Source: Frankia sp. AiPs1 (GTDB taxonomy: Bacteria > Actinomycetota > Actinomycetes > Frankiales > Frankiaceae). Taken from it: a stretch of DNA of 41,188 nt. A model generated the notes under the pieces. The model was not told the origin of the DNA. It saw only the letters and a list, made by a program, of their open reading frames with translations, and ran no database searches. The DNA lies in contig NZ_JAMQQF010000012.1 of the NCBI RefSeq assembly GCF_023716945.1, positions 1 through 41,188 on the forward strand, written 5' to 3'. How positions within the stretch are numbered: the first letter of the stretch is position 1; each line of letters starts with the position of its first letter. Shown here piece after piece: positions 1 through 41,188 of this stretch. The translations under genes and the position numbers were made by a program.

Positions 1-64
1 GGCGCCGGCGACGCCGCCGCCGGGCCGCGCATCGGCACGCCCGGCGGGAACGGAGTACGGCGCC

Positions 65-1087
65 GTGCTGACACCCGCCGAGCTCGGTCAGCCACGCCTG
101 CCCCAGCCGAGAGGGGCGCTGTCCGAGTTCCTGCTCGACCGGCTACGCCGCGCGCCGGGCCCCGCCGGGCTCGGGCCGGCGCCGGCCGCGGCTGACGACG
201 TGCTCTACGGCGAGGACGGCCCGCTGGCCCTCTACTGCCTCTACGGCCTGCACTACCGCGGCTTCGCCGAGGTCGACGACGACTGGGAGTGGGAGCCGTC
301 GCTACTCGCCGTGCGCCGCCGGCTGGAGGCGGACCTGCTCGCCCGCCTCCACGCCGAGGTGGGTGCCGTCGGGGCGGTCGGGGACGTCGCGGCCGCGTTG
401 CGGGACGTGATCGCTCGGGCCGGTGGCCGTTCCCTGTCGCGGCGGCTGGCGACCACCGGCACGCTCGAACAGTTCCGCGAGTACGCGATGCACCGTTCGC
501 TGCTCCAGCTCATCGAGGCCGACCCGCACACCTGGGCGATCCCGCGCCTGACCGGCGCACCGAAGGCGGCGCTGGTGGAGATCCAGGCCGACGAGTACGG
601 CCACGGCGTCGAACGGGACATGCACCAGAACCTGTTCGCCGTGACCATGCGTGCCCTGGACCTCGACGCCCGTCCCGGCGCGTACCTGGACCGGTTGCCC
701 GGGCACGCGTTCGCGACCGTCAACGTGCCGTCGATGTTCGGCCTGCACCGGCGGCTGCGCGGCGCGCTGGTCGGCCACCTGGCGCTGTTCGAGATGACGT
801 CGGTGGAGCCGATGGGCGCCTATGCGGCGGCGCTGCGCCGCCTCGGCCTGGCCGCCGGGGCCCGCCACTTCTTCGAGGTTCACGTCGTCGCCGACGCCCA
901 TCACCAGACGGTCGCCGCCCGCGACCTCGCTGCGGCCCTCGTCGCCCAAGAGCCGGCCTTGGCTGTCGACGTCGCCTTCGGCGCCCGGGCGACGACCGTG
1001 GTCGAGGGCCGCTGCGCGGAGGCGATCCTCAGCGCGTGGGACGAGGACCGTTCCTCCCTGCGCGGTGCGCCACCGGCGCCGCGGTGA
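65..1087 (+). CDS. Iron-containing redox enzyme, haem-oxygenase-like diiron fold
   Basis: The 340-residue protein has the helical layout of the haem-oxygenase-like diiron oxidase/oxygenase superfamily (Pfam Iron_redox_enz type). Candidate metal ligands lie in EIQADEYGHG, MHQNLF, FEMTSVEP and VHVVADAHHQT, which supply the spaced Glu/His/Asp residues expected for a non-haem diiron site. Family members oxidise or cleave small substrates such as fatty acids and amino-acid-derived intermediates. The substrate here cannot be told. The GTG at 65 has a GGAG about 9 bases upstream, but the frame is open to the window edge, so a longer start is possible. The 3' end overlaps the convergent CYTH gene by about 60 bp. 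Confidence 0.75.
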   Translation: MLTPAELGQPRLPQPRGALSEFLLDRLRRAPGPAGLGPAPAAADDVLYGEDGPLALYCLYGLHYRGFAEVDDDWEWEPSLLAVRRRLEADLLARLHAEVGAVGAVGDVAAALRDVIARAGGRSLSRRLATTGTLEQFREYAMHRSLLQLIEADPHTWAIPRLTGAPKAALVEIQADEYGHGVERDMHQNLFAVTMRALDLDARPGAYLDRLPGHAFATVNVPSMFGLHRRLRGALVGHLALFEMTSVEPMGAYAAALRRLGLAAGARHFFEVHVVADAHHQTVAARDLAAALVAQEPALAVDVAFGARATTVVEGRCAEAILSAWDEDRSSLRGAPPAPR

Positions 1088-1865
1088 AGAAGTCGAGCGT
1101 GGCGCGTGTCTTGGTCTGTTGCGGTCCGGCCAGATCGAGGCCGTGGCGGCGCAGGACGGCGAACATCCGGGCGGCGGTGTGCGCGGCCGCCTGCGGCGTG
1201 GCGCGGGTCGACAGCTCGAGCAGGCGGGAGCCGTCCGGGAACGTCCACCGTTCGGCCTGGAGCACCCGATCGAAGCCCTCGGGGCGCAACCGGTGCCGGG
1301 CGGCCTCGATCGGCCCGAGGACGGCCAGATCGTCGATGTGGCCGGCCCCGGGCAGGTGGGCGGCAAGCAGCCGGGCCTGCTTCGGCGAGAACAGGTTGTG
1401 CAGCGAGCCGCGGCGGGCCATCGCGCGCCGCACATCGTCGGGACCGAGGCTGGCCCGCAGGGCGGCCGAGCAGACGTAGGCGCCGGGCATCGCGTCGACC
1501 TCCATGACGAACTGCTTTGACCGCCGCAGCCGCGGGGCGACGTTCGCCGGCACGACGGGTCGGAGTTTGACGACCGAGTCGTCCGGTCTGCCGCTGGTGC
1601 TGCGGACGCGGACCACCACTCCGCGCCGATGCAGCAGCCGGTCCGGGGTGTCAAGGTAATAGACCCGTTGCCGCCGGGCCCTCGTCGCGGCGAGCTCGAA
1701 CATCTCGGCCGCCCGCCGGTGCGCACTGGCGGGCACGACGAACTTGAGCTCCACCCGGTCCACCTGGCGGGCGAGTTTCACGAGCGCGGCCAGGTCGTCG
1801 TCGGGTAGCTGCCAGAACTTCTGCGCCGCGCGCATCACGGACGAACCGCCTGCGGCAGCAGCCAT
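1029..1865 (-). CDS. CYTH-like (triphosphate tunnel) domain protein
   Basis: A 278-residue protein with a CYTH/triphosphate-tunnel pattern: an early VELKFVVP strand, then VYYLDTPDRLL and a GVVVRVR strand, then VVKLRPVV. The alternating charged strands would line a tunnel that binds triphosphate and metal. CYTH proteins are triphosphatases or adenylate-cyclase-like enzymes, and some bind polyphosphate. The canonical ExExK signature is reduced to ELK, so catalysis is uncertain. The start at 1865 follows a strong GGGAGGG ribosome binding site; the frame is open further upstream without one. The tail overlaps the convergent diiron gene. No partner in a polyphosphate pathway is visible. Confidence 0.65.
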   Translation of the reverse strand: MAAAAGGSSVMRAAQKFWQLPDDDLAALVKLARQVDRVELKFVVPASAHRRAAEMFELAATRARRQRVYYLDTPDRLLHRRGVVVRVRSTSGRPDDSVVKLRPVVPANVAPRLRRSKQFVMEVDAMPGAYVCSAALRASLGPDDVRRAMARRGSLHNLFSPKQARLLAAHLPGAGHIDDLAVLGPIEAARHRLRPEGFDRVLQAERWTFPDGSRLLELSTRATPQAAAHTAARMFAVLRRHGLDLAGPQQTKTRATLDFFTAAPVAHRAGRNGPRPTR

Positions 1866-1992
1866 TGCAGCACCCTCCCACCCATCTGTTCCGCGGCGCA
1901 CAGCCTCGTCACGCCGCGACCCGATGGTTTCAGGTGTCCACCCTTCCGTGGCAGGAGTGCTCATACCACCTGGACGGTCACTTAAACGAAGG

Positions 1993-2014
1993 GCCCGGCG
2001 GAGGTTCGCCGGGC
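1993..2014. terminator. Perfect 8-bp GC hairpin in the divergent intergenic region
   Basis: GCCCGGCG pairs perfectly with CGCCGGGC across a 6-base loop. No T-run follows, as is usual in such GC-rich genomes. It sits in the 425-bp gap between the CYTH gene (leftward) and the SsgA-family gene (rightward), so it may be a leftover terminator or a 5'-UTR structure. I see no other feature in this gap. Confidence 0.4.
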
Positions 2015-2290
2015 GGGCGGCAGCCACAGATCGCCGCCAGTTCCAGGTCGGCGCCGTCGGCGGTCGATCCGCGGGCCGGGTATGGCCGGCGCGATGTCGG
2101 CCGCGCTCGGGTGCGGCGGACTGGCCCCGAGGTGCCAGTGGCCGTCCTTTCCGGCGAACATGTTTTGCTGGCCGGTGCGCGTCGATCGGGGGGCTGCGCC
2201 AACTGATCTCCGCCGTGGTGTCGGTGCGGGACCGGCCGTCCCGCGGGGCCGCTGTCCTACGATTCTGACCGACCCCCGGAGGAGGACCTC

Positions 2291-2884
2291 ATGCTCGATG
2301 GATCGGTGCGCCGAGGTAAATCAGCGCGCGGTGGCATCTCGGCGCGTCGCGGAATGTCGGCGTGCCGTGGCCTCTCGGCGTGCCGTGGCCTCTCGGTGCG
2401 TCGCGGAATGTCGGTGCGCCGCGGCAGCCTGACCCGCGGGATGACCGCACGACTGATGCGAGAGAACCGGCCGCCGCGGTCCGTCCGCGTCATCTTCGGC
2501 TACGACCCGACCGATCCGATCGCCGTGACCCTGACCGTTTCCGGCGCGACCGGGGCGGGTTCCGTCGTCTGGCGCTTCGCCCGCCGGCTGCTCGCCGACG
2601 GGGCGCGCCGACCCGTGGGTCTGGGCGATGTGCGGGTCCGCCCGATCGTGCTGCGCGGCCAGCCCGCGCTCGCGCTGTCCCTGTGCGGGCTGGCCAGCAC
2701 CGCCGAGTTGGAGTTGCCGGCGCGGGAGGTGGCGGCGTTCCTGTGGCGCACGTACGCCAAGGTGTCGATCGACGCGGAGGCCGCGACGATCGACTGGACC
2801 GACGAGTTCCGCTTCATGACCGGTGTCGGTGCACGCCGGTCCCGGGTCCGGCCCGGCGTCCGGACGCACCACGCCCGCACCTGA
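2291..2884 (+). CDS. SsgA-family sporulation/cell division regulator with repeat-bearing N-terminus
   Basis: Residues from about 55 to 185 match the SsgA/SsgB-like (SALP) family: SVRVIFGYDPTDPIAV, then a V.W.FARRLL segment, then GLGDVRV, an aliphatic strand, and ELPAREVAAFLWRTY near the C-terminus. SALPs control septum placement, sporulation and peptidoglycan maintenance in sporulating actinomycetes. A GGAGGACC sits 3 to 9 bases before ATG 2291, which supports this start and places a hexapeptide repeat (positions 2303-2428) inside the protein. Typical SALPs are about 130-145 residues and lack this extension; an internal ATG after the repeat would give the usual length. A perfect hairpin follows the stop. 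The SpoIIE-type phosphatase downstream fits a developmental context. Confidence 0.85.
   Translation: MLDGSVRRGKSARGGISARRGMSACRGLSACRGLSVRRGMSVRRGSLTRGMTARLMRENRPPRSVRVIFGYDPTDPIAVTLTVSGATGAGSVVWRFARRLLADGARRPVGLGDVRVRPIVLRGQPALALSLCGLASTAELELPAREVAAFLWRTYAKVSIDAEAATIDWTDEFRFMTGVGARRSRVRPGVRTHHART
2303..2428 (+). repeat. Seven 18-bp in-frame units in the SsgA-family gene
   Basis: Seven consecutive 18-bp units encode SVRRGK, SARGGI, SARRGM, SACRGL, SACRGL, SVRRGM and SVRRGS. The two middle units are identical at the DNA level. The unit is in frame and strongly basic, giving an Arg/Gly/Ser-rich tail before the SsgA domain. Slippage during replication is the likely origin. Confidence 0.85.
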
Positions 2885-2905
2885 CCGGCGGCCTCGACCG
2901 CCGGT
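2884..2905 (+). terminator. Hairpin after the SsgA-family gene
   Basis: ACCGGCGG and CCGCCGGT form a perfect 8-bp stem with a 6-base loop starting at the last base of the stop codon. This is a plausible GC-only intrinsic terminator. Confidence 0.55.
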
Positions 2906-3121
2906 GCCGCACGCCGCACGCCGGGCTCGGGCCCGTCCGCCCGGGCCCGATGGTGGTGCTGGGGTGCCGTCCCCAGGTGGGCGTCGATCGCCGGGGCGAG
3001 CAGGACGTCACGGGGCTGGAGACCCTCGGGTACCCGCCGAAGGTCCCTGGTGGGCAGCGGCGCCACAGGGCACCCTTGGGGATCCGCAGACGTTTCAGCG
3101 GGATGAACCGGGAGGTCGGCC

Positions 3122-4075
3122 GTGGGTGACATCCCGATGCCGCAGCCCCGCCCGCCTTCCGACTCCGAGCCCGAACCGACCCCCGTCGGCGGGTCGTGCG
3201 CCTGCGGCATGGGGGCCTACTGGCGGCTGCACCCGGTCACACCCGGCGCCAGCGGGGACTGGGTGGACGTGTTCGGCCTCGACGACGGCCGGCTGGCGAT
3301 CTGCGTCGGCGACGCGGCCGGGCACGGCTCGCAGGCGGCGGCCTTCGCGGGCCGGGTGCGGGCGGTGCTGCGCCGGCGCCTGCTGGCCGGGGAGGAGCCC
3401 GACGCCGCCGTCAGCGGCACGGTCGGTGAGGTCGCCGGGCTGGGTGACCTCGGGGAGATGTTCGCCACGGCCTTCGTCGCCATCGCCGACCCGTCGACGG
3501 GCCGCGTGGTCTACGTCAACGCCGGCCATCCGCCCGCCGTGCACCTGACCCGACGCGCCGCGCATCCGACCCGATCCAGCGCGGACCCCGGCCCGGTGGC
3601 GCCCGGCCCCGCTCCTGGTCCCGCTTCCACCTCCGGTCCCGCTTCCGGTCCCGGTTCGGCTTCCGGCCCCGCTTCCGCTTCCGCTTCCGGCCCCGGTTCC
3701 GCTTCCGGTTTTGGCTCCGGCCCTGACCCTGGTCCCGCCGGCCTGCCGCTGGGACCGACCGGCCCGATCCTGTCGGACCTGTTCGCGGGTACCTGGATCT
3801 GGACGTCCCGATCCCTGCGGATGGCCCCCGGCGACCGCCTCGTGGTCTATACCGATGGCCTCAGCGAGGCTCGCGACGCCGCCGGCGAGCAGTTCGGCAC
3901 GGACCGCATCGGTGCGGCCGGCGGTGACAATCCGGACTCCGCCCCCGACCTGCTCATCGACCGGATCTTCGCGCGGGCCGCCGCCCACAGCAGTGCCGAC
4001 GCCCGCGACGATCGCACCGTGGCGGTTCTGACCCGTCAGCCCGTGCCTCCCGCCACGACCGCGCCGCTCCAGTGA
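3122..4075 (+). CDS. SpoIIE/RsbU-type PP2C serine phosphatase
   Basis: A 317-residue PP2C phosphatase of the SpoIIE/RsbU class. The metal-site motifs are CVGDAAGHGSQAA, VNAGHPPAVHL, GDRLVVYTDGLSEARD and DDRTVAVLTR. Such enzymes dephosphorylate anti-anti-sigma factors of the STAS type and so release sigma factors during stress or development. No sensor domain precedes the catalytic part. Between the AGHPP and YTDG motifs, residues about 157-207 are a Gly/Pro/Ala/Ser-only insertion (DNA 3594-3744), which probably forms a flexible loop. GTG 3122 has a GGGAGG site upstream. No STAS or anti-sigma gene is adjacent. Confidence 0.85.
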   Translation: MGDIPMPQPRPPSDSEPEPTPVGGSCACGMGAYWRLHPVTPGASGDWVDVFGLDDGRLAICVGDAAGHGSQAAAFAGRVRAVLRRRLLAGEEPDAAVSGTVGEVAGLGDLGEMFATAFVAIADPSTGRVVYVNAGHPPAVHLTRRAAHPTRSSADPGPVAPGPAPGPASTSGPASGPGSASGPASASASGPGSASGFGSGPDPGPAGLPLGPTGPILSDLFAGTWIWTSRSLRMAPGDRLVVYTDGLSEARDAAGEQFGTDRIGAAGGDNPDSAPDLLIDRIFARAAAHSSADARDDRTVAVLTRQPVPPATTAPLQ

Positions 4076-4111
4076 CCGCGCCGCTCCAGTGACCGCGCCG
4101 CTCCAGTGACC
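4061..4111. repeat. Three perfect 17-bp tandem repeats over a stop codon
   Basis: The 17-bp unit GCGCCGCTCCAGTGACC occurs three times in a row with no mismatch. The first copy holds the phosphatase stop codon. Because 17 is not a multiple of 3, the extra copies lie outside the frame. Confidence 0.9.
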
Positions 4112-4144
4112 GTGGTGTCCGGTCTGTCTCGATGGCTGGGAAGG

Positions 4145-4507
4145 TCAGCGATGCCGCGGCCGGCGGGTGGCGCAGGGGAGGCAGGTGCGGGCCGAGGGGC
4201 GGGCGGCCAGGCGCTGCTCGCCAACGGTTCGCCCGCAGGTCTCGCAGACGCCATAGGTTCCGGCGGCCAGCCGGCCCAGGGCGGCGTCGACCTCCGCCAG
4301 ACGGTCGGTCGCCTGCCGTAGCGTCGCGCGCACCTGTTCGCGCTCGAACGGCATCGACGCACCCTCGATGTCGTGCTCGTCGTCGGCATCCCGGTCGGCG
4401 GTGTCGTCAAGGATGCGGTCGAGCCCATCGCGCAGTGCGGCGACGCGAGTGGCCGCGTCGAGGCGTTCGGCCAACAGCTCGGCTCGCACGTCGGTCTCGG
4501 CGGTCAC
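4145..4507 (-). CDS. TraR/DksA-type zinc-finger protein
   Basis: A 120-residue protein with an acidic, probably coiled-coil N-terminal half and a C4 zinc motif: CETC, about 18 residues, then CLPC. GTYGVCETCG is the usual lead-in for the TraR/DksA family. DksA proteins reach into the RNA polymerase secondary channel and tune promoters with or without ppGpp; many actinobacterial members are uncharacterised. Translation begins at GTG 4507. It lies 150 bp downstream of the leftward EAL-DICT gene and may share its transcript. Confidence 0.85.
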   Translation of the reverse strand: MTAETDVRAELLAERLDAATRVAALRDGLDRILDDTADRDADDEHDIEGASMPFEREQVRATLRQATDRLAEVDAALGRLAAGTYGVCETCGRTVGEQRLAARPSARTCLPCATRRPRHR

Positions 4508-4657
4508 CGTCGTCCGCTCCCATCGTTCGCGCAGGAACCAGGCAAGCTCTGCACTCTGCCCTGAGCGTGCAGCACCAACTGACTGGGCTTCGGCGGTAGG
4601 CGGCCGCGGGCCGGCGGTGGGCGTGGTGACGGCCGGGGCGGGGCAGGCCCGACGGTG

Positions 4658-5917
4658 TCAGGGGTGGGTGGCGTCGGTGATGCGCCCCATCAGGGAGCGG
4701 CCGGCGGACACCACCTTCTCCCGGTCGTGCGTGATGACGAACTCGAATCGACGATCGATATCCGGACCTTCGTCGGCGAGATCGCGGGCGATGAGCGCGC
4801 TGGCGTAATGCGGCCCGACGGCGGTCACAGCCCATTCTCCGACCAGCGGATCCGACGCGGCCAGGGAGACGTCGCACACGCCCGGACAGGCCGCCGGGGT
4901 GAGGCCGGCCGCCAGAACGCCGACGAAGGGGCAGGCGACGGCGAGGCACGCGTACTGCCGGCTCGTCGCCGAGGTGAAGTTGCCCGCGGTCTGAAAGGTG
5001 GACAGCACCACCGGTGGATCACCGAGGGACATCGCCTGCCGCTCGATCTGATGCGACATCGCCAGGAGAAGCTTCTTGCGACCGACCCGGAGATCGCCGC
5101 CGTCCCGGACGAGCTCGAACGGGGTCGTCGGCGGCCTCGCCGGTCGTTGCGTGAATGGTAGGCGAGCCGTCGACGCGGCCTTTGCGAGTGGCCCCGGGTG
5201 GCCGAAGAACCAGCCTTGCCCGTACCTCGCGCCGAACGCGAGAGCCTGCTCGAGATGGCCTCGGGTTTCGATGCCCTCGGCCAGGATGACGGCACCGGTC
5301 CGCTCGGCGTGCGCCATGACGGCCGCGATCGTGCGGGCCTGATGTGGCAGCGGTGTCTGCTGCACGAGCGACAGATCGAGTTTGATGACGTCGGGGGCCA
5401 CGAACGGCAGCAGCGCGAGCGAGTCCGGGTTCACGCCGACATCGTCGAGAGCGATCCCCCAGCCCTGGTCCCGAGCCCATCGGATGGTTCGGAGCAGCCC
5501 GGACGGGTGGCTCGCCAGCGAGTTCTCCGTCAGCTCGAGCACGACGCGCAGCTCGCGAATCGCCTCGTCGACCAGGTCCCGGGCCGCCGGCGGTTGCGGG
5601 CTCACAAAGGATGGAGCCGCCGCGTTGACGAACAGGGTCTGTTCGTTTCCCAACGACACGTCGAGCGCGCCGCGCAGGGCGGCGAGCCGGCAGGCCCAGT
5701 CGAGTTCCGCCAGCCGTCCCTGGGCCTGGGCCTCGGCGAACGCGGTGATCGGCTCGACCCGACCGATGGCCGGCCAGCGGGCGAGCGCCTCGTACCCGGC
5801 GATCGCGCCGGATTCCAGGTCGACGAGGGGCTGGTAGCTCGGCACCAGGGCACCGGTGGCGAGGATCTCGTCGAGATCACATCTCCGGTGGCTGTCGACC
5901 GGTACCCGCACCGCCAT
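4658..5917 (-). CDS. EAL-domain c-di-GMP phosphodiesterase with C-terminal DICT domain
   Basis: The 419-residue protein has an EAL domain (about residues 20-250) followed by a DICT sensory domain (about 280-415). Catalytic landmarks are GYEALARW, LELTEN, ALDDVGV, IKLDLSL and LAEGIET, so the EAL site looks intact and should hydrolyse cyclic di-GMP. DICT (VLSTFQTAGNFT through HDREKVVSAG) is a sensory module found with GGDEF, EAL and two-component proteins and is proposed to read light or nucleotide-type cues. The start at 5917 has a GGGGTGAG site; the frame is open further upstream without one. In actinomycetes c-di-GMP controls development, which fits the nearby SsgA and SpoIIE genes. Confidence 0.88.
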   Translation of the reverse strand: MAVRVPVDSHRRCDLDEILATGALVPSYQPLVDLESGAIAGYEALARWPAIGRVEPITAFAEAQAQGRLAELDWACRLAALRGALDVSLGNEQTLFVNAAAPSFVSPQPPAARDLVDEAIRELRVVLELTENSLASHPSGLLRTIRWARDQGWGIALDDVGVNPDSLALLPFVAPDVIKLDLSLVQQTPLPHQARTIAAVMAHAERTGAVILAEGIETRGHLEQALAFGARYGQGWFFGHPGPLAKAASTARLPFTQRPARPPTTPFELVRDGGDLRVGRKKLLLAMSHQIERQAMSLGDPPVVLSTFQTAGNFTSATSRQYACLAVACPFVGVLAAGLTPAACPGVCDVSLAASDPLVGEWAVTAVGPHYASALIARDLADEGPDIDRRFEFVITHDREKVVSAGRSLMGRITDATHP

Positions 5918-6070
5918 CCGCTCACCCCCACCTGCGGCCGATCGACACCCGGCCCTGCGGCTCGGTCGCGGTCGGCATATGCGGCACGGTAGGCGTTGCC
6001 GGAGACGGTCCACGCCGGCAGGGACAGCGGCGACGCCGAGCCCGCGGGTCTTTCGACTTCCCTTCCGACG

Positions 6071-7189
6071 CTACGCCCCGGCGGCCGGATCGACCTCGCC
6101 GAATCCGAGTGGGGCCGGCGAAGATCGTCGCGGCTCCGCCACCCGATCGGGGCAGAACACCCCGGCCCAGGACATCACGGCGCAGTAGGAACTTCTCGCC
6201 ACCTTCCACCGCCCGTCGACGAGAACGGCCTCCCCCAGCTGAGTGCCGTAGGAGGGCGCGCTGCTCAGCACCACCTCGAAGGGAAGCGACGCGTGGGTCG
6301 GGTCGCTGAAGACCGGCTCCCCGACCAGCACCCGTGCGCTTGCCGTCGGCCGTGGATGCAGTTCGCGCACGGTTGCCAACGTCGACCTCAGAGCCGCGCC
6401 GTCGTCGACGGCGGCCAAGACCGTCTCGACGTCCTGACCTCCCGTGAAGGCCGTGGTGAAGGCCGCTTTGACCTCGGCCGCGGCCGCCGCGACCTCGGCC
6501 GGCGGCGCCCCGGGCTCGGGCAGTCCAGCGGCCGGCCACAGATCGACGGCACGGTCGGCGGCTGCCCGGATCGCGGCGCCATCCACGCTGACCCGTGACT
6601 CTGGCAGGCCGCGGGCGAGGAACTCGGCGACGAAGGTCAGCGGGCCTTCCGGCGGCAACGGCCAGAGCCAGTACCGCAGCCGGTGCGCCTGTGCTGCCCG
6701 CGAACTGACGACGCCCGCGGAGCCATATGTGACCCCTCGTCGCCGGACGTCCGGGCGCACGAATGGGAATGGTTCGTACTGAGACCTCGGCTCGTCCGCC
6801 GCGGTCTGCGCCGGCAGGACCGTCAGCAACGGGCCGCCCGGCTCGCCGAGGCGGGTGGTGAGTGGTTCCCCGGCCGCGGCCGCGACGGCTCGCGATCCGT
6901 CGGGAAGCGCGACCCCGAACCGGACCATCCGGGTGGCGTCCCGGCGCCAGTCCACCGCCAGCCGCGGATCGACATCGGGTCCGGTGCCGGGCCGCAGCCG
7001 GATCTCCAGGGTGATCTCCACTCCCGCGGGGTACGCGGCGAGGCACGCGACCGACACGGCGGTGTCGGCACTGTGGCCGATGGTCAGGGCGAGGGGAACC
7101 ACCCCGGCGAGCTGGTGGTCCGGCGGGGTGAGCCAGAGGCCGACCGGGCGCGGTGGGACAGCCGAGGAGGCACCGTCAAAGAAGGTCAT
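6071..7189 (-). CDS. Conserved-looking hypothetical protein, 372 residues
   Basis: I do not recognise a family. The protein has no signal peptide and no membrane segment. The first 200 residues are rich in beta-like alternation (GVEITLEIRLRPG, ARMVRFGVALPDG) and the last 130 contain an Ala-rich helical stretch followed by FEVVLSSAPSYG and a DGRWKVARSSYCAV segment, which resembles the terminal strand of NTF2/SnoaL-like or lumazine-binding folds. It begins 35 bp after the Sua5-like gene on the same strand, so it is probably the third gene of a leftward operon with the homocitrate-synthase-like enzyme. Confidence 0.6.
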   Translation of the reverse strand: MTFFDGASSAVPPRPVGLWLTPPDHQLAGVVPLALTIGHSADTAVSVACLAAYPAGVEITLEIRLRPGTGPDVDPRLAVDWRRDATRMVRFGVALPDGSRAVAAAAGEPLTTRLGEPGGPLLTVLPAQTAADEPRSQYEPFPFVRPDVRRRGVTYGSAGVVSSRAAQAHRLRYWLWPLPPEGPLTFVAEFLARGLPESRVSVDGAAIRAAADRAVDLWPAAGLPEPGAPPAEVAAAAAEVKAAFTTAFTGGQDVETVLAAVDDGAALRSTLATVRELHPRPTASARVLVGEPVFSDPTHASLPFEVVLSSAPSYGTQLGEAVLVDGRWKVARSSYCAVMSWAGVFCPDRVAEPRRSSPAPLGFGEVDPAAGA

Positions 7190-7224
7190 GGTTCACGAAC
7201 TGTGGCGTCGTCGCTACGGCCGGG

Positions 7225-7881
7225 TCAATCGGATATACGCAGATGGGCGAGATACGCGGCCGGACTTGCGAAGCCGGCATCCTGAGCGCCGCCGCGCACC
7301 AGGTCGAGGCCGCCGTCGGAACGTAGCCGGAGCATCGTGGTCGCGGCCTGCCGCGGCTCGGCGCCGGGCCACCCGTCCGCGTCGAGGACCGGAATACCCG
7401 CGCCGAACATGGCGACGGCGTCCCGAGCGCGGGAGGCGGGATGCTGCCCGGTGCGGTTGGCGCTGCTCACGTACAGCACGTCGAAGGGGGCGAGCAACGG
7501 CAGCAAGGGTGCCCAGCGCGCGCCGAACAGCAGCGCGTAGCCCGCGCGGACCGCAGGAGCGATCCAGGCCGGGAGGACACGGTCGGGACGTAGCGGGACG
7601 AGCAGGGTCACCAGTTCCTCGACCAGGAGCCGGTACGCCAGCCCGAGCGCCGGCGGGTCCAGCACGAGCACGGCCGCCAGCTCCCGGAAGGCGGGATCGT
7701 CCCTGATCCAGGCCGCGACCTCCTGGTCGTGGGGGCGTCCCTTGGCCGTGTTGACCGAGCCGGGCGACGTGGCGACGACGACATAGGTCAACGGCGGCGG
7801 ATTAGGCACCACCGCGGCCGAGCCGGCCAGCAGGGCGGCACGCACCGGTTGAAGATCGGCGGCGGTGGGAGCCCAGGTCAC
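7225..7881 (-). CDS. Divergent Sua5/YciO/YrdC-type protein
   Basis: A 218-residue protein of the YrdC fold, which in TsaC/Sua5 makes threonylcarbamoyl-AMP for tRNA t6A. TAKGRPHDQ corresponds to the KxR nucleotide/carbonate-site motif and VSSANRTGQHPA to the SxxN motif near the C-terminus. The N-terminal PT(D/E)TVYGLG motif, which helps bind threonine in true TsaC, is replaced by PNPPPLTYVVV. That suggests another substrate or a non-t6A role. The GTG start at 7879-7881 overlaps the stop of the upstream gene as GTGA, so the two are translationally coupled. Confidence 0.7.
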   Translation of the reverse strand: MTWAPTAADLQPVRAALLAGSAAVVPNPPPLTYVVVATSPGSVNTAKGRPHDQEVAAWIRDDPAFRELAAVLVLDPPALGLAYRLLVEELVTLLVPLRPDRVLPAWIAPAVRAGYALLFGARWAPLLPLLAPFDVLYVSSANRTGQHPASRARDAVAMFGAGIPVLDADGWPGAEPRQAATTMLRLRSDGGLDLVRGGAQDAGFASPAAYLAHLRISD

Positions 7882-9128
7882 TGCGACTCCCGCGAGACAT
7901 CTCTGGCGGCGCCGAGGCCGTCGAGGAAACTCGCCAGCTCCTCGTCCGGGACGACCGCCTCGTTCCGCCGGTACGCCCGGGCCTTCGCCCACCGCAGCGC
8001 GGTCGTGGTCTGCGCGCGGTCGAGGCGGTAGCCGAGACGCTCGGCCACCGCCCGCACGACACGTCCACTCGCCAGGTGGGTGAGAAGCACGGTGGCCTCG
8101 ATCCCGAGCAGGCGTTCCGGATCAAAGGGCTGAAAGACTTCCGGGTGGACGAACGGTGTACCGGTGGAAATCGTGCCGACTCCGGTGCCGACGATCGGAG
8201 TGGTGACCGTCAGCGGAATGCCGGTCTCGGCGGAGACCATGCGGGCGATCGGCGGCAGCAGCGTCAGATCCGGTGCGGTCCACCACAGGTCGCAGTCCGG
8301 GCCGAGCAGATCGCGGCCCCGGTCCTCGCGGTGGGCGAGGAGGAAAAGGAGCTGCTCGGTGGCCACCATGCCGCTGCGTTCGGCGACGCCCAGCCAGGAA
8401 CTGGACGCCACCCGAACGCCGGCGCGTAATCCCTCGAGCGTGTTGGCCAGGCCAAGGCCGAGATCGTTGTGCAGATGCGAGGCAAGGATTACCTCGTCGC
8501 CGACGGCGGCCCGTAGCCCGGTGAACAACCTCGACGTGTCGGAAGGAAGCAGATCGCCGACGGTGTCGGCGATGACGATGATTCCCGCGCCGGCGTCGGT
8601 CAGGCGTGCCGCCTGGTCGGCGAGCAGTGCGGGATCCGCGTGCGGAGCATCTGCCAGGCAGACGTCCACGGCCACGCCGTCCGCCGCGGTGAAGGCCGCG
8701 TCCAGCAGATCGGTGGCGAGACCCAGGGCGGCCCGCGCCGGGCGGTGCAGCATCGCCTCGGCAATGCGGTCCGAGGCCGGGACCACCATCATGACGCGGG
8801 CGTTGGCGGCGCCCACCACCGCCGCGCAGGCCAGCCGCACGTCTTCGACCGTGGCCCGGCAGACCGCCGCCGGACTCACCGCACCGGCGGACTCGAGCGC
8901 GACCGTCCGCGTGGCTTCGAACTCCTCGGAACACACCGACGGAAAGCCGGCCGCGAAGACGACATGGCGCGCGCCGTCCGACCCGAAGATCCGCCCTTGT
9001 TCCCGGGCCAGCCGGAGCCGGAAACCGGCACTCATCAACGTCTTTCCCTGGGCGCCGTCGCGTGCCGACTCCTCCCACAGCACCAGCCGACCGGCCTGCG
9101 CCGACTCCCGAACGACGTCGCTGGGCAT
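7878..9128 (-). CDS. Homocitrate/isopropylmalate synthase-like DRE-TIM metallolyase
   Basis: About 416 residues with TIM-barrel features of the alpha-isopropylmalate/homocitrate synthase family. EESARDGAQGKTLM is the altered DRE motif that binds metal, and HLHNDLGLGLANTLEG is the HxHND segment. ATG 9128 is 5 bases after AAGGA; an ATG two codons earlier sits inside that site. The regulatory C-terminal domain of LeuA is absent, so the length resembles homocitrate- or citramalate-synthase enzymes. It is coupled to a YrdC-like gene, not to leuB, leuC or aksA genes, so a secondary-metabolite or modified-amino-acid role is more likely than leucine synthesis. The acyl-CoA substrate is unknown. Confidence 0.75.
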   Translation of the reverse strand: MPSDVVRESAQAGRLVLWEESARDGAQGKTLMSAGFRLRLAREQGRIFGSDGARHVVFAAGFPSVCSEEFEATRTVALESAGAVSPAAVCRATVEDVRLACAAVVGAANARVMMVVPASDRIAEAMLHRPARAALGLATDLLDAAFTAADGVAVDVCLADAPHADPALLADQAARLTDAGAGIIVIADTVGDLLPSDTSRLFTGLRAAVGDEVILASHLHNDLGLGLANTLEGLRAGVRVASSSWLGVAERSGMVATEQLLFLLAHREDRGRDLLGPDCDLWWTAPDLTLLPPIARMVSAETGIPLTVTTPIVGTGVGTISTGTPFVHPEVFQPFDPERLLGIEATVLLTHLASGRVVRAVAERLGYRLDRAQTTTALRWAKARAYRRNEAVVPDEELASFLDGLGAARDVSRESQ

Positions 9129-9385
9129 ATCCATCCTTTGCGCCGGTTCCGCAGGTCGAACGACTGTTCCCAGAGCGAGTGTTGTCGGCGCGTTCTGGCA
9201 ACGCAAGGTCGGCCATGTCACAGGAACGGTTCCAGCGAATCGGAGAAATACGGGATCCGGGAATGCCTGCGTCACGACGGGCGAGTTCGCCTCCCGGCGA
9301 TATGACCGTTTGATCCGGCCCGCCCCCGAAATTGGCGTGAGTGCATCCTGCGGGTTTTCCGCAATACCTGTCCGGGATTTCCCGC

Positions 9386-10162
9386 TCAGGAGCGGAAGTC
9401 GACGGCGAGGCGGTCCGGCCCCGTGAGCTCCACGACGCGGAAGTCACCGACATGCCCCAGGCCGACGCCGATGTGCACCGTCCCCTCGAAGTCGCCGGCC
9501 AGCGCGTAGCTCAACCCGGACTGGCCCGTGCCGTCCGGCGCCGTGCGCAGCGTCGAGGTGCCCTGGTCGTCGTGGGCGGCGGTGGAGGTCAGGACCAGTT
9601 CGAAGTCCGCCTGCCCGGCCAGCGGCAGCGGTGCGCCGGAACCCGGCCGGATCACCTGCGGCACGAATCCGGCGCGGTAGCCGGGGACACCCCCCGCGAA
9701 CTCCAGCACGAGCCGCTGGAAGTGGACGCCGTTCTCCACATTGGTCCCACTGCGCAGCGACACGAGCCGGACGGGCCGGGTCGCCTGGCGCGTGGCCGTC
9801 GCCGGCTGGCTCGACCAGCTCCGCGCGTCGGCCCGCGGTCCCAGCGAGGCAGCGGCGGTCGCCGTCCCCCGGGAGGTCGGAGCGGGTGTCGCGGCCGTGC
9901 CACCCGAAGTCGCCGGCGAGGTGACGCTCGCCGAGGCTGTCGGAACAGGAGAGGTCGACGGTGAGGCGGTTCCGCCGCCACCGCCGCCACCGGACCCGGA
10001 GCAGGCGACGAGCACCACCGCCAGCATCGTCGCGAGCAGGCCGGCACGAGTCGACCTGCGCCGCCCGCCCGGACCAGCGCAGCCGCCCCCGCCCTGCTTC
10101 GGCGGAACTCCCGCGGACCTCGCCCCCGTGGACCCCGCCCCCGCCCCGACGATGCTTCCCAT
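9386..10162 (-). CDS. Secreted lipoprotein with AMIN-like C-terminal domain
   Basis: The N-terminus has an Arg-rich stretch, a hydrophobic segment (LLATMLAVVLVA) and a lipobox ending in LVACSG, so the mature protein should be tethered to the outer face of the membrane. A Ser/Thr/Pro/Ala linker of about 70 residues follows. The last 130 residues (VSLRSGTNVENG to GPDRLAVDFRS) look like the AMIN-like beta domain seen in actinobacterial secreted proteins. The start is either ATG 10162 or GTG 10195; neither has a strong ribosome binding site. The tRNA-Thr-like gene lies about 190 bp away in the other direction. Confidence 0.7.
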   Translation of the reverse strand: MGSIVGAGAGSTGARSAGVPPKQGGGGCAGPGGRRRSTRAGLLATMLAVVLVACSGSGGGGGGGTASPSTSPVPTASASVTSPATSGGTAATPAPTSRGTATAAASLGPRADARSWSSQPATATRQATRPVRLVSLRSGTNVENGVHFQRLVLEFAGGVPGYRAGFVPQVIRPGSGAPLPLAGQADFELVLTSTAAHDDQGTSTLRTAPDGTGQSGLSYALAGDFEGTVHIGVGLGHVGDFRVVELTGPDRLAVDFRS

Positions 10163-10352
10163 CCGCAACGCCCCGCTTTCCACGACAGACGGCACGAAGC
10201 CGGCCCATCCGTCATACCCGACGCGCCCCGACCAGGAACCCGATCATAGAGCGATCACGCGGACTGGACCGTGGGCGAGGCCGCCCGCGCCGGCGACCCG
10301 GGCCAGTGGTGCGGCCGAGCCGAGCCCGCAGTCGGGTATCGTGAGATCGCCG

Positions 10353-10428
10353 GCCGGCGTGGCGCAACTGGTAGCGCACCCGACTTGTAATCGGGTGGGT
10401 AGGGCTTCCGCTATCCTCGCCGGCTCCA
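10353..10428 (+). tRNA. tRNA-Thr(TGT), degenerate T arm
   Basis: GCCGGCG pairs with CGCCGGC, the D arm and the anticodon arm (CCCGA-CTTGTAA-TCGGG, anticodon TGT) are intact, and CCA is encoded. The T arm is damaged: the stem has a C-A mismatch and a G-T pair, and the loop reads TTCCGCT instead of TTCGAGT or TTCAAGT, losing the conserved purines. The 5' half is good and the 3' half has drifted. This is what remains when an integration event or recombination replaces the 3' half, so the gene is probably a pseudo-tRNA. Confidence 0.7.
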
Positions 10429-10469
10429 GACATACCCATCCTGACCTGCGGATTCGCGGACACGAAGAT
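10384..10469 (+). repeat. Left copy of an 86-bp imperfect direct repeat (att-like)
   Basis: From CTTGTAATCGGG in the anticodon loop to about 41 bp beyond the CCA, this segment aligns without gaps to 35381-35466, with 66 of 86 bases identical by eye. The shared flank includes CCTGACCTGCGG. tRNA 3' halves are classic attachment sites for actinobacterial integrative elements, so the pair may mark the ends of a 25-kb insertion. Confidence 0.6.
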
Positions 10470-10753
10470 TCTCTACGCCGCCGCCAAGATCGAATATGGG
10501 CTCATTATGGGCTCATTCCGCACGACTCTGTCAATCAGGGACCCGTTGGCCGCGCGCTGTCGGCGTTGCTACCGCCCTCCAGCCGTGCCGTGGCAGACCA
10601 GCATCGGCACCTCAAAGGACGGGGTTGCAGGGGATGATCATCCCCGGATCCGCATCAGCGGATGATCGTCAAGTGGTGACTGGCGGTTACCGTCCGGGGG
10701 GCGTCGATTGCCTGACCCGGCTGGGGTAGCCAATCGGACGGCGGCGGGTTCAG
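10470..10753. other. Intergenic stretch between tRNA-Thr and the pPIWI-RE gene
   Basis: No convincing gene. It has a doubled ATGGGCTCATT (near 10496-10517) and, at 10630-10663, two adjacent dyads: the perfect 16-bp palindrome GGGGATGATCATCCCC and the hairpin ATCCGC-ATCA-GCGGAT. They lie about 90-125 bp past the stop of the leftward pPIWI-RE operon. A terminator or an operator-type site would both fit. Confidence 0.5.
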
Positions 10754-13390
10754 TCAGATGTATTCGTCTGCGAGTTCGCACAGGCGGAGGACGACCGGGA
10801 AGCGTGTCGCCTGGTCAGTGTGAAGGTAGTTCCGGCGCATCATGCTGGTGAAGGTCGCGAAGACAGCGGGATCGTCGTCGGGTTGAAGGAAGGCGGGGAA
10901 GACCTCGAGTGGGGCAGGGTTGGCGACCTGGCGAGTGTGGTTCCCCTGGATGTCGGGGTCGAGCTTGGTCGCTTTGAGTGGGGTCTGCATCTGGTCGGGA
11001 CGAGGGTTGAGGGAGTAGAAGACCCGGTCGCTGTAGGCGAAGAGACCGCTAATGCGCACGGGCCCGTGGCCGGGGGCGCCAAAGCCGCGGCTCACTTCCA
11101 TGCGGCTGCCCTGCTCGCGGACGCGGATGATACGCAGTCCCGGGCAGTCGGCAGGGAGGAATGTTCGCGCTGGCGGCTGGTCGTCGTCGAGGCGGACCCC
11201 TGGAAGAACGAGCCGGTCTGGGGCGACGTGCTTGTCCTGGAGCCAGTCCCAGCCCCAGGACCGAAAGCTGGCGGACCGGGCGAACACGAGCCGGTTGTGG
11301 GTGTCCTGGCCCACGGCGTCGCCGACGCCGAGGGCGTTGGCGAGGAACTGGGAGATGGCTGTCCTCTGGGCCTCGGCGGGGCCGCGGAGGCGACCGTGTC
11401 CGGATGCCAGGGCTTTCGGAAGGTCGCGGTAGTCGATGGGTTCTGGCGTCCCGTTGCGGTCCGTCGCTAGGTGGGCGACTGTGCGGCCGTCCGTGCCGAG
11501 CCGGACGACAATCGGGATGCGTGTGCTGCCCACGTGGTGGAGCCAGATCCCGATCTGTTCGAAGTCTGGAAGGTCCGTCGGCGCGGCGTAGACACCGATC
11601 CTTCCGAGCTGCCGGAGCACGTCCCGGACGGCGGCGGCGGCGCGTTCGCCCGATTCGACGGCGAGATTCGTGCCCGGGTATGGCGCCTTCGGCCGCCGGC
11701 CCTCCTTTGGTGGCGCGGTGGGCGGGGTGAACTCTTTGACGGGGCGTAGGCACTGTAGCAGCCGGCCGGTCCGCCCGAATGCCTTCTTGAGGGCTGGTTT
11801 CGGGTCGACTTGTTTGTTGCGCGCGAAGTGCTGCGCGCCTTCAAGTTCGAGGATGATGGCCGTAGGGGTGTCGCTCTTCCCGATGACCTGGGCGATGTGC
11901 TTTGCGTGCTGGTGCTGCAGATTGGTTTCGCCGCGGGTATCGCCTTGCTTCCTGTCGATGCCGGCGGCCACGATGCCCGCCTGTCGGGTCGAGAGAATGA
12001 TGTCGATATCGCCGCGGAACCGGGTGGTGCCGGAGTCGGGGGATGTGTCTACTGGGGTGAGGCCCAGATCATGTTCAATGGCGGCGCGGATCGCCTGAAC
12101 GGTTAGGTTGGACTGGGTCCAGAGTTCGATAGAGTAGACCTGTCCGGCCTCGTCGGCGGGTCGGATAAGGCGCGCGGTCCGGCTTCCAACCCGTTCGAGA
12201 TCGGCCAGCGGGCGGATTCCTCGCGGCTTGAGTATCGGCGTGAGTTGTCTGTGGATCTCCAGGTGATCTGCGGGGACGAAGCCGCTGTTGGCTGCGTGGA
12301 CCAGAGAGCGGGCCTTCTTCGGCTCGACTTCGCCGGGCGCGGCAATTTGGTCGTCGACGTCGTCAGCGGTGCTTTTGGTGCCTTCGCTGTAGAGGACATA
12401 GGCACGGATCTTGCCTTCGTCACTTGCCGTTGCCGGCTCGGCGAGCACCTTGTCGGGGGCGGGGAATGGCAAATGCGTCAGATGCGAGAGAGCGCGCGCG
12501 AGTCCTGGCGTCCAGGCCCATTGGCGCTGCCGGGTCTCCCGAGCCAGAGACTGTTGGGTGTGCGCCGCGAGCAACGTGTGGGGCTCCTGCTGGCGCAGGA
12601 AGCCTTCAGGCGCGTACAGCCAGAGGGTTGTTCGCGGAGGGCCGTCACCGCGGGACGGCACGTAGGTTACCGGGTTCAGAGGAAACCGACTGATGGACAG
12701 ATCGGCATGAATGCGCGGCGCGGGGTCGTTGGGGGCCGTCTCGACGTGGAAAGTGATCTTCGCTGTGACGGCGGCATTCCCGGCCTTCGCGTCATGAAAA
12801 GTCTGTGGTGGCCAGAGCACGGCCGCGCGCCTACCGTCCGCGTCAGGAGGACCGAGGATGTAGTCACGCGGTGTGTCCAGGATCGGCAGGCGGTGGGCCA
12901 CGACCTCGTGCGCGAGAAAGCTGGGTAGGAGCTGAAACATTGCGGGCACTGGGTCGGCGGTGCCGTTGAGGCGGCGGCCGAAGGCAAGCAGGTTAACGGG
13001 TTTTGTGGTGAACCGCAGCTCGCCTGGGTCGAGCGTTTCCCACCAGTCCCGGTCGGTATCCCATGGGCTGACTTCTGTGGTCGCCCAGGCGGCGATGCCC
13101 GCGGTAAGGACCTCGGTGTCCGCTCCGGGGTAGGTCCAGAGGAAATCCTCCTGATCGCTGCTGCGGTCGATGTAGAGGACCGCTGGATCAAGTCCGATCA
13201 ACAATTCGCGTAGGCTGCGGATTGGCAGGGACCAGTGCGGCTGAACACCTTCTCGGCGCTGGTACTCGTCCTTGAAGAGCCGGATCCAGTTCAGAGGGAG
13301 GCGGGCGACCTGCAGCTCGGTTTCCCATCGGGCGCCCTGCTCGACCGTGAACGTGGTGAGACGCATCAGGTCGGGCGTCTTAGCAGGCAC
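10754..13390 (-). CDS. pPIWI-RE protein (prokaryotic PIWI, R-E family)
   Basis: An 878-residue protein of the pPIWI-RE family, first defined computationally and named for a conserved Arg and Glu. The N-terminal 330 residues form the family-specific module; about 330-500 correspond to the MID-like region and 500-878 to the PIWI/RNase H-fold region. In the latter I see PTAIILELEG, IPIVVRLGTDG, RLVFARSASFRSWGWDWLQD, LRIIRVREQG (candidate R/E pair, residues about 753-759) and FAYSDRVFYSLNPRPDQ, the family's C-terminal signature. The family is proposed to bind nucleic-acid hybrids from invading elements. Its start overlaps the helicase stop by 11 bp, so it is the last gene of a coupled operon. I cannot assign slicer residues with confidence. 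Confidence 0.88.
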   Translation of the reverse strand: MPAKTPDLMRLTTFTVEQGARWETELQVARLPLNWIRLFKDEYQRREGVQPHWSLPIRSLRELLIGLDPAVLYIDRSSDQEDFLWTYPGADTEVLTAGIAAWATTEVSPWDTDRDWWETLDPGELRFTTKPVNLLAFGRRLNGTADPVPAMFQLLPSFLAHEVVAHRLPILDTPRDYILGPPDADGRRAAVLWPPQTFHDAKAGNAAVTAKITFHVETAPNDPAPRIHADLSISRFPLNPVTYVPSRGDGPPRTTLWLYAPEGFLRQQEPHTLLAAHTQQSLARETRQRQWAWTPGLARALSHLTHLPFPAPDKVLAEPATASDEGKIRAYVLYSEGTKSTADDVDDQIAAPGEVEPKKARSLVHAANSGFVPADHLEIHRQLTPILKPRGIRPLADLERVGSRTARLIRPADEAGQVYSIELWTQSNLTVQAIRAAIEHDLGLTPVDTSPDSGTTRFRGDIDIILSTRQAGIVAAGIDRKQGDTRGETNLQHQHAKHIAQVIGKSDTPTAIILELEGAQHFARNKQVDPKPALKKAFGRTGRLLQCLRPVKEFTPPTAPPKEGRRPKAPYPGTNLAVESGERAAAAVRDVLRQLGRIGVYAAPTDLPDFEQIGIWLHHVGSTRIPIVVRLGTDGRTVAHLATDRNGTPEPIDYRDLPKALASGHGRLRGPAEAQRTAISQFLANALGVGDAVGQDTHNRLVFARSASFRSWGWDWLQDKHVAPDRLVLPGVRLDDDQPPARTFLPADCPGLRIIRVREQGSRMEVSRGFGAPGHGPVRISGLFAYSDRVFYSLNPRPDQMQTPLKATKLDPDIQGNHTRQVANPAPLEVFPAFLQPDDDPAVFATFTSMMRRNYLHTDQATRFPVVLRLCELADEYI

Positions 13391-16300
13391 AGTTGGTCCC
13401 CCTTTGGGAGCCGAGCGGGTCGTTGCTGTGGAACATGTGACCGAGCAGCCCCCACACCGCTTCGTTGACGGCGTGGACGAGCTGGTCTGACGGGGTGCTC
13501 GGCCCGGCCGGTGGTGTGAGCAGCGTCGTGAGCAGCACGTCGGTGGCCACCACGACGCTGGTGCGCGGGGTGTCGGCCGCCGGGTCTTGGCGGGCCAGCC
13601 GTTCCGCGAAGGCCGCGTCGCAGAGCAGCACCTTGGTCGGTTGGTTTCCGCGAATGCTGCGGCCGATGGTTTGGCTCATCGGGACGAGGCTGTTCGCGAC
13701 GAAGGCGGGGCGGAACCGGTCCTCGAGGGTGCGGAAGGCCATGGGCCGGCCGATGACGTCGTACCAGGTGGCGCGGGCCTGGTTCCGTAGCTCGCGGGCG
13801 GTCGCGGCCAGCTGCCCGGGTGGCGCGGTTGCAGGCTGCGCGAGGTGGCGCATCGCGAGTTCGGCGACCAGGGAGAGCGGGAAACGCAGTTCCATCGGCG
13901 GCGGGTGCGACCGGGTCAGGTAGATCACGGCGCCGAGTGCTGCGGTGTTGTTGGTGTTCAGCACGTTGTAGCCACGCTGGATGGCCATCTCTGCGGCCAC
14001 GAGGATATCGCTGGTGCCTTTGCCGAAGTCGCCGACGGACCGTCGCGCGATGCCGGCCATGCCCAGATCGGAGGCGTCGGGTACGACGTTGCGCGCTGTG
14101 TAGCGACCACGGCTGTTGATGTGCGCGGCGGCGACCTTGGCCTCCTCGCCGGAGAGAACGACGAACAGGAGCCGCTGACGGTCGGCCGGGAGTTGCGCGC
14201 GCAGCTCGTCGACGACGCTGCGGTGGCGGCCGCCACCGGGCTCGCATAGCGCGGTCACCAGACGCCGCAACCCGTCGTGCCGCTCGGTGCCGAGACGTCC
14301 GGACACGTAGATGGGGCCGCCGCCGGCGGTGTGGGAAGGGCGGACCGCCAACGTGGAGGTCAGGAGCGCTTCGCGGTCCTCCTCCGGTTGCCGGAGTGCC
14401 GCGGTTGGTGTGATCGGAATATGGAAAAACGACGAGCCCGGCGTCCAGCTTGTGGCGGAGGTGAGGATCACGTGCGGGCCGTCGATCCCCTCGGACGCGA
14501 GCAGGTCGTGGGCGTGGTGGAGCAGCCAACGCCCGATGCCGTGGACCCACAGCAACTGAAGCGATGCCCCACCGTCGCGTTGGGGTACCCAGCGGAGCGC
14601 GAGAATGTTGCCCATCGGGGCCTCTGGGACGAGCGGCCGGTAGTCGCGGGGCGGCTGGTCGAGCCAGAAGCGCTCCTCGTCCGGAAGCGAAAGCTGCTCA
14701 CGGACCGATGGGTAGAGGGTGACCATCTCGAAGAAGGTCGTTGTGATCCGGGCTGCCCAGATGGCGGCCTCGAGCACCAGCCGAAGCAGCGGCTGTTCAC
14801 GCGCGATCCTGGCGCCGTCCACAGTGCTGGGGGTGTGGTCGTCGATCCAGGCGTCGAAGGCGGCCTCGACCGCCGACTCGTCACGAACCAGCTGGGTGAT
14901 CGTGTCGGCGGCCGGCCTCAGAGGATGGTCTCTCGTCTCGAGCGGGCTCTCGGCGAACTCCTGCATCTGTCCCTGGTAGAAGTCCTCGGCCGCATGTTCG
15001 GTCTGGCTGTCGCCCTCGCCACGGGTAGGGAGCCCATGGAGCGTGCGGGCGACTCTGCGGAAGAGCGAGTGCGCGGTGAAGGGCGCGTCATTGAGCAGCG
15101 CCTTGAGCCGTTCGCCCGAGTCTGACAGGGCGATCCTGTGCAGAGTGAAGACCGCCTGGTTGTGGATTTGCACGAGCTCGAACCAGCGCTGGACCTGCGG
15201 GTCGGTGGCCGGCGCCATCGCCCTGGTCGCGAGCGCATTGTTGGTGTGGGCGACCATCCGGTGCGACCAGCCGTCCTGGCCCGCTACGAGCTGCTCATGC
15301 TGAACGAACCGGCCGTCGAGGACCTCCTGGACCGCGTCGGCTTCGTCGAAGATGACCAGGTCCATCGTGTGCTGGAGCTGCTCGAACCAGCGCATCGCCG
15401 CTGTCGCCGGTGCGGCCTTGGTGGCGACCAGGCACTGAGGGGTCGTGACCCAGATCTGCGCCGTGGCGACCTCCCGCAGGGCCTTCCGTGTGGGGCAGAC
15501 GGAAAGCAGCGGGCAGTCGTAGGCCGTACGGCTCTCGCCTTCGGCCTCGCGCAGGCGGCCCTGGCAGGGGAACTCGTGTGTCTGCAGCGGCTCCCATCGC
15601 GGGCTCGGCTGCCACCGGAATGGTTCCAGCAGGCATGAGGTGTTCGCGTACGCGGCGGCGGGGTCGGGCGAATTGTAGTCGTCGGGGACGAAGGTCGCCG
15701 CCTCGTCGATCATCGACCGCCAGTAGCGGGCCGCGTGTTCGCCGCGGGATCTCTCCCCGATCAGAGGAACGGCGTCGAGGCCGAGTGTCCGGAGGAACGA
15801 CACCTTGGCGAGGACATCGCCGACTGAACTGACCACGAGGCAGACCCGATTGCCGTGCTCCGTGACCCTGTTGATTGTGAGGAGGTCCATGAGGGTCGTC
15901 TTGCCGGAGTTCATCAGCCCGACGATGTGACTGACCCCGTCCAGCGTGAACTCTTCGGAACGGTCGGCCAGCGTGCCCGCCGCGGGGTCCACGGTGCTGA
16001 GCCGGATGTCGGTGAGCCGCTTCGTGAAGTTGCGGTTCGTGACGTCCGGCCGGCCCGCGAGCTGCTCGTCAACCTGAGCAGCGGTTGATGCAAGATCCTC
16101 TGTGAGGGAGACGGTCCATGGCGACCGGCGCCGCGATGTTGTGGCGGGTAGCTGTGCCAACGGCAACGGGGCCGGCAGGTGGTTCGGCATCTGGACGTAC
16201 TGGGTTACGTCGCCGGCGAGGAACGTGTACCGGACTCCCGCCTGCGCCGGTGGCGCCGCCGAGACGGAGACATAGGCCAACGGCTCCGCCAGAGCATTCG

Positions 16301-16703
16301 CGTAGACCTCGTCCCGACCGGTACACACGGACGTCGCCCGCGGGACGAAGATCGTCTGATCGTTGACCCGGCGTGCCGGGTCGTCCGTGCGGTCGAAGGC
16401 GCGGAACCGGTCGGGCACCCGCACGTACTGGTTGAGCAGCGTGCGCCAGTAGCCCCGGCGTGCGACATCGCCCATCCGGTGCCGCAGTCGTCGAACCACC
16501 GGAACCAGATCGTCGGGCACCGCCACATAGCCGGACAGGATCGGCGGCAGCACGCCGATGGGCTCATCCGGAAAGTTCCGCGTCAGGAAGTACAGGCCAA
16601 GCTCAACCTGGCACAAAGCACCCGCGGGCAGCCCGGTGGACGGCAGCCCGGCGCCAGTAAGCCCCTTGGCGAGGTTGGTGCGCCAATGTCCCGATTCCCT
16701 CAT
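13380..16703 (-). CDS. DinG/XPD-type SF2 helicase of the pPIWI-RE island
   Basis: A 1107-residue superfamily 2 helicase. Walker A is GLMNSGKTT (residues 262-270), Walker B is LVIFDEADAV (449-458) and motif VI is QTIGRSIRG (1011-1019). Between Walker A and B lie four cysteines at about 357, 380, 397 and 403, the arrangement of the XPD/DinG iron-sulfur domain. The N-terminal 240 residues form an extra region, probably one of the island-specific domains. Such helicases unwind 5'-3' and tolerate DNA-RNA hybrids, fitting a proposed role in presenting R-loops to the PIWI protein. The start overlaps the nuclease stop as ATGA and its end overlaps the pPIWI-RE start. Confidence 0.87.
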   Translation of the reverse strand: MRESGHWRTNLAKGLTGAGLPSTGLPAGALCQVELGLYFLTRNFPDEPIGVLPPILSGYVAVPDDLVPVVRRLRHRMGDVARRGYWRTLLNQYVRVPDRFRAFDRTDDPARRVNDQTIFVPRATSVCTGRDEVYANALAEPLAYVSVSAAPPAQAGVRYTFLAGDVTQYVQMPNHLPAPLPLAQLPATTSRRRSPWTVSLTEDLASTAAQVDEQLAGRPDVTNRNFTKRLTDIRLSTVDPAAGTLADRSEEFTLDGVSHIVGLMNSGKTTLMDLLTINRVTEHGNRVCLVVSSVGDVLAKVSFLRTLGLDAVPLIGERSRGEHAARYWRSMIDEAATFVPDDYNSPDPAAAYANTSCLLEPFRWQPSPRWEPLQTHEFPCQGRLREAEGESRTAYDCPLLSVCPTRKALREVATAQIWVTTPQCLVATKAAPATAAMRWFEQLQHTMDLVIFDEADAVQEVLDGRFVQHEQLVAGQDGWSHRMVAHTNNALATRAMAPATDPQVQRWFELVQIHNQAVFTLHRIALSDSGERLKALLNDAPFTAHSLFRRVARTLHGLPTRGEGDSQTEHAAEDFYQGQMQEFAESPLETRDHPLRPAADTITQLVRDESAVEAAFDAWIDDHTPSTVDGARIAREQPLLRLVLEAAIWAARITTTFFEMVTLYPSVREQLSLPDEERFWLDQPPRDYRPLVPEAPMGNILALRWVPQRDGGASLQLLWVHGIGRWLLHHAHDLLASEGIDGPHVILTSATSWTPGSSFFHIPITPTAALRQPEEDREALLTSTLAVRPSHTAGGGPIYVSGRLGTERHDGLRRLVTALCEPGGGRHRSVVDELRAQLPADRQRLLFVVLSGEEAKVAAAHINSRGRYTARNVVPDASDLGMAGIARRSVGDFGKGTSDILVAAEMAIQRGYNVLNTNNTAALGAVIYLTRSHPPPMELRFPLSLVAELAMRHLAQPATAPPGQLAATARELRNQARATWYDVIGRPMAFRTLEDRFRPAFVANSLVPMSQTIGRSIRGNQPTKVLLCDAAFAERLARQDPAADTPRTSVVVATDVLLTTLLTPPAGPSTPSDQLVHAVNEAVWGLLGHMFHSNDPLGSQRGTNCAC

Positions 16704-17887
16704 CGTCCCAGCCTCCGTGCCCGGTCCGTCACCAGCGCCACCAGACGCTTCTCGTCCACGACCTCGACCCCGTCGGTCCGGCCCTCGAGCTCAGCCTTCA
16801 GGTCCGCGATGTAGCCAATCTGGCGTGCCCTGTGATGAGGGAGGACGAGAAAGTGTCGATCACAGGGAAGCGTGTCTGGCCAGCGGAACATCCGTCCCAG
16901 TAGCCGCGGGCTCGTCTGGTCCTTCGCATCGACGCCCCAGGTCTCCACAACGTCGGTCCCGTCCCCATCCAGGCGAAGAAACTCGATCAGGACGTCCAGG
17001 GTGTCCAGCGCCGGATACGCGGTGACCCTGACCCTCCGGCTCAAGTCGCTGGCGGAGAGCCGGTCAAGAATCCGGGCCTCGACGAGACCCGGGTCATGCA
17101 CGAACCGGCGGGTCGCCCGGTGCTGCTCGAAGATGGCCGCGAGGGGCGTAACGGTGACAGACTCGGCCGGCTGGTCGACACATCCCGGCGTCGCGCAGCG
17201 GGAATCATGGTCTGCCAGGATGTTTCCGCAACCGACACATCGGATGATCACCTGTGGGCCCTGGGCGGGCCGGGCCACGTAGGCCATCTCGATCAGCCGG
17301 CGCAGGTACGTGGTGCCATGCCGATCGGCCGCGCGGAACTGACGTTCTAGCTTCTTCAGATCACGATCCGTCAGGAAAGGGCGGTCGATGAGCAGCCGCC
17401 GCAGCGCGGCATAGGCCCGGTCGGTCTCGCCGTCCTCGCCGCCGTTCTCGGAAGCTGCGGTCCGGAGCGCCTCGTAGACACGGTTCTCGATCCACTCGGA
17501 CTCCACGTCCACCGACGGCGCCAGCCGCGTGCTCTGCTCGGCGAGTCCCGACAGTTCGCCATCGACAAGCAGGCTGCTCTGCAGGTCCTGGTCTGACAGC
17601 GAGAGCGCGACCGGCCACGCCGCGAGCGGGTGCGCGCACAGGGCCAACAAGTCGAGATCGTTACCCAAGGGGGCGACGCCCTGCTCGTGGCAGCGCCACC
17701 ACAGCCGACCGAAGGCCGTCCGCCACGCTGCGGGTAGGAGACCGTCGCCATCGTCCGGCTGGCCCGCCCCCGCGCGCTCACGACGCCGCAGCATGCTGGC
17801 GAGGCCGCTCGCCAACAGCGCCAAGGTCAGGTAGTCGTCCGCAACCTGACCGGCACCAGGCGCTGTGTGCTCAGACTCGGTCACCAT
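16700..17887 (-). CDS. REase-like nuclease of the pPIWI-RE island
   Basis: A 395-residue protein, first gene of the three-gene island. Residues about 217-236 form a zinc ribbon (CVGC, CATPGC). The C-terminal third has a restriction-endonuclease fold: Glu in GLVEARIL (about 270), Asp in LDTLDVLIEF (about 298) and DAK in GVDAKDQ (320-322), matching E-D-(D/E)xK. The N-terminal 200 residues are helical with no motif I know and may be the domain unique to these islands. ATG 17887 has GGGGG just upstream; the frame is open to 18112 without a site. Its stop overlaps the helicase start by 4 bp. The presumed job is cleavage of DNA marked by the PIWI-helicase pair. Confidence 0.8.
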   Translation of the reverse strand: MVTESEHTAPGAGQVADDYLTLALLASGLASMLRRRERAGAGQPDDGDGLLPAAWRTAFGRLWWRCHEQGVAPLGNDLDLLALCAHPLAAWPVALSLSDQDLQSSLLVDGELSGLAEQSTRLAPSVDVESEWIENRVYEALRTAASENGGEDGETDRAYAALRRLLIDRPFLTDRDLKKLERQFRAADRHGTTYLRRLIEMAYVARPAQGPQVIIRCVGCGNILADHDSRCATPGCVDQPAESVTVTPLAAIFEQHRATRRFVHDPGLVEARILDRLSASDLSRRVRVTAYPALDTLDVLIEFLRLDGDGTDVVETWGVDAKDQTSPRLLGRMFRWPDTLPCDRHFLVLPHHRARQIGYIADLKAELEGRTDGVEVVDEKRLVALVTDRARRLGR

Positions 17888-17949
17888 AAAGCCCCCGCAA
17901 GCCTCACGTCTGTCGCCGTCCGCAGTCGATCTGCTGCGCCGCGGACAGG

Positions 17950-17977
17950 TAGACAGTAAACACTCGGCCTCTGACAA
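17950..17977 (-). promoter_or_regulatory. Candidate promoter for the pPIWI-RE island
   Basis: On the minus strand TTGTCA (17977-17972) and TGTCTA (17955-17950) are 16 bases apart, a reasonable -35/-10 pair about 63 bp before the nuclease start. It lies in the 311-bp gap shared with the divergent pentapeptide gene, which holds nothing else I can name. Confidence 0.3.
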
Positions 17978-18198
17978 CTTCGGTGGGGGCTCCGGGAGCG
18001 TGACCCACACACCGACAGCATGTCCAGCCACCACGATCGCGGGTGCCCGTGCGCCGCCCGGCCCACAGATGCCGCCTGACGACGCCCACGGCGCCACCGC
18101 CGAGGCACTCATCCTGCTCGCGAGGTGCCCGGACGGAGATTGTCTACCTTCCGTCAGACTGTCGACGCAGAGCGGCGTAGAGACGTAGAACAGGTTGC

Positions 18199-19713
18199 AT
18201 GATTCGGGGAAACAGCTGGCAACGGTGGCTGCTGCTGGGATTCGGGTTCGGGGGTCTGGTAGTACTCGCGGTGCTATGGAACAAAGCGCCAGTGTTCTAC
18301 GTGCATGCCAAGGACCCTGGCGGGGCCGTCGCGACCACTCGGACCGGGATCCTCGCCGCGATGGCCGGGTTCATCGCGTTCACCGGCGTCATGCTCAACC
18401 TCGCTGAGACCCGCCGCACCAACGAACTCACCCGGGAACGCGACGAGCAGGCCCGGGAGCGGGACCGGGAGATACTCGCGGAAACCCGGCGAGCCAACGA
18501 ACAGGCCCGGGAGCGGGACCGGGCTACCCATGAGCGGGAGTTGACCGCGCAGCTGGCCGACCGGTACACCGCGGCGATTAGCCAGGTCGGTTCGGACACG
18601 TTGGATGTCCGGCTCGGTGGGCTGTACGCCTTGGAGCAGATCGCCCTCGAGTCCGCCACCCACCACCGCACCGTAGTAGAGGTGCTCAGCGCGTTCATCC
18701 GCGAGCACACCATCCCCGGCCGACCCGGCGCCTTACGTCGTCTACAGGTCCCCCGTTACACTCCTCCCATCTTGTCAATCCCGGTGGATTCCGACAGCGA
18801 CAACAAAGAATACCCCGAAATCGAGGCATCCTCGCCGGCAAGTGTAGAGACCGATATTCAGGCCGCGCTGAGTATCCTCGGTGGCCTGCCCCCCCGCGAA
18901 GATGTTCCCCGGGGCAACCTCACCGGCGCCGTTCTGACCGGCGCTCGGCTGGATGACGCCAACCTCACCCGCGCCGAGCTGGACGGGGCCGACCTCACCG
19001 GTGCCTGGTTGAACGGGGCCAACCTCACCCTTGCTCAGCTGGACGGGGCCAACCTCACCCGCGCCAAGCTGGGTATGGCCACCCTCAAGAGCGCCCGGCT
19101 GCGCAAAGCCGACCTCACCCGCGCCGAGCTGGACGGGGCGGACCTCGTCGGCGCCCAGTTGGACGACGCGAACCTTACCCACGCCGAACTCCGTGACGCG
19201 AATCTCAGGAACGCGGGAATGGACAGGGCGAACCTCACCAGCGCCGCGCTGTTCAGGGCCAACCTCACTGGTGCGGATCTCCGGGCGGCCGACCTCACCG
19301 GCGCCGAGCTGGGCAATGCGAACCTCACCCACGCTGGGCTGGGCGGGGCCAACCTCACTGGCGCTCAGCTGCACGGGACCAACGTCACTGGGGCCAGGCT
19401 GGACGGGGCAGACCTCACCGGCGCCCGGCTCAACAGAGCCAACCTCACCGGCGCCCAGCTTAACAAAGCGAACCTCACCGGCACCGGGCTGGACGAGGCG
19501 GACCTTACCGATGCCCGCTTGGACCGGGCGAACCTCACTGGCGCGCTTCTCACCGGCACTCAGCTGATTAGGGCGAGCCTCCACGGGGCCCGGCTAAACG
19601 GGGCGAACTTGTTTGGTGCGCTGGGATTATCACAAGAGCAGGTGAATGAGGCCCAAGGAGACGCAGACACCGGACCTCTATTTGATCTGGACCGACCGGC
19701 CACCTGGTCCTAA
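18199..19713 (+). CDS. Membrane-anchored pentapeptide-repeat protein
   Basis: A 504-residue protein in four parts. Two hydrophobic segments (about residues 8-25 and 50-68) should span the membrane. A strongly charged Arg/Glu coiled coil follows (about 70-115). Then comes a conserved helical block (RYTAAISQVGSDTLDVRLGG through AFIREHTIP, about 120-172). The last half, about 233-480, is a run of A(D/N)L(T)xA-type pentapeptides, which fold as a right-handed quadrilateral beta-helix, ending in a SQEQVNEAQGDADT tail. Similar proteins are common in actinomycetes; some pentapeptide helices mimic DNA and protect gyrase, but these membrane ones are uncharacterised. It is divergent from the pPIWI-RE island. 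Confidence 0.85.
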   Translation: MIRGNSWQRWLLLGFGFGGLVVLAVLWNKAPVFYVHAKDPGGAVATTRTGILAAMAGFIAFTGVMLNLAETRRTNELTRERDEQARERDREILAETRRANEQARERDRATHERELTAQLADRYTAAISQVGSDTLDVRLGGLYALEQIALESATHHRTVVEVLSAFIREHTIPGRPGALRRLQVPRYTPPILSIPVDSDSDNKEYPEIEASSPASVETDIQAALSILGGLPPREDVPRGNLTGAVLTGARLDDANLTRAELDGADLTGAWLNGANLTLAQLDGANLTRAKLGMATLKSARLRKADLTRAELDGADLVGAQLDDANLTHAELRDANLRNAGMDRANLTSAALFRANLTGADLRAADLTGAELGNANLTHAGLGGANLTGAQLHGTNVTGARLDGADLTGARLNRANLTGAQLNKANLTGTGLDEADLTDARLDRANLTGALLTGTQLIRASLHGARLNGANLFGALGLSQEQVNEAQGDADTGPLFDLDRPATWS

Positions 19714-19842
19714 CCGACTCGATGACGACCTCGCATCTCCCGATGGACGGGGATGCCTGGCAGGCACCGCCCGCGCTCGCCGCACAGGTTCGCGAGTTGC
19801 GCGGCCTGACCCGGCCGCCGATGCGGCCGGGGGGTCGCTCGC

Positions 19843-20545
19843 TCACTCCGTCATCGCTGTGGAGCGGCCGGCAGCCTTACGGCGATGCTTGTATGCCCAG
19901 CCTTCACGCAGGCCGGCACCAACAACCCAGGAAAGGATCTCAGCCGCGGGGATGCTCAGCGGGGAGCGGCCATGGCGGTCCCACTCCTGCTGGAACCGGG
20001 CCGCAGCGATTTCGCGGGCCTTCGCGGCGCGTGCGACGTCGTCCGCCGGCCACACTGGCACATCGGTACGGCCTGCCGGCTCCGGAGCATCGGTTGCTGC
20101 CGCTGCACCTTCCGGCTGGGCGTCGCCGTCCTCAGCTCGGGGCGACGGTACGAAGTCGGCGGCTCCCGGCGCGGCATCCGGTCGCGCGTGGCCGTGCGGT
20201 TCCTGCTCGGGGTCGCCGGGCCGGGGCGTTGGGCTGCCTGGCCCTGTGGTGGGCGTGGATTCCCCGGTTGGGGCTGCGGTGCTGTGCGCCGAGCTCGGCA
20301 GAACGGCAGCGATGCGCTCCCCGCGGCCGCGCCAGGGCCGCCATCGGTGGGATGCGCGCTCGGACACATCGGCCTCGGACTGGTCCGGCTCGACCGCCCT
20401 GTCCGTCGCCGCGTCGGCGGGGTCGGTAGTCAGGGGGGCCGAGCGGCGAGCGATCCGATCTGCCAGGACCGCCGCGCACGGCCACCAGGTCCAGCCCGGC
20501 CGGGAACATCCATGCGAATCGACGATCTAGGCCGGCATCGGTCAT
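19843..20545 (-). pseudogene. Frameshifted, possibly DUF2637-like, mobile-element-type gene
   Basis: From 20545 the minus strand reads RRFAWMFPAGLDLVAV, similar in feel to the first membrane segment of DUF2637 (SpdB-like) proteins of actinobacterial integrative elements. That frame is then lost. From 20367 another frame gives a Pro/Ala-rich linker and an ordered C-terminus (AAARFQQEWDRHGRSPL, AEILSWVVGAGLREGW). The two frames are offset by one base, suggesting a frameshift. Alternatively 19843-20367 alone is a 174-residue hypothetical gene. The DUF2637 link is a weak inference. Nothing else in 19714-20551 looks coding. Confidence 0.4.
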
Positions 20546-20551
20546 GATCGT

Positions 20552-21931
20552 CTACACGTGTACGTCGGCCGTCCCGGCGTGGATCGACGACAACAACCGG
20601 TCCGCTCGGGCCACCGTCGGGTCCGTGCGAGCCGTCTGCCAGCGGTTGCGGATCTGGCCGAGCGTGCGGCGCAGGCGCTCGGACTTCACCGCCGCCAGGT
20701 CTTCGGCCAGGCCCAGCAGTGTCGCCGCGGCGGCTTCGGGTCGGTGCCGTTGGAGTTGGATCGTCGCGAGTCGGGTTCCCACGAGCGCGCGGGTGCGTCG
20801 CTCCGTCGGTTTCCGGGTGGCGACTGATGCGGCGAGGTGTGTCTCCGCGCCGGGTAGGTCGCCGAGGTTCAGCAAGGTCAGGCCCGCTTGGTGTTCGTAG
20901 CCTTCTCGCCGGTAGTTCCCGGTCCACTCGATGGCGGGTGGGCTGTCTGCGTGTTCGAGGTCGGTTTCGGTGCTGGTCAGCAGGCGGATCGCGCGGCGCG
21001 GGTCGTGGCCGGTGGCGGCCAGGGCTTCGGCGCGCATCCCGGTCACCCATGCGCGTGTGCGGGTGGGTGCGCCGCCGCGTAGTGCGTCGGCGGAGGCGTC
21101 GGCGAGGGCGAGTCCGCGGGACGGGTGGCCGAGTTCGACGGCTTGTGAGGCCAGGGAGCGTAGGGCGGTGGCGCGCATCAGGGGTGCGTCGGCTTCGGTG
21201 GCGAGTCGGACGGCCTGGATGTAGTAGCGCTGCGCGAGACCGGGTTGTAGATCGTCTGCGGCCATCCAGCCGGCGAGGTAGGTGACTTCGGCGGCGGCGG
21301 CGAAGAGGTCGGGGCGGATCTGGCCGGCGGCGACGTGCAGGAGTGGTGCGACGTCGTGGACGAGGTAGGCCGCGACTGCCGAGGGGGCGTGGCCGCCGCC
21401 GTAGAGGTCGTCGACGTCGCCGAAGACCTGTGCCATCGCTCGGATGCGGGCGACGTCGGCCGGGCCGACCCGGGCGGTAGTTCGGGTCTGGAGGGCGAGG
21501 CGGGTTGCGGTTGTTGGGGGGAGGGTCGCTGCGGCCAGGGAGTAGAGGCCGGCGGTGATTGTGGTGCGCCGATCGAGCATGTCTGTCCGTCCCAGGCGGG
21601 TGACCCATGCGACGGGGTCACCGCCCCAGGGGTCGTCGGGTCGCGTTCCGCGGGCTGTATGACCTGGGGACCAGCCTAGGTCTGCCGGGGTGATGCTCGG
21701 CTTGTCCAGGAGTCTGGCGAACGTTTCGGTCACTGCGGGGATGATGCCCGGCAGTGGGGTCGAGCCGTTGAGCCAGCGTGCCAGCGATGCGGCCGAGCAC
21801 TGCGTCTGGGAGCCGTTCTCGCGGCTGACGCGGTTGATGGTGGCGGCGATGGCGTTGTAGGTATGGCCCGTCTGGTCGATAAGCAACGCTAACGCAGCGT
21901 TCTGTACAGGCGTGGTGCGGGGTCGCGGCAT
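20552..21931 (-). CDS. XRE-type regulator with TPR-like C-terminal region
   Basis: A 459-residue protein. The first 70 residues form a helix-turn-helix of the XRE/Cro type (YNAIAATINRV, SAASLARWLNG). The rest is alpha-helical and TPR-like, with repeated Ala-rich pairs such as YYIQAVRLATEADAPLM and GLTLLNLGDLPGAETHL. This architecture is frequent in streptomycete and Frankia regulators that sense small peptides or co-regulate adjacent genes. ATG 21931 follows GGGAAGGACAG; the frame continues to 22240 with no ribosome site and would run over the peptide gene. It is divergent from the peptide/MBL/kinase cassette with a 187-bp gap, so it is the probable regulator. Confidence 0.8.
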   Translation of the reverse strand: MPRPRTTPVQNAALALLIDQTGHTYNAIAATINRVSRENGSQTQCSAASLARWLNGSTPLPGIIPAVTETFARLLDKPSITPADLGWSPGHTARGTRPDDPWGGDPVAWVTRLGRTDMLDRRTTITAGLYSLAAATLPPTTATRLALQTRTTARVGPADVARIRAMAQVFGDVDDLYGGGHAPSAVAAYLVHDVAPLLHVAAGQIRPDLFAAAAEVTYLAGWMAADDLQPGLAQRYYIQAVRLATEADAPLMRATALRSLASQAVELGHPSRGLALADASADALRGGAPTRTRAWVTGMRAEALAATGHDPRRAIRLLTSTETDLEHADSPPAIEWTGNYRREGYEHQAGLTLLNLGDLPGAETHLAASVATRKPTERRTRALVGTRLATIQLQRHRPEAAAATLLGLAEDLAAVKSERLRRTLGQIRNRWQTARTDPTVARADRLLSSIHAGTADVHV

Positions 21932-22118
21932 CTGTCCTTCCCCTCTTCTGCCCGGTGTGCGCGTCAAGGATGCCGGTTCGCGGAATACGAAGCAATACGC
22001 GAGATACCACGAGAAACGTCTGGGGCTGTTCCTGCGGTGCATTGAGGGCTTTCCTGATGAGGCAATCCCATGGGGCGGCAGTGGGCCGTTCCGGGTGACG
22101 TTCCCGAGGAGCGTGCAC

Positions 22119-22265
22119 ATGAGTACCAGCACGAAGCCGGCCACCGCGGCGCCGGCCGCGCCGATCACGCCGACCGTGACGGCTGTCCAGGCGTTCCAGC
22201 GGCGGGTTGCCGCGTTCGCCGGGACCGGCGTGACCAGCACTGCTCTGGTCGCCTACCACCGGTAG
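22119..22265 (+). CDS. Short peptide gene, candidate modified-peptide precursor (48 residues)
   Basis: ATG 22119 has GAGGA at 22106-22110, 8 bases upstream. The product is 48 residues: a Thr/Ala/Pro-rich N-terminal half beginning MSTSTKPATAA, a basic FQRRV at residues 26-30, and a C-terminal segment AGTGVTSTALVAYHR rich in Ser and Thr, with no Cys. It is the first gene of a rightward cassette, is followed by a perfect GC hairpin 15 bp after the stop, and precedes an MBL-fold protein and an APH-like kinase. Short precursor, strong RBS and a hairpin before the modifying enzymes are typical of RiPP operons. I know no matching precursor family, and the small size leaves some doubt that it is expressed. 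Confidence 0.6.
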   Translation: MSTSTKPATAAPAAPITPTVTAVQAFQRRVAAFAGTGVTSTALVAYHR

Positions 22266-22280
22266 ACGACTGCTCCGGGT

Positions 22281-22309
22281 GGGGGCCGCGATCTGCCGGT
22301 GCGGCCCCC
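22281..22309 (+). terminator. Perfect 9-bp hairpin between peptide and enzyme genes
   Basis: GGGGGCCGC (22281-22289) pairs fully with GCGGCCCCC (22301-22309) across an 11-base loop. It lies between the peptide stop and the MBL gene's GAGGAG site. A leaky terminator or transcript-stabilising structure here would raise precursor over enzyme levels, as in many RiPP clusters. Confidence 0.65.
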
Positions 22310-22337
22310 GCCTTCCCATCCCTGTAGAGGAGCCCCG

Positions 22338-23828
22338 ATGCGTTCCGCTGTCGAACTGACGTTCATCGGTCATCAGAGTTGGCACGTCCGGTCCGGTGAC
22401 GCGGTCGTGCTCGTCGACCCGATCCTGACCTCCACGTTCGGCGCGGGCGCGGTCGATTTCCCGATCTGGCCGCCGCGCACCGTCGACCATCGGGCGATGC
22501 CCGCCCCGGACGCGGTCGTCCTCACCCACGAGCATCTGGACCATCTGCACTTCGCGTCGCTGGCGCTGCTTGACCGGTCGGTGCCGATCCACACCGGACA
22601 CACCCTGCCCGCCGCGGTGGTCGACGCGCTGGCCACGCTGGGGTTCAGCGTGCACCGGCACGACCACACGACGCCGGTCGCCGTCGGCGATCTGGAGGTG
22701 TTCCTGTTCCCGGCCGGTGCACGCACCCTGTTCTGGGAGAGCCGGGTCGTGCAGCCGGTGATCCGCCGGGCCGGTTGTGACCGGGACGTGTTCATCGGCG
22801 TCGACGCTGACATCTCCGACCTGTATTTGGAACAGATCCGCCTGGGAGGGATGCCAATCCCGGGTCTGGCGGTCGTCTCCAACAACACCCAGTCCGTGCC
22901 CTACGGCGCGCTCGGCGCCGACGTCAACCTGCTTCCCGGGCTTGACCGGCCCCGAAGCCGCACCACCGGCATCCAGGCCCTGCACACCCTTCTGATCGAC
23001 TACCTGGAGCCACTCGAGGGCGTGGCCGACGTCGCGCTGTGCGGAAACGGCTTCACCGGCCCCCGTTCGCCGCACGGACCGTTCCTCTACGCCGATCACC
23101 GTGCGCTCGCCGAGTATGCGAACGCGTTGCAACACCTGTTCCGGGTCCACGGCCCCCGGCCCGGCGACCAGCTTGTCATCCCCGACCAGGGCCCCATCGT
23201 CGCGGACACCGCCGCCGGCTGGGTCACCGTCGATCTCGCTGCCGAACGCGGGGGGGTCGGTGCGCTCGACGCCTTCGTCGCCGAGCCGCGGCCGGTCGAG
23301 CCGGCACCGGTCGGACCGCCGGTCCAGCCCGAGGATCGGCCGGCCGCCGAACGGCTCGTCCTCAGCGAACTTCCGCGCCTCGCCCGGGAGCTGATCGCGA
23401 CCCGGACCGGCGCGCTCGCGATCGGACTGCACGACTATCTGAACGGCCCGCTCGACGGCCGGCGGCTGGTACTGCGCCTGCTCGACCCGCCCGGCCGTCC
23501 CGACGAGGTCGCGATGTTCGCCTGGGACATCACCGGCCCGACGTTCGTGGCCGTCCCGACGACCAGCCGAGACGAGGCCATCGCCACCTACCCGTTCGGA
23601 ATTGAGATCTACTACCAGGATCTTGTCGCGCTGTTCGCCGGACGGATTCAGATCTGGGACATCGTCGGCGGCTCCTACCAGGGGTGGCACGTCGGCGAAC
23701 GTCTCGACTCCCCGGTGTATGCCCTGTTTGCCGTCTACGGGGAACATCAGCGGCCGGACCTGGCCGCGCGCTGCTACGCCGAGAGCCTGGCCCGTCTCGA
23801 CGAGACGCCGATACCGAGCGTGCCGTGA
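22338..23828 (+). CDS. Metallo-beta-lactamase-fold protein with C-terminal extension
   Basis: A 496-residue protein. Residues 1-250 carry the MBL fold: IGHQSWHVRSGDAVVLVDP, the zinc motif THEHLDHLHF (HxHxDH), a distal FPAGARTLFW and GVDADISD. The C-terminal half (about 300-496) is not a known MBL accessory domain to me; it contains GIEIYYQDLVALFAGR and a DIVGGSYQGWHVGERL segment. ATG 22338 has GAGGAG upstream. The stop overlaps the kinase-like gene as GTGA. Members of this fold are hydrolases or, more rarely, redox enzymes, and some act on natural products. The adjacent peptide gene suggests it processes that peptide, which is inference. Confidence 0.8.
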   Translation: MRSAVELTFIGHQSWHVRSGDAVVLVDPILTSTFGAGAVDFPIWPPRTVDHRAMPAPDAVVLTHEHLDHLHFASLALLDRSVPIHTGHTLPAAVVDALATLGFSVHRHDHTTPVAVGDLEVFLFPAGARTLFWESRVVQPVIRRAGCDRDVFIGVDADISDLYLEQIRLGGMPIPGLAVVSNNTQSVPYGALGADVNLLPGLDRPRSRTTGIQALHTLLIDYLEPLEGVADVALCGNGFTGPRSPHGPFLYADHRALAEYANALQHLFRVHGPRPGDQLVIPDQGPIVADTAAGWVTVDLAAERGGVGALDAFVAEPRPVEPAPVGPPVQPEDRPAAERLVLSELPRLARELIATRTGALAIGLHDYLNGPLDGRRLVLRLLDPPGRPDEVAMFAWDITGPTFVAVPTTSRDEAIATYPFGIEIYYQDLVALFAGRIQIWDIVGGSYQGWHVGERLDSPVYALFAVYGEHQRPDLAARCYAESLARLDETPIPSVP

Positions 23829-24694
23829 GCGCGGTCGCCGCGGGCCCGCTGGCCGGCGCGGCGCGGGCCCGGCCGGACGGGTGGCTCGCCCAACCGCTCG
23901 GCACGGACCCGGCAACCGCGACGGAGCAGGCCAGGACGCTGCTCGCACTCCACCATCCTGACGTGGTCGGCCCGGTGCGCTGTCTGACCGCGCGGTATCG
24001 GTCGGCGACGTTCGCCGTCGGCCACCCCCCGCACGCGATCTTCAAGTGGCATGCGGATGAGGCCGCTTACCTCGGGGAACGGCTCGCCTACGACCTCCTG
24101 GCCGCCGAGCAGGTGGTACCGGCGCTGAGGGGTAGCTGCGATGAATCCCGAACCCTGCTCGTCGGCTACCTGCCCGACGCGGCGGACCTGGCCGACCTGG
24201 ATCTGTTCGACGACCTGATCGGCGCGGTGGTGCGCGTGCACACCGCATCCGCGCGATGGAATCGCACCGTCCGCGAGGCGATGGCCCGGTGGCGGACTGC
24301 CGCCGCGCTCGCCGGCGATCCGCCATGGGTGGACGACCCGTCGGCGTGGCGGCGGATGCTGCTCCTCGTCGCGGCCGCTCACGGACCGGCGCATGTCCCG
24401 TTGGGAAATCTCGACCTGGCCGCCGACCATGTCCGCCGTCACCCGGACGGGCGCCTCGCGCTGGTCGACGTCGAGACCCTCCGCCCGGACGTGACCGGCC
24501 TGCCGGACGTGGTGACCCTCGCCTACCTCGCCGCCCAGGCAGGGCATGCCCATCCGGGGCCGTGGGTCCGGGCCCGGTACGTCCGTCACCTTCGCCAGGC
24601 GGGGGTGAACTGGGCCGATCGAGACCTGATCGCAGCCTTCACGAACTTCGCGGAGGCGACCGGGCTGACTTCGCTGCACGGGCTCGACCACTGA
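23825..24694 (+). CDS. APH-like (protein-kinase-fold) phosphotransferase
   Basis: A 289-residue protein of the aminoglycoside-phosphotransferase/kinase fold. FKWHADEAAYLGERLAYDLL holds the ATP-binding Lys and the helix Glu; NLDLAADHV stands in the place of the HGDxHxxN catalytic loop, keeping the Asp but changing the first His and the last Asn; LVDVETLRPD supplies the metal-binding Asp. The GTG start sits on the GTGA overlap with the MBL gene, so both are coupled. The altered loop fits kinases that act on peptides or small molecules in RiPP pathways, or a weakened enzyme. Phosphorylation of Ser/Thr in the upstream peptide is my inference. It is not likely to be an antibiotic resistance gene. 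Confidence 0.72.
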   Translation: MSAVAAGPLAGAARARPDGWLAQPLGTDPATATEQARTLLALHHPDVVGPVRCLTARYRSATFAVGHPPHAIFKWHADEAAYLGERLAYDLLAAEQVVPALRGSCDESRTLLVGYLPDAADLADLDLFDDLIGAVVRVHTASARWNRTVREAMARWRTAAALAGDPPWVDDPSAWRRMLLLVAAAHGPAHVPLGNLDLAADHVRRHPDGRLALVDVETLRPDVTGLPDVVTLAYLAAQAGHAHPGPWVRARYVRHLRQAGVNWADRDLIAAFTNFAEATGLTSLHGLDH

Positions 24695-24753
24695 GCGCCC
24701 GGGGGGCGGTGCTGGCTGTGTAGCCTCTTCAGATCATCGTTGCCGGGAGAGGC

Positions 24754-25116
24754 GTGGCTGTGTTCGGACCTGTCACCACCGTCATGACGTTCGCCGACGA
24801 TCCGGAGAAATCCGCGCGCTGGTGGGCCGGCCTGCTCGGCGCCGAGGTCCATCTCGATGTCGACGAGGATTCGGTCTATGCCTGGTTGAACGTCGCCGGT
24901 GTCGAGGTCGGGTTCCACCAGGCGGACGACGATCGCAATCCGCGCGGCGGATCACCCGTCGTGTACTGGTCGGTCGCCGATCTGGACGCGGCCCGCGAGC
25001 GGCTCCTTTCGGCTGGCTGCGTGCACCATCGGGGCCCGCTTCTCGTATCCGAAGGCCGGCGGATCGCTCAGGTCATCGACCCGTTCGGCACGATCGTCGG
25101 TGTGGAAGGGCCCTGA
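24754..25116 (+). CDS. VOC-family (glyoxalase/bleomycin-resistance fold) protein
   Basis: A 120-residue single-domain vicinal-oxygen-chelate protein. Landmarks are the opening VTTVMTFADDPEKSARWW, the central WLNVAGVEVGFHQAD and the closing VIDPFGTIVGVEGP. Dimers of such subunits bind a metal or sequester a small ligand. GTG 24754 follows GGGAGAGG. The substrate is not deducible. It begins 60 bp after the kinase-like gene on the same strand and may be co-transcribed, so it could serve the same cassette or be independent. Confidence 0.8.
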   Translation: MAVFGPVTTVMTFADDPEKSARWWAGLLGAEVHLDVDEDSVYAWLNVAGVEVGFHQADDDRNPRGGSPVVYWSVADLDAARERLLSAGCVHHRGPLLVSEGRRIAQVIDPFGTIVGVEGP

Positions 25117-25175
25117 GAAGAGAGCGGCAAGGCGTTGGCGAGTGGCCACAGGGCGACGTCCGCCACGTCGACACC

Positions 25176-25399
25176 TCGATGACGGTCGACGTGATCTTCT
25201 GTTGGCGGGGCTGCCGTGTGTGGAGGGCGACAGATGGAACCTCGCCGCCCGCACGGACGCCTCGGCCTACCTGCTCAGCGACGTACTCCCGAACATGATC
25301 GTCGCTGTCGATCGCAGGCTGCGGCTGCCCGCGCTCCTGGCTGGGCTCGGCGCCATCGCCGAGCATCGTGGCGCCGACTCGCGTTCGGACGCCGGATAG
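25176..25399 (+). pseudogene. Coding-like fragment of unknown family
   Basis: In the 480 bp between the VOC gene and the inverted tRNA, one frame reads RWNLAARTDASAYLLSDVL and then VDRRLRLPALLAGLG before a stop at 25397-25399. It looks like the C-terminal part of a helical protein with no start of its own. No family is recognised. The rest of this gap has no gene that I can support. Confidence 0.3.
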
Positions 25400-25599
25400 T
25401 AAGCAACGTCTGCATGAGGCTGTATGCGCCACGTCACCGAGGCCCACTGCTAGCGCCCAGACTGCCTCAGCGACGAGGGCACCGCCACCGAAGCCAGTGC
25501 CTACAAGGCGGTCGCCTGTTGAGTCTTGGCTACCCGCCATCACGGATCGGCGTGGTGCCGCCCGGGGTTGATCGACACGATCGAACGGCGACCTACCAG

Positions 25600-25672
25600 A
25601 GCCGGTGAGGGGACTCGAACCCCTAACCGCTCGATTACAAGTCGAGTGCGCTACCAATTGCGCCACACCGGC
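25600..25672 (-). tRNA. tRNA-Thr(TGT)
   Basis: All four arms fold: acceptor GCCGGTG/CACCGGC, anticodon loop CTTGTAA with anticodon TGT, and a normal T arm AGGGG-TTCGAGT-CCCCT. No CCA is encoded. It is inverted relative to the tRNA-Thr-like sequences at 10353 and 35381 and is the only one of the three that looks fully functional. Confidence 0.92.
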
Positions 25673-25812
25673 TGGTGCCTTGACGATACCCGACCCTGTA
25701 CCGCCCCCGGTCGAGGCGCCGGATGTGGGCGCGGCACAGAGGCATCCCTCGATGCCCGAACACACGTCCGGGCATCGAGGGGCCGCCGACCGGCCAGGGC
25801 AGGACGGTGTGA

Positions 25813-26800
25813 GGCTCCAAAATTCTGGTTTCGGCCTGTGAGCTGGCTTTTTACGGTTGACATGATCGTCCGTGGGGGTGGGCAGGCGGCGTTGCGGTAC
25901 TCGTTGATCAGCCCACCGAGGATGCGCGTGCGTCGGATGGTGGAATCCAAAGTTGGAATGATCACGGGTGGTGCCGCGTCGGGTGGGTGCTGGTCGAGAG
26001 ATCGGTGGGGCCGGTGGGTGTTGACATGCTCGGCGTAGCTGGTGAGGACCGAGGTCAGGTGCCGTTCGGAGACGATCAACAGTCTGTCGGTGCATTCGCG
26101 GCGGGTCGTGCCGATCCAGCGTTCCGCGATCGAGTTCGCCTTCGGGGCTTGCGGGGGTGTGCGCACCACGTCGATGCCGGCCCCGGTGAAGGCGGCGTCG
26201 AACGAGGCCGTGAACGTCGCATCTCGGTCACGGATGAGGAACCTGAACCGGCGACTGTGTTCCTCGAGGTCCATCAGCAGGTTCCTGGCCTGCTGGGTGA
26301 CCCAGGCTGCGGTCGGATGCTTCGTGACCCCGAGGACATGAACGTGGCGGGTGGCGTGCTCGACGACGAAGAACACGTAGATCCGCTGCAGGAACACGGT
26401 GTCGACGGTGAGGAAATCGCCGGCCAGCAGGCCGGAGGCCGGCGCGGACAGGAACGCCCGACAGGAGCCCTCTGCCCGCCGGGGCGCGGGATCGACGCCG
26501 GCGCGGTGCAGGATCCGCCAGACGGTGGCGACCCCCACCGAGTAGCCCAGCCCGACGAGCTCGCCGTGGATCCGGCGGTGGCCCCAGGTCGGATTCTCCC
26601 GGGCGAGGCGCAGGACCAGCTCGCGGATCTCCCGGCGGACCGGCGGCCGTCCGGGGGTCTTACGCGGATAGGTCCATTGTCGTGCGAGGAGCTCACGGTG
26701 CCAGCGCAGCACGGTGCCAGCGCAGCACGGTGGCCGGGGTGAGGGAAAACGAACCCCAGCGAGCCCGGGGAAGGAGCCGGGACAGGGCTGCGAGGACCAT
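25813..26800 (-). pseudogene. IS481/IS3-type transposase (rve integrase core), frameshifted
   Basis: The body has the retroviral-integrase core: D in LLAGDFLTVD, D in FLIRDRDATF, and E in SIAERWIGTTRREC, so the DDE triad is present. Upstream of TVLRWHRELLARQW the family sequence continues in another frame (MVLAALSRLLPRAR, then SFSLTPATVLRW). The break coincides with a 16-bp tandem duplication at 26701-26732; removing one copy restores the frame. The usual first 60-70 residues of such transposases are missing, and the C-terminal frame runs on past GGLINEY. The copy is therefore probably inactive. Confidence 0.75.
26701..26732. repeat. 16-bp tandem duplication inside the transposase
   Basis: CCAGCGCAGCACGGTG occurs twice in direct tandem, with a further partial copy (ACGGTG) on the left. 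The net insertion of 16 bases shifts the transposase frame by one. Confidence 0.9.
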
Positions 26801-27017
26801 CCAGCCTGCCTGACACTGGCCCGGTCCGGCAGGCAAACGGGCAGGTCACCGTCCGAATCGGCGTTCTGGAGCCCCGCAGGCATGGTTGTTGATTTCTACC
26901 TGTATCTGGCCGCCGTGTTCGTCACTGTCCGTTGCGTGATCTAGAAGGCTCGGGCGACGTACCGCTGGGAGACCCGGCCCACCACTCGACGCCTGAAGTA
27001 GCCAATCCTCGGTCGGG

Positions 27018-28343
27018 CTATGGGGTGGCTGGGACGCGCAGAGCGAGGAGGGCGGTGTCGTCGCTGGCCCAGTCGCCGCTGTGGTGGGCGAGGATGGTGC
27101 CGAGGTGGTCGATGATGCCGGCGGCGGTGAGATCATGACACTCGGCGAGGGCGGCGGTGAGAGCCTGCTCACCGAATAGGGGGCGGTCGTCGGGGTGGCC
27201 GGTGTCGCGGGCGCGGGCTTCGGTGGCGCCGTCGGTGTAGAGGAGTAGGGCGTCGCCGCGGGCGAGCCGGAACCGGACATCGCTCAGATCGAGATCGTGG
27301 TCGTCGACGACGCCGAGCAGGGTGCCGGGTTCGCCGACCGGGTGGATGCGGCCGTCAGCGCGGCGGATCAGGGCTGGTGGATGACCCGCGAGGCAGATTT
27401 GACCGGTGATGCCGGCGGGGGTGGTGCGGAAGGTGCTGTAGGCGGCGGTGAGGAAACGTTCGCCGTGGTGCTGGTCGAGCAGTGCGCTGTTCAGCCGGTG
27501 GCAGACGGCGGCGGGTGAGGGGTGCTGGGTGGCCTCGGCACGCAGGGTGTAGCGGGCGAGGGCGGTGAGTTTGGCGGCTTCGACACCTTTGCCGCAGACG
27601 TCGCCGATCACGGTGCCCCACCGTGGGCCCTGGGTGTGGAAGAGGTCGTAGAAGTCACCGACGACGTCCGCGCCGCCGGTGGCGGGCAGGTAGGAGGCGG
27701 CGGTTTCCAGTCCGGGGATGGTTTGCAGGACTGGGGGGAGCAGGCTGTCCTGCAGGCTGCGGGCGAGGGTTTCGGAGGCCCGCAGCGCCGCCTGAGCGGT
27801 GATCAGTGAGGTGCGGAGGTTGATTTCGTTGCTGACCGCGCGGGACAGCGTCGCGAGGGCCGCTAGTTCCGCGGGCTGCCAGGAGTGGGGGTTCTCATCG
27901 ATCACGTACATGCTGCCGAGGACCTCACCGGCCGGGGCGAGGATCGGGTAGCCCGCCCAGGCGCCGATCTTCATCGGGCCGATCGAGGGGTGGTCGTGGG
28001 TGCGGGGATCGTGGGCGGCGTCCTCGACCACGAACCGTTCGCCGGCCAGGTCGATGAGGTGGTAGCAGAAGCTGTTGCGCACCGGGCTCTGCCGGGGTGC
28101 CGCCGTGCGGGCGTCGACACCGAAGGCGGATTTCCAGAATGAGCGGTGGGCGTCGACGAGGGTGATGAACGCCCGTCCGCAGCCGGTCATCGTCGCGGCA
28201 AGGCCGGCCAGGTCGTCGTAGGCGGTTTCCGGATCGGTGTCGAGGAGCCCGGTCGCCGCGACCGCGGCGAGCCGCCGGGGGTCCGCGAGTGCTGCGGGCA
28301 TGCCGTCGGCACGGACTCCCCGGGTAGACAGCGCGCCGTCCAT
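27018..28343 (-). CDS. GAF-SpoIIE sensor phosphatase
   Basis: A 441-residue protein. Residues about 20-180 are a GAF domain (LAGLAATMTG, PVRNSFCYHLI, AGYPILAPAGEVLGSMYVID), then a short helical linker, then a SpoIIE/RsbU PP2C domain (GGDADVVGDFYD-like GADVVGDFYDLF, VIGDVCGKGVEAAKL, LAGHPPALI, ALLLYTDGATEARAR, SDDTALLALR). It should dephosphorylate a STAS anti-anti-sigma factor in response to a ligand or redox cue bound by GAF. The start is at 28343. No anti-sigma or STAS gene is near. This is the second SpoIIE-type phosphatase of the window; unlike the first it has a sensor and no low-complexity insert. Confidence 0.88.
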   Translation of the reverse strand: MDGALSTRGVRADGMPAALADPRRLAAVAATGLLDTDPETAYDDLAGLAATMTGCGRAFITLVDAHRSFWKSAFGVDARTAAPRQSPVRNSFCYHLIDLAGERFVVEDAAHDPRTHDHPSIGPMKIGAWAGYPILAPAGEVLGSMYVIDENPHSWQPAELAALATLSRAVSNEINLRTSLITAQAALRASETLARSLQDSLLPPVLQTIPGLETAASYLPATGGADVVGDFYDLFHTQGPRWGTVIGDVCGKGVEAAKLTALARYTLRAEATQHPSPAAVCHRLNSALLDQHHGERFLTAAYSTFRTTPAGITGQICLAGHPPALIRRADGRIHPVGEPGTLLGVVDDHDLDLSDVRFRLARGDALLLYTDGATEARARDTGHPDDRPLFGEQALTAALAECHDLTAAGIIDHLGTILAHHSGDWASDDTALLALRVPATP

Positions 28344-28832
28344 CGCGGTGTCTCACTCCCGCCTGTACGTCCCGCGCGCGGCACGCCCCTGGCAGGGGCT
28401 GCCGCTATCCGCGTGGCGGGCGTCAAGAGTTTTGACGCTTGACGGTCACGATAGCCTGCACGGCCCCGGACAGGACGGACTCGACCAGACGAACCGGCGC
28501 GTTCCGTGCGTTGGAGATCCTCGGGACGCGGATCGCGGGGCGCGGATGGTAGGGCTGCGCGACGGTCTAGTCGTCGCCATTGAGGCAGACCAGCAGGTGA
28601 CCTGCGCGGCAAATCGCGGCGTGTCAACCTCCGCCGGCCCCATGCCGGCGCATCGCCCCAGGTCACAGGCTCAGGACGACTTTTGACACCCCACACGCCA
28701 GCGCACCGAAACCCACCACACCCGGCCCCGGCCGCCCACCCGGCCGCCGCAACCGCAGACCAGCACCCCGCCACCACGTCGGAAAGACCGTCAAACGGGA
28801 CCGGACCATCACCGCCCACCAGCAGCGGAAAG
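28344..28832. other. Intergenic stretch upstream of the GAF-SpoIIE gene
   Basis: No gene is supported. At 28385-28399 GCCCCT-GGC-AGGGGC is a short hairpin close to the phosphatase start. A TTTTGACGCTTGACGG patch near 28430-28445 is AT-richer and could hold promoter elements. The remainder is Pro/Ala-biased spacer in all frames. Confidence 0.4.
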
Positions 28833-28952
28833 GTTAAACGACAAGGGCAGGACCTCATCACGATGGTCGGTGAGTTCCGCCGGCGCGGGATCGGGTTCCG
28901 CAGCCTGCATGAGGCGCTCGCCACCGCCACCCCGGGCGCTGCACTAGGGTGA
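28833..28952 (+). pseudogene. Serine-resolvase C-terminal remnant
   Basis: About 40 codons read RQGQDLITMVGEFRRRGIGF followed by RSLHEALATATPGA, which matches the stretch of serine resolvases/invertases around the catalytic-domain exit (RGIGFRSL.EA.DT.TP). The N-terminal catalytic Ser and the DNA-binding end are both absent. It is a scar of a transposon. Confidence 0.65.
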
Positions 28953-28992
28953 TTTGCGAGGATCGTCCAATACGTATGGGGGTTGGTCGCAG

Positions 28993-29853
28993 GTGACGAG
29001 TGCGGATCCACACGGCACGCAGGTCGGGACGTGGTGGAAGACCCTCGCCGAAGAGCGCAGCCCGGTCGACCTGAAAACCGACCAGCCGCATTCGGCCCGG
29101 ATGTACGACTACTACCTCGGGGGCAAGGACCACTTCCCGGCCGACCGGGAAGCCGCCGAGCGGACCCTGGCGGTGTTCCCGAACGCCCGCGTCGCCGCCC
29201 AGGCGAACCGGGCTTTCATGATCCGAACTACCCGTTATCTGGCCGCGCAGGTCGGGATCCGCCAGTTCCTCGACATCGGCACCGGCATCCCCACCAGCCC
29301 GAACCTGCACGAGGCCGCCCAGGGCATCGCCTCCGACGCCCGGGTCGTCTACGCCGACAACGATCCGATCGTGCTCACCCACGCCCGCGCCCTGCTCACC
29401 AGCACCCCGGCCGGCCGTACCGCCTACCTCGACGCCGACCTCCACAACCCTGAGAGCATCCTCGACGCTCCCGAGCTGCGCGCCACCCTCGACCTCACCC
29501 GGCCGGTGGCCCTCTCCCTCATCGCGACGATCCACTTTTTCCCCGACTCCGACGACCCTCACGGCATCCTGCGCCGGTTCCTGCAGGTGCTGCCGTCGGG
29601 CAGCCATCTGACCCTCACCCACGCCACCGCCGACTACGACGAAGGTATGGAGAGGGTCGCCGCCGCCTACCGGGCGGGCGGCATTCCCGCGCAGCAGCGC
29701 GGTCGCACCGACGTCGCCCGTTTCTTCGACGGCCTGGACCTGCTCGATCCCGGCCTGCAGATCGTGCACCGCTGGCGTCCCGACGACGACACCCCCAACG
29801 ACCTCACCGACGCCCAGGTCAGCTTCTACGGGGCCGTCGGACGCAAGCCGTAG
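28993..29853 (+). CDS. SAM-dependent methyltransferase, DUF574 type
   Basis: A 286-residue member of the actinobacterial S-adenosyl methyltransferase family (PF04672). SARMYDYYLGGKDHF is the family's N-terminal hallmark, LDIGTGIPTSPN is the SAM-binding loop, VVYADNDPIV the acidic loop, and ATIHFFPDSDDP the motif IV region. The methyl acceptor is unknown; such genes occur in multiples in streptomycetes and Frankia. GTG 28993 is preferred over TTG 28954 because family members begin close to it and GGGGG lies upstream. No partner gene is adjacent. Confidence 0.88.
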   Translation: MTSADPHGTQVGTWWKTLAEERSPVDLKTDQPHSARMYDYYLGGKDHFPADREAAERTLAVFPNARVAAQANRAFMIRTTRYLAAQVGIRQFLDIGTGIPTSPNLHEAAQGIASDARVVYADNDPIVLTHARALLTSTPAGRTAYLDADLHNPESILDAPELRATLDLTRPVALSLIATIHFFPDSDDPHGILRRFLQVLPSGSHLTLTHATADYDEGMERVAAAYRAGGIPAQQRGRTDVARFFDGLDLLDPGLQIVHRWRPDDDTPNDLTDAQVSFYGAVGRKP

Positions 29854-29944
29854 CAGCCATCGCCGCGGCGGCGGTCATCCCGCCAGCCCTCCGACACCGC
29901 AGCTGGACGGCATCGACCAGATAGTCCCGTTCCTGACAGCATGA

Positions 29945-30057
29945 GGGCTGACGACCGGGGAGATTGCCGCGCACTCCGCCCGTCTACGGCGCGGAAGTCA
30001 GCAAGGACACGATCTTCCGGATCACCGACAGGGTCGTGGCCGAGATGACCGAAGGGG
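29945..30057 (+). pseudogene. Mutator/IS256-type transposase remnant
   Basis: GLTTGEIAAHSAR in one frame continues after a one-base shift as VYGAEVSKDTIFRITD then RVVAEMTE. This is the N-terminal DNA-binding region of IS256-family transposases. The DDE part is absent, so only about 110 bp of the gene survive. Confidence 0.7.
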
Positions 30058-30137
30058 TCCGGACCGCCCGGAGGCGGACGGTTGGCGGCCTGCTGACACC
30101 GGGCCTGTCAGGCTTGCCTACCTCCGTTCGGCGGGGA

Positions 30138-30986
30138 TCAGGTGACGATGTCGGCGAGGCGGTCGACCTGATCGGCGTCGGGCGACCAGCAGTAGACGAT
30201 CGTTTCGTCGGCGCCGAGGCTGGCGAAGGCCTCGAGGGCGTCGCGGATCTGCCGGGGGGTGGTGAGCCACGCGTCGAGGACCTGCTGGGTGTAGTCGCTG
30301 GAGCCGTAGTAGCGAGCAATGACCGCGCGCCCTTCGGTGAGCACGCTGTCGGGTCCGAGTGCGGCGTTGACCTGTCCGACCAGCCGGGGCCGGCCGGTGC
30401 GGCCAGCCTGGTCCCATTCCTTCTCGACGGTGCGCAGCAGGCCGTCGGCGACGGCCGGCGGGGTGGCGCAGAGGAAACCGTCGCCCCAGCGGGCGACCCG
30501 CGCGAGCGCGGCGGCGCTGAACCCGCCGAACAGCACCTCCGGGCCGCCACGGCGAGTGGGCGCCGGTCCGACAGCCCCGAGGCTCTGGCCGGCGGGCTCG
30601 CCGGACCAGATGCCCCGCAGGATCGGCATCTGTTCGTCGAGCCGTCGGCCTCGCTGGTGGATGTTCGCCCCTACCGCGCGGTAGTCGTCATCCCAGCCGC
30701 CCAGGCCGATGCCCAGGGTGAAGCGGCCGTCGGCGAGACGGTCCAGGGTTGCCGCCTGCTTTGCCAGCAGGATGGGTTCCCGCAGGGGTGCGATCAGTAC
30801 CTCGGTCTGGACACGGATCCGCGTGGTGGCCCCGACGATCGCGGCGAGGGTGACCAGCGGTTCCGGGTTGTCGTAGACGACCCGGTCGAGGAGACCGAGG
30901 GTATGGAAGGGGCCGGCGTCCGCGCGCTGGGCCCAGTCCAACAGTGATCGGGGGTTGCTGATGGGTAGGCCGACACCTACGTGCAT
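30138..30986 (-). CDS. LLM-class (luciferase-like) oxidoreductase, probably F420-dependent
   Basis: A 282-residue TIM-barrel protein of the bacterial luciferase family. VGVGLPISNPRSLLDWAQRA opens the barrel, then RIRVQTEVLIAPLREP, LDRLADGRFTLGIGLGGWDD and EVLFGGFSAAALARVARWGDG are the family blocks. Actinobacterial LLM proteins usually take F420 or FMN and oxidise or reduce small molecules. The substrate is unknown. It starts at 30986, about 130 bp from the multicopper oxidase gene, and both run leftward, but they need not be linked. Confidence 0.85.
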   Translation of the reverse strand: MHVGVGLPISNPRSLLDWAQRADAGPFHTLGLLDRVVYDNPEPLVTLAAIVGATTRIRVQTEVLIAPLREPILLAKQAATLDRLADGRFTLGIGLGGWDDDYRAVGANIHQRGRRLDEQMPILRGIWSGEPAGQSLGAVGPAPTRRGGPEVLFGGFSAAALARVARWGDGFLCATPPAVADGLLRTVEKEWDQAGRTGRPRLVGQVNAALGPDSVLTEGRAVIARYYGSSDYTQQVLDAWLTTPRQIRDALEAFASLGADETIVYCWSPDADQVDRLADIVT

Positions 30987-31114
30987 GGGTGCTACCTCCG
31001 GTCCGGTCGAAGTGGGGGCCGACCTGGGTTCGGGCTCTCATGGAGAGCACGACATCGGCGTCAATCACACCGACCGGTTTCCGGCCGGCTCCGCTTGCTG
31101 GGTCCGTGGTGGTG

Positions 31115-32581
31115 TCACGGAACGACCTCGATGGTTGCCATCATGCCGTGGTCCTCGTGGTTGAGGATGTGGCAGTGGAACACGAACTTCCCGGTGAAGT
31201 CGGTGAATCTCATCCGGATCACCACCTGGCCGTGGGCCGGGAGGATCACCGTGTCCTGTGGGCTGACGGCATGGTGGGGTATCCCGTTGACACTCATGAC
31301 CTGAAAGTCGTTGACGTGGATGTGGAAGGGGTGCTGTTCGCCGGTGCTGTTGCGCACCGTCCATTCCTCCACCGAGCCCAGCCGGGACCGTACGTCGACC
31401 CGATCGGCGTCGAACTGCTTGCCGTTGATGAAGAACCTGTTCGACGCGTCGTCCTCGGAGAAGACGATGGTCCGGTGCTGGTCGATCATGGCGTGGGTCA
31501 GGTCCTCGGCCGGGGCGAACGTCGTGGGCAGGGTCGCCGGGGTTGTCGCTGGGCCGGTGGAGACGACGGTGGCAAGGTCGACCTGCGGGTACTGGTCGCC
31601 GCCTTGGTTGTAGGCGAGGGTTTGTAGCGGGTTTCGGCCGTTCGGGCCGCCCTGTACCAGCACGTCGTAGCGTTTCCCCGGCGGTAGCACCAGCGTGTCG
31701 GCGCTCCAGACTGTGCTGACTGGGTTGGCGTCCTCGGCGAGGACATGGAAGGGGCGCCCGGGTAGTCGGACTTTATAGAAGATATCGGCCCCGATATTGG
31801 CTAGCCGCCATACTTGTGTTTCTCCGGGCCGGATATGGATGGTTGGATCGAGTTGCCCGTTTACGGTTCGGGTGGTGGGCGCGTTGCTGTCGATGCTGGT
31901 GGTGGGAATGGTGCCGTTTCGGACCTGGAAATCTTTCAGGGCGATGAGGTGTTCGGTGACGTGCTGGAGGTCATGCGGCAGGTACTGGTCTAGACCGTCC
32001 ACGATGATCGCGCCGGACATACCGGCGAAGACCTGGGGTTCGCTGAGTCCATGGAGGTGTGAATGATACCAGTAGGTGCCGGGGTCGAGGTCGTTCGGGA
32101 ACCGGTAGACGTAGTGGAACGTCTCGCCGGGATGTATATGAAGGAAGACGTCGTCGGAGTTTCCCTGCGGGGAGACGTGCATCCCGTGCACATGCAGGTT
32201 CGTGTTCTCCGGCAGCTTGTTCACCAAGGTGAGATCCAGGCGGTCACCGGGGCGGATTCGTATTGTCGGCGGCATGTATTCGCCGTTGTAGACCAGAGCT
32301 TGGATGGGTTGGCCGGCGAGTTCCACCTGGCGTACTTCTGCGACCAGTCGTACCTGCAGTAGCCCGTTCCGGCTCACCCATTGCCGCGGCTCCCGAAGTG
32401 GGCTGTCCGGCGTTCTCTGTGCCATCTGGCTTATTGATGTCGCCGGTGTCCTGGACGTCCGCACATCCGTGTGATGATGATCGCCTGCGGATTTCCTCGT
32501 GGTCGTGGCACATCCCCAGCAAGCGGCCACAACGAGTCCAGCGGCGACCGCAGAAGCCAGCCTGGTAGCAATAGGGCGCAT
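31115..32581 (-). CDS. Multicopper oxidase, lipoprotein
   Basis: A 488-residue three-domain multicopper oxidase. The signal peptide ends in a lipobox (VVAAC, Cys about 21), so the enzyme should be anchored outside the membrane. Copper ligands are seen in all four motifs: LHVHGMH, TYWYHSHLHG, HPFHIHVND and FVFHCHILNHEDHGMM. Type-1 ligands include the Cys of HCH and the following Met. This family covers laccases, copper-resistance CopA/CueO enzymes and bilirubin oxidases. The N-terminal His cluster near residue 35 (GDHHHTD) is an extra. A copper-efflux partner is not adjacent. Confidence 0.9.
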   Translation of the reverse strand: MRPIATRLASAVAAGLVVAACWGCATTTRKSAGDHHHTDVRTSRTPATSISQMAQRTPDSPLREPRQWVSRNGLLQVRLVAEVRQVELAGQPIQALVYNGEYMPPTIRIRPGDRLDLTLVNKLPENTNLHVHGMHVSPQGNSDDVFLHIHPGETFHYVYRFPNDLDPGTYWYHSHLHGLSEPQVFAGMSGAIIVDGLDQYLPHDLQHVTEHLIALKDFQVRNGTIPTTSIDSNAPTTRTVNGQLDPTIHIRPGETQVWRLANIGADIFYKVRLPGRPFHVLAEDANPVSTVWSADTLVLPPGKRYDVLVQGGPNGRNPLQTLAYNQGGDQYPQVDLATVVSTGPATTPATLPTTFAPAEDLTHAMIDQHRTIVFSEDDASNRFFINGKQFDADRVDVRSRLGSVEEWTVRNSTGEQHPFHIHVNDFQVMSVNGIPHHAVSPQDTVILPAHGQVVIRMRFTDFTGKFVFHCHILNHEDHGMMATIEVVP

Positions 32582-32710
32582 GGTGGGATAGCTCTCGATC
32601 GGGCCGTGTACCGTCTACCATGAAGGCGATACCATGACGACAGTCGCAACAACATGGTGAGGTTATTAGAGACCTTGCCGCGGCGCAATTCCATCGCCTT
32701 GATCGACAAT
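32582..32710. other. AT-richer region upstream of the multicopper oxidase
   Basis: The segment 32582-32740 has noticeably more A/T than its surroundings. It contains two close TCATGGTA motifs in the minus strand, a possible regulator or promoter element before the oxidase start. No operator family is recognised. Confidence 0.3.
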
Positions 32711-33040
32711 TCATTTCCTGGCATTAAACTTAAGAACGGCACGTACGTGATAGGGCTGGAAGGAATCTATGTCGTCCTCGGGCCAGTTCTCCGACATCGG
32801 GTGATCGTCGATTACCCCAGTCGGAGCGGTGGCGTAAAGGGGTAGGACAGCGAGTAGCGCAGGTACCACCGCGTCCGCGCCCCCGTCGATCAGCGCCGCC
32901 GCGACATCGACGTCGTCGCTGCTCGCAGCCCAGTGCGAGGGAGTCTCCGCCGCACCGCCCCCGGTCGTCCGGGCGTTCGGATCGGCTCCCGCCTCCAGCA
33001 AAAGCAGGTCCTCGCCATGATGGAAGCCGAACGTGTCGGC
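32711..33040 (-). pseudogene. Ankyrin-repeat fragment
   Basis: The minus strand reads LLEAGADPNARTTGG then AETPSHWAASSDDVDVAAAL and IDGGADAVVPALL, which is one full ankyrin repeat plus parts of two others. In-frame stops bound the fragment, no start with a ribosome site is visible, and the remaining C-terminal residues do not look like ankyrin. It is a gene remnant, possibly of an element that was here before. Confidence 0.6.
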
Positions 33041-33109
33041 TGGATGTCACTGCGCTGTCAACAGCACCCTCCTGCGTTGGCCGTTCAGAGGGGGCCCATC
33101 ATCTGCGCG

Positions 33110-33910
33110 GTGAGCGAGAGCGCGGAGACGAGCGCAGGTGGTGGGGCCGCAACCAGTGGGATTCCGCGACAGTTGCCGGCCACCGCGGAGTCGGTGCCCA
33201 CCGCCGCCGGCGTACCGGTGATACCGGCTCCGCCGACACCGATCAGGCGTACCTCCGGCGGCGCCAGCACCCCGTTCCGAGACAGCCCCGACACCGACCC
33301 TCCTCCCACCACGGAGCCGGATCTCTCCTCGGCGGTCAGCGGAGCGCAGCGAGGAGACGAGGCATCCTTCCGGCTGATCTACCGGACGGTCCAGCCGGGT
33401 CTGCTGCGATACCTGCGGGTACTGGTGGGCGACGACGCCGAGGACGTCGCCTCCGAGGCGTGGCTGCAGATTGCTCGTGACCTGCCGACGTTCCGCGGGG
33501 ACGCCGATGGTTTCCGCGGCTGGGCGGCCACGATCGCGCGTCACCGGGCGCTCGACCACCTGCGCAGACGGGGTCGCCGCCAGCGGGAGGACGTCCCGGT
33601 CGAGCTGGTGACGGCGCAGCTGGCCGGCCCTGACGACACCGCAGGCGAAGCGTTGGAGGCGATGTCCACTGAGGCGGCCCTGCGTCTGATCACGGGCCTG
33701 CCGTTGGACCAGGCCGAGGCGGTGCTGCTGCGGGTGGTGATGGGGTTGGAGGCGAAGACCGCGGGACGGGTCCTGGGCAAGCGGGCCGGTGCGGTGCGTA
33801 CCGCGGCGCATCGGGGGTTGCGCAGGCTCGCCGAACAGCTCGGTGCGGTCGAACACCCCGGTGAGCGAGGGGATCAGCAAGACCGGTCGGCCAGGAGCAG
33901 ACGAACATGA
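33110..33910 (+). CDS. ECF-type RNA polymerase sigma factor
   Basis: Region 2 is seen in FRLIYRTVQPGLLRYLRVLV, DDAEDVASEAWLQIARDLP and FRGWAATIARHRALDHLRRR; region 4 in LPLDQAEAVLLRVVMGLE, TAGRVLGKRAGAVRTAAHRG. The 266-residue length includes a Ser/Pro/Thr-rich N-terminal extension of about 70 residues, unusual for a minimal ECF factor. GTG 33110 is preceded by AGAGGGGG; the frame is open to 32933. The membrane protein 82 bp downstream is the expected place for an anti-sigma factor. Confidence 0.85.
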   Translation: MSESAETSAGGGAATSGIPRQLPATAESVPTAAGVPVIPAPPTPIRRTSGGASTPFRDSPDTDPPPTTEPDLSSAVSGAQRGDEASFRLIYRTVQPGLLRYLRVLVGDDAEDVASEAWLQIARDLPTFRGDADGFRGWAATIARHRALDHLRRRGRRQREDVPVELVTAQLAGPDDTAGEALEAMSTEAALRLITGLPLDQAEAVLLRVVMGLEAKTAGRVLGKRAGAVRTAAHRGLRRLAEQLGAVEHPGERGDQQDRSARSRRT

Positions 33911-33992
33911 TCGGGATATCGGCGTGCAGCGATGACCACGGGTTTCGGCCGGGTGTAACACCGGCGAGGACTTCGACGCTGAAGGACGTGAG

Positions 33993-34862
33993 ATGAGCAC
34001 ACACCGACCTCGTCCGGACGGTCGGGTCGACGCGGAGCGGCTGCTTCGCGTCGACCCGGTCAACGCCGGGATCGGTACGGATCCCCTTGCCGATCTGCTC
34101 GCCGCCGCGTCCGCTCCGGCCCGCGACGGGGAGCTCGACGGTGAGGAGGCGGCGGTGGCCGCCTTCCGGGAGGCGCGTCTCGTTCACGTCCCCCAGCCGC
34201 GGAGAAAATCGATGTTGAAGTTGATGCTCGCGAACGCCCTGACCACGAAGATCGCCGCCGCGGCGGTCGGAGCCACCGTCCTCAGCGGCGCTGCCGTGGC
34301 CGCCAGCACCGGAGTACTCCCGCTCACCGGTGGAGGCGGCCGCACCGTGTCGGCGACGAGTACGCCGTCCGCCACGGTGACCACCCCGGTGGTCGCCGTG
34401 GCGAGCCCCGGCGCCGCAGTCTCGGCGTCGCTGCTCGCGCTGTGCCACACCTACACGGCGGCCGCGGCGAGCGGCGTCAGCACGGCTCTTGACTCCCCGG
34501 GTATGACTGCCCTGGTCACCGCCGCCGGCGGTCGCGACAAGGCAGGCCCCTTCTGCGTGCGGGCACTACAGGCTCAGGTCGATGCCACGGTCGCACCGGG
34601 CGCGCAGGCCGATACTCGTCTCGACCCGGGCGGTGTCGGGGCCGGCGCCGCAGTGGGGCCGAACGCGGCGGTGGGCGCGACCGCGGGGCCGGGTAGCGTC
34701 GGGGCCGGCGCTCGCGTCGGAGCGGGCACCGGGGTGGGCGCGCAGGCGGGGCAAAGCGGCGTGGGTCTCGGCGCCACCGTGCCAGGAGCCGGTGTCAGCG
34801 CCAGCGCCAGACCGAACGGCCTCGGCCTCGGGGTCAGCGCAGCGCCGACGCCTCGCCGCTGA
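33993..34862 (+). CDS. Putative membrane partner of the ECF sigma factor, Gly/Ala-rich
   Basis: A 289-residue protein in an anti-sigma position. The first 65 residues are cytosolic in character (DPLADLLAAA, ELDGEEAAVAAFREARL) and resemble the short sigma-binding tails of some membrane anti-sigma factors, but there is no HxxxCxxC zinc motif. A single membrane span lies at about 86-106. The outer part has two Cys, then a C-terminal 90 residues of VGAGA/GVGAGAAVG low-complexity sequence. GAAGGA precedes ATG 33993. Its role as anti-sigma is inferred from order and topology. Confidence 0.6.
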   Translation: MSTHRPRPDGRVDAERLLRVDPVNAGIGTDPLADLLAAASAPARDGELDGEEAAVAAFREARLVHVPQPRRKSMLKLMLANALTTKIAAAAVGATVLSGAAVAASTGVLPLTGGGGRTVSATSTPSATVTTPVVAVASPGAAVSASLLALCHTYTAAAASGVSTALDSPGMTALVTAAGGRDKAGPFCVRALQAQVDATVAPGAQADTRLDPGGVGAGAAVGPNAAVGATAGPGSVGAGARVGAGTGVGAQAGQSGVGLGATVPGAGVSASARPNGLGLGVSAAPTPRR

Positions 34863-35380
34863 CCCTCAGGACCGCTGACCCCCGGAGCCTGGCCATCGAG
34901 CCGCTGACCCCCGGAGCCCACACCGCGACCGGTAGGCACCTGCCAGCCTGCCAGCCTGCCAGACAGCCAGACAGCCAGGCACCGCAGCCGGCCCGCCGCC
35001 GTGGACATGACTCCCCGGCGGCGGGCCTCCCGCCGCGGCAAGCCCGAGTTCGCCGGCTGCGGGTCAGCCGACGATCCGCATTCCAGTCACACAGGGTGCA
35101 CATGATCCCCTGCGGCCGGACGCCCACAGCCTTTGACGCCCTCCGAGGAACGTCGAGCACCCGCCGACCTGACGCCCCTTGGAAGGACCGCCCCTCTCCA
35201 ATCAGGCCACAGTCAAGCCATGATCTCCGGCGTGGCGTTGGGGGTGGGCTCATTGTGGGTGCAGATGTTCCGGCACGGCGCGGCACCCGCGGGCACGCTA
35301 CGGCACCGAAAACGCCGTGACCTGGGAGAACGGGTCATCGCCCGGCACGTTCCGACATGGCGCGGCACGTCTGCGTGCGT
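34863..35380. other. Intergenic stretch with short tandem repeats
   Basis: No supported gene. GCTGACCCCCGGAGCC occurs twice near 34871-34920, and an 8-bp GCCAGCCT/GCCAGACA array lies at about 34946-34982. At 35265 and 35350 a 20-bp motif (GTTCCGGCACGGCGCGGCAC and a 2-base variant) recurs just before the tRNA-Thr fragment. Confidence 0.5.
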
Positions 35381-35466
35381 CTTGTAATCGGGCGGTTAGG
35401 GGTTCAAGTCCCCTCGCCGGCTCCAAAGCTATCCCACCTGACCTGCGGTTTTGTCGACACCGAGAT
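35381..35466 (+). repeat. Right copy of the 86-bp repeat: tRNA-Thr 3' half plus flank
   Basis: It begins at CTTGTAATCGGG in the anticodon loop and includes a normal T arm (AGGGG-TTCAAGT-CCCCT), CGCCGGC and CCA to 35425, then 41 bp of flank that still resembles that at 10429. The 5' half of the tRNA is absent; upstream bases do not fold into a D arm. This is an attR-like remnant complementary to the damaged copy at 10353. Confidence 0.7.
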
Positions 35467-35553
35467 CAGGGCGCGGGTAGTCGCCGACTCCGCCCGGCTC
35501 TTCGGCGATGAGCACCCGGACACGCTGTTACCTGCGGGCTGCCACGGCAGGCG

Positions 35554-35829
35554 TCAGCGTCTGACCTGCTCCGCGTGAAAGCCGGTACCGGGACTTCTTG
35601 TTTCACTGTTCCCCGGGGCCGTGACCAGCCCGGCGTCGCCCCAGAGGAGGGTGACCGGGACGGCCGGCGCCAGGGTCGGGGCGGGGCCGCTGAGGTAGGC
35701 CTGGAACGCGGTGGCGAGGGCGAACGTCGCCCCCGCGGCGAACGCGGCGTCGCTGTGGCGGGCGAGCGCGCCGGTCAGCCCGGCGTCCTCGGTGATCACG
35801 ATCACCCGAGCCCGACCCCGGGCTGCTCG
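35554..35829 (-). pseudogene. Coding-like fragment of unknown family
   Basis: One minus-strand frame reads ARVIVITEDAGLTGALARHS, then FAAGATFALATAFQAYLSG and PVTLLWGDAGLV. It has protein-like composition with a plausible hydrophobic core and might be the remnant of a condensing-enzyme-like domain, but I cannot name it. It lacks a start. The plus strand at 35810-35940 contains a second coding-like patch (LLALTVDRVLAAAESAES) in another frame. Both suggest a decayed locus beside the tRNA fragment. Confidence 0.3.
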
Positions 35830-35983
35830 CCCTGACCGTCGACCGGGTCCTTGCCGCAGCGGAGTCGGCCGAATCGGGCCGGGGCGGGTTTCGGCGCCCG
35901 CCACGGGGAACCGTGCCAGGCGATGCCCTTCGGGATGGGCGCGAGGACCGCAGATTTTCACCAGCCAGGTAGGGAGACGGACA

Positions 35984-36364
35984 GTGAGTTCAGCGCGGCC
36001 GCCGGAATCGTGCGACCAGAACTGTGGGACGAGTCGTGGCCGAGTAGTGCTTGTCGTGGTGGCGGCACTCGGGGCGGGATTCGCCGGCGGGCGACTGACG
36101 CGAACGCGCGGCCGGGTGGTCACGTCGTCGGGCGGATCGACCGACGGACGGGACGCGGGGCGCTCAGGCGAGGTCTTCCCCCGCAGGCCGTCGGAAGGCG
36201 GGGCGGCGGCGATGGCCGGCGCCGACGCCAGCGATCCGGTTTCTCCCCTCAGGTTCGGGGGCGAACCCGGTCTGCTCGCGACGGAGGACGCCGCGAATCC
36301 ACCCTTCGAGGGACTGTCCGCGAACAGTAGCTTCGCCAACGAGATCAAGGAACGCGACAACTGA
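35984..36364 (+). CDS. Small single-span membrane protein
   Basis: A 126-residue protein beginning at GTG 35984 after GGGAG. Residues about 20-35 (VVLVVVAALGAGFAGG) form one membrane segment after a short Cys-containing N-terminus; the rest is Gly/Ser/Arg-rich and disordered, ending NSSFANEIKERDN. No family is recognised. It is 61 bp upstream of the ChaB-type gene on the same strand. Confidence 0.45.
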   Translation: MSSARPPESCDQNCGTSRGRVVLVVVAALGAGFAGGRLTRTRGRVVTSSGGSTDGRDAGRSGEVFPRRPSEGGAAAMAGADASDPVSPLRFGGEPGLLATEDAANPPFEGLSANSSFANEIKERDN

Positions 36365-36425
36365 CCGGGGCAGACCGACGTGGTGCCCGGACCAATCAGG
36401 GGCCGGACCAATCAGGGGAGTGACA

Positions 36426-36887
36426 GTGACGAGTAAGAGAAGGGAAGCCGAGCAGGCGCGGTCCGATGTGCCGTCCACCGTGGCGCGCTCGGACGACAAG
36501 GCGGTACGAACCTGGAAGAAGACCCACGACTCCGCGGTCGAGTCGTATGGCGAGGGCGAACGGGCGCACCGAGCCGCGTTCTCCTCGCTCAAGTACACCC
36601 ATGAGAAGATCGGTGACCACTGGGAGCCGAAGGCACAACCGGGCCCGTCGGACCAGCAGGCGGCCCGGAGTGGCGCGGCCGCCCGGCGCGGCGGTCGGAC
36701 CGCCGAGGGGGTCGACGCGAACGCCTCCGTGAGCCATCTGAGGCAGGTCGCCCGCGAACTCGACGTGCCGGGCCGCTCGACGATGAAGAAGGCGGAACTC
36801 GTCGACGCGATCATGAAGGCCAACCGTCGGGCCACCGCCAACGCCGCTTCATCGACCTCCACGAGTACGCGAACGGCTACGAGCTGA
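36426..36887 (+). CDS. ChaB-type protein with Rho/SAP-like C-terminal motif
   Basis: The 153-residue protein carries a ChaB domain (about residues 12-70: DVPSTVARSDDKAVRTWKKT and SAVESYGEGERAHRAAFSSL) and a C-terminal helix-extended-helix segment (SHLRQVARELDVPGRSTMKK) that resembles Rho N-terminal or SAP domains, which bind nucleic acid. The pairing is common in actinobacteria. ChaB was named for a calcium/proton antiporter regulator, but its function is unclear. GTG 36426 is 5-6 bases after AGGGGAG. A 15-bp direct repeat, CGGACCAATCAGGGG, occurs twice just upstream at 36388-36418 and includes part of that site. Confidence 0.8.
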   Translation: MTSKRREAEQARSDVPSTVARSDDKAVRTWKKTHDSAVESYGEGERAHRAAFSSLKYTHEKIGDHWEPKAQPGPSDQQAARSGAAARRGGRTAEGVDANASVSHLRQVARELDVPGRSTMKKAELVDAIMKANRRATANAASSTSTSTRTATS

Positions 36888-36949
36888 TCGGGGAAAAGCA
36901 TTCTCTGGACGGTTTGGAGTGAGGATCCACCCCGCCGCCACCGGCCCCC

Positions 36950-37642
36950 TCATCCCGGGACGCCGGCTCGGGTGAGGAGCCGGCCGACCGGCGAGTCGTC
37001 GAGGTGGGCCAGCAGGTCGTCCGGTCCGGTGTAGACGGCGACCGCGCCGGCGTCGCGCAGCTCGTCGCGGCCGATGCCGCCGGACAGGACCGTCACGCAC
37101 GGTATCCCGGCTCGGGTCGCTGCGAGGACGTCCCAGCGGGTGTCGCCGACCATCACGGCGTCCGCCGCCGCGACGCCGGACCGTTCCAGCGCGACCTGGA
37201 CGATGTCGGGCGCCGGCTTCGACGTCTCGGCGTCGGCCGAGGAGGTCACCGCGCTCAGGCAGTCGTCGACGTCGAGGGCCTGGCGCAGCGCCCGCAGCTC
37301 GTCGGCCGGCGCCGAGGTGGCCAGCACGACCTGCCCGCCGCGCCGCGCCACCTCCCGTACCAGCTCCCGGGCACCGGGCAGCGGCTGGACGAGGCCGAGG
37401 AAGCCGGCGTAGTGCTCGGTGTGGGCGGCGGTCAGGATGTCGTCACGGCGGCGGTCGCGGCGCGGCGCCAGCGCGTCGAGCAGCCGGTCGGAACCCATCC
37501 CGACGTGGCGGTGGACGGCGACCATGGTGACCGGGTGTCCCTCCTGGCGGAATGCCCGGAACCAGGCCAGCACGTGGGCGTAGTTGGTGTCGACCAGGGT
37601 GCCGTCGAGGTCGAACAGGACGGCGGGAGCGGACTCGGTCAC
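36950..37642 (-). CDS. HAD-superfamily phosphatase, phosphoglycolate-phosphatase-like
   Basis: A 230-residue HAD hydrolase. Motif I is LFDLDGTLVDT with both catalytic Asp residues, motif II is the Thr/Ser in ATSAPA, motif III the Lys in TSKPAPD, and motif IV MVGDTRWDV. The four-helix cap between residues 16 and 85 marks the beta-phosphoglucomutase/phosphoglycolate-phosphatase subgroup. Substrate is a small phosphate ester that cannot be specified. Starts at GTG 37642 and converges on the ChaB gene; it is divergent from the ThDP enzyme, which lies about 330 bp away. Confidence 0.88.
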   Translation of the reverse strand: MTESAPAVLFDLDGTLVDTNYAHVLAWFRAFRQEGHPVTMVAVHRHVGMGSDRLLDALAPRRDRRRDDILTAAHTEHYAGFLGLVQPLPGARELVREVARRGGQVVLATSAPADELRALRQALDVDDCLSAVTSSADAETSKPAPDIVQVALERSGVAAADAVMVGDTRWDVLAATRAGIPCVTVLSGGIGRDELRDAGAVAVYTGPDDLLAHLDDSPVGRLLTRAGVPG

Positions 37643-37970
37643 CGTCCGCCCCTACCCCCGGCCCGGCCGGACTACCCGGGTCGTCGGCGCGCCCTCGTCG
37701 AGGCGGCCTCGCCCGGTTTGGGGCCGTCGGCCGGGGTCGGCCCGACAACCAGGACGGAGGCCCGAGTCCACGCGGGCCCAGCGGACTTGGTCGCAGGTCG
37801 CGAGATTCGGCCTGGACGGGGTGTTGAGCGGCCCGTCGAGGGGTACCGCGACCCCGGCGGACGAGTGGGTCTGCTGGCCACGCCAGGCCCTTCCCACAGC
37901 CCGAATTTCGATATTCCCACCGCTCGGAAAGTTTCAATACTCCTACCGCTCGGAGAGGAAGCCGCCGGAG
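37643..37970. promoter_or_regulatory. Intergenic stretch upstream of the ThDP enzyme
   Basis: The 328-bp gap is GC-rich and without a gene for its first 250 bp. The last part is AT-richer and holds a 26-bp direct repeat (37906-37931 and 37932-37957, 22 of 26 identical) with core ACCGCTCGGA. The second copy ends 13 bp before ATG 37971. A repeated operator is the obvious reading. Confidence 0.5.
37906..37957. repeat. 26-bp tandem direct repeat before the ThDP gene
   Basis: Two adjacent 26-bp units share TTTC, AT and ACCGCTCGGA with four mismatches between them. Placement directly upstream of the start suggests regulator binding sites or an overlap with the transcription start. Confidence 0.75.
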
Positions 37971-39764
37971 ATGGCTCGGACTGTTGCGGATGTGGTGCTG
38001 GCACGCCTGCGGGAATGGGACGTCCGGCAGGTGTTCGGGTATCCCGGCGATGGGATCAACGGCCTGCTGGCGGCGTGGGGACGGGCCGGCAACGACCCGC
38101 AGTTCGTGCAGTCCCGGCACGAGGAGATGTCGGCGTTCGAGGCCGTCGGCTTCGCCAAGTTCAGCGGTCGGGTGGGGGTGTGCGCGGCGACGAGTGGTCC
38201 GGGCGCGATTCATCTGCTTAACGGGCTCTATGACGCGAAGCTCGACCATGTGCCGGTGGTGGCGTTGGTCGGGCAGACCGAGCGGTCGGCGCTGGGCGGC
38301 TCCTACCAGCAGGAGGTCGACCTGCTGAGCCTCTACAAGGACGTGTGCAGCGACTACGTGCAGATGTGCACGGTCCCCAACCAGCTCCCGAACCTGCTCG
38401 ACCGGGCGATCCGGATCGCGCAGGACCAGCGCGCCCCGACGGCGATCATCTTCCCGTCGGATGTGTTCGACCTGTCCTACGAGCCGCCCGAGCACGCGTT
38501 CAAGCAGGTCCCGTCCAGCCTGGGGGTGACCCCGGCAACCGTCGTCCCGGATGCCGGCGGCCTGCGGCGGGCGGCGGAGATCCTCAACGCGGGGGAGAAG
38601 GTCGCGCTGCTGGTCGGCCAGGGCGCTCGGGGCTGCGTCGAGGAGCTGACGGAGCTGACCGACCTGCTCGGGGCGGGGGCGGCGAAGGCGCTGCTCGGCA
38701 AGGACGTCCTGCCCGACGACCTGCCCTGGGTGACGGGATCGATCGGCCTGCTGGGCACCACCGCGTCGGACAAGATGATGCGGGGCTGCGACACACTGCT
38801 CACAGTCGGTTCGAACTTTCCGTACTCCCAGTTCCTGCCCGAGTTCGACCAGGCCCGGGGCATCCAGATCGACCGTTCGGCCGCCTGGATCGGCATGCGC
38901 TACCCGTACGAGCTGAACCTGGTCGGCGACGCGCGTAGCACGCTGCGGGCGCTGCTCCCGCTGATCCGCCGCAAGCCGGACCGCGGCTGGCGGGAGACGA
39001 TCGAGAAGAACACCGCCGAGTGGTGGGCGGCGTGTGAGCGCCAGGCACTGACCGACGCCGATCCGGTCAACCCGATGCGGATCTTCCACGAGCTGTCGTC
39101 CCGGCTGCCCGACAACGCGATCGTCGCCGCCGATTCGGGTAGCGCCGCCAACTGGTATGCCCGCCACCTGCGGTTCCGTGCCGGCATGCGGGGGTCGCTG
39201 TCGGGCACGCTGGCGACGATGGGTCCGGGCGTCCCCTACGTGATCGGTGCGAAGTGGGCTCACCCGGACCGGCCGGCGATCGCTCTGGTCGGCGACGGCG
39301 CGATGCAGATGAACGGGCTCGCCGAGCTGATCACAGTCGCGAAGTACTACGAGCAGTGGACGGATCGCCGGCTGATCGTCGCGGTGCTGCACAACAACGA
39401 CCTCAACCAGGTCACCTGGGAGATGCGGGCGATGGAGGGCTCGCCGAAGTTCGCCGAGTCGCAGAACCTGCCCGACGTCGACTACGCGGCCTTCGCCCGG
39501 TCGCTGGGCCTGCTCGGGGTGTCGCTGGCCACCCCGGAGGCGATCGGGCCGGCCTGGGACGAGGCGCTGGCCGCCGACCGGCCGGCGGTCCTCGACATCC
39601 GCTGCGACCCCGACGTTCCCCCGATCCCCCCGCACGCCACCGTCGAGCAGGCGATCGGCACCGCCAAGGCCGTTCTGCACGGCGACGAGAACGCCTGGGG
39701 TTTCGTCCGCCAGGGCGTGAAGGACAAGGTGGCGCAGCTGCGGCCCGGTTCCAGGGAGCGCTGA
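37971..39764 (+). CDS. Thiamine-diphosphate enzyme, pyruvate-oxidase-like
   Basis: A 597-residue ThDP enzyme with the three-domain layout of PoxB/acetolactate synthase. VFGYPGDGINGLLAA opens the PYR domain, SRHEEMSAFEAVGFAKF holds the catalytic Glu, GPGAIHLLNGLYDAKLD follows, and the PP domain has GDGAMQMNGLAEL with NNDLNQ, the GDG...N thiamine-diphosphate and magnesium motif. The middle nucleotide-binding domain (GEKVALLVGQGARG) is present. Similar actinobacterial proteins are annotated as thiamine-pyrophosphate-requiring or pyruvate dehydrogenase (cytochrome); the C-terminal membrane tail of E. coli PoxB is not seen. ATG 37971 is the family start; the frame extends upstream without evidence. 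Confidence 0.9.
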   Translation: MARTVADVVLARLREWDVRQVFGYPGDGINGLLAAWGRAGNDPQFVQSRHEEMSAFEAVGFAKFSGRVGVCAATSGPGAIHLLNGLYDAKLDHVPVVALVGQTERSALGGSYQQEVDLLSLYKDVCSDYVQMCTVPNQLPNLLDRAIRIAQDQRAPTAIIFPSDVFDLSYEPPEHAFKQVPSSLGVTPATVVPDAGGLRRAAEILNAGEKVALLVGQGARGCVEELTELTDLLGAGAAKALLGKDVLPDDLPWVTGSIGLLGTTASDKMMRGCDTLLTVGSNFPYSQFLPEFDQARGIQIDRSAAWIGMRYPYELNLVGDARSTLRALLPLIRRKPDRGWRETIEKNTAEWWAACERQALTDADPVNPMRIFHELSSRLPDNAIVAADSGSAANWYARHLRFRAGMRGSLSGTLATMGPGVPYVIGAKWAHPDRPAIALVGDGAMQMNGLAELITVAKYYEQWTDRRLIVAVLHNNDLNQVTWEMRAMEGSPKFAESQNLPDVDYAAFARSLGLLGVSLATPEAIGPAWDEALAADRPAVLDIRCDPDVPPIPPHATVEQAIGTAKAVLHGDENAWGFVRQGVKDKVAQLRPGSRER

Positions 39765-39765
39765 G

Positions 39766-39831
39766 ATGGGCGACGCACCGGACCACGGCCTGACGATCGC
39801 CGCGACCGCGGAGCGCTGGCGTGTCGACTGA
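39766..39831 (+). CDS. 21-residue leader-like ORF
   Basis: ATG 39766 is one base after the stop of the ThDP gene; the ORF codes for 21 residues (MGDAPDHGLTIAATAERWRVD, split as MGDAPDHGLTIAATAE and RWRVD) and its stop TGA lies 8 bases inside the GH15 gene. This could carry ribosomes on to the weakly marked GH15 start. It could also be chance or the remnant of a lost gene. Confidence 0.3.
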   Translation: MGDAPDHGLTIAATAERWRVD

Positions 39832-41188
39832 CCCGGACGCCGCCGACCCGGACGCCGCCGACCCGAGCGCCGCCGACCCGAGTGCCGCCGACCCGAGCGG
39901 CATGGACGTCGCGACCGGGGGGTTCCCTCCGCACGTGCTCCGCGACTATGCCTTCCTCGGCGACGGCGAGCGCGGCGCGATCGTCGGCCCGGACGGTGAC
40001 CTGGCCTGGATGTGCGCGCCGAGCTGGGACTCCGACGCCGTGTTCGCCGCGCTGATCGGCGGCGGCGGCAGCTACGCGGTGACGCCGGTCGGCCGCTACT
40101 CCTGGGGCGGCTACTACGACGACCGGTCGCTGATCTGGAACGGCCGTTGGGTCACCACCGACGGGATAGTGGAGTGCCGCGACGCGCTCGCCCTGCCCGC
40201 CGACCCGCACACGGCCGTGATCCTGCGCCGGATCCGGGTCCTGTCCGGCTCCGCGCAGATCCGCGTCGTCCTCGATGTCCGTGCCGGCTACGGCCTGGCG
40301 GACATGGACGGGCTCAGCTTCGGCGGCGAGGGGGCCGGCCGGGCGGGCGCGGTCTGGACCGGCCGATCGGGGGCGCTGCGGTGGCGCTGGTCAGGTGCCG
40401 TACAAGCGACCCGCGCCGGTGCCGGGCCGCTCGTCCTGACGCTGAAGCTGGCCGCCGGCGAGCAGCACGACCTTCTCCTGGAGATCTCCGACCGCCCCCT
40501 CGACCACCCCTCGGACCGCTCCTCGGACCGGCCCTCGGACCGGCCCGGCGATCGGCTCTCGGGCGGCGAGGCGGCCGGCGGGGTGGACGGTCGCTGGCGG
40601 GCGACGGAGACCGGCTGGCACGACGCCGTCGGCCCGCCCGACTCGGGGGTTCTGGCCGTCCGCGACGCCGGGCAGGCGCTCGCGGTGCTGACCGGCCTGA
40701 CCAGCGGTGCCGGCGGGATGGCCGCCGCCGCCACGATGAGCCTGCCGGAGCGGGCCCGCGCCGGGCGCAACTACGACTACCGCTACGCCTGGATCCGCGA
40801 CCAGTGCTACGCCGGCCGGGCGGTCGCCGCCCACGGCCAGTTCCGGCTGCTCGACACCTCCGTCGGCTTCGTCGCCCAGCGGCTGCTCGCCGACGGCCCC
40901 GCGATGAGGCCCGCCTACACGGTCCGCGGCGGCCCGGTGCCCGACGAACGGACCCTGTCGCACCTCGCCGGTTATCCCGGCGGGGCCGACCGGGCGGGCA
41001 ACCGGGCCAACGACCAGTTCCAGCTCGACGCCTTCGGGGAGGCCCTCGACCTGTTCGCGGTCGCCGCCCGGCACGGCCGGCTCGACGCCGAGAGCTGGCG
41101 GGCCGCGGAGGCCGCCGTCGACGCGATCCGGCGCCGCGGCGGCGAACCGGACGCCGGCATCTGGGAGATCGACTCCGAACGCTGGGCC
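39821..41188 (+). CDS. GH15 glucoamylase/trehalase-like enzyme (3' end outside window)
   Basis: The 456 codons visible run off the right edge. FPPHVLRDYAFLGDGERGA and GDLAWMCAPSWDSDAVFAAL are the N-terminal beta-sandwich of bacterial GH15 proteins, and RNYDYRYAWIRDQCYA is the first catalytic-domain motif; the catalytic Glu residues lie beyond the edge or are not certain here. Such enzymes hydrolyse alpha-glucosidic bonds, including trehalose. GTG 39821 has GGAG nearby, with ATG 39902 as alternative. Codons from 39830 form four 15-bp repeats (DPDAA, DPDAA, DPSAA, DPSAA). A second low-complexity DRPSDR-type stretch lies at 40492-40560. It is 57 bp after the ThDP gene. Confidence 0.85.
   Translation, partial: MSTDPDAADPDAADPSAADPSAADPSGMDVATGGFPPHVLRDYAFLGDGERGAIVGPDGDLAWMCAPSWDSDAVFAALIGGGGSYAVTPVGRYSWGGYYDDRSLIWNGRWVTTDGIVECRDALALPADPHTAVILRRIRVLSGSAQIRVVLDVRAGYGLADMDGLSFGGEGAGRAGAVWTGRSGALRWRWSGAVQATRAGAGPLVLTLKLAAGEQHDLLLEISDRPLDHPSDRSSDRPSDRPGDRLSGGEAAGGVDGRWRATETGWHDAVGPPDSGVLAVRDAGQALAVLTGLTSGAGGMAAAATMSLPERARAGRNYDYRYAWIRDQCYAGRAVAAHGQFRLLDTSVGFVAQRLLADGPAMRPAYTVRGGPVPDERTLSHLAGYPGGADRAGNRANDQFQLDAFGEALDLFAVAARHGRLDAESWRAAEAAVDAIRRRGGEPDAGIWEIDSERWA

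Follow-up and report, generated by a model that had tools for sequence, protein, structure and literature searches.

A complete three-gene pPIWI-RE island in Frankia

The window, the whole 41,188-nt stretch of DNA analysed here, comes from a soil actinobacterium of the genus Frankia and holds a complete pPIWI-RE three-gene island at 10754-18112 on the minus strand, encoding an REase, a DinG-type Fe-S helicase and a pPIWI-RE protein. This operon is a new member of a defence family that is already known but barely studied, and its pPIWI-RE protein, judged by sequence and predicted model, looks unable to slice.

The first gene, the REase ORF (16700-18112, minus strand), encodes a helical domain Y, a zinc ribbon and a PD-(D/E)XK nuclease, as indicated by Pfam, motifs and an AF2 model (pLDDT 92.0). 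Its start is probably at 17887 rather than 18112, giving a gene at 16700..17887 of 395 aa, because REase ORFs of the family have a median length of 401 aa (quartiles 386-430, n=82) and that Met still precedes the start of the conserved domain. The second gene (13380..16703, minus strand, 1107 aa) encodes a DinG-type Fe-S SF2 helicase with an N-terminal domain Z, identified by Pfam pPIWI_RE_Z, PADLOC PprDinG and helicase motifs. The third (10754..13390, minus strand, 878 aa) encodes pPIWI-RE with X, MID and RNaseH(PIWI) domains, identified by Pfam, PADLOC and an AF2 model with an Argonaute-like fold. REase and DinG overlap by 4 bp (16700-16703), DinG and pPIWI-RE by 11 bp (13380-13390), and translations of all three ORFs were checked and contained no internal stops.

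Pfam matches of all three proteins exceeded the curated cut-offs: pPIWI_RE_X (2.8e-30), RNaseH_pPIWI_RE (2e-23) and MID_pPIWI_RE (5.8e-13) in pPIWI-RE, pPIWI_RE_Z (5.8e-17) in DinG, and pPIWI_RE_REase (4.2e-19) and pPIWI_RE_Y (2e-9) in the REase. PADLOC returned PprPIWI (1e-87), PprDinG (3.1e-127) and PprRE (1.5e-18). Profile matches of this strength put the family assignment far outside what chance would give. A single protein combines the X, MID and RNaseH_pPIWI_RE domains, domain Y accompanies a zinc ribbon of four Cys in the REase, domain Z accompanies a four-Cys cluster in DinG, and the overlapping genes follow the order REase-DinG-pPIWI-RE. These results bear out the preliminary description of a complete one-strand island; the Pfam search and structure prediction that it had proposed returned pPIWI-RE domains and an Argonaute-like fold, respectively.

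The three-gene island was described by Burroughs, Iyer and Aravind in 2013 (PMC3702460, excerpts). The operon agrees with it, and with the PADLOC 'Ppr' system, in domains, in the order of the genes and in their overlaps, and has R753 and E829; unlike the 2013 island, it has both catalytic Asp positions substituted.

Predicted fold, slicer site and putative guide pocket of pPIWI-RE

The AF2 model of pPIWI-RE (pLDDT 88.3, pTM 0.90) gave TtAgo (4nca) as its top PDB structural match, with an E-value of 2.3e-16 and a probability of 1.00. Among the 50 structural matches listed, 48 were titled Argonaute, AGO or PIWI; the remaining two were chains of 4kpy, an entry that bears no title beyond 'DNA binding protein' and that we take to be TtAgo. 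TM-scores of the listed matches were modest (0.36-0.44 on the query, rmsd about 10-17), and identity to Argonaute structures was 8-12% among the matches listed. In predicted fold, pPIWI-RE resembles Argonautes. The PDB contained no relatives by sequence at E <= 1 and Pfam gave no Piwi match at E 0.001, the match to canonical pAgos being one of fold only. Like long prokaryotic Argonautes such as TtAgo, the protein has this predicted fold and MID and RNase H domains, but its N-terminal part is an X domain where those proteins have N/PAZ.

According to the preliminary description, motifs were intact in all three proteins. The motifs named there are present, including LRIIRVRE (from residue 752) and DRVFYSLNPRP (from residue 788) in pPIWI-RE, but the RNase H catalytic site of that protein must be excepted from the statement. 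W616 and R705 occupy the two inferred catalytic-Asp positions, which were placed by alignment and the predicted model; the apparent inability to slice follows from the replacement of both. We aligned 78 pPIWI-RE rows longer than 700 aa, of 86 with a pPIWI-RE match, several of the rows being near-identical strains and not independent. Column 616 held Asp in 0/78 and Trp in 62/78. Column 705 held Asp in 14/78; it held Arg in 9/9 members of the window's clade but in no other row of the alignment, Arg at the second catalytic position being a mark of this small actinobacterial clade. R753 and E829 occurred together in 74/78. The first catalytic Asp was also missing from six further proteins, five from plasmids and one from a Clostridiales-phylum genome; seven further plasmid proteins had been collected, of which five were aligned, whereas the Bradyrhizobium protein had no profile match and a second Azospirillum protein a weak one. 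Glu stands two residues past W616 in three clade members, and Asp at that site in one distant row, so that pPIWI-RE might still bind some metal.

A putative guide-end pocket motif, K/Y531-x3-K/R535-x10-Q546, was found in 73 of the 78 aligned proteins. Its spacing matches the motif Y-x3-K-xn-Q quoted for pAgo MID domains (PMC11096173, excerpts), and the conserved pocket argues for bound 5' ends.

As a contrast group for slicer loss, stand-alone pPIWI-RE genes, described in 2013 (PMC3702460), were sought, and none was found in the samples scanned. The gammaproteobacterial sample yielded 1/369, which was the seed genome itself. The sample from the phylum of the Clostridiales isolate yielded 2/398: one more three-gene island and a false match, rejected as an elongation-factor-like protein.

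Motifs of DinG and the REase

DinG carries Walker A K268, D453-E454, Cys 357/380/397/403 and motif VI R1015/R1018. The Walker A GK, the DE, the four Cys and the motif VI Arg were kept in 81/81 aligned DinGs (rows of at least 950 aa, of 88 with DinG). In the REase, numbered on the 470-aa ORF, the zinc ribbon is C292/C295/C306/C311 and the active-site residues are E345-D373-D395xK397. All 82 family REases were used for comparison; D-x-K was kept in 72 and lost in 10. The REase model had no significant PDB match (best Can2, E 0.016), no significant match in the PDB linked DinG or the REase to DdmD by sequence, and Pfam found no HTH on the window REase.

A composite island at tRNA-Thr

The island that houses the operon is composite and occupies a tRNA-Thr(TGT) hot spot. 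The left edge is a degenerate tRNA-Thr(TGT) copy at 10353..10428 (plus strand, ARAGORN) with an altered T arm, scoring 53.4 bits in Rfam versus 73.5 for the copy at 25599. The latter, an intact tRNA-Thr(TGT) (25599..25672, minus strand; ARAGORN, Rfam), lies within the island in the opposite orientation, and 25514-25734 matches the tRNA site of the relative G001 at 89% (blastn). The 3' 48 nt of tRNA-Thr recur at 35378..35425 (plus strand, 81% identity) as a direct repeat and candidate distal attachment site. A 25-kb insertion had been proposed earlier; the direct repeat 10353-10428/35378-35425, spanning about 25.0 kb, lends it some direct support, but several tRNA-derived copies make the insertion a composite, and the left boundary alone is tied to relatives.

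Within the island, a cassette of about 10 kb with approximate bounds 10538..20528 (no strand assigned) contains the operon. Homology to G010 and QA3 stops at 10537, and homology to G010 (96%) resumes at 20529 (blastn); G010 has about 4 kb without blastn similarity in its place. An HMGL-like gene in the left flank is accessory, with a close match (72%) in 1/12 other genomes and about 30-34% in the rest. The same cassette holds a gene for a pentapeptide-repeat protein with a hydrophobic N-terminus (18199..19713, plus strand, Pfam), divergent from the operon. By single-linkage neighbour clustering, shadow ORFs included, it grouped with one gene each in only 2/87 other islands. A role as a fourth component was thus unsupported, and the protein is probably a passenger.

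The absence of a CRISPR, a guide source and a reverse transcriptase noted previously was confirmed: the repeat scan of 10200-20600 found no CRISPR-like array, Rfam at gathering thresholds returned two tRNAs only and no guide RNA source in the window, and none of the 34 window ORFs scanned with Pfam encoded a reverse transcriptase. Nor was a DNA methylase found among these 34 ORFs (Pfam). Of mobility genes, the window ORFs scanned with Pfam offered just one ORF for a DDE-type transposase (rve); genes for a site-specific integrase or for conjugation were not among them.

Distribution and relatives

In 80/88 islands the three genes shared one strand and a fixed order, and 7 of the other 8 were at contig ends; the set is biased, as it represents the best 80 of at least 119 helicase matches. 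The profile search covered 90 loci, two of them fragments only. pPIWI-RE was present in 2/13 Frankia genomes and 6/396 in the phylum, each count including the window's own genome. Islands were also borne on plasmids, some of them typed conjugative. No match was found in 50,697 phage records, and a single-protein viral scan, which reaches close relatives only, was negative. Type I methylase genes (HsdM) were near 5/8 clade relatives, two of the five being closely related strains.

The sister clade has extra genes for a PDDEXK protein, a kinase, a methylase and a STAND protein; the window operon lacks them, and none was found nearby. All 44 matches to the PDDEXK gene were on the same strand, the profiles behind these neighbour-gene counts being seeded from the islands themselves. 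A SARP-like BTAD domain was found in the N-terminal part of 4/7 scanned STAND proteins, for which a role as Avs-like effector was unsupported; those of L106, L108 and L112 received no assignment of an effector or regulator domain at the N-terminus. The PADLOC scan of clade neighbours covered 42/62 neighbour ORFs, and defence-gene density around islands was compared between clades only.

Discussion

The preliminary description had credited the family with little or no experimental study. The literature searched holds one, on a member reported to cut, so that some experimental work on the family does exist (Huang 2022, PMC10991935). According to excerpts of that work, PsPIWI-RE of Pseudomonas stutzeri performs RNA-guided DNA and DNA-guided RNA cleavage, dependent on two Asp, D525 and D610; the gene for it reportedly occurs together with DinG and an RNase; and deletion of PIWI-RE resulted in ciprofloxacin sensitivity and filamentation (PMC10991935). 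The window protein shares with PsPIWI-RE the pPIWI-RE family and, going by the reported co-occurrence, a DinG partner. Whereas PsPIWI-RE, with two catalytic Asp, is reported active, the window protein with W616/R705 appears inactive; the equivalence of D525/D610 with columns 616/705 is a guess from spacing.

We lean, by a little, towards reading the operon as a system for slicer-less, nucleic-acid-guided interference, because the slicer Asps are lost while the MID pocket, the helicase motifs and the REase D-x-K persist. In the conserved MID pocket, pPIWI-RE would grip the 5' end of a short guide, and the guide would pair with invading DNA (plasmid, phage or conjugating) or an R-loop. Probably unable to cut the target itself (W616, R705), pPIWI-RE would leave the guide-target complex to engage the Fe-S DinG helicase, which would unwind from the hybrid and expose DNA to the zinc-ribbon PD-(D/E)XK REase for cutting. 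Gene content and order, the family, the Argonaute-like predicted fold, the replaced slicer residues, the island setting and the intact helicase and REase motifs are what the analysis shows; we infer guide use, target type, contacts among the three proteins, the order of events and removal of foreign DNA.

The scheme would parallel DdmDE and ApsAB, with separate proteins. Those systems likewise combine an inactive Argonaute-like protein, an SF2 helicase and a PD-(D/E)XK nuclease, but their helicase and nuclease are fused in one chain, whereas the window encodes them in separate genes and its helicase, unlike theirs, is of the four-Cys DinG type. Both are antiplasmid systems (PMC11096173, PMC12904381). 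The names DdmD and DdmE appear swapped in the text of PMC12904381 relative to their usual use. ApsAB removes plasmids by an Argonaute-like protein and a helicase-nuclease; helicase and MID mutants abolish activity, a nuclease mutant has a partial effect, and the PIWI RNase H fold that is predicted for pPIWI-RE is missing from ApsB (PMC11096173). The same division of labour is postulated for PIWI-RE operons in a review (PMC10573157, excerpts).

Points in favour of slicer-less interference are the Argonaute-like predicted fold, slicer loss, the MID pocket, the helicase and REase motifs, fixed gene order, plasmid copies, nearby HsdM, the ApsAB precedent and the division of labour postulated in the review. 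Points against it are the reported cleavage by PsPIWI-RE and the said co-occurrence of DinG with its gene, the lack of a guide source and a methylase in the window, the 10/82 REases without D-x-K, the REase model without a significant PDB match, the possible residual metal binding near W616 and the dependence of the catalytic columns on an alignment and a predicted model. The missing guide source and the DinG partner would suit the R-loop restriction proposed for the island (PMC3702460), a rather unlikely alternative in which pPIWI-RE, with no guide loaded, senses DNA-RNA hybrids that form on invaders during transcription or replication, brings in DinG and the REase and, in active members, may cleave the RNA strand. 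RNA cleavage by the window member is unlikely because the catalytic Asps are missing, and the MID pocket, with its implied 5' ends, argues against sensing without guides.

It is improbable that the complex serves housekeeping or DNA repair by resolving replication or transcription conflicts, or by terminating replication, as suggested for PsPIWI-RE. The P. stutzeri deletion phenotype (PMC10991935) is consistent with such a role, but presence is patchy (the 2/13, 6/396 and 1/369 given above), and the genes are found both inside a tRNA island and as plasmid copies, beside restriction genes in some relatives. The composite tRNA-Thr island, the cassette swap relative to G010 and the copies on plasmids, several of which were typed as conjugative, might suggest that the cassette belongs to a mobile element and serves it, in competition with other elements or in its maintenance, rather than the host. 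We regard this as very unlikely: the scanned window ORFs included only the rve ORF and no site-specific integrase or conjugation gene, and the phage records gave no match.

Beyond the window, we tentatively propose, as one joint reading that we hold to be somewhat doubtful as a whole, that most three-gene islands are a separately assembled 'split DdmDE', slicer-less guided Argonaute relatives with cutting passed to partner nucleases; that a large actinobacterial clade grew to an MTase or SARP-type STAND protein plus kinase, Cys-rich PDDEXK nuclease, REase, DinG and PIWI-RE; that the REase active site in that clade was lost exactly where STAND is present and the methylase absent; and that the window represents the minimal form.

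Within the Argonaute superfamily, pPIWI-RE branches off deeply. Should the island form lack a slicer, the PsPIWI-RE study would be a poor model for islands, and the question would become what guides the system and which protein cuts. The comparative patterns across islands are more interesting than the window locus, and the window operon, minimal with its three genes, would be a practical choice for functional dissection.

Identification of the pPIWI-RE operon and its relatives

Three overlapping genes on the (−) strand (10754-18112 by ORF reading) encode the REase, a DinG-type helicase and pPIWI-RE. Neighbouring genes share 4 bp and 11 bp, in agreement with the preliminary description. All three proteins matched island-specific Pfam domains, each above the curated cut-off, and also the PADLOC 'Ppr' models, which bore out the earlier family assignment. 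The window locus is a further member of the already known pPIWI-RE island family.

A helicase-alignment scan found at least 119 relatives. The best 80 were taken forward and, joined by the window and further retrieved loci, made up 88 loci with a helicase (hereafter the best-80 set, also where fewer rows could be aligned). The three genes occurred in the same order and on the same strand in 80 of these 88 loci, and seven of the other eight sit at contig ends. The highest helicase identity to the window among the matches listed was 50% (Spongiactinospora and Sphaerisporangium). In the 81-row helicase tree of the best-80 set, the window fell on a long branch within an 8-row clade (SH-aLRT 100).

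Several islands had individual features. In a close relative (L127:8876-13479), the helicase gene is apparently split by an inserted ORF. Two Streptomyces-like genomes carry C-terminal pPIWI-RE fragments (L058 and L062), each in addition to a full island. Among the Nostoc copies L064, L065, L086, L089 and L101, two on plasmids have a tyrosine recombinase annotated about 1-2.3 kb downstream, and L086, L089 and L101 share a related downstream gene on the island's strand. At L063:9371-11124, the Streptomyces BB1-1-1 plasmid island is followed by a small gene with no significant Pfam match and an Mrr-type nuclease gene; these overlap, operon-like, on the island's strand. Immediately behind the helicase on a plasmid of Bradyrhizobium elkanii comes a very large protein with an RNaseH-domain annotation (L148:9841-16652), and an Azospirillum ramasamyi plasmid (L153) has two consecutive genes so annotated (9711-12251 and 12276-16541).

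The predicted slicer site is apparently lost and other motifs are largely retained

An AlphaFold2 model of the window pPIWI-RE, built from a 50-protein alignment, had a mean pLDDT of 88.3 and a pTM of 0.90. Structure prediction had been proposed earlier as a check on the family, and Foldseek assigned the model an Argonaute-type fold: 173 PDB matches had E ≤ 0.001, the top one was TtAgo 4nca (E 2.3e-16), and 48 of the 50 matches listed had Argonaute, AGO or PIWI titles. With modest TM-scores, 0.36-0.44 normalised to the query, and an rmsd of about 10-17, the model shares a common fold with Argonautes and is not close to them in structure. Among PDB chains, no sequence relative of pPIWI-RE was found at E ≤ 1, and no significant one of the helicase or the REase.

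In an RNase H fold, the first catalytic Asp is expected in strand 1. DSSP on the model gave the RNase H strand order (strand 1, 611-620; strands 2-3 within 623-641; strand 4, 700-705), and the alignment together with this predicted model placed the putative catalytic columns at 616 and 705. None of the 78 aligned pPIWI-REs of the best-80 set had Asp at column 616, which held Trp (62), His (7), Tyr (5), Phe (2), Lys (1) or Thr (1). At the strand-4 position 705, the same 78 included 14 Asp, 32 His and 9 Arg; Arg was found in every member of the window's clade and in no other row, L127 included, a locus too short for the helicase tree. The first Asp was likewise absent from five plasmid pPIWI-REs (two from Azospirillum, one each from Calothrix, Cupriavidus and Hymenobacter; five of seven tried), four of which kept the second, and from one pPIWI-RE of a Clostridiales-phylum genome. 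Evidence counter to slicer loss is a Glu at 618 in three members of the window's clade and an Asp there in one distant row. Burroughs 2013 (PMC3702460) describes catalytic residues as retained in a subset of the family, whereas no protein aligned here from the best-80 set has both.

Other motifs of the best-80 set were largely conserved. R753 and E829 were both retained in 74/78 pPIWI-REs, and the MID pocket K/Y531-x3-K/R535-x10-Q546 in 73/78; the five without the full pocket are all from Nostoc. Helicase motifs were intact in 81/81 proteins, and D395-x-K397 was retained in 72/82 REases, two of which lack D373. The earlier statement that motifs are intact in all three proteins does not reach as far as the RNase H catalytic site of pPIWI-RE. 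Selection has apparently preserved the binding of guide ends, unwinding and, in most cases, the partner nuclease, and has abandoned slicing. Judged from motifs and the predicted model, the core of the window operon is apparently slicer-less.

The operon lies in a genomic island at tRNA-Thr

By blastn, the left flank showed gapped collinearity with Frankia sp. QA3 as far as 10537; for two further members of the genus it reached about 10330 and 10506. At this edge lies a tRNA-Thr(TGT) copy whose T arm is altered (10353-10428, (+), Rfam 53.4 bits), and a direct repeat of its 3' 48 nt at 35378-35425 (+) is the candidate right edge. The pair encloses about 25.0 kb, which agrees with the putative 25-kb insertion described earlier; relatives support the left boundary, and the right one is a candidate from the repeat. 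An intact tRNA-Thr(TGT) lies inside the island, reversed relative to the left copy (25599-25672, (−), Rfam 73.5 bits); with its flanks it resembles the tRNA site of another genome (G001, 89%). A second genome (G010, contig C3, L037) shares the three-copy layout and is 96% identical to window 20529-25803; it has about 4 kb without blastn similarity in place of the window's 10-kb pPIWI-RE cassette (10538-20528, delimited by homology breaks against QA3 and G010).

Because G010 keeps the flanking layout and carries another 4 kb at this site, the tRNA locus looks like a hot spot at which the operon sits as a cassette that can be exchanged. The lower GC of the operon (67.5%) and cassette (67.8%) than of the left flank (72.9%) and right end (72.5%) agrees with this reading. 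Three tRNA-Thr-derived copies in two Frankia genomes, the left one decaying, probably mark a nested integration hot spot. Among the window ORFs scanned with Pfam, no site-specific integrase was found, and the sole mobility ORF was a DDE-type (rve) transposase (25651-26883, (−)). The 3' end of this rve_3 ORF covers 22 bases of the intact tRNA-Thr.

The family was present in 6/396 genomes of the phylum sample, the window's own included, and in 2/13 genomes of the genus, the window's own and QA3. The QA3 copy lies away from the tRNA-Thr site. This island (L106/L048), the only other one in the genus sample, has a dead REase and a STAND gene. Since it also sits on a different branch of the helicase tree from the window, this suggests that Frankia gained the family more than once.

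A larger system in a sister clade

A PD-(D/E)XK (Pfam PDDEXK_1) nuclease gene lay near the REase start, on the same strand, in 44/88 islands of the best-80 set (for example L097:6220-7854, adjoining the REase start). Burroughs 2013 (PMC3702460) set the REase as the first gene of the island. The median length of the nuclease is about 550 aa, its Cys, His, D, D and ExK columns are invariant, and its presence required one state change on the helicase tree, in one actinobacterial clade. It is not new to databases, because PADLOC already has a model, PprPDDEXK, which matched 3/3 scanned. In the best-80 set, a Ser/Thr kinase was nearby in 30/44 islands with this nuclease against 1/44 without, and an N6 DNA methylase in 22/44 against 1/44, contrasts inflated by common ancestry, shorter contigs and profiles seeded from the islands themselves. 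When the comparison was confined to islands with 5 kb or more of upstream sequence, the counts were 27/40 against 0/25 (kinase) and 22/40 against 1/25 (methylase). PADLOC matches of the kinase and methylase include MADS components.

Ten islands (L078, L081, L082, L087, L106, L108, L112, L135, L136 and L145) instead carry an NB-ARC/TPR STAND gene, with a SARP-like BTAD domain in 4/7 proteins scanned. They are exactly the ten that lost REase D395/K397 among the 82 REases of the best-80 set, and none of the ten had an N6 methylase match; D-x-K was kept in 22/22 islands with both methylase and PDDEXK_1 nuclease. On the helicase tree, STAND presence and REase loss show two changes each, and these fall on shared branches; such a number is too small for a test. 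No PDDEXK_1 nuclease, kinase, methylase or STAND gene was found in the window.

Proposed mechanism

We propose, by analogy and motif conservation, a guided, slicer-less scheme: pPIWI-RE would bind the target as directed by a guide, the DinG helicase would then unwind it, and the REase would cut the DNA. The scheme draws on DdmDE and ApsAB, both reported later than the 2013 proposal for the pPIWI-RE island, which have the same arrangement of slicer-less Argonaute fold, SF2 helicase and PD-(D/E)XK nuclease. For ApsAB, helicase or MID-pocket mutants are reported to abolish plasmid loss and a nuclease mutant to weaken it (PMC11096173). The outline is not new, because a 2023 review already postulated roles for both partners: target opening by the helicase, and for the nuclease a part in guide making and cutting (PMC10573157). 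What the present analysis adds is the apparent slicer loss throughout the best-80 set.

The nearest rival to guided, slicer-less action is the R-loop model of 2013 (PMC3702460). An active nuclease with a role in replication, the direction indicated by Huang 2022 (PMC10991935), must also be weighed; the protein studied there may belong to another branch. In the literature searched, with most subscription journals and all preprints outside its scope, these two papers are the ones on the family itself; others mention it and, in the passages concerned, report no further experiment on it. With its apparently slicer-less core, the window operon makes the mechanism testable.
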